Shown: positions 1 to 64,000 of the stretch, one piece after another
Numbering within the stretch: the stretch's first letter is position 1
Layout of the letters: every line of letters starts with the position of its first letter
Origin: Zymoseptoria tritici IPO323
Lineage: Eukaryota; Ascomycota; Dothideomycetes; Mycosphaerellales; Mycosphaerellaceae
Assembly (NCBI RefSeq): GCF_000219625.1
Contig: NC_018218.1
Span: forward strand, 1 to 64,000
Length of the DNA stretch: 64,000 bases
Direction of reading: 5' to 3'
Notes under the pieces: model-generated
What the model saw: only the letters and a program-made list of their open reading frames with translations
What the model was told of the DNA's origin: nothing
The model's database searches: none
Made by a program: the position numbers and the translations under genes

Positions 1-137
1 CCCTAACCCTAACCCTAACCCTAACCCTAACCCTAACCCTAACCCTAACCCTAACCCTAACCCTAACCCTAACCCTAACCCTAACCCTAACCCTAACCCT
101 AACCCTAACCCTAACCCTAACCCTCACCCTCACCCTC
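1..137 (+). repeat. Terminal telomere repeat (CCCTAA)n
   Basis: Twenty perfect CCCTAA units (1-120) are followed by two CCCTCA units and a partial CCCTC, then unique sequence. This is the C-rich strand of a TTAGGG telomere read inwards, so position 1 is at or near the chromosome end. The degenerate units sit exactly at the junction with the methyltransferase pseudogene; the last bases (CTCGGTCG) are shared with the uncut gene copy near 30030, so the seam has a few bases of overlap. Confidence 0.97.
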
Positions 138-604
138 GGTCGTACGGCGTGACAATGTCTCCAGAATCGATTTGGTCTTGACGAAAGCAGCGCACATAGC
201 ACTTCCGGATGATTTTGTCGCATGCTTTGTCAAACACGACGTCCGTAAGTACTAGCTCGTTCGGCCTAGCTTTCGCGCCCGTCTGCTGCTCGCTCTTCCG
301 CAAGAATTGACGCAGAACGACGCGCCGCTTCTGGGTATCGAACTCGATAATTTGGGCTGGCTGGAGCCGGTCCTCGTCAAGGTCGTCATTCCATTCGCGG
401 ACGAGGACGGTGTCACCAATTGCATATTTGCTCCGGCACTCGTCGAATATAGGAACGTCATGCTTGCACTGGCACCTAAAGTCGCTTGCTTGAATTGCAA
501 CGAAGTCGTATGTGTCTTGCTCGTAAACTGTGCGGAACTTCTGGCGCACAAAGTGTCCTCCCTGCTAATATGGATCCTTGGCATACTAACATACGTCTGC
601 CTTA

Positions 605-1199
605 AAGCGCGCCTTCGGATACGCGAGAAGTCCAACACGAGGACTCGAGAGAGATACTTCCGCAAAAACGACAGAGAACACAGATACAACTACTCTGTTA
701 TCGACTCCGACAATACAAGCATTTCGTAGAACACGAGAGGGCTAACTACGCAAAAGACGATCTCTTTAGCGTCTGGAAAACCCGATACGAAATAGCAAGA
801 CAACGGGAGATCAATAAGGTACCTAGGAATACAAATAGCTACCTTAGTCGATTTCCATGGAGCTCGCCAGGAAAACACAGAATAGGAGGAAGACGCGCTT
901 TAACTAGTGCCTTCTATACTATCCTATTAGGACACGGATACCTAAAGTCCTATCTCTATCGCTTTGGACACGTAACGACGCCAGACTGCCCTTGCGGACG
1001 ACGAGAAACAGCAGAACACCTCGTATGTAGCTGCCCTATCTACGATGTATTTAGGCCACTACCGCTACGACAAGCACAATCTCTACTAGAAATAGTAGAA
1101 GATAAGGAACTCCGGAAACACCTCACTACCTTTCTCTCGGACACAAAGATTGCTTCTAGGTCCTGGCACCTAGCAAGAGGCGAAGACGAGACCGTCTAG
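605..1199 (+). CDS. C-terminal fragment of a LINE ORF2 (zinc-knuckle end)
   Basis: One frame stays open from the 5' truncation point to TAG at 1197-1199, about 195 codons, with no ATG at its start because the element is truncated. Near the end it reads LTSAFYTILLGHGYLKSYL, then a cysteine-histidine motif (CPCGRRETAEHLVCSCPIY, about 984-1040), the arrangement typical of the C-terminal region of fungal and insect LINE polyproteins of the I/Tad/Jockey type. Positions 1200-1387 are 3' UTR. The fragment lacks the endonuclease and RT and cannot move by itself. Confidence 0.85.
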
Positions 1200-1408
1200 C
1201 CTACACTCCTTTTACTTTTCCTTATTTGTCTTTCTTTAAAGTCCTTCGATACTAGCTGGCTACTATCCTAGGCACGGGTCTTTCCCTAAGGTCAAGAGAT
1301 ACGAGAGAACAACGATTGTACATAGATAGACTGCTGTCGCGAGACAGCCGTCCTACATAGTCATAGACTCCTACAGGACGTAAATGGAACAAACAAACAA
1401 ACAAACAA
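605..1408 (+). mobile_element. 5'-truncated LINE insertion with (AAAC)n tail, not RIP-mutated
   Basis: The segment is absent from the equivalent methyltransferase copy (near 30489-30502) and is flanked by a 14-bp direct repeat ATACGTCTGCCTTA (591-604 and 1409-1422). It ends in five AAAC units (about 1388-1408), as expected of a target-primed LINE insertion. It belongs to a different LINE family from the telomeric LINEs below. Unlike the rest of the window its frame has no stops, so it arrived late or is too short or too rare to be hit by RIP. Confidence 0.93.
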
Positions 1409-3155
1409 ATACGTCTGCCTTATCTAAGACGCAATCTAGGTCGAGAGCCGATGTGCCGCAGCTGCAGTTGTCGGACAAGAAGAGCTCATTCGCAAAAGGG
1501 TAATAGGCTTTGCCAAGTGTAGTGTCCTTTGGCTCGTACAGCCAGAGAACATCGAGCGAAGTACAATCTTTGCGAGTGTGCACGTTCTAAACATAGGCAT
1601 ACCATGCGTGCGCTTTGATCCCCTATTTGGTACTGACATCCGGCGCGACGCATACGACATCCCCTGTGTTCACCGTGACTGCTTTGTTCCCCTCTTGAGA
1701 TTCGCTTCGGCTCATACTCCTAGGCGTTAAGGTTTGCATTGGCGGTGCACTCGGAGATGCTCGTCGCGGCGTCAGTCTGAGCCTTACTTTTAGCTCATCC
1801 GACTTCTTCAGCACATTTCGGTCCGTGATCGTCCGCTCTTCCAGCTGGTTACCGAAGTACATATGTCGAAAGCACTGGTAGACAAAAGGCGTGACGATCG
1901 TTCGCAACTCCTTGTTTGGCTGCGCTGGGATAGCTGTAAGATTATAGGGATCGACTTCACCCTAGATCGGTTGTCGGCACAATCCAGACTCTTTGTCATC
2001 GATATCCCAGCATTCTTTCCAAAGGAAGCCGACATTTGCGGCAATGGTCGTGCGGAAGTCTTTGAGTTTGCATTCAGCTAGCCATTAGTTAAAGCTAGTA
2101 TTATCGCCGTAGAGTCTAGTTAGCTATTGGTAAAATCGTCTGCGGAAATGTCCAAGGGTAACCTGCTGGTTGCTGAGGAGGTAGTCGACGAAGTGCTTCC
2201 CGAACTGTGCTAGCTAAAGGAACGGCTCGTAGAATCGACGATATTCCGGTGCAGGCGTTCCCAGCTCGTACCAATGACTAAACAGAGCGGACGCTTTCGA
2301 CTACAGCTTCGATTAAATGCAGATGCTACTGGCAAAATCTGTAAAGTCCAGGTCGCCGTACCTACTGATAGCCAAGATCTCGAACTGCACGCCCTACATG
2401 TAGCGCTTTTCGTTGCCTGCCGATAGAATGCCATCGAAACAGAACTCTGCATAGTTTGATTGCCGCAGTTTCTCAAGAGTGACGAGGTCCGATGCGCGTC
2501 GTCCGTCCGCTATGTATACCGAGAATTGATCGAGTTTGAAAGTAGCACATTCCGGAGTTTCGGTGCTAGCAGACTTCGCAGCTGCGAAGAAGCCTGCACT
2601 CAAGTCTAGGCTTGCTTCGACCTCGTTTACAGGTTGCAAAGGAGGTTTGTATCCGTAGTAAGCGCTTCTCGGAAATGCTGGTCCTACAATGGAGATGTGG
2701 CTTAAGTAGCGAAGCTGCCGTCGTTTCCCGGAACGAGCTGTGGCCCCAGGCTCTGCTCTAGTAGCAGGCTCGTCCCCTAGTTCTGTTTCGGTCGCTGGAG
2801 GAGTGAGTGCAGTCCTGAGCCTTCGTTGTCTGGGCGTGCGTAGTGGGCCCTAGTCCTTAACTTCCCGATCTCCGACTGTTTGGCTTGTCTGCTCCTCGCC
2901 CAATTCTATCTTATACTAAACCGCTCTCTGCACTCCATCTTCTTCTTGTTGTTTCGACTCGCCTCGGTCCTGCTCAGAAGCCGCAGGACTGATTACAATC
3001 GCATTGCTTAGGGAAGCTCTAGTGCGCAAAATGTCTATCTACAATTGTCCATTCTGAAGCCGCGGCTTCTTGGAAGGCCTCGAAGTAGGTCCTACCACAA
3101 TGTTGTCCTCGTCATCCTGAATGACAATCGTGTCGCCGCTGATCCGTCTCTTCAT

Positions 3156-4584
3156 GGTTGCCGTGCTACTTAATGCCGTCGTGTGCGAGGTAGTAATAGG
3201 GTTAAGAATGCCGCTGTCTTGCTACAAAGGCGCCATGTTCTTTTCGTTGCTCGAAGCAGTCCGTCCGCGGTAAGTGTGCCAAATCGCACAATGCAAGTGC
3301 TAGAGCTGCAAGTGAAGTCCAAGAGTGAATGCACTAACTATTTACCTTGCAAGCCGTGCACGCAGTGTAATGATCTGCCGAAGCAAAGAAGAAATAGCAG
3401 ACCAAGATATCCGCAAAACAAATATCCGTAGAGGTAAAAAGGAATGCGCGCAACTTGCCAGTAAAACGTTGCTTCGTGAGGTAGTTAATGAAGTGTAGTC
3501 TGGAAGCTTTGAAGTGCGACCAAGGATGTTCTAGCCATTGACTTTTGACCGCGCCTGCACCTCAATGCCCGTAATGGCCGCCATCGCGAATGGCATATGT
3601 TAGCGCTGTTAAATTCAAATAGTAGAAGTGAGATGGATTATATTCGAGATTACTTATGTACGCCTACTTGAGGGCGGTGGCATGTAACCCGAGTCTTCGC
3701 TTAAGTGTTGTTACGAACGCTTGAGGTCCTCCTCGACTGTTCCTTGTCCGGCTACGGCATCGCGCTGGGCCCAGGCCTCTCGTATTCGGGGTTTGGCGTC
3801 CCTCGCTCTTTTGTATGCTCGGAGAGGGCGGCTCAAAAGTCCTTGCTCTCGCGGATGGTTCTCTACGGCGGTTCTCGCCGCTAGGGGCGTAGCTTTCGAA
3901 GTGGAGGGCTAGACAGCACGGAGGGTTATCCGTGCCTGAGAGAACTGAGGCACCTCCAGGAACCGTGTCTGGTTAGGCTTTGTTACCCTACCCTAGGCCT
4001 AGCTTAGGGTTTCTGCCGAACCCAGCGGAGAGGGATGATCCCTGCGAGTTTACGCCGTCGTTGCCTCTGCCGTGCACTCTCTCCTCCTCTTCGTAATCTT
4101 CCTCCTTGGAGTTCTCTTCTCTATAACCATTCTGTTTCTAACGAGTTACGAACCGAATCGCAATTCTCCTCCCTACAGCCTTCTTCCTCCTTACCTCTTC
4201 TCTCGCATTGTAGCCGCCTTGATTAACCCGATCCTCCGAAGAGCCTTTGTTGTTGTAATTGTAGCGCAGTCGCATCTAGCGCGATTGCCTCCTCCCTCCT
4301 CGAATCCTCCATAGTCGCATCTGTCGCAATCGTAGCGCAGTCGCATCTAGCGCGATCGCCTCCTTCCTCCTCAAATCCTCCGTAGTCGCATCTGTCGTAA
4401 TCGTAGCGCAGTCGCATCTAGTGCAATCGCCTCCTTCCTCCTCGAATCCTCTGCGGTCGCATCTGTCGCATTCGCAGCGCAGTCGCATCCACCGTAATCG
4501 CCTCCTCCCCCATCGAATTCTCCGCAGTCCTATCTGTCGCAGTCGCCTCCTCCCGTAACCTTCCTAACTGCCTGCTTGCCAACA
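3156..4584. promoter_or_regulatory. Divergent intergenic region between methyltransferase (-) and gene X (+)
   Basis: About 1.4 kb with no coherent reading frame conserved in the unit 2 copy. It must hold the promoters of both divergent genes and the 5' leader of gene X. The second half is pyrimidine-rich and contains the 71-bp minisatellite. Position 3285-3288 (CGCA) is the empty site corresponding to the retrotransposon insertion of unit 2. No core promoter element was assigned. Confidence 0.55.
4260..4560 (+). repeat. 71-bp tandem repeat upstream of gene X, four copies
   Basis: The motif CGCAGTCGCAT recurs at 4265, 4336, 4407 and 4478, an exact 71-bp spacing, within units rich in GCCTCCTTCCTCCTCGAATC. 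Units differ mainly by C/T and G/A changes. The same array lies at about 47165-47465 in unit 2. It sits directly before the start codon of gene X, so it is leader or promoter sequence. Confidence 0.85.
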
Positions 4585-5664
4585 ATGCTCGACGAAGTAG
4601 ACGGAGTGGTCCGAATTCCCTTGGACATCCTGGACGCGCTCTTCCGGGCGACCGAACAGCAAGCCGGCGATGCAAACGACTTCGTCATCGTTCGCGCTGA
4701 CGAGGCCTAGGACCGCCGCGAGGTCTGCTGTCTCTCTCGAGGATCCCAACGCCTTCGGGAACCGTTTGCCGTCTCCGAGGCTTAGGCTAAGGAGCGACTA
4801 AGGCCGCATACGGAGAAAGAGATAGAGACTCGTATAAATAAGGAGGTCCGCCAGCGCATGTCGCGATATTTCGAAGAGAAGGCCTGCCGACGGATCTCGT
4901 CGGTAGTAGGAGCGGAAAGGCGGGGACAACAACGCCTACGCGCGACCTCCTCGCCTCCGCCGGCGTATACGGAGTATCCCTCCTCTGCGCAGCCGGCACT
5001 AGGCAGAGCGGGTGGTGAGGAGACAGCTCCTACGTCAGGAAGAAAGCGAAAGCGGGACGACTGCCGCGCACGGAGCTGCCCAGCGACGTCACCCCTTCGA
5101 CGCTCTCCTCGTCGAGAGAAGTACTCCAAACCTACTGTAGAAGATGGGGTAGAGGAAGACCAGCCGGCGGAGAGCGACGGGGAAGAAAACGAGCCGGAAG
5201 ACGAGCAGCTGTTGAAGAAGCGTCGGAAGCCTATTTCGCCGCGGTAGGTAGTAGAAAGCGACGCTAACGAAGACGCCGTCGACAACGGCAGCGACGACGG
5301 CAACGGGGAGCCCGAGGAGATCGTGGTCGCTAAGGTAAGGGCCGCCTCCTTATTCTGTCGCCCAAAAAGGTATCCGAAGTAGAGGCCGATGTAGCTCAAG
5401 GTACTAAAGGACCTACTGCCATAGAAGCGCAAGTCTGGCAAGGGGACCCTAAGATCGACCATTTCCCGTGAGACTGTAGACGAGATAACAGGTCGAGAAC
5501 CGGGAGCAGCGGCGGAAGCGAGAGAGTAGGACCCTGCGGATCCGAAGGGGAATAGCGGACTGGAGAACGCTAGAGGAGGGCCAGACCCACCTGGAAGCAA
5601 CAGAGAAGGGTCAGACCCGCCTGGAGGCAATGGAGGAGGGCCAGATCCTCCCGGAAGTACTGGA

Positions 5665-5950
5665 GGGACGTCGGATGTTCTGGAGAACACTAGGGAAAGA
5701 CCAGACCCTCCTAGAAGCGATAGAGGAGGGCCAGATCCTCCTATAAGCACTAGAGGGACGTCGGATGTTCCGGAGAACACTAGGGAAAGACCAGACCCTC
5801 CTAGAAGCGATGGAGGAGGACCAGATCCTCCTGTAAGCACTAGAGGGACGTCGGATGTTCCGGAGAATACTAGGGAAAGACCAGACCCTCCTAGAAGCGA
5901 TAGAGGAGGACTAGATCCTCCTATAAGCACTGGAGGGACGCCGGATTCTT
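5665..5950 (+). repeat. 90-bp in-frame coding repeat in gene X
   Basis: GGGACGTCGGATGTT recurs at 5665, 5755 and 5845, with a variant at 5935: exactly 90 bp or 30 codons per unit. Unit 2 has five such sites (48636 to 48996). Copy number changes in whole codons. Confidence 0.9.
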
Positions 5951-5980
5951 GGGAAGATACCCTAACCCAGCCGCCCTGTA

Positions 5981-6029
5981 GTACGTTGAAACCCTCCGCC
6001 CTGCACTATCCGCCGCTAACTATCCGAAG
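5981..6029 (+). other. Spliceosomal intron of gene X, 49 nt
   Basis: Donor GTACGT at 5981, branch-point CTAAC at about 6016-6020 and acceptor AAG ending at 6029 fit the fungal consensus. Removing 49 nt moves the reading frame from that of exon 1 to that of exon 2, exactly as needed to join two otherwise incompatible open frames. The same sites persist at 49039-49087 in the second copy. Confidence 0.85.
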
Positions 6030-7189
6030 CCGGCGCTAAGGCCCGATGTGCGGAGGGCCTCCTACAGCTCCGCCAGCATCCTGTGGCGGCGGGCGCCGTG
6101 TCTAGTGTGGAGGGAGTGGGAGGCATTTCCCCTACCTACCCGGATTACCGCCTCTGGTGTGACTTTGTTCAGGACGTCGCCGACAACGCCGGCAGCGCTG
6201 AGGACCATTACGTGAGCGCGTAAAGCCTGCGGAAAACACGGGAGGTCGACCTAGGTCTCTAGAAGCACTTCGAGAAATGCCTCGCCATTGCTCGTAGGAC
6301 TATAGGAACGACCGTGATCGACGAGTAGCGAGGCTTTTTGCAAAAGAGTCGAGACCTATGCCGGCGGGATAGGGACGAGGGGGAGACGGCGTTCGTCGAG
6401 GACGAGAGGCAGGAGGAGAGGCGGGAGGTGGTCGCTGCGGCATATTAGGAGTACCGTACGGCCGTGGATTGCGAGGTGGGGATCTGGCAGTCGAACTTTA
6501 AGTTTCGCCGCGCGACGGTGCGCCTAGCGGACTAGCTGGACCTCTACAAGAAGCTCCCGCCGCGAGGATCGTCGCAGACGACGGCGACGGTACTTCCGGA
6601 CAAAACGCCCTCCGCGAGGGGGGCCCTCTTCCGGGAGATGCGTCCGGACTGGACCAACAGACTCCCCGCCGGCTTTACGAAAGAGGACATAGTGCGGGAG
6701 GGCCTGGGGACGGAATGGAACGCCTTTAAGCGTGCGATCAAGGTGGGGAGGCGCTGGAGGAGGTTCGTGAGGGTTCTAAACCTTGACGCCCTGCTCCTTA
6801 TCGACCTTGGGAGGGATCTGTCCTATATCCAGCACACCATCCCGCTTCCCGTCTTTGTCGCCTAGGTCTATCTCATCCGTCGAGTGCGGCCAGAGATTGC
6901 GCCGACGGCCGAGCGACTCCAGAGGTGGAGGTACTACGACCGCGCGCGAACTGCCGCGAAACTGTACGTGGCGAACCTACGGCTCGAGATGCGCAGGTAT
7001 CGCGAGCTATCGCCAACGCAGCAGTTTAAATTCTCGGGCAGCGAGGACGGCGGGCCGCGGACGTGCGATCCGAGTGTCCTGTCGCAGCCCAGCGATGCGG
7101 TGACCGACATCGACTGGGGTTCGTCGTTTTCGACCTTTCTGAACGACGAGGACGTAGGCGGAAGGGCTACGGAGGGACAGGATAGTTAA

Positions 7190-8334
7190 GAGGAAGCGCG
7201 GAGGAGATAAAGTCCAGCGAGTTATCCAAGTATAGATTTGATCCGGACCGGTCCGGCTCCTCTGATTCGTCGACTGCAAACTCTGAGCCCTACGTCTTGG
7301 TCAATTGACCAAGGTGGGTCCGTGCCCGGTCACGTGGGCCCAGAAGCGCACTGCTGAACTGTCCTACCCGGACTCCTCCCTCCCTTCTACAACCTCCTCC
7401 GCGGTAATTGCCTCTATCTCCTACACGGCGAACTCCTCCGTCTCGTCCGCCTCGACGCGGATTTCGTTAAATCCGAGTCTGCTCGAGGATAAAACAAGCT
7501 CTTATAGATACGACATAGAAGATTTTTAATAGACAGTTCTTCTCGTAATTGCCCGGTCTCGGAGCCCGTCTTTGTTACGAAAGAAACTGTTACAAGGTTC
7601 AGAAGTGAGGTTTTCTAAGTATGCGACGAGCATTGGATTCGTCTTGCTGCCCCGACTTGCCGGCAGACCCTTTACGAAGGATTTTCGGGTTTCGACTACA
7701 ACTAATAACACCCGAGCAAGACATAGTACTGCCGCGGAAGAGGATAGTGAAGAGGAAGCGCAGAGGAGATGAGGTCTAGCGAGTTATCCAAGTATAGATT
7801 CGATCCAGACCTGTCCGGCTCCTCTGATTCGTCGACTGCAAACTCTGAGCCCCACGTCTTGGTCAATTGACCAAGGTGGGTCCGTGTCCGGTCGCGTGGA
7901 CGAATCGGCCGCGACGGGAGGGCCGCTGCGTCCTCCCCTGCCTATTAGCTGGTCGCAAACTCTAAGCCCTACGTCTTGGTCAATTGACTAAGGTGGGTCC
8001 GTGCCCGGTTACGTGGGCCCAGAAGCGCACTGCTGAACTGTCCCACCCGGACTCCTCCCTCCCTTCTACGACCTCCTCCGCGGTAATTGCCTCTATCTCC
8101 TGTACGGCGAACTCCTCCGTCTCGTCCGCCTCGACGCGGATTTCGTTGAATCCGAGTCTGCTCGAGGGTAAAACAAGCTCTTATAGATACGACATAGAAG
8201 ATTTTTAATAGATAGTTCTTCTTGTAATTGCCCGGTCTCGGAGCCCGTCTTTGTTACGAAAGAAACCGTCACAAGGTTCAGAAGTAAGGTTTTCCAAGTA
8301 TGCGACGAGCGTCGGATTCGTCTTGCTGCCCCGA
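7190..8334. repeat. Repeat region A (left part): degenerate tandem units of about 560-600 bp
   Basis: The block starting GAAGCGCGGAGGAGAT recurs at about 7190, 7753, 9428 and, degenerate, 10035. Each unit contains a 'ccgtccggctcctctgattcgtcga' type segment, the palindrome CTTGGTCAATTGACCAAG and a pyrimidine-rich stretch. No reading frame is conserved between units. A hAT element interrupts the series at 8343. Part of the unit resembles the sequence at the 5' edge of the telomeric LINE. Confidence 0.75.
7296..7313. repeat. 18-bp perfect palindrome CTTGGTCAATTGACCAAG (first of six)
   Basis: Perfect inverted repeat; further copies start at 7858, 7975 (one change), 9535 (one change), 9652 and 10139 (variant). 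In unit 2 the copies read CTTGGTTAATTAACCAAG or CTTAGTTAATTAACTAAG. It recurs at a fixed place in each region A unit. Confidence 0.85.
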
Positions 8335-8342
8335 CTTGCCGG

Positions 8343-9332
8343 CAGTGAGCTTGTTGTATTGGATTGTATTGTATATAAGGGTGGTGACAATACAATACAA
8401 CGTGTATCTTAGCAACATATAGTGGATATCTACTGTATACAACACTCTCAGACCTTATCGTCCACCACTGTTGCTTGTGAGTCTCCTTGAGTAGTGTAGA
8501 AGGTTGTGAAGCCGGCTGTTATATCGCTTATGAATGAGCTTGTTGTCTGACCATCTATAGACTTCTTAATGTCCTCGTCGTCGTCAAATGCTAGTGTTGT
8601 TGCTCCGGCTCTTGTTGTCTTAATTGGAGGTCTATATGCACTGCGAAGGAACGTATAAGCCTCGATAATGTCGCTATGGAGCTGTGAACGGCGGTAGTTA
8701 ATCATATCTCTGCCGGAGCTGAATGAGCGCTTAGGGTTGTCGCTTATAAGGGGGACTAAAAGGCAGTCGAGTGCCATTCGTAAGAGGCATAGCTACTAAC
8801 GGCGACGAGCTATCTACCAAGCAATAGCGTTGAATAGTGGTGTGCGTTCGCACAACGAGTGTATTCAGTGCCCTTGATCTTAAAGGAGTCCGGCTGAAGG
8901 GCCTTGTCGAATACAGCGCTGCTCTCACAGAGCGTAACATCGTCGGAGGTACGATCCTTGCGTGGTGGCAGTTGCCAGCCTGCTGTCGAGGGTGTTGAGG
9001 CTGAAGATGAGGCTATGTTGATGGCAATAGTGTTGTTACAATGGTTACAAGAGCGGTAGATTAATGGCTAACTTCTCAGGTGCAGACTCTGTTCATACAG
9101 TGTAACAACACCGGCGCAGACTCCGAATACACCTCTGAAAACACCACCTCCTAATACACTACTATAAACATGGCCCTTAAAACTATGCCTACTATCACCG
9201 GATATAGCTATATTGTATCTAGCCGTACAGCACGACAATACAATACACCAGCCTTAAGGTGAGGATCTACGATAGCTGTATATACGACAATACAATACAA
9301 TACAACAAGGATACAATACAACAAGCTCACTG
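8343..9332 (-). mobile_element. hAT-type DNA transposon remnant, 990 bp
   Basis: Ends are CAGTGAGCTTGTTGTATTG and its inverse, and the element is flanked by a perfect 8-bp target duplication CTTGCCGG (8335-8342 and 9333-9340). An 8-bp duplication and CAGTG ends are hallmarks of hAT elements. Inside, several direct and inverted CAATACAATACAA motifs lie near both ends. Only the transposase C-terminus remains (minus strand), so this is an internally deleted, non-autonomous copy. Confidence 0.93.
8448..8777 (-). pseudogene. hAT transposase, C-terminal dimerisation domain remnant
   Basis: The minus-strand frame reads MALDCLLVPLISDNPKRSF, then SSGRDMINYRRSQL and DIIEAYTFLRSAY. This is the pattern of the hAT family C-terminal dimerisation region (a leucine-rich 'D.L..P..S..P.R.FS' segment followed by R..L and a terminal helix). 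The upstream catalytic part is missing and stop codons precede the segment, so it is a relic. The unit 2 copy lies at 52812-53102. Confidence 0.85.
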
Positions 9333-9340
9333 CTTGCCGG

Positions 9341-10270
9341 CAGACCCTTTACGAAGGATTTTCGGGTTTCGACTACAACTAACAACACCCGAGCAAGACA
9401 TAGTACTACCGCGGAAGAGGATGGTGAAGAGGAAGCGCGGAGGAGATGAGGTCCAGCGAGTTATCCAAGTATAGATTCGATCCAGACCTGTCCGGCTCCT
9501 CTGATTCGTCGACTGCAAACTCTGAGCCCCACGTCTTAGTCAATTGACCAAGGTAGGTCCGTGTCCGGTCGCGTAGACGAATCGGCCGCGACGGGAGGGC
9601 CGCTACGTCCTCCCCTGCCCATTGGCTGGCCGCAAACTCTGAGCCCCACGTCTTGGTCAATTGACCAAGGTAGGTCCGTGCCCGGTCATGTGGACATAGA
9701 AGCGCACTACTGAACTTTCCTACCCGGACTCCTCCCTCTCTGCTACGACCTTGCCGTCTCCTCCGCTCCGAACTCCTCCATCTCCTGGACTCCGACGTGG
9801 ATTTCGTGTAATCCAAATCTGCTAGCGGGCGAATGAAGATCTGATATATACGATATCGAAGATTGAAAACAGACAATTCTTCTTGTTATGAGCCGCACTC
9901 GGAGCTTGTATTAGTTTCGAAAGAACCCGTCGTGAGGTTAAGAAGTTGGGTTCTAAAAGTATACGTCGAGCCTCGAATTCGTCTGTTCGCCCCGACTGGT
10001 CGGCAGACCCTTAAGAAGGATTTTCGATAGTTAAGAGGAAGCGCGAAGGAGACGAGGTCTAGCGAGTTGTCGAAAGAGCCCTGCTCCAGACCCGTCCGGC
10101 TCCTCTGATTGGTCGACCGCAAACTCTGAGCCCTACGCCTTGGTCAATTAACCAAGGAGGGTCCGTGTCCGGTCGCTAGGACCAATTAGCGTACTGCTGA
10201 ACTTCCCGCTGAGACTCCTCCCTCTCTGCTATAACCTCGCCGTCTCCTCCGCTGGGATTGCCTCTATGGC
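9341..10270. repeat. Repeat region A (right part)
   Basis: Continues the series interrupted by the hAT element, with three more palindrome copies (9535, 9652, 10139) and units starting about 9428 and 10035. The last unit runs directly into the 5' part of LINE copy 1 without a visible boundary. Nothing coding is seen. Confidence 0.7.
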
Positions 10271-10401
10271 CTGTACTGCGAACTGCTCTACCTCCTCCGC
10301 CTAAATGCGGATTGTATCGCTTTCCGGAGCCATGGCTGAAGTCTACCCTTCTCACGATATAGACGATGCTAGGGCAGGCCGGCTACGGATTACGGGTGTG
10401 G

Positions 10402-10880
10402 GCGGATTTCTCGCCCAATGCCGGGATGGGCGGATTCCCAGCCTACCTTGCCGCTGGGCGGATTTCTCGCCTAATGCTAGGATGGGTGGATTTCTAGCCT
10501 ACCTTGCTGCTGGGCGGATTTCTCGCCTAATGCCGGGATGGGCGGATTCCCAGCCCACCTTGCCGCTGGGCGGATTTCTCGCCTAATGCTGGGATGGGTG
10601 GATTTCTAGCCCACCTTGCTGCTGGGCGGATTTCTCGCCTAATGCCGGGATAGGCGGATTTCTAGCCTACCTTGCCGCTAGGCGGATTTCTCGCCCAATG
10701 CTAGGATGGGTGGATTTCTAGCCCACCTTGCTGCTAGGCGGATTTCTCGCCTAATGCCGGGATGGGCGGATTTCCAGCCTACCTTGCCGCTAGGCGGATT
10801 TCTCGCCCAATGCCGGGATAGGCGGATTTCTAGCCTACCTTGCCGCTGGGCGGATTTTCCGCCTAATGCCGGGATAGGCG
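10402..10880 (+). repeat. 56-bp tandem monomers in the LINE 5' region
   Basis: GGCGGATTTCTCGCC recurs about every 56 bp (10402, 10458 and onwards), alternating with GGCGGATTTC and AGCCTACCTTGCCGC segments. A second short block lies at 11125-11250 after an insert of about 250 bp. Copies 2 and 3 have fewer monomers. Because 56 is not a multiple of 3, long ORFs here are not real genes. Position fits a promoter array, as in some mammalian L1 5' UTRs. Confidence 0.88.
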
Positions 10881-11254
10881 GCCTCCGCCTGAAAGCAAAA
10901 CGGAAACTTCTAAGAATTATGGCTTTCTACTTTCACCTCTCGTATCTCGCGCACATAGCTAATTTCAAAGATTCTAAGAATACGGAGAGTAACTCTAGTA
11001 TAAGAAGTTCCTTTCTATGTGTCTATATTTAATTTGAGATCGTTGTTGTAGTGTCAAAAAAGGTCGAGAAACTTGAGGTGTCGCTGCTAGACTGTGTGTC
11101 GGAATTTCCGTTTTGGCTTCCACACCTTAGGCGGATTTCCAGCCCACCTTACTGCTAGGCGGATTTCTCGCCTAATGCCGGGATAGGCGGATTTCCAGCC
11201 TACCTTGCCGCTGGGCGGATTTCTCGCCCAATGCTAGGATGGGCGGAGAGCTGA

Positions 11255-11584
11255 CCTAGCAGCCGAACACGTAAGCGGCCTACACCTCCTGCTCGACGCT
11301 TAAGAACAGCCACCGCAGAAACCTCTACGGACATAGAAGTCCCACGATATAAGAGCCTGCGACGCTAGCGCTACTACGTGCAGCTTTGTTACGCTTTCTA
11401 CCGGGTGCCTGATGAGGAGGGGGTGGTGCTGAATGTAGGCAGGAATTACTACGACGGGAGAGCACTACACTACGTCGTCGAGCTCCTCGTTGGCAAAAAT
11501 ACGCGGATAGCGAGTCTAACGTGGATTCAACGGCCTACAGAGGACGGCTCGGGCACGAGAACGGTACGAGGGAGAACAGATTAA
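11255..11584 (+). other. Possible small ORF0 of the LINE (open stretch, no clear start)
   Basis: A frame open from 11255 to TAA 11582-11584 except for one TAG (11366-11368) at a RIP-type site. It encodes a run with YYVQLCYAFYRVPDEEG and YYDGRALHYVVELLVGK, which looks protein-like. Copies 2 and 3 keep the frame with RIP-type changes. No ATG and no recognised domain, so it could be an exon, a separate small protein or chance. Positions 11585-12276 after it hold only purine-rich then pyrimidine-rich leader sequence. Confidence 0.35.
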
Positions 11585-12276
11585 CGAGAGTAGGGCGGAG
11601 GAGGAGGAGGGAGAAGACGTGGACACAGGAGATTCGAAAGCGAGACGGTAAGGCAACAGACGAGACCGGAGACGAGCTAGGCGAAGGGAGAGGAAGACGG
11701 GAGGATAAAGAGGATATAGGCCTAGTAGGACGGGATGGCATCGAGATGAGGACGATGTAACGATGCCTGGAGAGGACGATATAACGATGCCGGGGACAGC
11801 CCATTCTTAGACTAGGGAGTGGAGGAAGAGACGACGAGCAGGACGAGTAAGTACGGAGGGGAGGGTGGCCCTTTATACCACCACCTTGTCGAGTGTAACG
11901 ATTCTAATCAAGCCGTGGACCCCGGTAGACAGCGAGATGAGAGGATGGCCATCGACGATGACCATCGACGATCGTGAGGCTGACCCTGCTCGTGATTGTA
12001 AGAAGGACGACCACACCCCGGCCCTATAAGAGCCGGATGTGTTCCCTCCTCTCTAGAGCCTCGCTACTATCCGTTTACGCTCTTAGCCTCGGTTTTCCTC
12101 TACGGTAGAGACTTCGAACCATCCGTGAGCACTCTCTGCCTAGGTTGCCCTCTCCTTCGAGTGCCTCCTACTACCGATCCCGACTCGTTACTTCGCCGAC
12201 CTCTCCCTCGACATTCCTCGTAGCTTCCTCCTCCCCTCTACCCTCAGCGTCGCCCTCTCTGCCCTCTAACCCTCGG

Positions 12277-13935
12277 ATGTTATCCAAACCGTCGACAAGC
12301 GCGGTACGGCCCTAGGAAGGTCTGACGGCCTTTGCGGACGCCCTCTAGGAGCTCTACAAGGGCATCATCCCGTGCGGCGGCGAGATCGACCACTTTGGCG
12401 TCCTGAGGAACAAGACCGGACATCCCGACACGGAAGGACGATACTACCGCACCTTCAAGTGCAAGAAGTGTCGTACAAACAAAAGGCGTACCGTCAAGGC
12501 GTGGATTAAGAGCGTCACCGCGGAAATCGGCCGGTCGAGACTTACACTTATAGCGCAAACGATCCTGGACCAGCTTCGTAACTGTGGTGAGGATACGGCC
12601 CAGCTCGTTGCCTAGATTGAAGATCGACTAGAGGAGCCGGTAACCGCGCCGGCGAAGCAAGCACTCGAGTCCGAGTCTTCGATCGAGACCGCGTCCGCGG
12701 ATTGTCGGTTAAGGAAGACGATCTGGCGTAAGGAGGACGTGTTCCTAGATATTGTCTCTACGGATCTTCCTTCTACGAGCATCCCTTCGACGAAGATTCC
12801 GTCGACGAATCTTCCTTCTACAGACATTCCTTCCACGGATATTCCTTCTACGAGGCTCCCTACCGACATCCCTTTGACCAGGCTGCCTTCCATCGACATC
12901 CCCTTAACGATCCCTACTGTCCTCGTCCCGGAGACCGACCCTACCGCGATTCCAGTCGACCCTGTACCGAAGCCTATCGTATAGATACCCTTCTTTTAGA
13001 AATACGCCGAGGCCTGCCTAATCTGCGCGGCGAAGGAGACGAAGCGATCGGTTGACCGCCTCCTGTACACCCTGGGCGAAGGTCCTCCTTATCGCTCGGA
13101 CGAAGGTCCTCCTTATTGCTCGAGTAAAGATCCTCCGGACCCTCCTGGACCTAAAGACGGCGCGAGCGAGTACTAGAAGGAATTGAGACCCGCTACGAAC
13201 GGAGCCCCACCGCCTGGCCGGAACGACGCGCGAGCAGAGTCGATTGAGGAGAGACGGCGGAGGAAGAGTCTTCCGCACTGTTCCGTCGAGGAGAAGCGCG
13301 GAGGGAAGAGTGTTCCTCCCGAGGTGCGACCCTACGACCTCTTTCCTAGTAAGGACTACGACCTTCTCTCGCCCTTTTCTACGGCATCCGTCCCTCCTCC
13401 CCTTGTGCCCTCTCCGGATACGCCCTCTCCTGCAAAGGCGAAGGAGCTTACTCCCTTTCCGTTCTCTTCGTCGGGATGGTGGAGGCCGTGGATCGCGGAC
13501 TTAGCCGCGCGTGCCGAACTGGTGACGCCCTCCCCGAAAGCGAAGACCTTCCGGATTCTCTCCGCGGAGCCGAAGCTACGAACGAAACCGACCTCTCCTT
13601 TAGCGGACCGTAAGCGGAAACTACTCTAACCCCGCTCCGTAAACCTTCCCAGGAGATCGTCTGCGGATTAGGTCCGCGAGTTCGTCGATCGCTATCAAGA
13701 AGCCAATAACAAATTCAAAAGGCGAGTAGTGCGGCAGAAGGCGAAGAGTACTAGCGTCTTCGACGAGTTTAAAGCCGAGCTGATACGGCAGGGGCTGGAA
13801 GAGGAGCCGGCAGGACGGGAGGATGGCCTAGGCTCGAAGAGAGAGACTCGAGGAGCATCCTCTAAGAGAGAGAGTCGAGAGGCATCCGGGGGAGGCGAGT
13901 CCTCTCGCGGGTCGCGAGACCAGGAGGAATGCTAG
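12277..13935 (+). pseudogene. Telomeric LINE copy 1 ORF1: zinc-finger-like, repeat-rich protein
   Basis: ATG 12277 to TAG 13933-13935, 552 codons if the RIP stops are ignored (TAG codons plus a TAA at 13627-13629, each one base from CAG, TGG or CAA). Residues about 32-64 hold a possible zinc site (PCGGEIDHF then FKCKKC). Residues about 163-208 are a 5-residue repeat (IPSTK, LPSTD, IPSTD). The C-terminal half is basic and proline-rich with a charged tail. LINE ORF1 proteins bind RNA and form the transposition particle; that role is inferred from position. Copies 2 and 3 have exactly the same length, 1659 bp, so the frame was maintained until RIP. Confidence 0.8.
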
Positions 13936-16900
13936 GATTGGATGTATTAACATCCGGGGCTTGGGGGATAATAGGTGGCCGATCTTGGCGGCGCTGATTA
14001 ACGACGACATCCTCGACTACCTCTTTATTGTCGAGACCTGGTTCGTTAAGTATAAGAAGCGCCGAGCGGATCACCGCGTGATTGCGACTACGGTGAAGCC
14101 CGATATAGTGCCGAGAAAGGGTCGCTTGGGCTGTGGGATTCTAGTGATGGGGACGGTACGCGCGCGAAGTTAGCTCACCAGCGAGGCGCAGATCATTGGG
14201 ACGGACGCTATAACCCTGCCGACGGACCGGGGAACGATTAGCGGAGTCTACTTTCCCCCCAAGCGGAAGCCGGATAAGGTCCAGTCTACGCTCGAGGCGG
14301 TTGCCGGCTCGGATGTCGTTCTCGGAGATATTAACGTCCGCTTTAGTAAGATGTCTCTCCAGAGCGGGAAGGCGTCGCCGCTTCCGAGACGGAAGGTCGT
14401 CTCGCGATGGATCGAGGACTCCGCGATGACCCATCTAATGCCGATCTAGGAGCCGATTACAATTGCGGACGCCGTGTGCGAGAAACAACTAACGACTGAC
14501 TACTGCTTTGTCCGCCGGACGCTGCCGCATACGACGCTGGCTCTACCGCGACCGACGGAGAAGATGAATACCGACTATGTCTACTAGCTCTACCTCCAGC
14601 TAGACCCGACTACGGGTACTCCGGGTAGATTAGCCGTACTATATCAACTTCGACGCTATGCAATAAGCCGGCTAAACGACGACGATACGGCGCAGGCGCT
14701 CTGCTATAGCTGGGAGAGAAGGGCGCGGCATCGACGGCATCTATACCATATGAGCGCCGATGTGGACAAGCGGAATGCGGAAATCGTGTCGCTCTGCCAG
14801 TAGGTAAGCGAAGCCGTGCTGGGACTCGCCTCTGCGCGTCGTCGAAATCGTCCTCCGGGTAGACGAAAGGCGGAGGATATAAGTCACAGAGGCGGAGAGA
14901 AGAAGAATAGAGACGGAGAGAAGAAGAATGGAGGTGGAGAGAAGAACGATAGGCCTCGAAAGGCGATAACAGACCTGAAGCGAAAGCGAGCCGAGGATGA
15001 TAACAACGCTACTCGCAAGCCAAAGCGGCTACGCCGCCGTGGCAAGAAGAAGAAGGACTGGCGTCTTAAGGCGATAGCGAAGCCGAATCCGGACGCCGAT
15101 AGCAGGACGCTCGAGACGGTCTGTCTCTATAAGAGAGCGTAGCGCTGCGCGAACGAGAACACACCGCTAGTGCCGACCCCGGCGGGGAAGGCGAGAGGGA
15201 TGATAGCAATCGACGAGGTGACGGAGGGATTTGCCGGTCGATTCGTCTCGACGGCGACCCTCCCAGTACGGGAGATGTTTCCTGTCGACGATCGATCCGC
15301 CTCGCTCTCCTTCTCGATCGACGAGATAATGTAGGAGCTTACCTACCAGGATGCTACGAAGGCCTGCGGAAACGATGGGGTACACATCCGTCTCATAAAA
15401 ACCCTCGCGACGACGAGCTTCCTCCGGATCCTGGCCGCCCTCTACAATTCCTATCTCCGGAATGGTAAGACGCCGCGGAGCTGGAACGAAACTGTCGTCT
15501 GTCTGGTCGTCAAGGACAAGACCCGACGGGAGGATAGTACGATGCCGGCGAAGGACGCTAACAATGTTCGTCCGATCTCGCTGGTGACGATGTTTCGAAA
15601 GGTCTTCGAGCGCCTGCTCCTCCGGCGCTTTGATAGTAGGACATAGGCGAGGATGCATCCTAACTAGGCGGGATTTCGAAGTCACTACTCTACTATGACG
15701 AACGCCGCGGTCGTCCACGCCCTCCTCGAATCGAGCCGGATTACACACGCCGTGTTCCTCGATTTTCAAGCCGCCTTTGACGTCGTGGATCATGTACTGC
15801 TCGCGGACGTTCTACGCCGGCGGAGATGTCCAGAGAACATGCTAGCTCTGATTGCGAGCCTCTACTTTTTCGACGTCTGGTCCTTTGTCGTTTCGGATGG
15901 TACGGCTTCTTGGTGGTTTCCGCAGACGAGGGGAGTTCTGCAGGGCTTACCCCTCTCGCCCTATCTGTTTAACATCTTTATCGATAGCTTGCTCGAGGAC
16001 TTGAATCGACCTGGGACACTCGCCCTGGCCGGCTCTTCCGACGTGATGCCCGCGGCGCCGCCGATTCCTTGCGCGCTGTTCTTCGCCGATAATGGTGTTC
16101 TCCTCGCTACCGACTTGGACGAGGTGCGTGTACTGATCTAGATCCTCGAGCGCTGGTCCTCCGCCAACCGTATCGCCCTGAACATTAAAAAATGCGCCTA
16201 TCTGGCGCCGGCGTCTTCGTAGGAGGCAATCTACCTCTTTGGTGCGGAGGTACCGAGGAGAGAGGTATATACCTACCTCGGATTTCCCGTGACGGCGCGA
16301 GGGATTGACTTGAGGAGGCACCTTAAGAGCCGGCTCGAATAGGCCGGGAAACGAAGCGACTTCCTGACCCTCGACGCGGACGGTTAGGGCTTCGCGCATC
16401 GCCTACGAGTCTATCAGCAGTATCTCGCACCGATGTTCGAGTATGGCGCGCCTCTCCTCGCGGCGTTTGCTAAGGACTCTCCTAAGTTCTGGGACGAGAC
16501 GACTAAGGACGTTGCGAAGCTGACGAAGTAGATCTCGGGTTATACTTCTAACCCTCACTTTACTCGCAATCTCCTGGGAATCTCCGCCCTACCCTCGCGA
16601 TTTAAGGCACTAAAAACTGGCTTTTAGGTCGTAAAGAAGCACGCTCCAGAAGAAAGTCCGCTGCAGAAGTTAGGATTACTAATCTGGAAACCCAAAGCGT
16701 TCTTCCGGCGCTTAACGGAGGACAAGCTCTACGAGAAGTACCGCAAGACACCCGAGTCCTGGCCTCGCGACCGAAGCCTTAGCGAAGACCGCCGTTCTGT
16801 CTAGCGGTTCCTGCGCCAGGAGAGAGAGGAAGATATGGCCAAAGAGGCCAAGAAGTGGAGCCTGACCCGGATTATACCGGGAGAAAGCCGCCTAAAGCGG

Positions 16901-17263
16901 GACTTACGAGGAGCCGATTACTTTTTAAAGGCGCCGCGGTCCTTCTAGAAGCGCTTCCTCTAGTATCGGCGTAGAACCTTCCATACCTATGGTTTCTGCG
17001 TCTGTATGAGCAAATTCATCCGAGGACACGAGACTTGCTACCAGGAAAACAGGACGAGCTGGCTCTCGAGGAAGGAACGACGGGCGAAGCAGAAGATGCA
17101 TAAGAAAATAGGCACTACGAACACGAAGTTTACCGAGGTAGACTTCCTTCTAAATACAGGATGCTGGGAGCGAGCCAACGAGATCCTCGAGCGAATCTCG
17201 ACGAAGATTACGAAGGAGGAAGCTACGAAGGAGGAAGCGGAGGAAGCGGCGGCACAGACCTAG
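13931..17263 (+). pseudogene. Telomeric LINE copy 1 ORF2: APE endonuclease and reverse transcriptase
   Basis: Frame +1 relative to ORF1, overlapping its end; it ends at TAG 17261-17263. N-terminal AP-endonuclease-like domain: INIRGLGDNRWP, IVETW, GVYFPP, VLGDINVRF, and a late NTDYVY where the catalytic His has become Tyr. A Lys-rich EKKN linker follows. RT motifs: NNVRPISLV, FLDFQAAFDVVDH, QGLPLSPYLFNIFIDSLL, FFADN (second Asp of the catalytic pair now Asn), LNIKKCAYL. A C-terminal Cys-His cluster (FCVCMSKFIRGHETC, about 16995-17040) ends the protein. There are roughly 18 TAG stops, all explained by CAG or TGG. No ATG lies at the overlap, so ORF2 may need frameshifting or reinitiation. Confidence 0.9.
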
Positions 17264-17277
17264 TGCACACTGTCCTG

Positions 17278-17480
17278 AGTAGGACGTTAAAAGGCTCCGT
17301 CCGATGAGTAGGACGTAAAGTGACTCCGTCCGATGGGTAGGACGTAAAGTGGCTCCGTCCGATGGGTAGGACGTAAAGTGGCTCCGTCCGATGAGTAGGA
17401 CGTAAAGTGGCTCCGTCCGATGAGTAGGACGTAAAGTGGCTCCGTCCGATGGGTAGGACGTAAAGTAGCTCCGTCGACCC
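17278..17480 (+). repeat. 29-bp tandem repeat in the LINE 3' UTR, seven copies
   Basis: GTAGGACGTAAAGTGGCTCC recurs every 29 bp from 17278 to about 17480. LINE copies 2 (25845-25985) and 3 (61455-61595) carry five copies. The rest of the 3' UTR to 18394 holds no open frame and is nearly the same in all copies. Confidence 0.9.
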
Positions 17481-18394
17481 GGGACGTAAAAGCGGAGATT
17501 ATCCCTCGAGGATAAATTAGGCGTTTACCCTATTGAAAAGGAGTCTCTTCCCTCGAGATGAAAGTAGGCGTCCGATCGGTAGGACGTTAAAAGGCTGCGC
17601 TGCGACGTGGGAGACGTGGGCGACTAGCGAGGCCCGGACTGGCTCCGCACCGGACGATTAACTCTATCCGGAAGGCCTAGTAGTAGATGTGAGGCGTATA
17701 CCCTAGATCTGCGGCTGCTTCCTCTTAAAGCCGGGGAGCGGGAGGGAGAAAACTAGTACCTCTGCAGAGCAGTGGGAGGCTTGGAGGAAAGCGAAGGCGA
17801 CGGCGTAGTAGGGGAGAGGAGTAGACGACGACGATCGCTAGAGGAGGAATTCTAGCCGAAGGGAAGACGGCTCTCCCCAAACCGTTCGGGAAGCACTTAT
17901 AGACTGGTGTACAAGCGGCTCGATCGGAATCGAATGTCTCCGACAGTGGATACGCCGGACGGAAGGAGGACAGAGCTCTACCGAACGGTCTTAAAGCGGG
18001 ATGTTCCCCCTTAACGAGACGGGGTTACAGTTTCGGGCGGATGAGGAGACGCACACCTCGTCCGTTACCTGGGAGGTTTAGAAACCCAAGGTACGATAGA
18101 CGGTAAGCGATTACCGGAGCGATATTTTGCGTTAGGATACAGACTAGCCTATCGGTAGTCTCTCTTTTTGGCGGTTTGGTCAACTCGGGAGATGGTGAAA
18201 AGGACACCGTAAAACGTAGTTGGGCTGGGAGTAGCTGCGGTGCCGTGCATCGCGAGGCGCTTTACGTGGGAGCGTGGGTCTGTTTCCTCCCCTCTGAAGA
18301 CGGCCAAAAGAGCCGGGAGCAAGGGCTTGGATGGGGCTTCAGTTCAGATCAGGTGCAAAGGTAGACTAGCCTATATAAACAAGTACAATGAACC

Positions 18395-18408
18395 CCCTAA
18401 CCCTAAGC
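18395..18408 (+). repeat. Interstitial telomere tract T1: two CCCTAA units plus GC
   Basis: CCCTAACCCTAA follows the LINE 3' end, then GC, then a 5'-truncated LINE starting GGGAAGCAC. Same strand and phase as the terminal telomere. Confidence 0.9.
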
Positions 18409-18926
18409 GGGAAGCACTTATAGACTAGTATGCAAGCAGCTCGATCGGAATCGAATGTCTCCGATAGTAGATACGCTAGACGGAGGGAGGACAGAGCTCC
18501 ACCGGACAGTCTTAAAGCGGGATGTTCCCCCTTAACGAGACGGGGTTACAGTTTCGGGCGGATAAGGAGACGCACACCTTGTCCGTCACCTAGGAGGTTT
18601 AGAAACCTAAGGTACGATAGACGGTAAGCGATTACTAGAGCGATATTGTGCGTTAGGATGCGGACTAGCCTATTAGTAGTCTCTCTTTTTGGCGGTTTGG
18701 TCAACTCGGGAGATGGTAAAAAGGACACCGTAAAACGTAGTTGGGCTAGGAGTAGCTGCGGTGCCGTGCATCGCGAGGCGCTTTACGTGGGAGCGTGGGT
18801 CTGTTTCCTCCCCTCTGAAGACGGCCAAAAGAGCCGGGAGCAAGGGCTTAGATGGGGCTTCAGTTCAGATCAGGTGCAAAGGTAGACTAGCCTATATAAA
18901 CAAGTACAATGAACCCCTAACCCTAA
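18409..18926 (+). mobile_element. 5'-truncated telomeric LINE (3' end only, about 0.5 kb)
   Basis: Nearly identical to 17890-18406 of LINE copy 1, from GGGAAGCACTTATAGACT through TATATAAACAAGTACAATG to CCCTAACCCTAA (18915-18926). It carries no coding sequence. Same orientation as the full copies. 5' truncation is typical of incomplete LINE reverse transcription. Confidence 0.92.
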
Positions 18927-18928
18927 GC
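18915..18928 (+). repeat. Interstitial telomere tract T2: two CCCTAA units plus GC
   Basis: CCCTAACCCTAAGC joins the truncated LINE to the 5' edge of LINE copy 2. The GC before the next LINE recurs at T1, T3 and T5. Confidence 0.9.
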
Positions 18929-20822
18929 CTGCACTGCGAACTGCTCTACCTCCTCCGCCTAAACGCGGATTGTATCGCTTTCCGGAGCTATGGCTGAAGT
19001 CTACCCTTCTCACGATATAGACGATGCTAGGGCAGGCCGGCTACGGATTACGGGTGTAGGCGGATTTCTCGCCTAATGCCGGGATGGGCGGATTTCCAGC
19101 CTACCTTGCCGCTAGGCGGATTTCTCGCCTAATGCTAGGATGGGTGGATTTCTAGCCCACCTTGCTGCTAGGCGGATTTCTCGCCTAATGCCGGGATGGG
19201 CGGATTTCTAGCCCACCTTGCCGCTAGGCGGATTTCTCGCCTAATGCTAGGATGGGTGGATTTCTAGCCCACCTTGCTACTAGGCGGATTTCTCGCCTAA
19301 TGCCGGGATGGGCGGATTTCTAGCCCACCTTGCCGCTGGGCGGATTTCTCGCTTAATGCCGGGATGGGCGGATTTCTAGCCTACCTTGCCGCTAGGCAGA
19401 TTTCTCGCCTAATGCCGGGATAGGCGGATTTCTAGCCTACCTTGCCGCTAGGCGGATTTTCCGCCTAATGCCGGGATGGGCGGCCTCCGCCTAAAAGCAA
19501 AACGGAAACTTCTAAGAATTATAGCTTTCTGCTTTCACCTCTCGTATCTCGCGCACATAGCTAATTTCAAAGATTCTAAGAACACGGAGAGTAACTCCAG
19601 TATAAGAAGTTCCTTTCTATATGTCTATATTTAATTTAAGATCGTTGTTGTAGTGTCAAAAAAGGTCAAGAAACTTAAGGTGTCGCTGCTAGACTATGTG
19701 TCGGAATTTCCGTTTTGGCTTCCACACCTTGGGCGGATTTCCAGCCCACCTTGCCGCTGGGCGGATTTCTCGCCCAATGCTAGGATAGGCGGAGAGCTGA
19801 CCCAGCAGCCGAACACGTAAGCGGCCTACACCTCCTACTCGACGCTTAAGAACAGCCACCGCAGAAACCTCTACGGACATAGAAGTCCTACGATATAAGA
19901 GCCTGCGACGCTAGCGCTACTACGTGCAGCTTTGTTACGCTTTCCACCGGGTGCCCGATAAGGAGGGGGTAGTGCTAAATGTAGGCAGGAATTACTACGA
20001 CGGGAGAGCACTACACTACGTCGTCGAGCTCCTCGTTGGTAAAAATACGCGGATAGCGAGTCCAATGTGGATTTAACAGCCTACAGAGGACGGCTCGGGC
20101 ACGAGAACGGTACGAGGGAGAACAGATTAACGAGAGTAGGGCGGAGGAGGAGGAGGGAGAAGACGTGGACACAGGAGATTCGAAAGCGAGACGGTAAGGC
20201 AACAGATAAGACCGGAGACGAGCTAGGCGAAGGGAGAGGAAGACGGGAGGATGAAGAGGATATAGGCCTAGCAGGACGGGATGGCATCGAGATAAGGACG
20301 ATGTAACGATGCCTAGAGAGGACGATATAACGATGCCGGGGACAGCCTATTCTCAGACTGGGGAGTGGAGGAAGAGACGACGAGCAGGACGAGTAAGTAC
20401 GGAGGGGAGGGTGGCCCTTTATACTACTACCTCGTCGAGTGCGACGATTCTAATCAAGCCGTGGACCCTAGTAGACGGCGAGATAAGAGGATAGCTATCG
20501 ACGATAACTATCGACGATCGTGAGGCTAACCCTGCTCGTAATTGTGAGAAGGACGACCACACCCCAGCCCTATAAGAGCCGGATGTATTCCCTCCTCTCT
20601 AGAGCCTCGCTACCATCCGTTTACGCTCTTAGCCTCGGTTTTCCTCTGCAGTAGAGACTTCGAACTATCTGTAAGCACTCTCTGCCTAGGTTGCCTTCTC
20701 CTTCGAGTGCCTCCTACTACCGATCCCGACTCGTTACTTCGCCGACCTCTCCCTCGACGTTCCTCGTAGCTTCCTCCTCCCCTCTATCCTCGGCGTTGCC
20801 CTCTCTGCCCTCTAACCCTTAG

Positions 20823-22481
20823 ATGTTATCTAAACTATCGACGAGCGCGGTACGGCCCTAGGAAGGTCTAACGGCCTTTGCGGACGCCCTCTAGGAGCTC
20901 TATAAGGGCATTATCCCGTACGGCAGCGAGATCGACTACTTTGGCGTCCTAAGGAATAAGACCAGACATCCCGACACGGAAGGACGATACTACCGCACCT
21001 TCGAGTGCAAGAAGTGTTGTACAAACAAAAGGCGTACTGTTAAGGCGTAGATTAAGAGCGTTACCGCGGAAATCGGCCGGTCGAGACTTACACTTGTAGC
21101 GCAAACGATCCTGGACTAGCTTCGTGACTGTAGTAAGGATATAGCCTAGCTCGTTGCCTAGATTGAAGATCGACTAGAGGAGCCGGTAACCGCGCTGGCG
21201 AAGCGAGCACTTAAGTCCGAGTCTTCGATCGAGACCGCGTCCGTAGATTGTCGGTTAAGGAAGACGATCCGGCGTAAGGAGGACGTGTTCCTAGATATTG
21301 TCTCTACGGATCTTCCTTCTATGAGCATCCCTTCGACGAAGATTCCGTCGACGAATCTTCCTTCTACAGACATTCCTTCTACGGACATTCCTTCTACGAG
21401 GCTCCCTACCGATATCCCTTTAACCGGGCTGCCTTCTATCGACATCCCCTTAACGATCCCTACTGTCCTCGTCCTGGAGACCGACCCTGCTGCGATTCTA
21501 GTCGACCCTGTACCGAAGCCTATCGTATAGATACCCTTCTTTTAGAAATACGCCGAGGCCTGCCTAATCTGCGCGGCGAAGGAGACGAAGCGATCGGTTG
21601 ACCGCCTCCTGTACACCCTGGGCGAAGGTCCTCCTTATCGCTCGGACGAAGGTCCTCCTTATTGCTCGAGTAAAGATCCTCTAGACCCTCCTAGACCTAA
21701 AGACGGCGTAAGCGAGCACCAGAAGGAATCGAGACCCGCTACGAACGGAGCCCTACCGCCTGGCCGGAACAACGCGCGAGCGGAGTCGATCGAGGAGAGA
21801 CGGTGGAGGAAGAGTCTTCCGCACTATTCTGTCGAGGAGAAGCGTAGAGGGAAGAGTGTTCCTCCCGAGGTGCGACCCTACAACCTCTTTCCTAGTAAGG
21901 ACTACGACCTTCTCTCGCCCTTTTCTACGGCATCCGTCCCTCCTCCCCTCGTGCCCTCTCCGGACACGCCCTCTCCTACAAAGGCGAAGGAGCTTACTCC
22001 CTTTCTGTTCTCTTCGTCGGGACGGTAGAGGCTGTAGATCGCGGACCTAGCTACGCGTGCCGAACTGGTAACGCCCTCCCTAAAAGCGAAGACCTTCCGG
22101 ATTCTCTCCGCGGAGCCGAAGCCACAAACAAAACCGACCTCTCCTTTAGCGGACTGTAAGCGGAAACTACTCTAACCCCGCTTTGTAAACCTTCTTAGGA
22201 GATCGTCTGCGGATTAGGTCCGCGAGTTTGTTAATTGCTATCAAGAAGCCGATAACAAATTCAAAAGGCGAGTAGTGCGGTAGAAGGCAAAGAGTGCTGG
22301 CGTCTTCGACGAGTTTAAAGCCGAGCTAATACAGCAGGGGCTAGAAGAGGAGCCGGCAGGACGGGAGGATAGCCTAGGCTCGAAGAGAGAGACTCGAGGA
22401 GCATCCTCTAAGAGAGAGAGTCGAGAGGCATCTAGGGGAGGCGAGTCCTCTCGCGGGTCGCGAGACTAGGAGGAATGCTAG
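20823..22481 (+). pseudogene. Telomeric LINE copy 2 ORF1
   Basis: ATG 20823 to TAG 22479-22481, 1659 bp like copy 1, with the same possible zinc site and PST repeat. It has more TAG and TAA codons than copy 1, including stops early in the frame, and a Cys codon replacing Arg after the CxxC. It cannot be translated to a full protein. Confidence 0.82.
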
Positions 22482-25400
22482 GATTGGATGTATTAATATC
22501 CGGGGCTTAGGGGATGATAGGTAGCCGATCCTAGTAGCGCTAATTAACAACGACGTCCTCGACTACCTCTTTATCGTCGAGACCTAGTTCGTCGAGCATA
22601 AGAAGCGCTAAGCGGATTACTGCGTAATTGCGACCACGGTAAAGCCCGATATAGTGCCAAGAAAGGGTCGCTTGGGCTATAGGATTCTAGTTATAGGGAC
22701 AGTACGCGCGCGAAGTTAGCTTACCGGCGAGGCGCAGATTATTAGGACGGACGCTATAACCCTGCCGACGGACCAGGGAACGATTAGCGGAGTCTACTTT
22801 CCCCCCAAGCGGAAGCCGGATGAGGTCCAGTCTATACTCGAGGCAGTTGCCGGCTCGGATGTCGTTCTCGGAGATATTAACGTCCGCTTTAGTAAGATGT
22901 CTCTCTAGAGCGGGAAGGCGTTGCTGCTTCCGAGACGGAAGGTCGTCTCGCAATAGATTAAGGACTCCGCAATAACCTATCTAATGCCGATCTAGGAGCC
23001 GATTACAATTGCGGACGCCGTGTGCGAGAAACAACTAATGACTGACTACTGCTTTGTCCGCCGGACGCTGCCGTATGCGACGCTAGCTCTACCGCGACCA
23101 ACGGAGAAGATGAATACCGACTATGTCTACTAGCTCTATCTCTAGCTAGACCCGACTGCGGGTACTCCGGGTAGATCAGCTGTGCTATATTAACTTCGAC
23201 GCTATGCGATAAGCTAGCTAAACGACGACGATACGGCGTAGGCGCTCTGCTATAGCTGGGAGAGAAGGGCGCGGCATCGACGGCATCTGTACTATATGAG
23301 CGCCGATATAGACAAGCGGAATGCGGAAATCGTGTCGCTCTGCCAGTAGGTAAGCGAAGCTGTGCTAGGACTCGCCTCTACGCGTCGTCGAAATCGTCCT
23401 CCAGGTAGACGAAAGGCGGAGGATATAAGTAACGGAGGTAGAGAGAAGAAGAATAGAGACGGAGAGAAGAAGGATAGAGGCGGAGAGAAGAAGAATAGAG
23501 GTAGAGAGAAGAACGACGGGCCTCGAAAGGCAATAATAGACCTAAAGCGAAAGCGAGCCGAGGATAATAACGACACTACTCGCAAGCTAAAGCGGCTACG
23601 CTGCCGTAGCAAGAAGAAGAAGGACTAGTGTCTTAAGGCGATAGCGAAGCCGAATCCGGACGCCGATAGCGGGACGCTCGAGACAGTCCGTCTCTATAAG
23701 AGAGCGCAGCGCCGCGCGAACGAGAATACACCGCTAGTGCCGACCCCGGCGGGGAAGGCGAGAGGGATAACAGCAATTAACGAGGTAACGGAGGGATTTG
23801 CTAGTCGATTCGTCTCGACAGCGACCCTCCCAGTATAGGAGATGTTTCCTGTCGACGATCGATCTGCCTTGCTCTCCTTCTCGATCGACGAGATAATGCA
23901 GGAGCTTACCTACTAGGATGCTACGAAGGCCTGCGGAAACGATAGGGTACACATCTGTCTAATAAAAACCCTCGCGACGACGAGCTTCCTCCGGATCCTG
24001 GCCGCCCTCTACAATTCCTGTCTCCGGAATAGTAAGACGCCGCGGAGCTAGAACGAAACTGTCGTCTGTCTGGTCGTCAAGGACAAGACCTAACGGGAGG
24101 ATAGTACGATGCCGGCGAAGGACGCTAACAACGTTCGTCCGATCTCGCTCGTAACGATGTTTCGAAAGGTCTTCGAGCGCCTGCTCCTCTGGCGCTTTAA
24201 TAGCAGGACATAGGCGAGGATGCATCCTAACTAGGCGGGATTTCGAAGTTACTACTCCACTATAACGAACGCCGCGGTCGTCCACGCCCTCCTTGAATTG
24301 AGCCGGATTACACACGCCGTGTTCCTCGATTTTTAAGCCGCCTTTAACGTTATGGATCATATACTGCTCGCGGACGTTCTACGCCGGCGGAGATGTCCGG
24401 AGAACATGCTAGCTCTGATTGCGAGCCTCTGCTTTTTCGACGTCTAGTCCTTTGTCGTTTTAGATTATATAGCTTCTCGGTGGTTTCCGCGGACGAGGGG
24501 AGTTCTGCAGGGCTCACCCCTCTCGCCCTATCTGTTTAACATCTTCATCGATAGCTTGCTTAAGGACTTAAATCGACCTAGGACACTTGCCCTAGCCGGC
24601 TCTTCCGACGTAATGCCCGCGGCGCCGCTGATTCCTTGCGCGCTATTCTTCGCCGATAATAGTGTTCTCCTCGCTAGCGACTTAGATAAGGTGCATATAC
24701 TAATCCAGATCCTCGAGCGCTGGTCCTCCGCCAACCGCATCGCCCTGAACATTAAAAAATGCGCCTATCTGGCACCGGCGTCTTCGCAGGAGGCGATCTA
24801 CCTCTTTGGTGCGGAGGTACCTAGGAGAGAGGTATATACCTACCTCGGATTTCCCGTGACGGCGCGAGGGATTGACTTAAGGAGGCACCTTAAGAGCCGG
24901 CTCGAACAGGCCGGGAAACGAAGCGACTTCCTAACCCTCGACGCGGACGGTTGGGGCTTCGCGCATTGCCTACGAGTCTATCGGCAGTATCTCGCACCGA
25001 TGTTCGAGTATAGCGCGCCTCTCCTCGCGGCGTTTGCCGAGGACTCTCCTAAGTTCTAGGACGAGACGACTAAGGACGTTGCGAAGCTAATAAAGTGGAT
25101 CTCGGGTTATGCTTCTAACCCTTACTTTACTCGTAATCTCCTAGGAATCTCCGCCCTACCCTCGCGATTTAAGGCACTAAAAACTAGCTTTCAGGTCGTA
25201 AAGAAGCACGCTCCGGAAGAAAGTCCGCTGCGGAAGTTAGGATTACTAATCTGGAAACCTAAAGCGTTCTTCCGGCGCTTAACGGAGGACAAGCTCTACA
25301 AGAAGTACCGCAAGACACCCGAGTCCTGGCCTCGCGACCGAAGCCTTAGCGAAGACCGCCGTTCTATCTAGCAGTTCCTACGCTAGGAGAGAGAGGAAGA

Positions 25401-25830
25401 TATGGCCGAAGAGGCTAAGAAGTAGAGCCTAACCCGGATTATACCGGAAGAAAGCCGCCTAAAGCGGGACTTACGAGGAGCCGATTACTTTTTAAAGGCG
25501 CCGCGGTCCTTCTAGAAGCGCTTCCTCTAGTATCGGCGTAGAACCTTCTATACCTATAGTTTCTGCGTCTGTACAAGCAAATTTATCCGAGGATACGAGA
25601 CTTGCTACTGGGAAAACAGGACGAGCTGGCTCTCGAGGAAGGAACGACAGGCGAAGCAGAAGATGCATAAGAAAATGGGCACTACGAACACGAAGTTTAC
25701 CGAGGTAGACTTCCTTCTAAATACAGGATGCTAGGAGCGAGCTAACGAGATCCTCGAGCGAATCTCGACGAAGATTACGAAGGAGGAAGCTGCAAAGGAG
25801 GAAGCGGAGGAAGCGGCGGCACAGACCTAG
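22477..25830 (+). pseudogene. Telomeric LINE copy 2 ORF2 (APE-RT)
   Basis: Same endonuclease and RT motifs as copy 1 (GDINVRF, LSPYLFNIFIDSLL, FFADN). The stretch after the overlap with ORF1 is 21 bp longer than in copy 1, owing to the Lys-rich EKK repeat near 23430-23520. A longer unbroken part remains at 24556-25059, covering the RT palm end and thumb. TAG stops are frequent elsewhere. Confidence 0.88.
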
Positions 25831-26903
25831 TACATACTGTCCTAAGTAGGATGTTAAAAGGCTCCGTCCGATGAGTAGGATATAAAGTAGCTCCGTCTGA
25901 TAAGTAGGATATAAAGTGGCTCCGTCCGATAAGTAGGACGTAAAGTAGCTCCGTCCGATAAGTAGGACGTAAAGTAGCTCCGTCGACCCAGGACGTAAAA
26001 GCAGAGATCATCCCTCGAGGATAAATTAGGCGTTTACCCTATCGAAAAGGAGTCTCTTCCCTCGAGATGAAAGTAGGCGTCCGATTGGTAGGACGTTAAA
26101 AGGCTGCGCTACAATGTGGGAGACGTAGGCGACTAGCGAGGCCCGGACTGGCTCCGCACCGGACGATTAACTCTATCCGGAAGGCCCAGCGGTAGATGTA
26201 AGGCGTGTACCCTAGATCTGCGGCTGCTTCCTCTCAAAGCCGGGGAGCGGGAGGAAGAAAACTGGTACCTCTGTAGAGCAGTAGGAGGCTTAGAGGAATG
26301 CGAAGGTGACGGCGTAGTAGGGGAGAGGAGTGGACGACGACGATCGCTAGAGGAGGAATTCTAGCCGAAGGGAAGATAGCACTCCCTAAACCGTTCGGGA
26401 AGCACTTGTGGACTAGTGTACAAGCGGCTCGATCGGAATTAAATGTCTCCGATAGTAGATACGCTAGACGGAGGGAGGACAGAGCTCTACCGGACAGTCT
26501 TAAAGCGGGATGTTCCCCCTTAACGAGACGGGGTTACAGTTTCGGGCGGATGAGGAGACGCACACCTCGTCCGTCACCTAGGAGGTTTGGAAACCTAAGG
26601 TACGATAGATAGTAAGCGATTACTAGAGCGATATTGTGCGTTAGGATGCGGATTAGCCTATCGGTAGTCTCTCTTTTTTAGCGGTTTGGTCAACTCGGGA
26701 GATGGTAAAAAGGACACTATAAAACGTAGTTGGGCTAGGAGTAGCTGCGGTGCCGTGCATCGCGAGGCGCTTTACGTAGGAGCGTAGGTCTATTTCCTCC
26801 CCTCTGAAGATAGCTAAAAGAGCCGGGAGCAAGGGCTTGGATGGGGCTTTAGTTCAGATCAGGTGCAAAGGTAGACTAGCCTATATAAATAAGTATAATG
26901 AAC

Positions 26904-26942
26904 CCCTAACCCTAACCCCTAACCCTAACCCTAACCCTAAGC
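26904..26942 (+). repeat. Interstitial telomere tract T3: six CCCTAA units plus GC
   Basis: Two CCCTAA units, one extra C, then four more units and GC, between the 3' end of LINE copy 2 and a truncated LINE. The first two units probably belong to the LINE end. An identical tract lies at 62514-62552. Confidence 0.95.
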
Positions 26943-27271
26943 TTTGGAAACCTAAGGTACGATAGACGGTAAGCGATTACTAGAGCGATATTGTGCGTTA
27001 GGATGCGGACTAGCCTATCGGTAGTCTCTCTTTTTGGCGGTTTGGTCAACTCGGGAGATGATGAAAAGGACACTGTAAAACGTGGTTGGGCTAGGAGTAG
27101 CTGCGGTGCCGTGCATCGCGAGGCGCTTTACGTAGGAGCGTAGGTCTGTTTCCTCCCCTCTGAAGACGGCCAAAAGAGCCGGGAGTAAGGGCTTAGATAG
27201 GGCTTTAGTTCAGATTAGGTGCAAAGGTAGACTAGCCTATATAAACAAGTACAATAAACCCCTAACCCTAA
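26943..27271 (+). mobile_element. 5'-truncated telomeric LINE tail, 0.33 kb
   Basis: Begins TTTGGAAACCTAAGGTACG, matches the last 0.33 kb of the full LINEs and ends in CCCTAACCCTAA at 27260-27271, abutting gene Y. Repeated at 62553-62881 with the same truncation point, so the two were duplicated together and not inserted twice. Confidence 0.92.
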
Positions 27272-28222
27272 TCCTCCTCGGATCTTGCGCCCTTTCCCCT
27301 GTTCCGGAGGAAGACTTCTCCCTTTTACGGCTGCGGGACGAGGTTAGGTCGGCGTTGCGTAGAGGACGGGGGGAGTGCGTACTATTACAATGTGAGCCTA
27401 GGCCAGTCCCTGGTCGTAGAGATCTATCCTCTACTTATGCACCGCTCTCCGGATAAGATTGTCGCGCGCCCTACCTAGGTAACTAGCCGCCACCCCCTAC
27501 TCCGCGGGAGTAAGGGCTATATAGCTAGGCCGAAACACGAAGCGGGAGATGTCCCGCTCTACTTGAGCCCGAGTCTTTCCCTGCACCTAGGGAGTCCGGC
27601 AGAGGTTGGAGAAATCTAGCTAGTTTATGTACTCCACCGCAGCCCTCTTATAATCCCAAGTCTCCTCGTAGACTAGGGCCCTACATAGCCGAAGAGCACT
27701 AGGAAGTAGCACTAAGTTGTCCTTATTTTCCTCCGACCTAAAGAGTAGGAATCTAGTCTAGGTGTTACATGCTCCGCCCGGCATACCGGTTATTCCGGGA
27801 ATAATAGGTTTGTCCCGGGCGGTAGTCTCGTAGACCTACTATAGGAGATCTCTCTTAAATTTAGTTAGACTGGCGGGAGCATAGTTGGGGAAGTTCTGCT
27901 CTATTTGGCGCTTGTCCAGAGTTTGGTTTAGGGCATATATATTAGGGAAGACCGGAGCAGCTATGTCGATAATAGTGTGGACGATTGTCGATGTAGGAGT
28001 GCAGTCGTAGTAGAAGGTGTGGGTATGTAGTTGCTAGAGGTAAGGGGTAGTGTGTTGTCGTAAGAGGTGGTAATCGTAGACTGTGTAAAGGTCTAAGGAA
28101 AAGGGGAGGAAAGGATTGCGGAAGTTAATAAAAGAGAGAGGGTTTGAAAAGAAGAATGTAGTCGCTTTTGTGCCCTTAGAGGGGCGACCTGCTAGTGAAT
28201 TCGACCACGTGCTAGCAGTCAC
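27272..28222 (-). pseudogene. Gene Y copy 1: unknown protein gene, cut at its 3' end by telomere repeat
   Basis: A minus-strand frame is open from about 28222 to the LINE/telomere seam at 27272 apart from TAG and TAA codons of RIP type. Stretches include FINFRNPFLPFSLDLYTVY, APVFPNIYALNQTLDKRQI, IIPGITGMPGGACNT and ERDISRFVFRPSYIALTP. The frame runs without a natural stop into TTAGGG repeats, so the C-terminus has been lost. No start codon is obvious; it lies just downstream of the methyltransferase on the same strand. I do not recognise the family. About 315 codons remain. Confidence 0.6.
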
Positions 28223-28259
28223 TAGCTTAAAGCTTGTGATAGTACGTGAATTCGATTAT

Positions 28260-31200
28260 TCACCTGCTGGAATCAGCTAGACGATTATAATACTTTAGCT
28301 ACGCTATTGCACTTACTTCGACCTCGAATTTGTATATCTGCTCTATATATGCGAGCTTTTATTCTTAGAGCAATTTAAGGCTCTCCTAGAACTCTCCGCC
28401 TTCGAGGCTATTAACGTCGCCGACCTCTTCCGGCATAAATAACAGCATTTTGGCGGTACGATTATCTAATTCTTTAATGTTTAGGCGAGCGCTAGGACTA
28501 ACTTAAGATGTCGATGGTGCTATTAGGGCTCGTAACTGCTCTTCTTCTTTAAGCGTACCTCTAGTAGCGACCGAGCTTGAATCTCCTTCGATCTCGACGT
28601 CTTCGTCCTTAGTCGGCGTTGCAGGTTGCGAAGCCTCTATAGTAATATCGGTTCCTATCTCTTCTTCGACATGCTCGTTACGGATCTCACTTGCTCTTAG
28701 AAATAATAACTACGATCGAGCTTGCTCCTACGACTCTCGTAAAGACAGACCTAGCACGAGCGCTACTTTCCTATTAACGCTATTGCCGACGATCTTATGT
28801 TACTAAGTAGGGCTACCTATTAGAACCTCCTAGTCTTAATAGCCCTAAGCTCGCCTCGCTTCTATAACAGTCTAGATCCGATTCTAAGACTAGTATATAA
28901 AACGTCTATTAATGCTATCTCCGATAGCGGTCTTAGTAACGATAGTTGGAAAGAGGCTATTTAGGAACATTCGCGAAAACATTCTCGAGTTCTCCTGCCG
29001 ACGGGTTGCGTTAACGTTGTCGCAGAATGTTAAGGGTTCTCCGCGTAGAAGCCCGAGCAATTTAGCCTATATAAGACCTATCCTGTACAGTCGAGTAGGC
29101 ACAGCCGCCATCCGTATTCGGTTTGTTGCCGACTCTAGCGACATAGTCCGATAGTCTGGGAATTACAGGCAAAGCTGCGGTTGCGCATCTCTAATGTCTA
29201 GTAAGTCGGCGTAAGCCTACGCCGGAGTAATATATAGGAACGTAGTAAACTCGTCTTTGCGACTGCCGAAAGGCAGGCCGTTGCTCGAGAGGCCAAGTGC
29301 ACAACTTCTAAAGCTTATATTTAGATAACTGTAGCTATAAGGAATTAGCGACAGTAGTAGTAGACTAGGAGCGGAAGCAGAGATAAACACTCGTAATCGT
29401 TGCTATAGACTACTGTGCGACCAGGCATCGCCCAGGAATTGCTAAACTTAATAACTAAGTGCGACTAAGGCCGTAACGATTTGTAATAAAAACACATTCT
29501 AATCTTTATTCGGTCCCATCCCGGCCGTTATTGTAATAACGTTCTTAAGGAGGAAGTACCGCAGGACGTAGAAGTCTACAAATAATACGATCGACGCTAC
29601 TAGCGAAGCGTTCTACTTAGACTGCTCGCTAAGCTTAAAGAGCTGTAGCATCGAAAATCCGGGGCATGGACTTCCGCCTATAAGAATGTAAATATCTCCT
29701 GGCTACGCGATGTTCGACTTTGGGTCGCCCGCTATAGCTCTAGCAAGCAAGTCGTTAACTAAGCCTAGGAAATACTCCATTCTATCCGGCCGTCGAACGT
29801 TTGCCTAGTAGCTGTGCAACGTATATTTATTCTAGTCGGCGGTATACTTGAATCTAGCGATACCGGCTTCTTCCAAGCTACGGTTAAAGGTTCTACTACC
29901 GTAGAAGAGACTTATCCCGACTATTTTCTCGCTATAGTACATATTAGGATTCTATCCTTCTTTCATCGGTGGGAAACTATCTCGTGCTACTAAAAGGTCT
30001 TCGGCGAGGTAAAAGAAATCGCCAGTCCCGTCTCGGTCGTACAGCGTAATAATGTCTCTAGAATCGATTTGGTCTTAACGAAAGTAGCGCACATAGCACT
30101 TCCGGATGATTTTGTCGCATGCTTTGTCAAATACGACGTCCGTAAGTACTAGCTCGTTCGGCCTAGCTTTCGCGCCTGTCTACTGCTCGCTCTTCCGCAA
30201 GAATTGACGCAGAACGACGCGCCGCTTCTAGGTATCGAACTTAATGATTTAGGCAGGCTAGAGCCGGTCCTCGTTAAGGTTGTTATTCCATTTGCGGACG
30301 AGGACAGTGTTACTAATTGCATATTTGCTCTAGCACTCGTCGAATATAGGAACGTTATGCTTGTACTAGCACCTGAAGTCGCTTGCTTAAATTGCAACGA
30401 AGTCGTATGTGTCTTGCTCGTGAACTGTGCGGAACTTCTGGCGTACGAAGTGTCCTCCCTGCTAATATAGATCCTTAGTATACTAACATACCTCTGCCTT
30501 ATCTAAGACGTAATCTAGGTCGAGAGCCGATGTGCCGTAGCTACAGTTGTTAGACAAGAAGAGCTTATTCGCAAAAGGGTAATAGGCTTTGCTAAGTGTA
30601 GTGTCCTTTAGCTCGTATAGCTAGAGAACATCAAGCGAAGTACGATCTTTGCGAGTATATACGTTCTAAACATAGGCATACTATGCGTGCGCTTTAATCC
30701 CCTATTTAGTACTAACATCCGGCGCGACGCATACAACATCCCCTGTGTTTACCGTGACTGCTTTGTTCCCCTCTTAAGATTCGCTTCGGCTTATACTCCT
30801 AGGCGTTAAGGTTTGTATTAGCGGTGCACTCGGAGATGCTCGTCGCAGCGTTAGTCTAAGCCTTGCTTTTAGCTTATCCGACTTCTTTAGTACATTTCGG
30901 TCCGTGATCGTCCGCTCTTCTAGCTAGTTACCGAAGTACATATGTTAAAAGCACTAGTAGACAAAAGGCGTAACGATCGTTCGCAACTCCTTGTTTAGCT
31001 ACGCTAGGATAGCTGTAAGATTATAGGGATCGACTTTACCCTAGATCGGTTGTTAGCACAATCCGGACTCTTTGTTATCGATATCCTAGCATTCTTTCTA
31101 AAGGAAGCCGACATTTGCGGCAATAGTCGTGCGGAAGTCTTTAAGTTTGCATTCAGCTAGCTATTAGTTAAAGCTAGTGTCATCGCCGTAGAGTCTAGTT

Positions 31201-32234
31201 AGCTATTAGTAAAATCGTCTGCGGAAATGTCTAAGGGTAACCTGCTAGTTGCTAAGGAGGTAGTCGACGAAGTGCTTCCCGAACCGTGCTAGCTAAAGGA
31301 ACGGCTCGTAGAATCGACGATATTCCGGTGTAGGCGTTCCTAGCTCGTACCAATAACTAAACAGAGCGGACGCTTTCGACTATAGCTTCGATTAAATGTA
31401 GATGCTACCGGCAAAATCTATAAAGTCTAGGTCGCCGTACCTACTAATAGCTAAGATCTCGAACCGTATACCCTACACGTAGCGCTTTTCGTTGCCTGCT
31501 AACAGAATGCTATCGAAACAGAACTCTACATAGTTTAATTGCCGCAGTTTCTTAAGAGTAACGAGGTCCGATGCGCGTTGTCTGTCCGCCATGTATACCG
31601 AGAATTGATCGAGTTTGAAAGTAGCACATTCCGGAGTTTCGGTACTAGCAGACTTCGCAGCTGCGAAGAAGCCTACACTTAAGTCTAGGCTTACTTCGAC
31701 CTCGTTCACAGGTTGCAAAGGAGGTTTGTATCCGTAGTAAGCGCTTCTTAGAAATGCTAGTCCTATAATAGAGATGTAGCTTAAGTAGCAAAGCTGCCGT
31801 CGTTTCCCGGAACGAGCTATAGCCCCAGGCTCTGCTCTAGCAGTAGGCTCGTCCCCTAGTTCTGTTTCGGTCGCTAGAGGAGTAAGTGTAGTCCTAAGCC
31901 TTCGTTATCTGGGCGTGCGTAGTAGGCCCTAGTCCTTAACTTCCCGATCTCCGACTGTTTAGCTTGTCTACTCCTCGCCTGATTCTATCTTATACTAAAC
32001 TGCTCTCTACACTCTATCTTCTTCTTATTGTTTTAACTCGCCTCGGTCCTGCTTAGAAGCCGTAGGACTAATTACAATCGCATTGCTTAGGGAAGCTCTA
32101 GCGCGCAAAATGTCTATCTACAATTGTCCATTCTAAAGCCGCGGCTTCTTAGAAGGCCTCGAAGTAGGTCCTACTATAATGTTGTCCTCGTCATCCTTAA
32201 TAACAATCGTGTCGCTGCTAATCCGTCTCTTTAT
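28260..32234 (-). pseudogene. dim-2-like: DIM-2-type DNA cytosine methyltransferase, copy 2: nearly full length, RIP-killed
   Basis: Minus-strand frame of about 1325 codons, near the size of DIM-2 proteins, ending at TGA 28262-28260. Start ATG has become ATA (32234-32232). N-terminal low-complexity region, BAH blocks (about residues 510-570 and 635-700), then the catalytic domain: motif I FYGSRTFNRSLEEAG, motif IV GGSPCPGFSML with the Pro-Cys nucleophile, motif VI YFLLKNV (Glu changed to Lys), motif VIII QQRLRVFISASAP, motif X GNSVNRKVALVLG, and an acidic tail. Many TAG/TAA stops and several active-site changes are all C-to-T type. The family methylates cytosine in heterochromatin and repeats. 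The retrotransposon sits 130 bp upstream of the start. Confidence 0.92.
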
Positions 32235-32367
32235 AATTGCCGTACTACTTAATGCCGTTATGTACGAGGTAGTAATAGGGTTAAGAATGCCGCTGTCTTA
32301 CTACAAAGGCGCTATGTTCTTTTCGTTGCTCGAAGCAGTCCGTCCGCGGTAAGTGTGCTAAATCGTA
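32235..32367. promoter_or_regulatory. Remaining proximal promoter of methyltransferase copy 2
   Basis: Upstream of the lost start codon, matching 3156-3288 of unit 1, ending at the target duplication CGTA (32364-32367) where the retrotransposon entered. The distal part of the region continues at 46196. Confidence 0.6.
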
Positions 32368-32641
32368 TATAGTGGGGAATATCGCACTGTTACGTGTGGT
32401 CTGTATCTAGCTTCAGCTTCGTGTGTAGGTCGGGGGATTATTAAGACATCGACCTCCGGAAGGACCTTAGACACGCACACGAGGCCTAATAGTACAGAGC
32501 TCTTAATACTACCTCCTTTGCCCCCCTACCTTTTACTCTAATTGTACAGTTTACCGCCCTTTTTGCCCCCTATGCTACTCTATACGTCCGTACTGCTACT
32601 ATCCGCGGGAGATCGGAACCTTTGGAAGTTCCCCCCTTACA
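32368..32641 (+). repeat. 5' LTR, 274 bp
   Basis: Starts TATAGTGGGG (TG changed to TA) and ends CTTACA. Ten differences from the 3' LTR, all CA/TA or TG/TA; nine are mutated in this LTR. Confidence 0.95.
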
Positions 32642-34426
32642 TTTTGGTGGACGATGTAAGACTCCTTCCTTCGCGAAAGCGGAGAAGGAGGATATACAAA
32701 GGGTAGGCAGCAGTGCGGAAGTGCGGAGTAGCTACGACCTCGACAACAGCGCCGGTCGCCTTTCGAGTACTTACGACGCATACGACGAATACCCTCCCTC
32801 GAAGAAAGGATTACGATATACCTCTGCCCCTTAGCTAGGGCAGTAGGCTTAAGTACCTAAGTTTAAAGTCCAAGTTCAAAATACAAAGTACCTTAATGCA
32901 CAAATCGCTATGTGTACATTGCTGGATCTACTACCGAATACACCCTAAATACACGAACACACGAACACACACATACATTCCCTATACCCTACCGAGCTAC
33001 ACACCCTACGCCGAGCAGCTCGTCGATATAGCCTAAGAAGGAGAAGGAAGAAATAGAGGGAGCAAAAGAGTATATAAAAAAGGGATACTAACATCGCATA
33101 GAGGCTCGGTATAAAGCGCTCTCGCACTAATGCATGCAACCGCGCTACCGGACTCGGATGTACGCCCTTAAAGCGCGACGCTATAGCGGAGAGCATATCG
33201 ACTATAATAGGCGCGATTTAGGGTAAAAAGAAGCCTCCTAGGCCCAAAATCGTACTACTATAGCTTTTCCTACACCCGACTACCTACCGGTGAAGGTAAG
33301 CGAGACGAGCGGCGACCGCACCTGCCGAGGCAGGTACGCTAGGCATACGGTAAACCCTATTCGTGAAGAAAAGAAAGAGAAACAGGGTGGAAAAAGAGCC
33401 CTTAAGTACCTAGAAAACTTCACCGGTCGCGGTAAAAGTTATAATAGATATAATAGACATCGGAGATTATCGCTCCTACACCTGCACGAGCGACTACGCT
33501 ACCGAGCTTAGCTACACGCCTTTAAAACGCGACACTACTACGGAGATAATATCGACTCTAGCGGATGCAAAATAGGGTAAAAACAAGCCTCCTAGGGCCA
33601 AAATCGTACTGCTATAGCTTTTCCTATACCCGACTACCTACCAAGGCAGGTAGGCCAGGCGTGCAGCACAGCCTATACGTGGCGTTCGTAAAGAAAAGAA
33701 AGAGAAACAGGGTGGAAAAAGAGCCCTTAAGTACCTAGAAAACTTTACCGACTGCCGTAGTAGCTATAATAGACATACTGGACATTAGAGAATACTCGGT
33801 TACGTAAGCCGTCCCGTGCTCTTGATAGAATGGCCATAAGAAACGAGACTGACTAGCTATCATAGCGTAGGCGTCGCGAATACCCTAAGAAACGTCGCCC
33901 TATCGCACTGATTGCCTAACTGCTCCTCGGTGTTGCTTTCCGAGGCAATAGCAGATGATATCGCTACGAACCCGGCACTGGAACTAGGGAGCACATACGC
34001 CCTGCCTAGATCTACCGACACCAGGTTCTCGGTACGAGAATGCAATATATAGTTCTCGGCTCCAGCTGGCTGGAATAGTCTAAGAGGTGCGACCTTTTGA
34101 GGATGCGATGTTTCCTAGACCAAATTAGGAAGAGGGTCTAGTAAACAAATAATACCGAGCTACAGACCCTAGACGCATCCCTAGTCCTTATTTCCCTACC
34201 CTAGACTCTTCTACACTGCACGAGAAGCGATCCCGCCTTATTCTCGAGTTTCTAGATACTTAGCCGTCCCACGTGCCCAGAGCGTACGATTATACCCTGC
34301 CCGCACTAAGGAGACTATCGAATATAGCCCTAGACTATGTATGAACAGCATAATCAGCTGTAGTGCACTACCAGCAGCAACAATGTTTCCCAGACCAATA
34401 GTTTAGCAAACCCTTAAGAGCTTTAA
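32642..34426 (+). other. Long leader of the LTR element with a two-copy repeat
   Basis: About 1.8 kb between the 5' LTR and gag. Sequence around 33130-33475 recurs at about 33490-33790 (shared GAAAAGAAAGAGAAACAGGG and GCTTTTCCTA blocks). Two hairpin motifs (34110-34146, 34385-34411) lie just before gag. The first bases after the LTR (TTTTGGTGGACGATG) should hold the primer-binding site, but I cannot name the tRNA. No convincing ORF. Confidence 0.65.
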
Positions 34427-37400
34427 ATGTCCTACTCCCGCAGCCCTAGTATCGACGACAACTTGCTAACCTTTTCCTATACTCCTTCCGAACATATATC
34501 TGCACTCCTTACTTCCTATTTCCCTATTTGCGACACTAAGCTGCACATCGCTATTACAATATCTCCTAATAACACTCCTAACAACGGCCCGGACGGACCC
34601 TCCCGTCGTAGCTATCTTAATACTCCCTCGGAGATTCTCCGCAACACCCTAAGCACTAGCGAGGCTTCCGGAACTAATAGCCCTATCTAGGCACCTTCCG
34701 ATGCTCGCGCCTTCCGCGATGGCAATAGGATTCTATTAGCTCGCTTTACAACTAATTCGACTAAAGGGTCGACTAATGAGGCTCTCCCTTAAGCCGAAGG
34801 GATTGCTACTACAGCGACCTATAGTACAGTTCCCGCTCCCTAGCCTGCTAACATAAATATCGCAGATCTTGTTACTGCCCTTACCGCGGCTACTCGCAAT
34901 AACAGAGCCCCTGCTTACCGTAGTCGCGTACCCTTCCCTAGAGAGCCTAGTACTCTATCCTTCGACGGCAAGGATGCCTCGACTTTCTTCTAGACTATAG
35001 CCGACTTCTTCGATTCGTACTTTAAAGGATTACGTACTCCTAATAGGGAAAGGATCCGACTTGCTGCTCGACACTCGGTACTAGATGTTCGAGCTCAGCT
35101 CGAGAGTCTTTTAGGCTTTAATAGCGAAAACTACGAAGCTTTTAAGGAAGAGGCTCTTTCCTACTATTAGTGCTATAATAGCCAGGTGTATAAGTACAGC
35201 CTCCCTTTCCTCGAGGAGCTGTGCGCAAAGGAAAGAGTCTAGGATATCTCCAGACAGAAGGATAACCTGCGTTAGTACGTTATAACGTTTAAAGCGGTCT
35301 CGAAAAGGATACCTCTTAAACAGTATAACGAAGTCGCTCGATACTACCTCTTCCTTAAAGGCTTGCCCTCCGAGGTAGGACAGGAAATTATAAACAAGCT
35401 CGAAGTAGACGTCTCGAACCTAGCCTCCTATACTTAGCTTCCTCTATTGTACGATGCGACACTTAAGTACGTTACAAGCCGCATAGCTTACTAGGAGTTG
35501 TACAGCAAGGGCAAGAGCCAGGTTACTAGCTAGCTTGTTAACCAGACTAAGAAGAGGTATCCGAAGCTGGATGCATCGAACGATAGAGTCTAGTTGTTAC
35601 GCGTACCAAAAGAGAAGCTGCCGGACATAGAGGACCTGTCTAAAAAGCTTTCTAAGATAACTATTACTAAGATTAAGCATACGAGAGCTAAGAGAAGTGC
35701 ACGTGTAGCTGTTAATCTACCTAGAGACTTTCCGAAGTCTTACATAGCTACGCTGCATACTGATAACACCCCTAATTCTCCCGAGTACTACTTGTATAAT
35801 GTCGCTAGACCTGGACTAGTGCCCTATTAGCCGTCTAGCAGCTCGAACCCCTTCTACTAGGAAGCTTCTAAGTATACATGCTTTTATTGCTTTAAACCCG
35901 GTTATAGTGTTTACGAATGCAAGTATATAAACTACCTCCTAAGTGCGGGCTGGACATACCGCGACAGTAAAAAGAAGTAGTATATCGGACGAGAAGGTAA
36001 TGTTAACAGACGAAAGGTGCAGTTTAGGAACTAGCCGGATTAGCCTAAGCTCCGGATAATAGCTCCCGCTATCGAGAAAGTATAGGGAAGGGCTATTACC
36101 TAGCCTGCCGATGCGAATATCGAGGATGCTAAGAAGTACTAGCTAGCTTATAAACTACCTGCAGCTGCCTTTGCTCCTCGGACATATATACCGAGTACAC
36201 CTCTTAACCCGGCACTTGTTCCTAGCCCTGTTCTACCGACCTTAAAACCTGCACCCTCGTTACTAGCTTAACCTAGTTACCTAGGCTAAGGCTTAGGTTC
36301 CCCTATAGGACCCGCACTAGCAACGAACATAAATAGAAACTAGTGTAACATCGTCGCTAGAAGTACGGTTCCTAATGATCTAGTGTACATTAATAAGCGA
36401 GACCCTCGTGCCCCCTATGTAAATTAGATCTGTACTAACTCTCTGTCTACGAACGCTGCGACTAGGCTAACGAGCACGGCTAAGGGAAAGGAGACAGCCG
36501 CTAAGCCGAGCAATAATACTAGTCGTGTTATGAAGCTAAAGAAGATAGTATCTATTAAGATCGATGCCCGCAAGATCCCTAACATAGAAGAGTATATAAA
36601 GGTAGTCGAAGAAGGCTCGCAGTCGACATAGGGCACTCTTACTAGTAATAGTGCATTTGACACCGGTGACCAGCCGCAGTCCGCAAACGACAGCTAGACC
36701 TAGGACCCTACTAGAAGCATAGATCTAGATCCTACCCCTCCTTCTTAGGGCTTCGTTAACCCCCTGCTGCTGAAGAAAAAGAAGAACTAGAAGCCTGCTG
36801 CGACTGGAAAAGGGGCGCAGAGAAGGGACATTTACCTTCGAGAGCGGCTTAATATAGAAAAAGTGCTGCTCGACAGGATACTAGCGCAACCGTCTAATAT
36901 CCCTGTTAGGGAGCTTCTCGCTGCCTCGCCTGTAGTAGCTAGGGGACTTCTTAAGCGCTATGCTCGGAACTAAGAAGACTTCGCAATAGCTGCTAAGGAA
37001 GCCGGGCTGTCGATTATCGTTAAGGAGGACAACATTGCGGCTACTGCAGCATACTAGTACGATATAGACGAGCCGCTTCGTTCTTACGGGGTGCGAGTCG
37101 AGTTTAAACTTAGCAGTGCTACCGCTAAGTACATCCTGCCCTCTAGATTTTATGCACGCAATAGGTTCGTAGAAGAGATAGAAGACGATAACCCTGCTTT
37201 CCTCGGTCCCATAGTTAAGGAGCTATATGTTACGATGCCCCCGAGACTGATGTAGGACCTGTACGAGGACCCTAAGGACGCGAGGTTGTCCTTTAACGAC
37301 CGAGACTATATTATTGTACCCTCGCCTGTTGTAGAATGCATTATCGGTCCAAAACGACACAGGGAGCGTCGTGCCATAATCGACGAGGGATCTAAAGGGA

Positions 37401-37772
37401 ACATTATAAGCTAGTCTGCGGTAAAGCGAGCGGGTGTTAGCATACGCACCTGCCGGCCAATACAGATGAATACAGTTAGTAGCTGTGCGGATTTCCTAGG
37501 TATTGCAGAGCGGGTACCTATCGAGGTTATAGGAGTTCTTACCTACTCGTTATTTCTTGTTGCACGGACTGCACCTTTCCTTCTCGGCCGACTATAGACT
37601 AGACAGGTGCGGCTCAGATCTATAAACTGCGACGACGGGTCCCTCGAGTGCATAATCGCGACACCGGATAGAACAACGATTACCTTTACTAGAGTTAAGG
37701 GATACGGAGACAGGTACAGTCCGACCGAGGCATTTTATACAACTAAGCCCGAGGAGTCGGGAAACGAGTAAG
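34427..37772 (+). pseudogene. LTR element gag and protease
   Basis: One frame from ATG 34427. Gag part contains LSFDGKDASTFF and a helical capsid-like stretch (about 34960-35480). A zinc knuckle CFYCFKPGYSVYEC lies at 35878-35919; it is CX2CX4HX4C with His changed to Tyr by RIP. Further on, IDEGSKGNIIS at about 37379-37411 is the aspartic-protease-like core (Asp-x-Gly-Ser), so protease is in the gag frame. The frame closes at TAA about 37770 or TAG about 37797. Internal TAG/TAA codons are RIP type. Confidence 0.82.
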
Positions 37773-37800
37773 CTGCCGACACCCCGGTAACGCGGTAGCA

Positions 37801-40800
37801 TTATTCAACTATCCGGAGGATCACTTACAGTCGTCCGGAACGAGACTGCTAGTCGAAGTCGACCCGAAACCTTTCCCAGACCCCGGGTCTAGCAAACATT
37901 TCCTTAGCACCTAGGATAAAGTAAGGGCTTAGGATAAGTTCCAGACCGTTACCTCGACAAAATACACTATTAATCCCTCGGATACAGTCTGGGAAACTAC
38001 CTCACAAGCTTAAGTAGCGTCGCTAATTATTAAGTAGGCGGATATTCTCTAGTCAGATTACCTCTAGCGAAAAACGGAATAGGAGGCAGGATCCGCTCCG
38101 AATGCATACACTATGTACAAACGCAAGGCGGACAAGATCAGACCCGTTAATAGTAGTATTTACGACACTAGCAGCAAGCCCCCTAGTAGTACTTTCAACT
38201 AGCGGCAGAGATGTCTTAAAAATAAGGCCAAACTTATACCGAGCACGCACCCCTAGGACAACAAGTACCTTATCCCCAAGTTTTCCGACATTGAGAAGGA
38301 TTCGAGACTTACCCCTAAACGAATAAACAGCTTTAAGACCACAATCGAACTAAAGCCGAAAGAACTTAAGCTTTTTTATGCCTATCTCTTCCGACGAGAG
38401 AAGTCTCTTGCTTAGGATTTCTCACATGTCGGTCGCCTAAACGAGGATGTTTCCCTACTAGTAGAGATCCGCACGATTCCGCACAAGGCCTAGCAGTATA
38501 AGAACTTCCCTATCCCCGCAGCCCTCGAGAAGGTAGTAATACAGATGGTTAGTAAGCGAGCCCGCAATAGAGTAATCGAGCCATCCTGTAGTGCATACCG
38601 GAACCCCTAGTTTATCGTGCAAAAGAAGCCAGACAACCTAAAGCTACTAAAAGCCAAGGACCCTATACTAGAAGGGGAGCGTGTCCAGGAAAAGAAGGAG
38701 GAGAAGAAGTACCGACTTATTAACTTAGCTACAGAAGTGAACTGTGTTACGCTAAGGGATGCCAACATACCACCGGACGCAGACTCCTTTTCCGCAGACT
38801 TCGCAGGGTGCACTACTACCTCGCTTATAGACCTCTTCTCTAGATACGACCAAATACCCCTAGCCGAGTACTGTCGGGACCTTACCTCCTTTTACACACC
38901 GCTCGGGCTGTTTAGGCACACAGGGATTCCCATAGGCGGAACGAATTCGGTCGCTTAGTTCTAAAGGATTATAACTACTATCCTTTAGGAGCACATGAAT
39001 TACCGAGCTCGCCCCTTTCTAGACGACATTAGAGTTAAAGGTCCACGCACTACGTACGATGACGAGGAAACCGAGCCCGGCATCCGACGTTAGGTTGCTA
39101 AACATGTTACGAACCTTAACGTAGTCCTTGCCGACATTAAGAGAGCCGGACTTACTATATCAGCTCTTAAGTCGCGATAGTTCTCGACAGGGGTACTAAT
39201 TGTCGGGTACGTTTGTAATATGCATAGCCGTTACCCTAATGAAGCACGAGTCGTTAAGATTACTAAGTAGCCTGCTCCAGACAACCCTAAGGAGGTTCGA
39301 GTATTCCTAGGTGTGGTCGTGTACTTCCGCATCTAGATTAAGAAGTATGCACAGGTATTAGCTCCGCTGTACAATCTACTAAAGCCTAATGTGTGCTAGT
39401 ATTAGACTACCGAGCATAACGCATCGATAGAGAAACTAAAGAAGGCTCTCGTTACTACACCGGCTCTTAAGACTATAGACTACGTTTCGGGAGGATAGAT
39501 CATCCTTGCTATTAATGCATCCGGGGATAGGTTCGGAGCAGTCCTTATGCAACGAGATGTCGACAACTACAAGACAAGACACCTATCTCGGTATAAAAGC
39601 AGCATCTAGAAGCCGAACGAGCGAAAGTTCGATGCTGGGAAACTTAAGTGTCTCGGTGTTTTAAAGGCATTAAAAAAGCTAAAGCACCATCTCTACGGTG
39701 TTCACTTCCTGCTTAAGCTAGATACGAATACTCTAGTCTATTAGCTAAACCGACTACCGACCGACTTGCCTAACGTAGTAATAACAAGGTAGCTTTTATA
39801 GATACGACTGTTTGATTTCGATGTAAAGCATGTTCCCGGCCGACTGCACAGTGCTGCAGATGCGCTGTCTCGACGACCGCGTACTTAGTCCGATAACATC
39901 GACGAGGAGCATAAGTAGGACTACGAAGAAATGATTAATAGCACGCTGTATATAGTATACGCGAATCGTGTCGAGGCCGAAGAGATTACCCCTAATCTAG
40001 AAGAGGAACTTGTTTGGAACAGCATTAACAGCTTCCTCTCGGACTTCTACCGCGATATAACATACTACCTCCTAACCCTTCGACGACCGGTAGGAGTAAA
40101 TAGGAACAGCTAGTATGCCTTTAAGAAACGGGCATCTCGCTACCTAGTTAGGGAGCGCTGCCTATAGTATCAGAAAAGAATTAACAAGCCGCTATACAGA
40201 GTTATCGACAAGGAGACTAAGCAGAAGTCGATCATCCGTACCCTCTATAAGGACCCTACCTCCGGCTACCGAGGGCGTAAAGGGACCTACATAAAGATCG
40301 CTTGTCGGTATTACTAGCAGGGCCTGTATAAGTAGGTCCGAGATTTCGTCGGAAAGTGCCCTAAGTGTCTTCTTTGATCGTCCGGACTAGCGAGTATGTC
40401 GGAACTACACCTAAGATACAACAGCTATGTTGGCGAGTCGTAGCATGTGGACGTCGTTTATGTCGATAGCTCCGGAAGCATTATTATAGCTAGGGAGTCT
40501 CTCTCTGGATAGCCGGAAGGAAGGATCGTAAACAAGGGGCAGAATTAAGGTGTAAGCTCAAGGCAGGTCGCGAAGTTTCTTTTTAAAGACGTCTTTTTAC
40601 GCACTAGAGCTTGTAACCGGATCTTCTTTAATAGAGGGCCTAAGAACTACGGCGATGTGCCTTAACTGCTAGCTTAAATAGATACAAACCTTAGTCGTGT
40701 GTCCGCCTACTACCCTGAAGCGAACGGTCTAGTCGAGCGTGGATATCCCAACATCCTGGACGTCCTCTTAAAGTGCACGTAGGGCAAGCTAAAGGGCTGG

Positions 40801-41523
40801 AGATCCTTTTTCCACGCAGCACTATAGGCAGACCGCACTACTGTTCGCAGGTCTACGGGATGTACGCCGGCAAGTCTTTTCTATGCATTTAATGTCGTCC
40901 TTCCTATTAAGCTGCGGTACGACACTTGGAAAACGATTAACTAGAAGATGGTGCGTACGACCGAAGACTTGCTAGCCGCTCGAGTAAGGTAGATCTTCTG
41001 CTCTAAGAAGGATGTTAGAGAAGTTACCGCCCTGTAGCGAAGGCTACGAGATGCCTAGAAGGAATACTAGGATATAAACTATAATGTCGACAACAAGCCG
41101 CTTAAGAAGGGGTAGCTCGTGCTATTAAAAAGAGGCGAGCGAAAGTCTACCTACGAGAAGCTGTCCTTTCGATAGAAGGGGCCCTACCGAGTAACAAGTA
41201 TAAGCCTGGACACCGGTACCTACAAGATTGCAGAACTAGACGAGGCAGAGCTCTAAGGCACATAGTCTAGGGACATGCTTCGGGTGGTCCCTGTAGACTA
41301 CCTCGAGCATGTTAATAAGCTCGAAGAGCTAACACGCGGCGACTTAAACCCTAAATAGCTTGCAAGTGTTAAGAGTGAGGATAAAGAGCCGGCATTACCT
41401 TACGGCGACGACCCTGCCGCTAAACAGTACAGAGAACCGGCTCCCGGACCTCCGAACATCGTGTAGGGGGTAAGGGAATCCTCGCTGTCCCTGGAAGAAC
41501 GATCACAGTACCTAAGAATCTAA
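37801..41523 (+). pseudogene. LTR element pol: reverse transcriptase, RNase H, integrase
   Basis: Frame -1 relative to gag, ending at TAA 41521-41523. RT: KYRLINLATEVN, SLIDLFSRYDQIPL, PLGLFRHTGIPIGG, RPFLDDIRVKGPRT (catalytic LDD). RNase H begins ILAINASGDRFGAVLMQ (Asp changed to Asn). Integrase: a GKCPKCLL zinc end, HVDVVYVD, FFNRGPKNYG and YYPEANGLVERG carrying the D,D,E core, then a C-terminal KKG.LVLLKRGERKS region. The order RT-RH-IN places it with Ty3/Gypsy. A hairpin lies near the start (37872-37897). TAG stops are numerous. Confidence 0.9.
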
Positions 41524-42855
41524 GTGCGGCTATAATTCGCATTAAAATGTTTCCTAGACTAAGGGTCTAGCAAACATAGCGACGAATGCCCTCGGCTCAC
41601 TATAGTTGTTTCCCAGACTAGTAGTCTGGCAAAGGCTCCGCTCGCTCTCTCGGGCAAACATTATTATTACCTAAAGAGACACACACATTTCTTTATGTTA
41701 AAGTGAGCTCTTTCGCTTACAACAAGACCCCCGGCACGACCTCATCTCCGTCCTCGCCGCCATCTATCTAATAGACCGACACCGCCAAACTCTTCCGCAC
41801 CACAATTACTGGCGCATTTACGAAGAACAATCACGAGCAAATTTACGCACACAATCACGAGCGAGCAGCTGTTGTTGTTGCCTCCTGCCGGCGGACATCT
41901 TTTAAAGGCTAGTGCTGCCGGATAGGCCTAGTTGTTTGCTAGACTATTTAGGGAAAGGGGTCTGGTAAACATTTGCGAAGGATAGGACATTGCCTAGGTG
42001 TCTCTGCTGGCTACGACTAATCTACTATTGTTCAGAGCGTACTAAACACACGTTCTCTACCCTAAAGGGGAGGGAGTTACAATTTACGAAGCCTAGTTAC
42101 CCTTTCGGACATTTAGGGGCTAGGCTGCCTTTTTCTGGACAATTATGCACATTCTGCCACAATTACGAGACTGCTAATGCGAAACATTCACTGACACAAC
42201 AATTACCGACACAACAATTACAGGCCTTTCCTAAGGCCTTTCCTAACAATTACGAGCTCTTCCAACAATTACGAGCACAAGTACGCACACAATTCACGAA
42301 CTAACAATTACTAACACAGCAATTACCGACATAACAATCACAGGCCTTTCCTAACAATTACGAGCTCTTCTAACAATTACGAGCACAAGTACGCACACAA
42401 TTTACGAACAAGCAAGGGACCCGCTTTCTGCCTGCTCGCCCTACTTAAAAGCCTTAATCTTCTCTACACCTCCGACTTCCCTATAACATCTACTATATCT
42501 TCTTTCTTTCCTATCTCCTTGCACCTCCCCTAACGACTCCTTTTCCTCCTGGACGAACCTTATCTGCGTCCTCGCAGACCTTCGACCTAATTAAACACCC
42601 TCTACGAGCCCCCCTCGACACACATACTAACCGAGCGCATTAGCGCAAAACAACACATATACCAACCGAGCGCATCAGCGCAAAACAACACATATACTAC
42701 CCAAGCGTATTAGCGCAAGAACAGCTTCGAAACGATACGAGCGCACCGAGCGCATATAATATACCTTAACAACGAGCGCAACTGCGCATACTACTACCGA
42801 CATAGACAACATCCTAGCTCGCCTCCGGAGCGCACCCTTAACAAATAATAAAGAA
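41524..42855 (+). other. Spacer between pol and extra ORF, with hairpins and tandem repeats
   Basis: Contains three hairpin motifs (41549-41575, 41608-41633, 41934-41970); a roughly 110-bp direct repeat around ACAATTACGAGCTCTTC and AGTACGCACACAATT (about 42190-42410); and three copies of a roughly 40-bp unit with AACCGAGCGCATTAGCGCA (42620-42720). No coherent frame is seen until just before 42856. Confidence 0.7.
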
Positions 42856-45579
42856 ATGCATGTAGCCTTCTCGACTGCGTAGAACACTAGGGAGCTGGGA
42901 AAACTCGAGAGTCTCCTTAAGAGCATGCTAGACGCGGACCGCGAGCGAGTAGTGTCAGACATCGTTAATACCTTGGAATTGGGATTGGAAAAAGCAGCAG
43001 AGTTTGCAGCAGGCATGTGGGATTTCGTGCGGATGAACCGGGTCCCTATTACCTTAGGAACCGGGAGGATTACTAGATAGGACAGTATTGTAGCTGCTTA
43101 TCCGAGGCTGGTAGCGGCAGCTACGGATAGTAGGAGGACCCGCAACCGCAAGAAGGGCATTTACGACGCCCTTACAAAAGAATAGGGATAGGACGTAATA
43201 GATGCAAACCCGGAACTAAGGCAATACGTATACAAATCCGAGAATATGGCAAAAGAGATTTAAAAGCTGGCTTCGAAGTACAAGACGTAGTCCGATAAGG
43301 GTACGACAGTAGCTATGCTTGTTTTACGAGAATACATTCGTCGGTACAGCTAGGGTGTAGGACAGGGTTATTCGGATCCGAGAGGGACTAAGTACACTAC
43401 TAAGGACTTCTTTACAGTCGCCAAACTAGGAGGAATCGATCGCCCTACACAGGAGCAGATTAACATTGTGCGCAACACGTACAACCGGCATATAGATAGT
43501 CGTAGGTAGATAGTGCCCTACAAGCCTAAGGGAAAGGAGAAGGAAATTGCGTCTAGATCCAACACTTAGAAGCAGATCGAAGCACCTCCCGCTATAAGCA
43601 CGAGGTCCAAAACTAAGGAAAAGCCAGCTAATCTCGTTAGTCTTCCTATGCGCGGTACCCCTTCCGAGAGTAGCTCCGGCCGCCCCCAAACACCCTACTC
43701 CGGCAGATCTATTTCCAGCCCTAGTCTCGGAGGGAGTATCTACGCGAGTCCTATTATTCGCACTACGGGAAGGGCTCGCTTAGTAAGTTAGGCAGTAACT
43801 GAAACACAGATCGCTCTCGGCATGCCTATTACGGAACCCACGAACACGACCTGTAATTGCAAGGACGCCTTACCTTAAATCATCGCTACGATTAATAGCC
43901 TAAGGAGGCTTCCGCTTTCGCAACGTCTTGCTACCCCGAACTAGCTATTTCGATGCCTGCAGCTGCTGTACCCGGACAGTACGAAGCTAAAGGAGGAGTG
44001 CACGTTCCTGTGCTACAATTATGCGAGGGACCTGCTTCGATACTTCGGAATTAAGGTAAAGACCGGGAATGTAATAGCAAAGAACAACACGCTCTTTAAA
44101 CTTACTACCCTTAAGTACGATACGTACAAGCTTAGCTAGCTAAAGACAGGTTCCGAGACGTACAAGATGTAGTTTAAGGATGCTCGTCCGTCTCGACTAT
44201 CGGACTTCCTTAGGCTGTACCGCTTCGACAATAACGTCCTACGCAGAGAACTCGGCCAGCTTAACTTTGACGGCTTCTTTAACAAGGCTCGCCAAGCGAT
44301 GTACTTAACGGCCGGTTAGGAGAACAAGTTCAAGAGAAATAGCACGCTTAACATTCCCCTCTTCGCGTAGATCGGACAGGACAAGGCCCTTTGCAAGATC
44401 ATTAATAAGGAAATAGACATGTACTTGTGGCATTAGCGCGAAATTAATAGCTAGCCTAACTACGGATAGCTTCGCACGATGTGCTACTCTTAGATCTAGC
44501 AGCTTATCCGCTAGGACATCTTATACTAGCTACTATATGTTCTTCTGCGAGGTAACTATAAGCACCGGCTAGTGTCGTACCTATACTACGCTAAAAGCAC
44601 TAAGAAGGGCGACAACACTACCTTCAAGTACATCGACCTTACGGTCAGCCGCATGGTCGAGGAGAATCGCGGTATTAACTAGATTCAAGGTACGGTCTCC
44701 TTAACAGACGAGGGCAAGAAGGACTGTACGGTGCTCGTTAAGAGGATGCACGAGAAGGAGATCTTTTAGGAATGGTACTAGTAGATAAGGGCTAACAACT
44801 GCGCAGACGGAGCAGTACAGAAAATTAATAATACGGTGCTGCCGCAACACTTCCTAGATCGCTATAAGCTTAAGTGGGAACACGTTCCTTGCAAGGCATT
44901 TGATGTTCGCATTACGGTCCCGCATCTGCTACATAGTGTCGACACTAAGGCCGAGACCGAACGTCGAACGATTCTTCCCTAGTTCGTAGCTATGCATATA
45001 GATGGTTCTCTCGAATGTGCCGAAGCTAGTAACTAGGAGATGCTGCGCAAAGCTCACATAGACCTAACCGCCCCCGAGAAGACACCCTCCGGGCTTATTA
45101 ACAAGTACGGCAAGATTCCTTACGCCTTCCCTGCGTCTATGTCTTTAACACCAAACAACTACATCGCTGCTGCACTTGTTGCTTATGAGAAGTAGGAGAG
45201 CCCTAGAGTCGTCGTCGAATTAGAGAAGCTTATACGCCTTAATGTTGTCGATCTAAGGGCATGGATTAAGAAGCAGCGAGATGCGACTGTAGCTCGAGTA
45301 AAGGCAAACTATAAGGACATTAAGTACGCGGAGAGGAATACGTTCGGTAGCCGATCGTACTACAACGCTAAGGATAAGCATCCGACCGACTTCTAGAAGT
45401 ACTAACCTCCACTAGCTAAAGTCGCGCCTAACGATGTAGACGACAGGGAGCGTAAGCTGCTTAGGCAGGGAGATACGGACATCGCAGTACCCTAGGAAGT
45501 CCCCGACTCACTTATCGGCAAGGATAGCAAGCGCGTACCTAGACGCGACATGTAGTAGGAGGATGGTACTTAGCGATAG
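42856..45579 (+). pseudogene. Extra ORF of the LTR element: unknown protein of about 900 residues
   Basis: From ATG 42856 one frame stays coherent for about 908 codons, broken only by TAG (some TAA) of RIP type, to TAG near 45579. Segments: DIVNTLELGLEKAAEFAAG, RKKGIYDALTKE, MLVLREYIRRYS, PTQEQINIVRNTYNRHID, SDFLRLYRFDNNVLRREL, NIPLFAWI-like, YGKIPYAFPASMSLTP and DLRAWIKKQRDATVARVK. It is not gag, RT, RNase H, integrase or an obvious envelope: I see no signal peptide or membrane segment. It lies downstream of pol, on the same strand, inside the LTRs, so it is likely a cargo or accessory gene of this element. Function unknown. Confidence 0.72.
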
Positions 45580-45907
45580 GTTTACAGCCTTTGCTAGACC
45601 CAAAATCCGTATCGGGTCTAGGAAACATTTAGTGCGAATAGGACATAAGGAGCGACTGTTTTCTGCACTAGCGCTTGTTTTAAGGTTCTTTTTTCTTTTT
45701 GTTGTTTCTTTTGTTTTGTTTCTTTTGTTTTAGCTGTAATGTATGCGATAGACATGCGTAGTAGGTGCAAAACCCGAGGATAGGGACAGTCTACGTTAGC
45801 AACAAGTTGAAAAGGACGACGCTAGTGCTAGATCTGGAGGGTTTTTACGCTTTGAGCGTGCACAATAGTATAGTTTAGGTTCTTACAGTGTCTGGGTCAG
45901 ACACTAC

Positions 45908-45921
45908 AGGAGGGGGACGGA
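45908..45921 (+). promoter_or_regulatory. Polypurine tract of the LTR element
   Basis: AGGAGGGGGACGGA lies directly before the 3' LTR, the position and composition expected for the plus-strand primer. Confidence 0.8.
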
Positions 45922-46195
45922 TGTAGTGGGGAATATCGCACTGTTACGTGTAGTCTGTATCTAGCTTCAGCTTCGTGTGCAGGTCGGGGGATTATCAAGA
46001 CATCGACCTCCGGAAGGACCTTGGACACGCACACGAGGCCTAACAGTACAGAGCTCTTAATACTACCTCCTTTGCCCCCCTACCTTTCACTCTAATTGTA
46101 CAGTTTACCGCCCTTTTTGCCCCCTATGCTACTCCATACGTCCGCACTGCTACTATCCGCGGGAGATCGGAACCTTTGGAAGTTCCCCCCTCACA
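45922..46195 (+). repeat. 3' LTR, 274 bp
   Basis: TGTAGTGGGG to CTCACA with intact TG...CA ends; less mutated than the 5' LTR. Followed by target duplication CGCA (46196-46199). Confidence 0.95.
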
Positions 46196-47495
46196 CGCAT
46201 AATACGAGTACTAGAGCTGCAAGTAAAGTCCAAGAGTAAATGCACTAACTATTTACCTTACAAGCCGTGCACGTAGTGTAATAATCTGCCGAAGCAAAGA
46301 AGAAATAGTAGACCAAGATATCCGCAAAACGAATATCCGTAGAGGTAAAAAGGAATACGCGCAACTTGCCGGTAAAACGTTGCTTCGTAAGGTAGTTAAT
46401 AAAGTATAGTCTAGAAGCTTTAAAGTGCGACTAAGGATGTTCCAGCTATTAACTTTTAACCGCGCCTACACCTTAATGCCTGTAATAGCCGCCATCGCGA
46501 ATGGCATATGTTAGCGCTGTCAAATTCAAATAGTAGAAGTAAGACAGATTATATTCGAGATTACTTACGCACGCCTACTTAAGGGCGGTAGCATATAACC
46601 CGAGTCTTCGCTTAAGTGTTGTTACGAACGCTTAAGGTCCTCCTCGACTGTTCCTTGTCCAGCTACAGTATCGCGCTAGGCCCAGGCCTCTCGTATTCGG
46701 GGTTTAGCGTCCCTTGCTCTTTCGTATGCTCGGAGAGGGCAGCTTAAAAGTCCTTACTCTCGCGGATAGTTCTCTACAGCGGTTCTCGCTGCTAGGGGCG
46801 TAGCTTTCGAAGTGGAGGGCTAGACAGCACGGAGGGTTATCCGTGCCTAAGAGAACTAAGGCACCTCTAGGAACCGTGTCCGGTTAGGCTTTGTTACCCT
46901 ACCCTAGGCCTAGCTTAGGGTTTCTGCCGAACCCAGCGGAGAGGGATAATCCCTACGAGTTTACGCCGTCGTTGCCTGTGCTGTGCACTCTCTCCTCCTC
47001 TTTGTAATCTTCCTCCTCGGAGTTCTCTTCTCTGTAACTATTCTGTTTCTAACAAGTTACGAACCGAATCGCAATTCTCCTCCCTACAGCCTTCTTCCTC
47101 CTTACCTCTTCTCTTGCATTATAGCCGCCTTAATTAACCCGATCCTCCGAAGAGCCTTTATTGTCGCAATCGTAGTATAGTTACATCTAGCGCGATTGCC
47201 TCCTCCCTCCTCGAATCCTCTGTAGTCGCATCTGTCGCAATTGCAGCGCAGTCGCATCTAGTACGATCGCCTCCTTCCTCCTCGAATCCTCCGTAGTCGC
47301 ATCTGTCGCAATCGTAGCGCAGTCGCATCTAGCGTAATCGCCTCCTTCCTCCTCGAATCCTCCGCGGTCGTATCTGTCGTAATCGCAGCGTAGTCGTATC
47401 TACCGCAATCGCCTCCTCCCTAATCGAATTCTCCGCAGTCCTATCTGTCGCAGTTGCCTCCTCCTATAACCTTCCTAACTGCCTACTTGCTAACG
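46196..47495. promoter_or_regulatory. Distal part of the methyltransferase / gene X intergenic region, unit 2
   Basis: Matches 3285-4584 of unit 1 with C-to-T type changes only, including the 71-bp minisatellite (about 47165-47465). Separated from the methyltransferase by the retrotransposon. No coding sequence supported. Confidence 0.6.
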
Positions 47496-48635
47496 ATGCT
47501 CGACGAAGTAGACGGAGTAGTACGAATTCCCTTAGACATCCTGGACGCGCTCTTCCGGGCAACCGAATAGCGAGCCGGCGATGCGAACGACTTCGTTATC
47601 GTTCGCGCTAACGAGGCCTAGGACCGCCGCGAGGTCTGCTATCTCTCTCGAGGATCCTAACGCCTTCGGGAACTATTTGCCGTCTCCGAGGCTCAGGCTA
47701 AGGAGCGACTAAGGCTATATATAGAGAAAGAGATAGAGACTTGTGTAAACAAGGAGGTCCGCTAGCGTATATCGCGATATTTCGAAGAGAAGGCCTGCCG
47801 ACGGATCTCGTCGGTAGTAGGAGCGGAAAGGCGGGAACAACAACGCCTACGCGCGACCTCCTTGCCTCTGCCGGCGTATACAGAGTATCCCTCCTCTACG
47901 CAGCCGGTACTAGGTAGAGCGGGTAGTAAGGAGACAGCTCCTACGTCAGGAAGAAAGCAAAAGCGGGACGACTACCGCGTATAGAGCTGCCTAGCGACGT
48001 TACCCCTTCGACACTCTCCTCGTCGAGAGAAGTACTCTAAACCTACTATAAAAGACGGGGTAGAGGAAGACTAGCTGGCGGAGAGCGACGGGGAAGAAAA
48101 CGAGCCGGAAGATAAGCAGCTGTTAAAGAAGCGTCGGAAGCCTATTTCGCTACGGTAGGTAGTAGAAAGCGACGCCGACAAAGACGCTGTTAACAACGGC
48201 AGCGACGACGGCAACAGGGAGCCTAAGGAGATCGTAGTCGCTAAGGTAAGGGCCGCCTCCTTATTCTGTCGCCTAAAAAGGTATCCGAAGTAGAGGCCGA
48301 TATAGCTTAAGGTACTAAAGGACCTACTGCTACAGAAGCGCAAGTCTAGCAAGGGGACCCTAAGATCGACTATTTCCCGTAAGACTGTAGACGAGATAAT
48401 AGGTCGAGAACCGGGAGCAGCGGCGGAAGCGAGAGAGTAGGACCCTGCGGATCCGGAGGGGAATAGCGGACTAGAGAACGCTAGAGGAGGGCTAGACCTA
48501 CCTGGAAGCGATAGAGAAGGGTTAGATCCTCCCGAGAACGCTAGAGGAGGGCTAGACCCACCTAGAAGCGACAGAGAAGGGTCAAATCCTCCCGAGAACG
48601 CTAGAGGAGGGCTAGACCTACCTAGAAGTACTAGA

Positions 48636-49010
48636 GGGACGTCGGATGTTCCGGAGAACACTAGGGAAAGACCAGACCCTCCTAGAAGCGATGGAGGAGG
48701 ACTAGATCCTCCTGTAAGCACTAGAGGGACGTCGGATGTTCCGGAGAACACTAGGGAAAGACCAGACCCTCCTAGAAGCGATAGAGGAGGACTAGATCCT
48801 CCTATAAGCACTAGAGGGACGTCGGATGTTCCGGAGAACACTAGGGAAAGACCAGACCCTCCTAGAAGCGATAGAGGAGGACTAGATCCTCCTATAAGCA
48901 CTAGAGGGACGTCGGATGTTCCGGAGAACACTAGGGAAAGACCAGACCCTCCTAGAAGCGATAGAGGAGGACCAGATCCTCCTGTAAGCACTAGAGGGAC
49001 GCCGGATTCT
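48636..49010 (+). repeat. 90-bp coding repeat of gene X, copy 2 (five sites)
   Basis: GGGACGTCGGATGTT starts at 48636, 48726, 48816 and 48906, with a variant at 48996. One unit more than in copy 1. Confidence 0.9.
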
Positions 49011-49038
49011 TAGGAAGATACTTGCTAGCCGCCCTATA

Positions 49039-49087
49039 GTACGTTAAAACCCTCCGCCCTACACTATCCGCTGCTAACTATCCGAAG
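49039..49087 (+). other. Intron of gene X copy 2, 49 nt
   Basis: GTACGT donor, GCTAAC branch point and CCGAAG acceptor are the same as in copy 1, although neighbouring bases carry RIP changes. Confidence 0.85.
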
Positions 49088-50247
49088 CCGGCGCTAAGGC
49101 CCGATATGCGGAGGGCCTCCTGCAGCTCTGCTAGCATCCTGCGGCGGCGGGCGCTATGTCTAGTGTAGAGGGAGTGGGAGGCATTTCCCCCACCTACCCG
49201 GATTACCGCCTCTAGTGTAACTTTGTTTAGGATGTCGCCGACAACGCCGGCAGCGCCGAGGACTATTACGTAAGCGCGCAAAGCCTGCGGAAAACACAGG
49301 AGGTCGACCTAGGTCTCTAGAAGCACTTCGAGAAATGCCTCGCTATCGCTTGTAGGACTATAGGAACAACCGTGATCGACGAGTAGTAAGGCTTTTTACA
49401 ACAGAGTCGAGACCTATGCCGGCGGGATAGGGACGAGGGGGAGACAGCGTTCGTCGAGGACGAGAGGTAGGAGGAGAGGTAGGAGGTGGTCGCCGTAGCA
49501 TATCGGGAGTACTATACAGCCGTAGATTGCGAGGTAGGGATCTGGCGGTCGAACTTTAAGTTTCGCTGCGCGACGGTGCGCCTAGCGGACTAGCTAGACC
49601 TCTACAAGAAGCTCCCGCCGCGAGGATCGTCGTAGACGACGGCAATAGTACTTCCGGACAAAACGCCCTCTACGAGGGGGGCCCTCTTCTAGGAGATGCG
49701 TCCGGACTAGACTAACAGACTCCCCGCCGGCTTTACGAAAGAGGACGTAGTGTAGGAGGGCCTAGGGACGGAATAGAACGCCTTTAAGCGTACGATCAAG
49801 GTAGGGAGGCGCTAGAGGAGGTTCGTAAGGGTTCTAAACCTTAACGCCCTACTCCTTATCGACCTCGGGAGGGATCTATCCTATATCCAGCACACTATCC
49901 TGCTTCCCGTCTTTGTCGCCTAGGTCTATCTTATCTGTCGAGTACGGCCGGAGATTGCGCTAACGGCCGAGCGACTCTAGAGGTGGAGGTACTACGACCG
50001 TACGCGAACCGCCGCGAAACTGTACATAGCGAACCTATAGCTCGAGATGCGCGGGTATCGCGAGCTGTCGCCAACGTAGCAGTTTGAATTCTCGGGCAGC
50101 GAGGACAGCGGGCCGCGGACGTACGATCCGAGTGTCCTGTCGTAGCCTAGCAATGCGGTCACCGACGTCGACTAGGGTTCGTCGTTTTCGACCTTTCTAA
50201 ACGACGAGGACGTAGGCGGAAGGGCTACGGAGGGACAGGATAGTTAA

Positions 50248-51392
50248 GAGGAAGCGCGGAGGAGATAAGGTCCAGCGAGTTATCCAAGTATAGATTTGAT
50301 CCGGACCGGTCCGGCTCCTCTAATTCGTCGACTGCAAACTCTAAGCCCTACGTCTTGGTTAATTAACCAAGGTAGGTCCGTGTCCGGTCGCGTGGACGAA
50401 TCGGCCGCGACGGGAGGGCCGCTGCGTCCTCCCCTGCCTATTAGCTGGCCGCAAACTCTAAGCCCTACGTCTTAGTTAATTAACTAAGGTAGGTCCGTGC
50501 CCGGTCACGTAGGCCTAGAAGCGCACTACTAAACTATCCTACCCGGACTCCTCCCTCCCTTCTACGACCTCCTCCGCGGTAATTGCCTCTATCTCCTACA
50601 TAGCAAACTCCTCCGTCTCGTCCGCCTCGACGCGGATTTCGTTAAATCCGAGTCTGCTCGAGGGTAAAACAAGCTCTTATAGATACGACATCGAAGATTT
50701 TTAATAGATAGTTCTTCTCGTAATTGCCCGGTCTCGGAGCCCGTCTTTGTTGCGAAAGAAACTGTCACAAGGTTCAGAAGTGAGGTTTTCCAAGTATGCG
50801 ACGAGCGTCGGATTCGTCTTGCTGCCCCGACTTGCCGGCAGACCCTTTACGAAGGATTTTCGGGTTTCGACCACAACTAACAACACCTGAGCAAGACATA
50901 GTACTGCCGCGGAAGAGGATAGTTAAGAGGAAGCGCGGAGGAGATGAGGTCCAGCGAGTTATCCAAGTATAGATTCGATCCAGACCGGTCCGGCTCCTCT
51001 GATTCGTCGACCGCAAACTCTGAGCCCTACGTCTTGGTTAATTGACCAAGGTGGGTCCGTGCCCGGTCACGTGGGCCCAGAAGCGCACTGCTGAACTGTC
51101 CTACCTAGACTCCTCCCTCCCTTCTACGACCTCCTCCGCGGTAATTGCCTCTATCTCCTATATAGCGAACTCCTCCGTCTCGTCCGCCTCGACGCGGATT
51201 TCGTTAAATCCGAGTCTGCTCGAGGGTAAAACAAGCTCTTATAGATACGACATAGAAGATTTTTAATGGACAGTTCTTCTTGTAATTGCCCGGTCTCGGA
51301 GCCTGTCTTTGTTGCGAAAGAAACCGTTACAAGGTTCAGAAGTGAGGTTTTCCAAGTATGCGACAAGCGTCGGATTCGTCTTGCTGCCCCGA
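50248..51392. repeat. Repeat region A, unit 2 (left part)
   Basis: Matches 7190-8334 with RIP-type differences. Palindromes read CTTGGTTAATTAACCAAG or CTTAGTTAATTAACTAAG in several copies. No gene seen. Confidence 0.72.
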
Positions 51393-51716
51393 CTTGCCGG
51401 CAGTGAGCTTGTTGTATTGGATTGTATTGTATATGAGGGTGGTGACAATACAATACGAGGGAGATACGTATTTTGGAATCCGAATAGGCTGTACGCAGTG
51501 CAAAGTTGTGGGTAGCGCGTTAACCACTCGGCTACTCGAGGCTGAAAAACCAAAGGTATATATACGAACAAATTTTCTCGACTCCTTACTCGCTGGCTGA
51601 CCCCTTCACCCCGCTTATAGCCTAGTCTCGATTAGGTTTAATATAAGAGGCTCTGTTTGGTATTCAGGGAACCGCTATGCGGAAGCAGGGTTGTGCAGCT
51701 TCTTTGCGTAAGAGGT

Positions 51717-51822
51717 GGTAATGCCCCGGCCGGTCGATCTTTGTTAGGCATTGCGTACTTTACTTAGGAAAGTGCCTAATAAATCGTCCGGTCGAGGCAT
51801 TTTTGTTTTAGGCTTTTTTTTT
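51717..51822 (+). other. Hairpin followed by a T-run
   Basis: AATGCCCCGGCCGGTCG pairs imperfectly with CGTCCGGTCGAGGCATT about 60 bp later, with a smaller inner stem (TTAGGCA / TGCCTAA). It is followed by a run of about ten T at 51813-51822, which could terminate RNA polymerase III. Role unknown. Confidence 0.4.
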
Positions 51823-51829
51823 TATTAGT

Positions 51830-52165
51830 TCGTTAATTTATTAGTTTATTAGTCCGTTAGTTTATTAGTTTATTAGTCTATTAGTCTATTAGTCTATTAG
51901 TCTATTAGTCTATTAGTTTATTAGTCTATTAGTCTATTAGTTTATTAGTTTATTAGTTTATTAGTTCGTTAGTTTATTAGTTTATTAGTTTACTAGTCTA
52001 TTAGTCTATTAGTCTATTAGTTTATTAGTTTATTAGTTCGTTAGTTCGTTAGTTTATTAGTTCGTTAGTTTATTAGTCTATTAGTCTATTAGTCTATTAG
52101 TCTGTTAGTCTATTAGTCTGTTAGTTTATTAGTTTATTAGTTTGTTAGTTTATTAGTTTATTAAT
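51830..52165 (+). repeat. 8-bp microsatellite (TTAGTYTA)n
   Basis: About forty units of TTAGTTTA, TTAGTCTA or TTAGTTCG in phase. Variation among units is mostly C/T and G/A. Confidence 0.92.
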
Positions 52166-52570
52166 CTGTTTATTTACTTGTTTATTAACTTTTATTATAA
52201 ACTAAATGCTTTTATAGCGTATCTTTAGTCTCTTATAATATCGGCTACTAATCTAGATAGTATACTCTTACTTTAATACGTCTACGTCTAAGCGCTTTTA
52301 TTACTTTTAACTATAGCTAAAGATTCTAAGTAGAACGTTAATATATCTAGAGGCTAGAATACGTCCGCTCTTATATACTAGACTATATACAACTATTATA
52401 TATAGTCTATCTATCTAATTCGCCCGTTTCTTAGGGCTTTTAGGGGTTTTTAAGCTATATTAGCTACTATATAGGTAAATAGCTAGATTTTATAACATAT
52501 TCCGAATACTACTACCGTATCGTATACTCTATATTAATATCGTTGTTATCGGATAAGTAAATACTAAGTT
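52166..52570. other. AT-rich block, no gene
   Basis: About 400 bp much richer in A and T than the rest of the window, with frequent TATA, CTAT and TTAG words, as expected of heavily RIP-mutated DNA. No frame can be recovered. A GC-richer segment follows to 52715. Confidence 0.6.
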
Positions 52571-52811
52571 ATCTAAGTAGAGAGAGGTAGCCGAAGCGAA
52601 GTCGACGTTCCGCGGGGAAAGCCGCCAAGCCACTTGTAAGTTTGAGCGACCAATCAGACGCGAGTAGCGGCCAAACCAGTTTTTTGCTGACCACCCACAA
52701 CTTTATATTGCACTGCGTGCAACAACGTGTATCTTGGCAACATACAGTGGATATCCACTATATACAACACTCTTAGACCTTATCGTCCACCACTGTTGCT
52801 TGTGAGTCTCC

Positions 52812-53102
52812 TTAAGCAGTGCAGAAGGTTGTAAAGCCGGCTGTTGTATCGCTTATAAATGAGCTTGTTGTCTGACCATCTATAGACTTCTTAATGTCCT
52901 CGTCGTCGTTAAATGCTAGTGTTGTTGCTCCGGCTCTTGTTGTCTTAATTAGAGGTCTATATGCACTGCGAAGGAACGCATAAGCCTCGATAATGTCGCT
53001 ATAGAGCTGTGAACGGCGGTAGTTAATTATATCTCTGCCGGAGCTAAATAAGCGCTTAGGGTTGTCGCTTATAAGGGGGACTAAAAGGCAGTCGAGTGCC
53101 AT
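52812..53102 (-). pseudogene. hAT transposase C-terminal remnant, unit 2
   Basis: Same segment as 8448-8777: MALDCLLVPLISDNPKRLF and DIIEAYAFLRSAY, with a few substitutions (Ser to Leu, Pro to Leu) of RIP type. Dimerisation domain only. Confidence 0.82.
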
Positions 53103-53665
53103 TCGTAAGAGGCATAGCTACTAACGGCGACGAGCCATCTACCAAGCAATAGCGTCGAATAGTAGTGTGTGTTCGCACAACGAGTGTATTCAGTGCCCTT
53201 GATCTTAAAGGAGTCCGGCTAAAGGGCCTTGTCGAATATAGCGCTGCTCTCACAGAGCGTAACATAGTCGAAGGTGCGATCCTTACGTGGTAGCAGTTGC
53301 TAGCCTACTGTCGAGGGTGTTAAGGCTAAAGATAAGGCTATGTTAATAGCAATAGTGTTGTTACGATAGTCACAAGAGCAGTGGATTAATAGCTAACTTC
53401 TTAGGTGTAGACTCTGTTTATGCAGTGCAACAATACCGGCGCAGACTCCGAATACACCTCTGAAAACACTACCTCCGAATACACTACTATAAACATAGCC
53501 CTTAAAACTATGCCTACTATTACCGGATACAGCTGTATTGTATCTAGCCGTACAGCACGACAATACAATACACTAGCCTTAAGGTAAGGATCTACGACAG
53601 CTATATATACGACAATATAATACAATACAACAAGGATACAATACAACAAGCTTACTGCTTGCCGG

Positions 53666-54594
53666 CAGACCCTTTACGAAGGATTTTCGGGTTTCGACTA
53701 TAACTAACAACACCCGAGCAAGACATAGTACTGCTACGGAAGAGGATAGTTAAGAGGAAGCGCGGAGGAGATAAGGTCTAGCGAGTTATCTAAGTATAGA
53801 TTCGATCTAGACCAGTCCGGCTCCTCTAATTCGTCGACCGCAAACTCTAAGCCCTACGTCTTAGTTAATTAACTAAGGTGGGTCCGTGTCCGGTCGCGTA
53901 GACGAATCGGCCGCGACGGGAGGGCCGCTACGTCCTCCCCTACCTATTAGCTGGCCGCAAACTCTAAGCCCTATGTCTTGGTTAATTAACCAAGGTGGGT
54001 CCGTGCCCGGTTACGTGGACATAGAAGTACACTACTAAACTTTCCTACCCGGACTCCTCCCTCTCTACTACGACCTCGCCGTCTCCTCCGCTCCGAACTC
54101 CTCTATCTCCTAGACTCCGACGTGGATTTCGTACAATCCAAATCTGCTTAGGGCGAAGGAAGATCTAATATATACGATATCGAAGATTGAAAACAGACAA
54201 TTCTTCTTGTTATAACCCGCACTCGGAGCTTGTATTAGTTTCGAAAGAACCCGTCGTAAGGTTAAGAAGTTGGGTTCTAAAAGTATACAACGAGCCTCGA
54301 ATTCGTCTGTTCGCCCCGACTAGTCGGCAGACCCTTAAGAAGGATTTTCGATAGTTAAGAGGAAGCGCGAAGGAGACGAGGTCCAGCGAGTTGTCGAAAG
54401 AGCCCTGCTCCAGACCCGTCCGGCTCCTCTAATTGGTCGACCGCAAACTCTAAGCCCTACGCCTTAGTTAATTAACTAAGGAGGGTCCGTGTCCGGTCGC
54501 TGGGACTAATTGGCGCACCGCTGAACTTCCCGCTAAGACTCCTCCCTCTCTACTACAACCTCGCCGTCTCCTCCGCTAGGATTGCCTCTATAGC
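53666..54594. repeat. Repeat region A, unit 2 (right part)
   Basis: Matches 9341-10270, with palindromes changed to TTAATTAA cores. It runs into LINE copy 3 without a boundary, as in unit 1. Confidence 0.7.
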
Positions 54595-56432
54595 CTGTAC
54601 TACGAACTGCTCTACCTCCTCCGCCTAAACGCGGATTGTATCGCTTTCCAGAGCTATGGCTGAAGTCTACCCTTCTTACGATATAGACGATGCTAGGGCA
54701 GGCCGGCTACGGATTACAGGTGTAGGCGGATTTCTCGCCTAATGCCGGGATAGGCGGATTTCCAGCCTACCTTGCCGCTAGGCGGATTTCTCGCCCAATG
54801 CCGGGATAGGTAGATTTCTAGCCCACCTTGCTGCTAGGCGGATTTCTCGCCTAATGCCGGGATAGGCGGATTTCTAGCCCACCTTGCCGCTAGGCGGATT
54901 TCTCGCCTAATGCCGGGATGGGTGGATTTCTAGCCTACCTTGCTACTAGGCGGATTTTCCGCCTAATGCCGGGATGGGCGGCCTCCGCCTAAAAGCAAAA
55001 CGGAAACTTCTAAGAATTATAGCTTTCTGCTTTCACCTCTCGTATCTCGCGCACATAGCTAATTTTAAAGATTCTAAGAACACGGAGAGTAACTCTAGTA
55101 TAAGAAGTTCCTTTCTATATGTCTATATTTAATTTGAGATCGTTATTGTAGTATCAAAAAAGGTCGAGAAACTTAAGGTGTCGCTGCTAGACTATATGTC
55201 GGAATTTCTGTTTTAGCTTCTACACCTTGGGCGGATTTCTAGCCCACCTTGCCGCTAGGCGGATTTCTCGCTTAATGCCGGGATAGGTAGATTTCTAGCC
55301 CACCTTACCGCTGGGCGGATTTTCCGCCTAATGCCGGGATAGGCGGATTTCCAGCCTACCTTGCCGCTGGGCGGATTTCTCGCCTAATGCTAGGATAGGC
55401 GGAGAGCTGACCCAGCAGCCGAACACGTAAGCGGCATACACCTCCTACTCGACGCTTAAGAACAGCTACCGCAGAAACCTCTACGGACATAGAAGTCCTA
55501 CGATATAAGAGCCTGCGACGCTAGCGCTACTACGTGCAGCTTTGTTACGCTTTCTACTAGGTGCCCGATAAGGAGGGGGTAGTACTAAATGTAGGTAGGA
55601 ATTACTACGACGGGAGAGCACTGCACTACGTCGTCGAGCTCCTCGTTAGCAAAAATACATAGATAGCGAGTCTAATATAGATTTAACAGCCTACAGAGGA
55701 CAGCTCGGGTACGAGAACGGCACAAGGGAGAACAGATTAACGAGAGTAGGGCGGAGGAGGAGGAGGGAGAAGACGTAGACATAGGAGATTCGAAAGCGAG
55801 ACGGTAAGGCAACAGACGAGACCGGAGACGAGCTAGGCGAAGGGAGAGGAAGACGGGAGGATGAAGAGGATATAGGCCTAGTAGGACAGGATAGCATCGA
55901 GATAAGGACGATATAACGATGCCTAGAGAGGACGATATAACGATGCCGGGGACAGCCTATTCTCGGACTAGGGAGTGGAGGAAGAGACGACGAGCAGGAC
56001 GAGTAAGTACGGAGGGGAGGGTAGCCCTTTATACTACTACCTCGTCGAGTGTAACGATTCTAATCAAGCCGTAGACCCCGGTAGACGGCGAGATAAGAGG
56101 ATGGCTATCGACAATAACTATCGACGATCGTAAGGCTAACCCTACTCGTAATTGTAAGAAGGACGACTATACCCCGGCCCTATAAGAGCCGGATGTATTC
56201 CCTCCTCTCTAGAGCCTCGCTACTATCCGTTTACGCTCTTAGCCTCGGTTTTCCTCTACGGTAGAGACTTCGAACTATCCGTAAGTACTCTCTGCCTAGG
56301 TTGCCCTCTCCTTCGAGTGCCTCCTACTACCAATCCCGACTTGTTACTTCGCCGACCTCTCCCTCGACGTTCCTCGTAGCTTCCTCCTCCCCTCTACCCT
56401 CGGCGTCGCCCTCTCTGCCCTCTAACCTTCGG

Positions 56433-58091
56433 ATGTTATCCAAACCGTCGACGAGCGCGGTACGGCCCTAGGAAGGTCTGACGGCCTTTGCGGACGCCCT
56501 CTGGGAGCTCTATAAGGGCATTATCCCGTACGGCGGCGAGATCGACTACTTTGGTGTCCTAAGGAACAAGACCGGACATCCCGACATAGAAGGACGATAC
56601 TACCGCACCTTCGAGTACAAGAAGTGTCGTACAAACAAAAGGCGTACTGTTAAGGCGTAGATTAAGAGCGTTACTGCGGAAATCGGCTAGTCGAGACTTA
56701 TACTTATAGCGCAAACGATCCTAGACTAGCTTCGTAACTGTAGTAAGGATACAGCCTAGCTCGTTGCCTAGATTAAAGATCGACTAGAGGAGCCGGTAAC
56801 CGCGCTAGCAAAGCGAGCACTCGAGTCCGAGTCTTCGATCGAGACTGCGTCCGCGGATTGTCGGTTAAGGAAGACGATCCAGCGTAAGGAGGACGTATTC
56901 CTAGATATTGTCTCTACGGATCTTCCTTCTACGAGCATCCCTTCGACGAAGATTCCGTCGACGAATCTTCCTTCTACGGACATTCCTTCTACGGATATTC
57001 CTTCTACAAGGCTCCCTACCGATATCCCTTTAACTAGGCTGCCTTCTATCGACATCCCTTTAACAATCCCTACTGTCCTTGTCCCGGAGACCGACCCTGC
57101 CGCGATTCTAGTCGACCCTGTACTGAAGCCTATTATATAGATACCCTTCTTTTAGAAATACGCTGAGGCCTGCCTGATCTGCGTAGCGAAGGAGACGAAG
57201 CGATTAGTTAACCGCCTCCTGTATACCCTAGGCGAAGGTCCTTCTTATCGCTTAGACGAAGGTCCTCCTTATTACTTAAGTAAAAATCCTCCGGACCCTC
57301 CTAGACCTAAAGACAGCGCGAGCGAGCACTAGAAGGAATCGAGACCCGCTACGAACAGAGCCCTACCGCCTGGCCGGAACGACGCGCAAGCGGAGTCGAT
57401 CGAGGAGAGACGGTAGAGGAAGAGTCTTCTATACTATTCCGTCGAGGAGAAGCGCGGAGGGAAGAGTGTTCCTCCCGAGGTACGACCCTACGACCTCTTT
57501 CCTAGTAAGGACTACAACCTTCTCTCGCCCTTTTCTACAGCATCCGTCCCTCCTCCCCTTATGCCCTCTCCGGACACGCCCTCTCCTACAAAGGCGAAGG
57601 AGCTTACTCCCTTTCCGTTCTCTTCGTCAGGACGGTAGAGGCTGTAGATCGCGGACCTAGCCGCGCGTGCCGAACTGGTAACGCCCTCCCTAAAAGCGAA
57701 GACCTTCCGGATTCTCTCCGCGGAGCCGAAGCTACAAACGAAACCGACCTCTCCTTTAGCGGACTGTAAGCGGAAACTACTCTAACCCCGCTTCGTAAAC
57801 CTTCTTAGGAGATCGTCTACGGATTAGGTCCGCGAGTTCGTTAATCGCTATTAAGAAGCCGATAACAAATTCAAAAGGTAAGTAGTGCGGTAGAAGGCGA
57901 AGAGTGCCAGCGTCTTCGACGAGTTTAAAGCCGAGCTAATATAGTAGGGGCTAGAAGAGGAGCCGGCGGGACGGGAGGATAGCCTAGGCTCGAAGAGAGA
58001 GACTCGAGGAGCATCCTCTAAGAGAGAGAGTCGAGAGGCATCCGGGGGAGGCGAGTCCTCTCGCGGGTCGCGAGACTAGGAGGAATGCTAG
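56433..58091 (+). pseudogene. Telomeric LINE copy 3 ORF1
   Basis: ATG 56433 to TAG 58089-58091, 1659 bp as in the other copies. First Cys of the CxxC pair has become Tyr (TGC to TAC). The PST repeat remains. Multiple TAG and TAA codons. Confidence 0.82.
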
Positions 58092-61000
58092 GATTGGATA
58101 TATTAACATCCGGGGCTTAGGGGATAATAGGTGGCCGATCCTAGCGGCGCTAATTAACAACGACGTCCTCGACTACCTCTTTATCGTCGAGACCTAGTTC
58201 GTCGAGCATAAGAAGCGCTAAGCGGATTACCGCGTAATTGCAACTACAGTAAAGCCCGATACGGTGCTAAGAAAGGGTCGCTTGGGCTGTAGGATTCTAG
58301 TAATAGGGACGGTACGCACGCGAAGTTAGCTTACCGGCGAAGCGCAGATTATTAGGACGGACGCTATAACCCTACCGACGGACTAGGGAACAATTAGTAG
58401 AGTCTACTTTCCCCCTAAGCGGAAGCCGGATGAGGTCCGGTCTACGCTCGAGGCGGTTGCCGGCTCGGATGTCGTTCTCGGAGATATTAACGTCCGCTTT
58501 AGTAAGATGTCTCTCTAGAGTAGGAAGGCGTTGCTGCTTCCGAGACGGAAGGTCGTCTTGCGATAGATCAAGGACTCCGCGATAACCTATCTAATGCCGA
58601 TCTAGGAGCTGATTACGATTGCGGACGCCGTGTGCGAGAAACAACTAACGACTGACTACTACTTTGTCCGCCGGACGCTGCCGTATACGACGCTAGCTCT
58701 ACTGCGACCGACGGAGAAGATAAATACCGACTATGTCTACTAGCTCTACCTCTAGCTAGACCCGACTACAGGTACTCCGGGTAGATTAGCCGTGCCGTAT
58801 TAACTTCGATGCTATGCGATAAGCCGGCTAAACGACGACGATACGGCGTAGGCGCTCTGCTATAGCTGGGAGAGAAGGGCGCGGCATCGACGGCATCTGT
58901 ACTATATGAGCGCCGATGTAGATAAGCAGAATGCGGAAATCGTGTTGCTCTGCTAGCAGGTAAGCGAAGCCGTACTAGGACTCGCCTCTACGCGTCGTCG
59001 AAATCGTCCTCTAGGTAGACGAAAGGCGGAGGATATAAGTAACGGAGGCGGAGAGAAGAAGAATAGAGACGGAGAGAAGAAGGATAGAGGCGGAGAGAAG
59101 AAGAATAGAGGTAGAGAGAAGAACGACAGGCCTCGAAAAGCGATAACAGACCCGAAGCGAAAGCAAGCCGAGGATAATAACAACGCTACTTGCAAGCTAA
59201 AGCGGCTACGCCGCTGTAGTAAGAAGAAGAAGGACTAGCGTCTTAAGGCGATAGCAAAGCCGAATCCGGACGCTGATAGCGGGACGCTCGAGACAGTCCG
59301 TCTCTATAAGAGAGCGTAGCGCCGCGCGAACGAGAATATACCGCTAGTGCCGACCCTGGCGGGGAAGGCGAAAGGGATAACGGCAATCGACGAGGTTACG
59401 GAGGGATTTGCCGGTCGATTCGTCTCGATGGTAACCCTCCCGGTATAGGAGATGTTTCCTGTCGACGATCGATCCGCCTCGCTCTCCTTCTTAATTAACG
59501 AGATAATGTAGGAGCTTACCTACTAGGATGCTACGAAGGCCTACGGAAACGATAGGGTACATATCCGTCTAATAAAAACCCTCGCGACGACGAGCTTCCT
59601 CCAGATCCTAGCCGCCCTCTACAATTCCTATCTCCGGAATAGTAAGACGCCGCGGAGCTGGAACGAAACTGTCGTCTGTCTGGTCGTCAAGGACAAGACC
59701 CGACGGGAGGATAGTACAATGCCGGCGAAGGACGCTAACAACGTTCATCCGATCTCGCTAGTAACGATGTTTCGAAAGGTCTTCGAGCGCCTACTCCTCC
59801 GGCGCTTTAATAGTAGGACATAGGCGAGGATGCATCCTAACTAGGCGGGATTTCGAAGTTACTACTCTACCGTAACGAACGCCGCGGTCGTCTACGCCCT
59901 TCTCGAATCGAGCCGGATTATATACACTATGTTCCTCGATTTTTAAGCCGCCTTTAACGTCGTAGATCATGTACTGCTCGCGGACGTTCTACGCCGGCGG
60001 AGATGTCCGGAGAACATACTAGCTCTAATTACGAGCCTCTACTTTTTCGACGTCTGGTCCTTTGTCGTTTCGGATTGTACGGCTTCTCGGTAGTTTCCGC
60101 AGACGAGGGGAGTTCTACAGGGCTTACCCCTCTTGCCCTATCTGTTTAATATCTTCATCGATAGCTTGCTCGAGGACTTAAATCGACCTAGGACACTTAC
60201 CCTAGCCGGCTCTTCCGACGTAATGCCCGCGGCGCCGCCGATTCCTCGCGCGCTATTCTTCGCCGATAATAGTGTTCTCCTCGCTAGCGACTTAGACGAG
60301 GTACGTATACTAATCCAGATCCTCGAGCGCTAGTCCTCCGCTAACCACATCGCCCTAAACATTAAAAAATGCGCCTATCTAGCACTAGCGTCTTCGTAGG
60401 AGGCGATCTACCTCTTTAGTGCAGAGGTACCGAGGAGAGAGGTATATACCTACCTCGGATTTCCCGTAACGGCGCGAGGGATTGACTTAAGGAGGCACCT
60501 TAAGAGCCGGCTCGAATAGGCCGGGAAACGAAGCGACTTCCTGACCCTCGACGCGGACGGTTAGGGCTTCGCGCATTGCCTACGAGTCTATCGGTAGTAT
60601 CTCGTACTAATGTTCGAGTATAGCGCGCCTCTCCTCGCAGCGTTTGCCGAGGACTCTCCTAAGTTCTGGGACGAGACGACTAAGGACGTTACGAAGCTAA
60701 CGAAGTAGATCTCGGGTTATGCTTCTAACCCTTACTTTACTCGCAATCTCCTAGGAATCTCTGCCCTACCCTCGCGATTTAAGGCACTAAAAACTGGCTT
60801 TTAGGTCGTAAAGAAGCACGCTCCGGAAGAAAGTCCGCTGCGGAAGTTAGGATTACTAATCTGGAAACCTAAAGCGTTCTTCCGGCGCTTAATAGAGGAC
60901 AAGCTCTACAAGAAGTACCGTAAGACACCCGAGTCCTAGCCTCGCGACCGAAGCCTTAGCGAAGACCGCCGTTCTGTCCAGCGGTTCCTGCGCTAGGAGA

Positions 61001-61440
61001 GAGAGGAAGATATAGCCGAAGAGGCTAAGAAGTAGAGCCTAACCCGGATTATACCGGAAGAAAGCTGCCTAAAGCGGGACTTACGAGGAGCCAATTACTT
61101 TTTAAAGGCGCCGCGGTCCTTCCAGAAGCGCTTCCTCTAGTATCGGCGTAGAACCTTCTATACCTATAGTTTCTGCGTCTGTACAAGCAAATTCATCCGA
61201 GGACACGAGACTTGCTACCGGGAAAACAGGACAAGCTGGCTCTCGAGGAAGGAACAACGGGCGAAGCAGAAGATGCATAAGAAAATGGGCACTACGAACA
61301 CGAAGTTTACCGAGGTAGACTTCCTTCTAAATACAGGATGCTAGGAGCGAGCTAACAAGATCCTCGAGCGAATCTCGACGAAGATTACGAAGGAGGAAGC
61401 TGCAAAGGAGGAAGCGGAGGAAGCGGCGGCACAGACCTAG
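58087..61440 (+). pseudogene. Telomeric LINE copy 3 ORF2 (APE-RT)
   Basis: Same length after the overlap as copy 2 and the same domains. RT palm segment (LFNIFIDSLLEDLNRP, FFADN) is open at 60133-60333; elsewhere TAG codons interrupt the frame. The C-terminal Cys-His cluster is at about 61170-61220. Not functional. Confidence 0.88.
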
Positions 61441-62513
61441 TGCACACTATCCTAAGTAGGATGTTAAAAGGCTCCGTCCGATAAGTAGGATGTAAAGTGG
61501 CTCTGTCCGATAAGTAGGATGTAAAGTGGCTCCGTCTAATAAGTAGGACGTAAAGTGGCTCCGTCCGATAAGTAGGACATAAAGTAGCTCCGTCGACCCG
61601 GGACGTAAAAGCAGAGATTATCCCTCGAGGATAAATTAGGCGTTTACCCTATCGAAAAGGAGTCTCTTCCCTCGAGATAAAAGTAGGCGTCCGATTGGTA
61701 GGACGTTAAAAGGCTGCGCTACGACGTGGGAGACGTGGGCGACTAGCGAGGCCCGGACTGGCTCCGCACCGGACGATCAACTCTATCCGGAAGGCCTAGC
61801 AGTAGATGTAAGGCGTGTACCCTAGATCTGCGGCTGCTTCCTCTTAAAGCCGGGGAGCGGGAGGAAGAAAACTAGTACCTCTGCAGAGCAGTAGGAGGCT
61901 TAGAGGAATGCGAAGGCGACAGCGTAGTAGGGGAGAGGAGTAGACGACGACGATTGCTAGAAGAGGAATTCTAGCCGAAGGGAAGACGGCACTCCCCAAA
62001 CCGTTCGGGAAGCACTTATGGACTGGTGTACAAGCGGCTCGATCGGAATTAAATGTCTCCGATAGTAGATACGCCGGACGGAGGGAGGACAGAGCTCCAC
62101 CGGACGGTCTTAAAGCGGGATGTTCCCCCTTAACGAGACGGGGTTACAGTTTCGGGCGGATGAGGAGACGCATACCTCGTCCGTCACCTGGGAGGTTTAG
62201 AAACCTAAGGTACGATAGATAGTAAGCGATTACCGGAGCGATATTGTGCGTTAGGATGCGGATTAGCCTATCGGTGGTCTCTCTTTTTTGGCGGTTTGGT
62301 CAACTCGGGAGATGGTAAAAAGGACACCGTAAAACGTAGTTAGGCTAGGAGTAGCTGCGGTGCCGTGCATCGCGAGGCGCTTTACGTAGGAGCGTAGGTC
62401 TATTTCCTCCCCTCTAAAGACGGCTAAAAGAGCCGGGAGCAAGGGCTTGGATAGGGCTTTAGTTCAGATTAGGTGCAAAGGTAGACTAGCCTATATAAAC
62501 AAGTACAATAAAC

Positions 62514-62552
62514 CCCTAACCCTAACCCCTAACCCTAACCCTAACCCTAAGC
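62514..62552 (+). repeat. Interstitial telomere tract T5: six CCCTAA units plus GC
   Basis: Identical in sequence and setting to the tract at 26904-26942, including the single extra C after the second unit. It marks the seam between units 2 and 3. Confidence 0.95.
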
Positions 62553-62881
62553 TTTGGAAACCTAAGGTACGATAGACGGTAAGCGATTGCTAGAGCGATA
62601 TTGTGCGTTAGGATGCGGACTAGCCTATCGGTAGTCTCTCTTTTTAGCGGTTTGGTTAACTCGGGAGATGATAAAAAGGACACCGTAAAACGTAGTTAGG
62701 CTAGGAGTAGCTGCGGTGCCGTGCATCGCGAGGCGCTTTACGTAGGAGCGTGGGTCTGTTTCCTCCCCTCTAAAGACGGCTAAAAGAGCCGGGAGTAAGG
62801 GCTTAGATAGGGCTTCAGTTCAGATCAGGTGCAAAGGTAGACTAGCCTATATAAACAAGTACAATGAACCCCTAACCCTAA
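62553..62881 (+). mobile_element. 5'-truncated telomeric LINE tail, unit 3
   Basis: Same truncation point and length as 26943-27271. Ends in CCCTAACCCTAA at 62870-62881. Confidence 0.92.
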
Positions 62882-63832
62882 TCCTCCTCGGATCTTGCGC
62901 CCTTTCCCCTGTTCCGGAGGAAGACTTCTCCCTTTTACGGCTGCGGGACGAGGTTAGGTCGGCGTTGCGTAGAGGACGGGGGGAGTGCGTACTATTACAA
63001 TGTGAGCCTAGGCTAGTCCCTGGTTGTAGAGATCTATCCTCTACTTATGCACCGCTCTCCGGATAAGATTGTCGCGCGCCCTACCTAGGTAACTAGCCGC
63101 TACCCCCTACTCCGCGGGAGTAAGGGCTATATAGCTAGGCCGAAACACGAAGCGGGAGATGTCCCGCTCTACTTGAGCCCGAGTCTTTCCCTGCACCTAG
63201 GGAGTCCGGCAGAGGTTGGAGAAATCTAGCTAGTTTATGTACTCCACCGCAGCCCTCTTATAATCCCAAGTCTCCTCGTAGACTAGGGCCCTATATAGCC
63301 GAAGAGCACTAGGAAGTAGTACTAAGTTGTCCTTATTTTCCTCCGACCTAAAGAGTAGGAATCTAGTCTAGGTGTTACATGCTCCGCCCGGCATACCGGT
63401 TATTCCGGGAATAATAGGTTTGTCCCGGGCGGCAGTCTCGTAGACCTACTGTAGGAGATCTCTCTTAAATTTAGTTAGACTGGCGGGAGCATAGTTGGGG
63501 AAGTTCTGCTCTATTTGGCGCTTGTCTAGAGTTTGGTTTAGGGCATATATATTAGGGAAGACCGGAGCAGCTATGTCGATAATAGTGTGGACGATTGTCA
63601 ATGTAGGAGTGCAGTCGTAGTAGAAGGTGTGGGTATGTAGTTGCTAGAGGTGAGGGGTAGTATGTTGTCGTAAGAGGTAGTAATCGTAGACTGTGTAAAG
63701 GTCTAAGGAAAAGGGGAAGAAAGGATTGCGGAAGTTAATAAAAGAGAGAGGGTTTAAAAAGAAGAATGCAGTCGCTTTTGTGCCCTTAGAGGGGCGACCT
63801 GCTAGTGAATTCGACCACGTGCTAGCAGTTAC
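62882..63832 (-). pseudogene. Gene Y copy 2, cut at its 3' end by telomere repeat
   Basis: Matches 27272-28222 at an offset of 35,610 bp with only scattered C/T and G/A differences. Same reading frame, same RIP-type stops and same run into the telomeric seam. Family unknown. Confidence 0.6.
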
Positions 63833-63869
63833 TAGCTTAAAGCTTGTGATAGTACGTGAATTCGATTAT

Positions 63870-64000
63870 TCACCTGCTAGAATCAGCTAGACGATTATAA
63901 TACTTTAGCTACGCTATTGTACTTACTTCGACCTCGAATTTGTACATCTGCTCTATATATGCGAGCTTTTATTCTTAGAGCAATTTAAGGCTCTCCTAGA
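63870..64000 (-). pseudogene. dim-2-like: DIM-2-type methyltransferase copy 3, C-terminal tail only (window edge)
   Basis: Matches 28260-28390, the last codons and TGA stop of the methyltransferase. The gene continues beyond the window on the right. Confidence 0.8.

Follow-up and report, generated by a model that had tools for sequence, protein, structure and literature searches.

In Drosophila, HeT-A and TART attach to chromosome ends with their 5′ ends outwards, take the place of telomerase and terminate in oligo(A). TRAS1 and SART1 of Bombyx mori belong to the R1 clade, carry a poly(A) tail and are inserted inside (TTAGG)n. Among fungi, MoTeR (Magnaporthe) and FoTeR (Fusarium oxysporum) carry a REL endonuclease (PMC7367193; PMC12857005), and FoTeR and MoTeR1 cluster with CRE/SLACS (PMC12857005). 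The closest described system is “family 4” of Mycosphaerella graminicola, a subtelomeric non-LTR family with 34 full and 49 truncated copies, found in a single orientation and with 3′ telomeric repeats directed away from the telomere (Dhillon et al., 2014; PMC4522978). The passages of that report drawn on here present it as a putative Penelope-like element of 3.4–3.5 kb that lacks an endonuclease, and already propose for it a pairing with single-stranded telomere. A LINE adjoining amplified dim2 copies is noted in the relevant passage of a 2021 paper merely as a member of the LINE family (PMC8016269).

The LINE described here is almost certainly the same element as family 4, which it resembles in its restriction to subtelomeres, its one orientation, its 3′ telomere repeats and its similar copy number (79 3′ ends in the present genome). 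The two accounts differ in that the published element, as described in PMC4522978, measures 3.4–3.5 kb without an endonuclease, whereas the present one spans at least 8 kb with ORF1, an APE-type endonuclease and a LINE-type reverse transcriptase. The published length would fit the part lying 3′ of the 21-bp repeats at 14888–14946, which includes the reverse transcriptase but not the endonuclease. The preliminary description of this DNA read the element as an APE-bearing, telomere-attaching LINE of constant orientation that may be a case apart from MoTeR, a reading that is supported in part. The element is an APE-type LINE, end-confined, oriented and different from the REL-type MoTeR and FoTeR, but as a family, including its orientation and the telomere repeats at its 3′ end, it had been published in 2014 (PMC4522978).

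The stretch of DNA analysed, referred to as the window, comprises 64,000 nt. In a genome of 21 contigs (39.69 Mb in total), it forms the left end of the largest one. That it represents a left chromosome end, as first proposed, is borne out by positions 1–120, which read (CCCTAA)20. All six LINE copies initially recognized are present in one orientation, their 3′ ends lying on the plus strand and each closing with CCCTAACCCTAA (Table 1). They do not, however, represent six independent events, since two blocks are duplicates: positions 19732–28390 and 55342–64000 form one duplicated stretch (94.7%), and the truncated copy following LINE copy 2 is found again, with its flank, in both blocks. Further duplicates pair 135–604 and 1409–3286 with 30032–32365 and, piecewise, 3285–10657 with 46196–54981. 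The claim that the copies are separated by telomere tracts likewise applies in part, namely at 26901–26940 and 62511–62550, the sole junctions with more than two units; at 18406/18408 and 18926/18927 only the two units of the LINE itself lie in between.

Table 1. Features of the window (positions 1 to 64,000); ORF2 coordinates derive from the best 40 of 156 candidate matches.
Feature	Position	Strand	Remarks
Terminal telomere	1..136	+	20 perfect CCCTAA units, then CCCTCA variants
LINE copy 1	10269..18406	+	10269 is the start matching copy 2, 5′ end unproven; homology continues upstream
28/56-bp tandem repeats, two arrays, 5′ region of LINE copy 1	10399..11247	+	
ORF1 of LINE copy 1	11962..13932	+	decayed; 93% to C21 copy
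ORF2 of LINE copy 1	13889..17260	+	predicted APE endonuclease, then reverse transcriptase; decayed
APE-type endonuclease region, LINE copy 1	13931..14608	+	placed by residue arithmetic; domain shown on C21 copy and relatives
Reverse transcriptase RVT_1 region, LINE copy 1	15542..16288	+	placed by residue arithmetic
29-bp tandem repeats, 3′ UTR of LINE copy 1	17276..17475	+	
3′ terminus of LINE copy 1 including two telomere units	18392..18406	+	
5′-truncated LINE copy	18408..18926	+	begins at equivalent of 17887; ends CCCTAACCCTAA
LINE copy 2	18927..26915	+	ORF1 20511–22478, ORF2 22435–25827
Telomere tract, LINE copy 2 to next truncated copy	26901..26940	+	
5′-truncated LINE copy	26941..27271	+	begins near equivalent of 18077; CCCTAACCCTAA end abuts non-telomeric flank
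LINE copy 3	54592..62525	+	ORF1 56121–58088, ORF2 58045–61437; segmental duplicate of copy 2 from 55342 on
Telomere tract duplicating 26901–26940	62511..62550	+	
5′-truncated LINE copy duplicating 26941–27271	62551..62881	+	

The element spans at least 8 kb, with ORF1 preceding ORF2 and, within ORF2, the endonuclease preceding the reverse transcriptase. Conserved residues and predicted fold indicate an endonuclease of the APE type and hence an APE-type LINE, in line with the original reading. Seven endonuclease residues (N21, E49, Y121, D147, N149, D229, and H230) do not vary among 43 aligned sequences; their roles are presumably those of their counterparts in the L1 endonuclease. The structure model (pLDDT 92.2) matches L1 (E 4.9e-10), APE1 (5.7e-9), TRAS1 (1wdu, 6.0e-9) and R1 (2.4e-8), with a TM of about 0.6 to known endonucleases at 11–14% identity. 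At E values up to 1, PF14529 was matched by 12 of the 43 members (best 4.8e-5) and PF03372 by 8 (best 2.5e-5). The L040 endonuclease on its own matched no Pfam family, and its probable assignment rests on relatives and the structure model. Across 99 family members, some of them N-terminally incomplete, APE motifs I, II, IV, and V occur in 56, 86, 87, and 94, respectively. The reverse transcriptase follows on the same ORF (PF00078, E 2.6e-28, residues 580–828) and is nearest to R2 and L1 chains among the 16 PDB matches listed. Of the 99 members, 82 have a CCHC at the C-terminus, whereas the C-terminal REL endonuclease motif (CCHC...RHD) was found in none, which together with the N-terminal position of the APE endonuclease upholds the proposed distinction from MoTeR. 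For ORF1 no homologue was detected at E 1e-3. A scan of other genomes’ contigs yielded only distant reverse transcriptases (19 loci, 21–40% identity), and viral contigs yielded none.

Genome-wide, the LINE is confined to chromosome ends, its 5′ end always facing the telomere and its 3′ end always lying on telomere-like repeats. A RIP-tolerant pattern for the 3′ end gave 79 matches, all of which were listed (41 on the plus and 38 on the minus strand; 0 with the reversed pattern as control), and every one of the 79 is oriented with the 5′ end towards the telomere. They occupy 34 of the 42 contig ends, and none is more than 86 kb from an end (farthest, 85,342 bp), a zone amounting to about 9% of the genome. 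The same end and orientation rule is followed by all 40 reverse transcriptase DNA copies scored, the best 40 of 49 candidates. Internal or reversed copies, which would have spoken against the initial proposal, were thus found by neither search, although copies too mutated for both could be missed. Shared subtelomere blocks do not explain this pattern because 77 of the 79 junctions are distinct, and the same count led us to reject segmental duplication as a sufficient cause by itself.

At least one telomere-like unit follows the LINE 3′ end in all 79 cases, and 68 of them show the exact start ACCCCTAACCCTAA in the same register; poly(A) was found at none. The two-unit CCCTAACCCTAA alone is not diagnostic of the LINE, as it also occurs in chromosome interiors. 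Tracts on the 3′ side are short (median 25 nt; 77 of 79 at most 48 nt), with three to four units as the commonest length, and 48 are irregular. The ten terminal telomeres examined comprise 15–27 perfect units. Seven of these ten ends, which were picked mostly because a LINE copy lies near, carry the telomere on a 5′-truncated LINE: at most 4 nt away with 17–27 units at C10L, C4L, C7L, C11R, C15R, and C1R, and within 19 nt at C5R. At C1L, C21L, and C7R, the telomere sits directly on non-LINE DNA.

Going upstream from the 3′ end, the number of matches drops from 79 to 35, 32, 25, 22 and finally 20 (partial matches counted only in 35 and 20; 32 among the best 40 of 103 candidates). No common 5′ start was found across copies, the smooth fall fitting either a long element or end erosion, so that the “truncated” copies could in part be products of terminal erosion. 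Position 10271, at first taken for the 5′ end, is not supported as such, other copies beginning farther upstream, at the window equivalents of 9849 and about 9898, where they adjoin preceding telomere repeats. The segment 8800–9300 may lie outside the LINE because it has one match 141 kb inside C10. About 20 places share the sequence that precedes the LINE and includes dim2. The upstream ORFs matched no Pfam family above the cut-off except for the dim2 fragment.

We consider it likely that this is a telomere-targeted APE-type LINE whose RNA pairs at short or newly healed chromosome ends and whose product is re-capped by telomerase. The sense RNA would end in about two CCCUAA units (transcript 3′ end CCCUAACCCUAA) and could pair with the TTAGGG strand of such an end, the primer being either a free 3′ end or one cut by the endonuclease. 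Copied from 3′ to 5′, the RNA would leave the 5′ end of the element facing outwards, and pairing between CCCUAA and TTAGGG would explain the orientation. Telomerase would then re-cap the product, which is often truncated. Arrays could arise through further rounds together with breakage and copying from one end to another, and these events could also move neighboring DNA, such as the dim2 fragment, between ends. Breakpoints that lack telomere repeats in unbroken copies support this reading: at LINE-internal breakpoints, the unbroken copy lacks the repeats in 18 of 19 cases (19 of 20 junctions used, a duplicate being left out; junction 14 matched itself), and the non-LINE flanks and the telomere overlap at clean joins, given below, speak for it as well. 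The constant register suggests that the transcript encodes the repeats, although the same picture would result if the LINE met two or three target units in a fixed register. If the RNA paired with a normal telomere’s overhang, about 15–27 units would remain on the centromere side; the median of 25 nt therefore suggests that the LINE meets short or newly healed ends, unless long tracts do not survive. Telomerase may have acted first, as one tract, at C4:7570, has a CCCTCA variant that is also present at the LINE-free ends C1L and C21L.

Loss of long tracts is central to the possible, if less than even, alternative that the endonuclease nicks long telomeres of the usual kind at any point and so lets the LINE insert there, long interstitial tracts later breaking or shrinking while short ones stay. 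The APE-type endonuclease suits this reading, as do reports that interstitial tracts of at least three units often break in Magnaporthe oryzae, the stable ones having at most two (PMC7367193), and that tracts of more than four units are rare inside Pyricularia chromosomes (PMC8381367). However, short tracts are likewise seen at LINE copies that lie under 1 kb from the present terminus and presumably count among the youngest, and the commonest length here is one called unstable in M. oryzae. It is rather doubtful that the LINE RNA itself heals telomere-less breaks, its CCCUAA tail annealing to a few bases, reverse transcription starting there, slippage producing the irregular repeats and telomerase acting only later on the outer side. 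The tracts are indeed very short and often irregular, although the terminal telomeres are long and perfect, and an unbroken version, available for 12 of 59 non-LINE flanks, has no telomere repeat at the breakpoint (self-matches 26, 29, 37, 41, 70, 71, and 72 and the weak matches 65 and 67 not counted). At 17 clean joins, the mean overlap with telomere sequence is 1.47 nt compared with 0.67 nt in random joins, 6 of 23 junctions with inserted or mutated bases being left out of the mean, and the overlap reaches at least 2 nt at 8 of the 17 (p 0.003). Moreover, of 124 telomere-repeat places 100 were listed, 74 with sequence; 25 of the 74 have at least three perfect units, and by eye 14 of these are LINE-linked, 9 terminal and 2 neither. 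On the other hand, telomerase alone heals ends too, as at C1L, C21L, and C7R, the CCCTCA variant points to telomerase acting first at one LINE junction, short tracts may be survivors if long interstitial ones break, and an irregular telomere-like tract without a LINE occurs in the opposite orientation at six of the listed places near ends. The wider proposal of a chromosome-healing system, in which the LINE RNA, carrying the telomere repeats, seals telomere-less broken ends before telomerase, each event fixing the LINE in one orientation and leaving DNA captured at the end, for example dim2, open to spread and RIP, appears unlikely.

Two further readings carry less weight. The spread of one LINE-bearing subtelomere by recombination between chromosome ends, with orientation conserved, could draw on the large shared blocks within the window, on subtelomere blocks common to different chromosomes (PMC4522978) and on the upstream sequence with dim2 at about 20 places, but the distinct 3′ junctions, the differing truncation points and the upstream fall in match counts make it improbable as the source of the pattern. 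The endonuclease-deficient Penelope-like element proposed in 2014 agrees with the present LINE in position, orientation and 3′ repeats as described in PMC4522978. That identity is nevertheless not borne out by the predicted APE-type endonuclease domain, the sequence of the reverse transcriptase, which is nearest R2 and L1 with no telomerase among the 16 PDB matches listed, and the GIY-YIG motif found in 0 of 99 members, and it is hardly credible.

Reading the family as an APE-type LINE amends its published identity, in a well-studied genome where it occupies 34 of 42 chromosome ends, and gives the LINE beside the amplified dim2 copies a name and a structure. It also suggests a route for the dim2 amplification that preceded the loss of that DNA methyltransferase. 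The question of end healing is directly testable in the 19 telomere-to-telomere genomes that have been published (PMC9970103).

Compared with HeT-A and TART, the present LINE differs in its setting, the ten ends examined all being capped by simple telomere repeats. TRAS1 and SART1 are likewise telomeric LINEs with an APE-type endonuclease, that of TRAS1 being among the structural matches, but they bear a poly(A) tail where the present LINE ends in CCCTAACCCTAA. The endonuclease-lacking element to which the 2014 study refers has a reverse transcriptase of another lineage. That element shares the 3′ telomere repeats and the pairing idea and differs in having no endonuclease, as cited in PMC4522978. 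MoTeR and FoTeR are, like the present LINE, fungal non-LTR elements at telomeres with 3′ telomere repeats and truncated copies in arrays (PMC7367193; PMC12857005); MoTeR also has its 5′ end towards the telomere (PMC7367193), and FoTeR shows VNTRs and RIP (PMC12857005). Their endonuclease is of the REL type, in contrast to the predicted N-terminal APE domain here, and an APE-type element with the MoTeR/FoTeR habit points to more than one origin of telomere targeting in fungi, with the same orientation.

The genome (39,686,251 bases in 21 contigs, C1-C21) was searched for the LINE 3' end with a 32-base degenerate pattern tolerant of RIP mutations, which matched 79 sites, 41 on the forward and 38 on the reverse strand, while the reversed control pattern found no match genome-wide. 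The orientation seen in the window holds throughout: in all 79 copies, the 5' end faces the nearest contig end. The deepest of these 3' ends is located 85,342 bp from a contig end, and at least one is present at 34 of the 42 contig ends. Copies recognized by their RT region share this orientation in 40 of 40 scored cases (49 candidates), the deepest at 68,193 bp, and 46 rows of a protein search, judged by eye, likewise lie close to contig ends (40 of 156 candidates scored). This census may miss interior copies mutated beyond the reach of the pattern, RT and protein searches.

The window (C1:1-64000) starts at the left telomere, since 20 perfect CCCTAA units fill positions 1-120. Positions 135-28390 (block A) and 30032-64000 (block B) correspond piecewise as duplicated blocks, and the third long LINE copy (54592..62525) and its truncated neighbor are therefore duplicates of the second (18927..26915) and its neighbor. 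The 13.8 kb insertion in block B is probably an LTR retrotransposon. Block B also contains approximately 43 copies of TTTATTAG at 51821-52163, and no such array is listed for block A. Another tandem block copy seems to start past the window (C1:66689 onward, 35,610 bp spacing).

Features of the window and related genomic sites (L-numbers denote individual loci)
Feature	Location	Strand	Remarks
LINE 3' ends	window 18406, 18926, 26915, 27271, 62525, 62881	+	each ends in CCCTAACCCTAA
Insertion, 13.8 kb	window 32364-46195		block B only; a 278-bp direct repeat (96%) at either end
Decayed dim2-like DNA methyltransferase fragment	window 135-3634 and 30032-32365	-	cut by telomere; antisense, upstream of LINE
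Interior dim2-like match	C6:1268974-1270608		single
Two frames upstream of LINE	window 4543-6036 and 6077-7183	LINE's strand	lengths in C21, 517 and 370 aa
CCCTATAACCCTAACCCTAAA-type tracts	C1:6087873, C2:3824853, C2:3847523, C5:2830188, C6:14340, C8:4262		
Broken vs unbroken	L016 vs L097		
Broken vs unbroken	L025 vs L071		
Broken vs unbroken	L029 vs L002, L004, L005, L007, L008		five copies of RT-bearing repeat

Downstream sequence was examined for all 79 LINE 3' ends. The tract starts with ACCCCTAACCCTAA in 68 of them, and the other 11 deviate by one or a few bases, including L058 on C4 with just a single telomere unit. Tracts are 8-60 nt long (median 25 nt; ≤48 nt in 77/79), and 48 of the 79 are irregular, containing for example CCCTAAA or CCCTATAA units; terminal telomeres comprise 15-27 perfect units at the ten termini examined. 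Twenty tracts run into another LINE, broken at 19 different points, and the remaining 59 run into non-LINE DNA, where the only pair with a common junction reflects the window's own duplication; 77 of 79 junctions are thus distinct. The tract CCCTATAACCCTAACCCTAAA, telomere-like but irregular, recurs with one variant form close to chromosome ends, in the opposite orientation and without a link to the LINE. Isolated AACCCTAACCCTAAG motifs in chromosome interiors (e.g., C2:418939, C6:1289144) are perhaps promoter boxes.

The DNA compared included an unbroken counterpart for 12 of the 59 non-LINE flanks, in which the break site carries no telomere repeat. The same applies to unbroken LINE sequence, over the bases compared, at 18 of the 19 LINE-internal breakpoints examined. 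Of 23 joins considered, 17 are clean, and at these the telomere sequence and unbroken DNA overlap by a mean of 1.47 nt vs. 0.67 nt at random joins; the joined copy lacks the sequence distal to the break. These junction features are those of chromosome healing and fit first repeats derived from either telomerase or the LINE. If a sense RNA carrying a 3'-terminal CCCUAA paired with the TTAGGG strand and were copied, precisely the observed orientation would result. CCCTCA variant units lie beside the breakpoint at two LINE-free ends (window 121-136 and L097 130-165) as well as at one LINE junction (C4:7570), which points to telomerase having acted first, at least at that junction. Breakage of long interstitial telomere tracts has been reported for M. 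oryzae (PMC7367193), so the short tracts here may, by analogy, partly be survivors. Ten current ends, picked mainly for a nearby LINE, were also examined (L and R, left and right contig end). The terminal telomere is located ≤4 nt from a 5'-truncated LINE at C10L, C4L, C7L, C11R, C15R, and C1R, and ≤19 nt at C5R, with two truncated remnants in series beside the telomere at C11R. At C1L, C21L, and C7R the telomere sits on non-LINE DNA, the first LINE at C7R starting 362 nt further in.

The dim2-like fragment upstream of the LINE matches DUF7893 (E 3.5e-32), while BAH (4e-4) and RFD (0.04) miss the cut-off. It is matched 20 times in subtelomeric DNA, once only in part, and window homology to the C6 locus extends to 3634. 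Subtelomeric dim2 copies with flanking LINEs have been reported (Moller et al., 2021; PMC8016269), and the LINE described here is probably that neighbor. The two upstream frames have no Pfam match above the cut-off; they may represent a passenger gene or belong to a longer element. Window 8800-9300 is matched at 92% by C10:1541108-1541608 (reverse strand), 141 kb inside the contig; this upstream segment is therefore not limited to chromosome ends.

L040 (C21:9200-19100), the copy least interrupted by stops, has a 657-aa ORF1, measured from stop to stop; its ORF2 frame spans 1,187 aa and contains two TAG stops. Every scored copy has 2 to over 50 stops in ORF2 (40 of 156 candidates scored). The L040 ORF2 contains RVT_1 (E 2.6e-28). 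Its N-terminal 240 residues alone match no Pfam family; in an alignment with 42 relatives, N21, E49, Y121, D147, N149, D229, and H230 are conserved, and at E up to 1, PF14529 is matched in 12 and PF03372 in 8 of the 43 members. The predicted fold of this region (pLDDT 92.2) matches the L1 endonuclease (E 4.9e-10), APE1 (5.7e-9), TRAS1 (6.0e-9), and R1 (2.4e-8), with a TM of about 0.6 and 11-14% identity. Neither the REL motif of MoTeR and FoTeR nor GIY-YIG occurs in the 99 family members examined. The nearest proteins, for the most part unnamed environmental sequences, show 51-57% identity across 55-59% of the query. The best match, P0007, is recorded as a protein of the plant Escallonia rubra (35.7 kb contig) and is probably fungal DNA inside a plant assembly.

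Family 4 of Dhillon et al. (2014; PMC4522978) was reported as a non-LTR, subtelomere-only family of 34 full and 49 truncated copies with 3' telomere repeats directed inwards, and was classed as a putative Penelope-like element without endonuclease. In the main texts searched, largely open access, no subsequent paper was found to ascribe an APE domain to this family. On the published description, family 4 matches the LINE examined here in copy number and habit. Its full copies of 3.4-3.5 kb would correspond to the stretch lying 3' of the 21-bp repeats (window 14888-14946), outside of which the endonuclease would fall.
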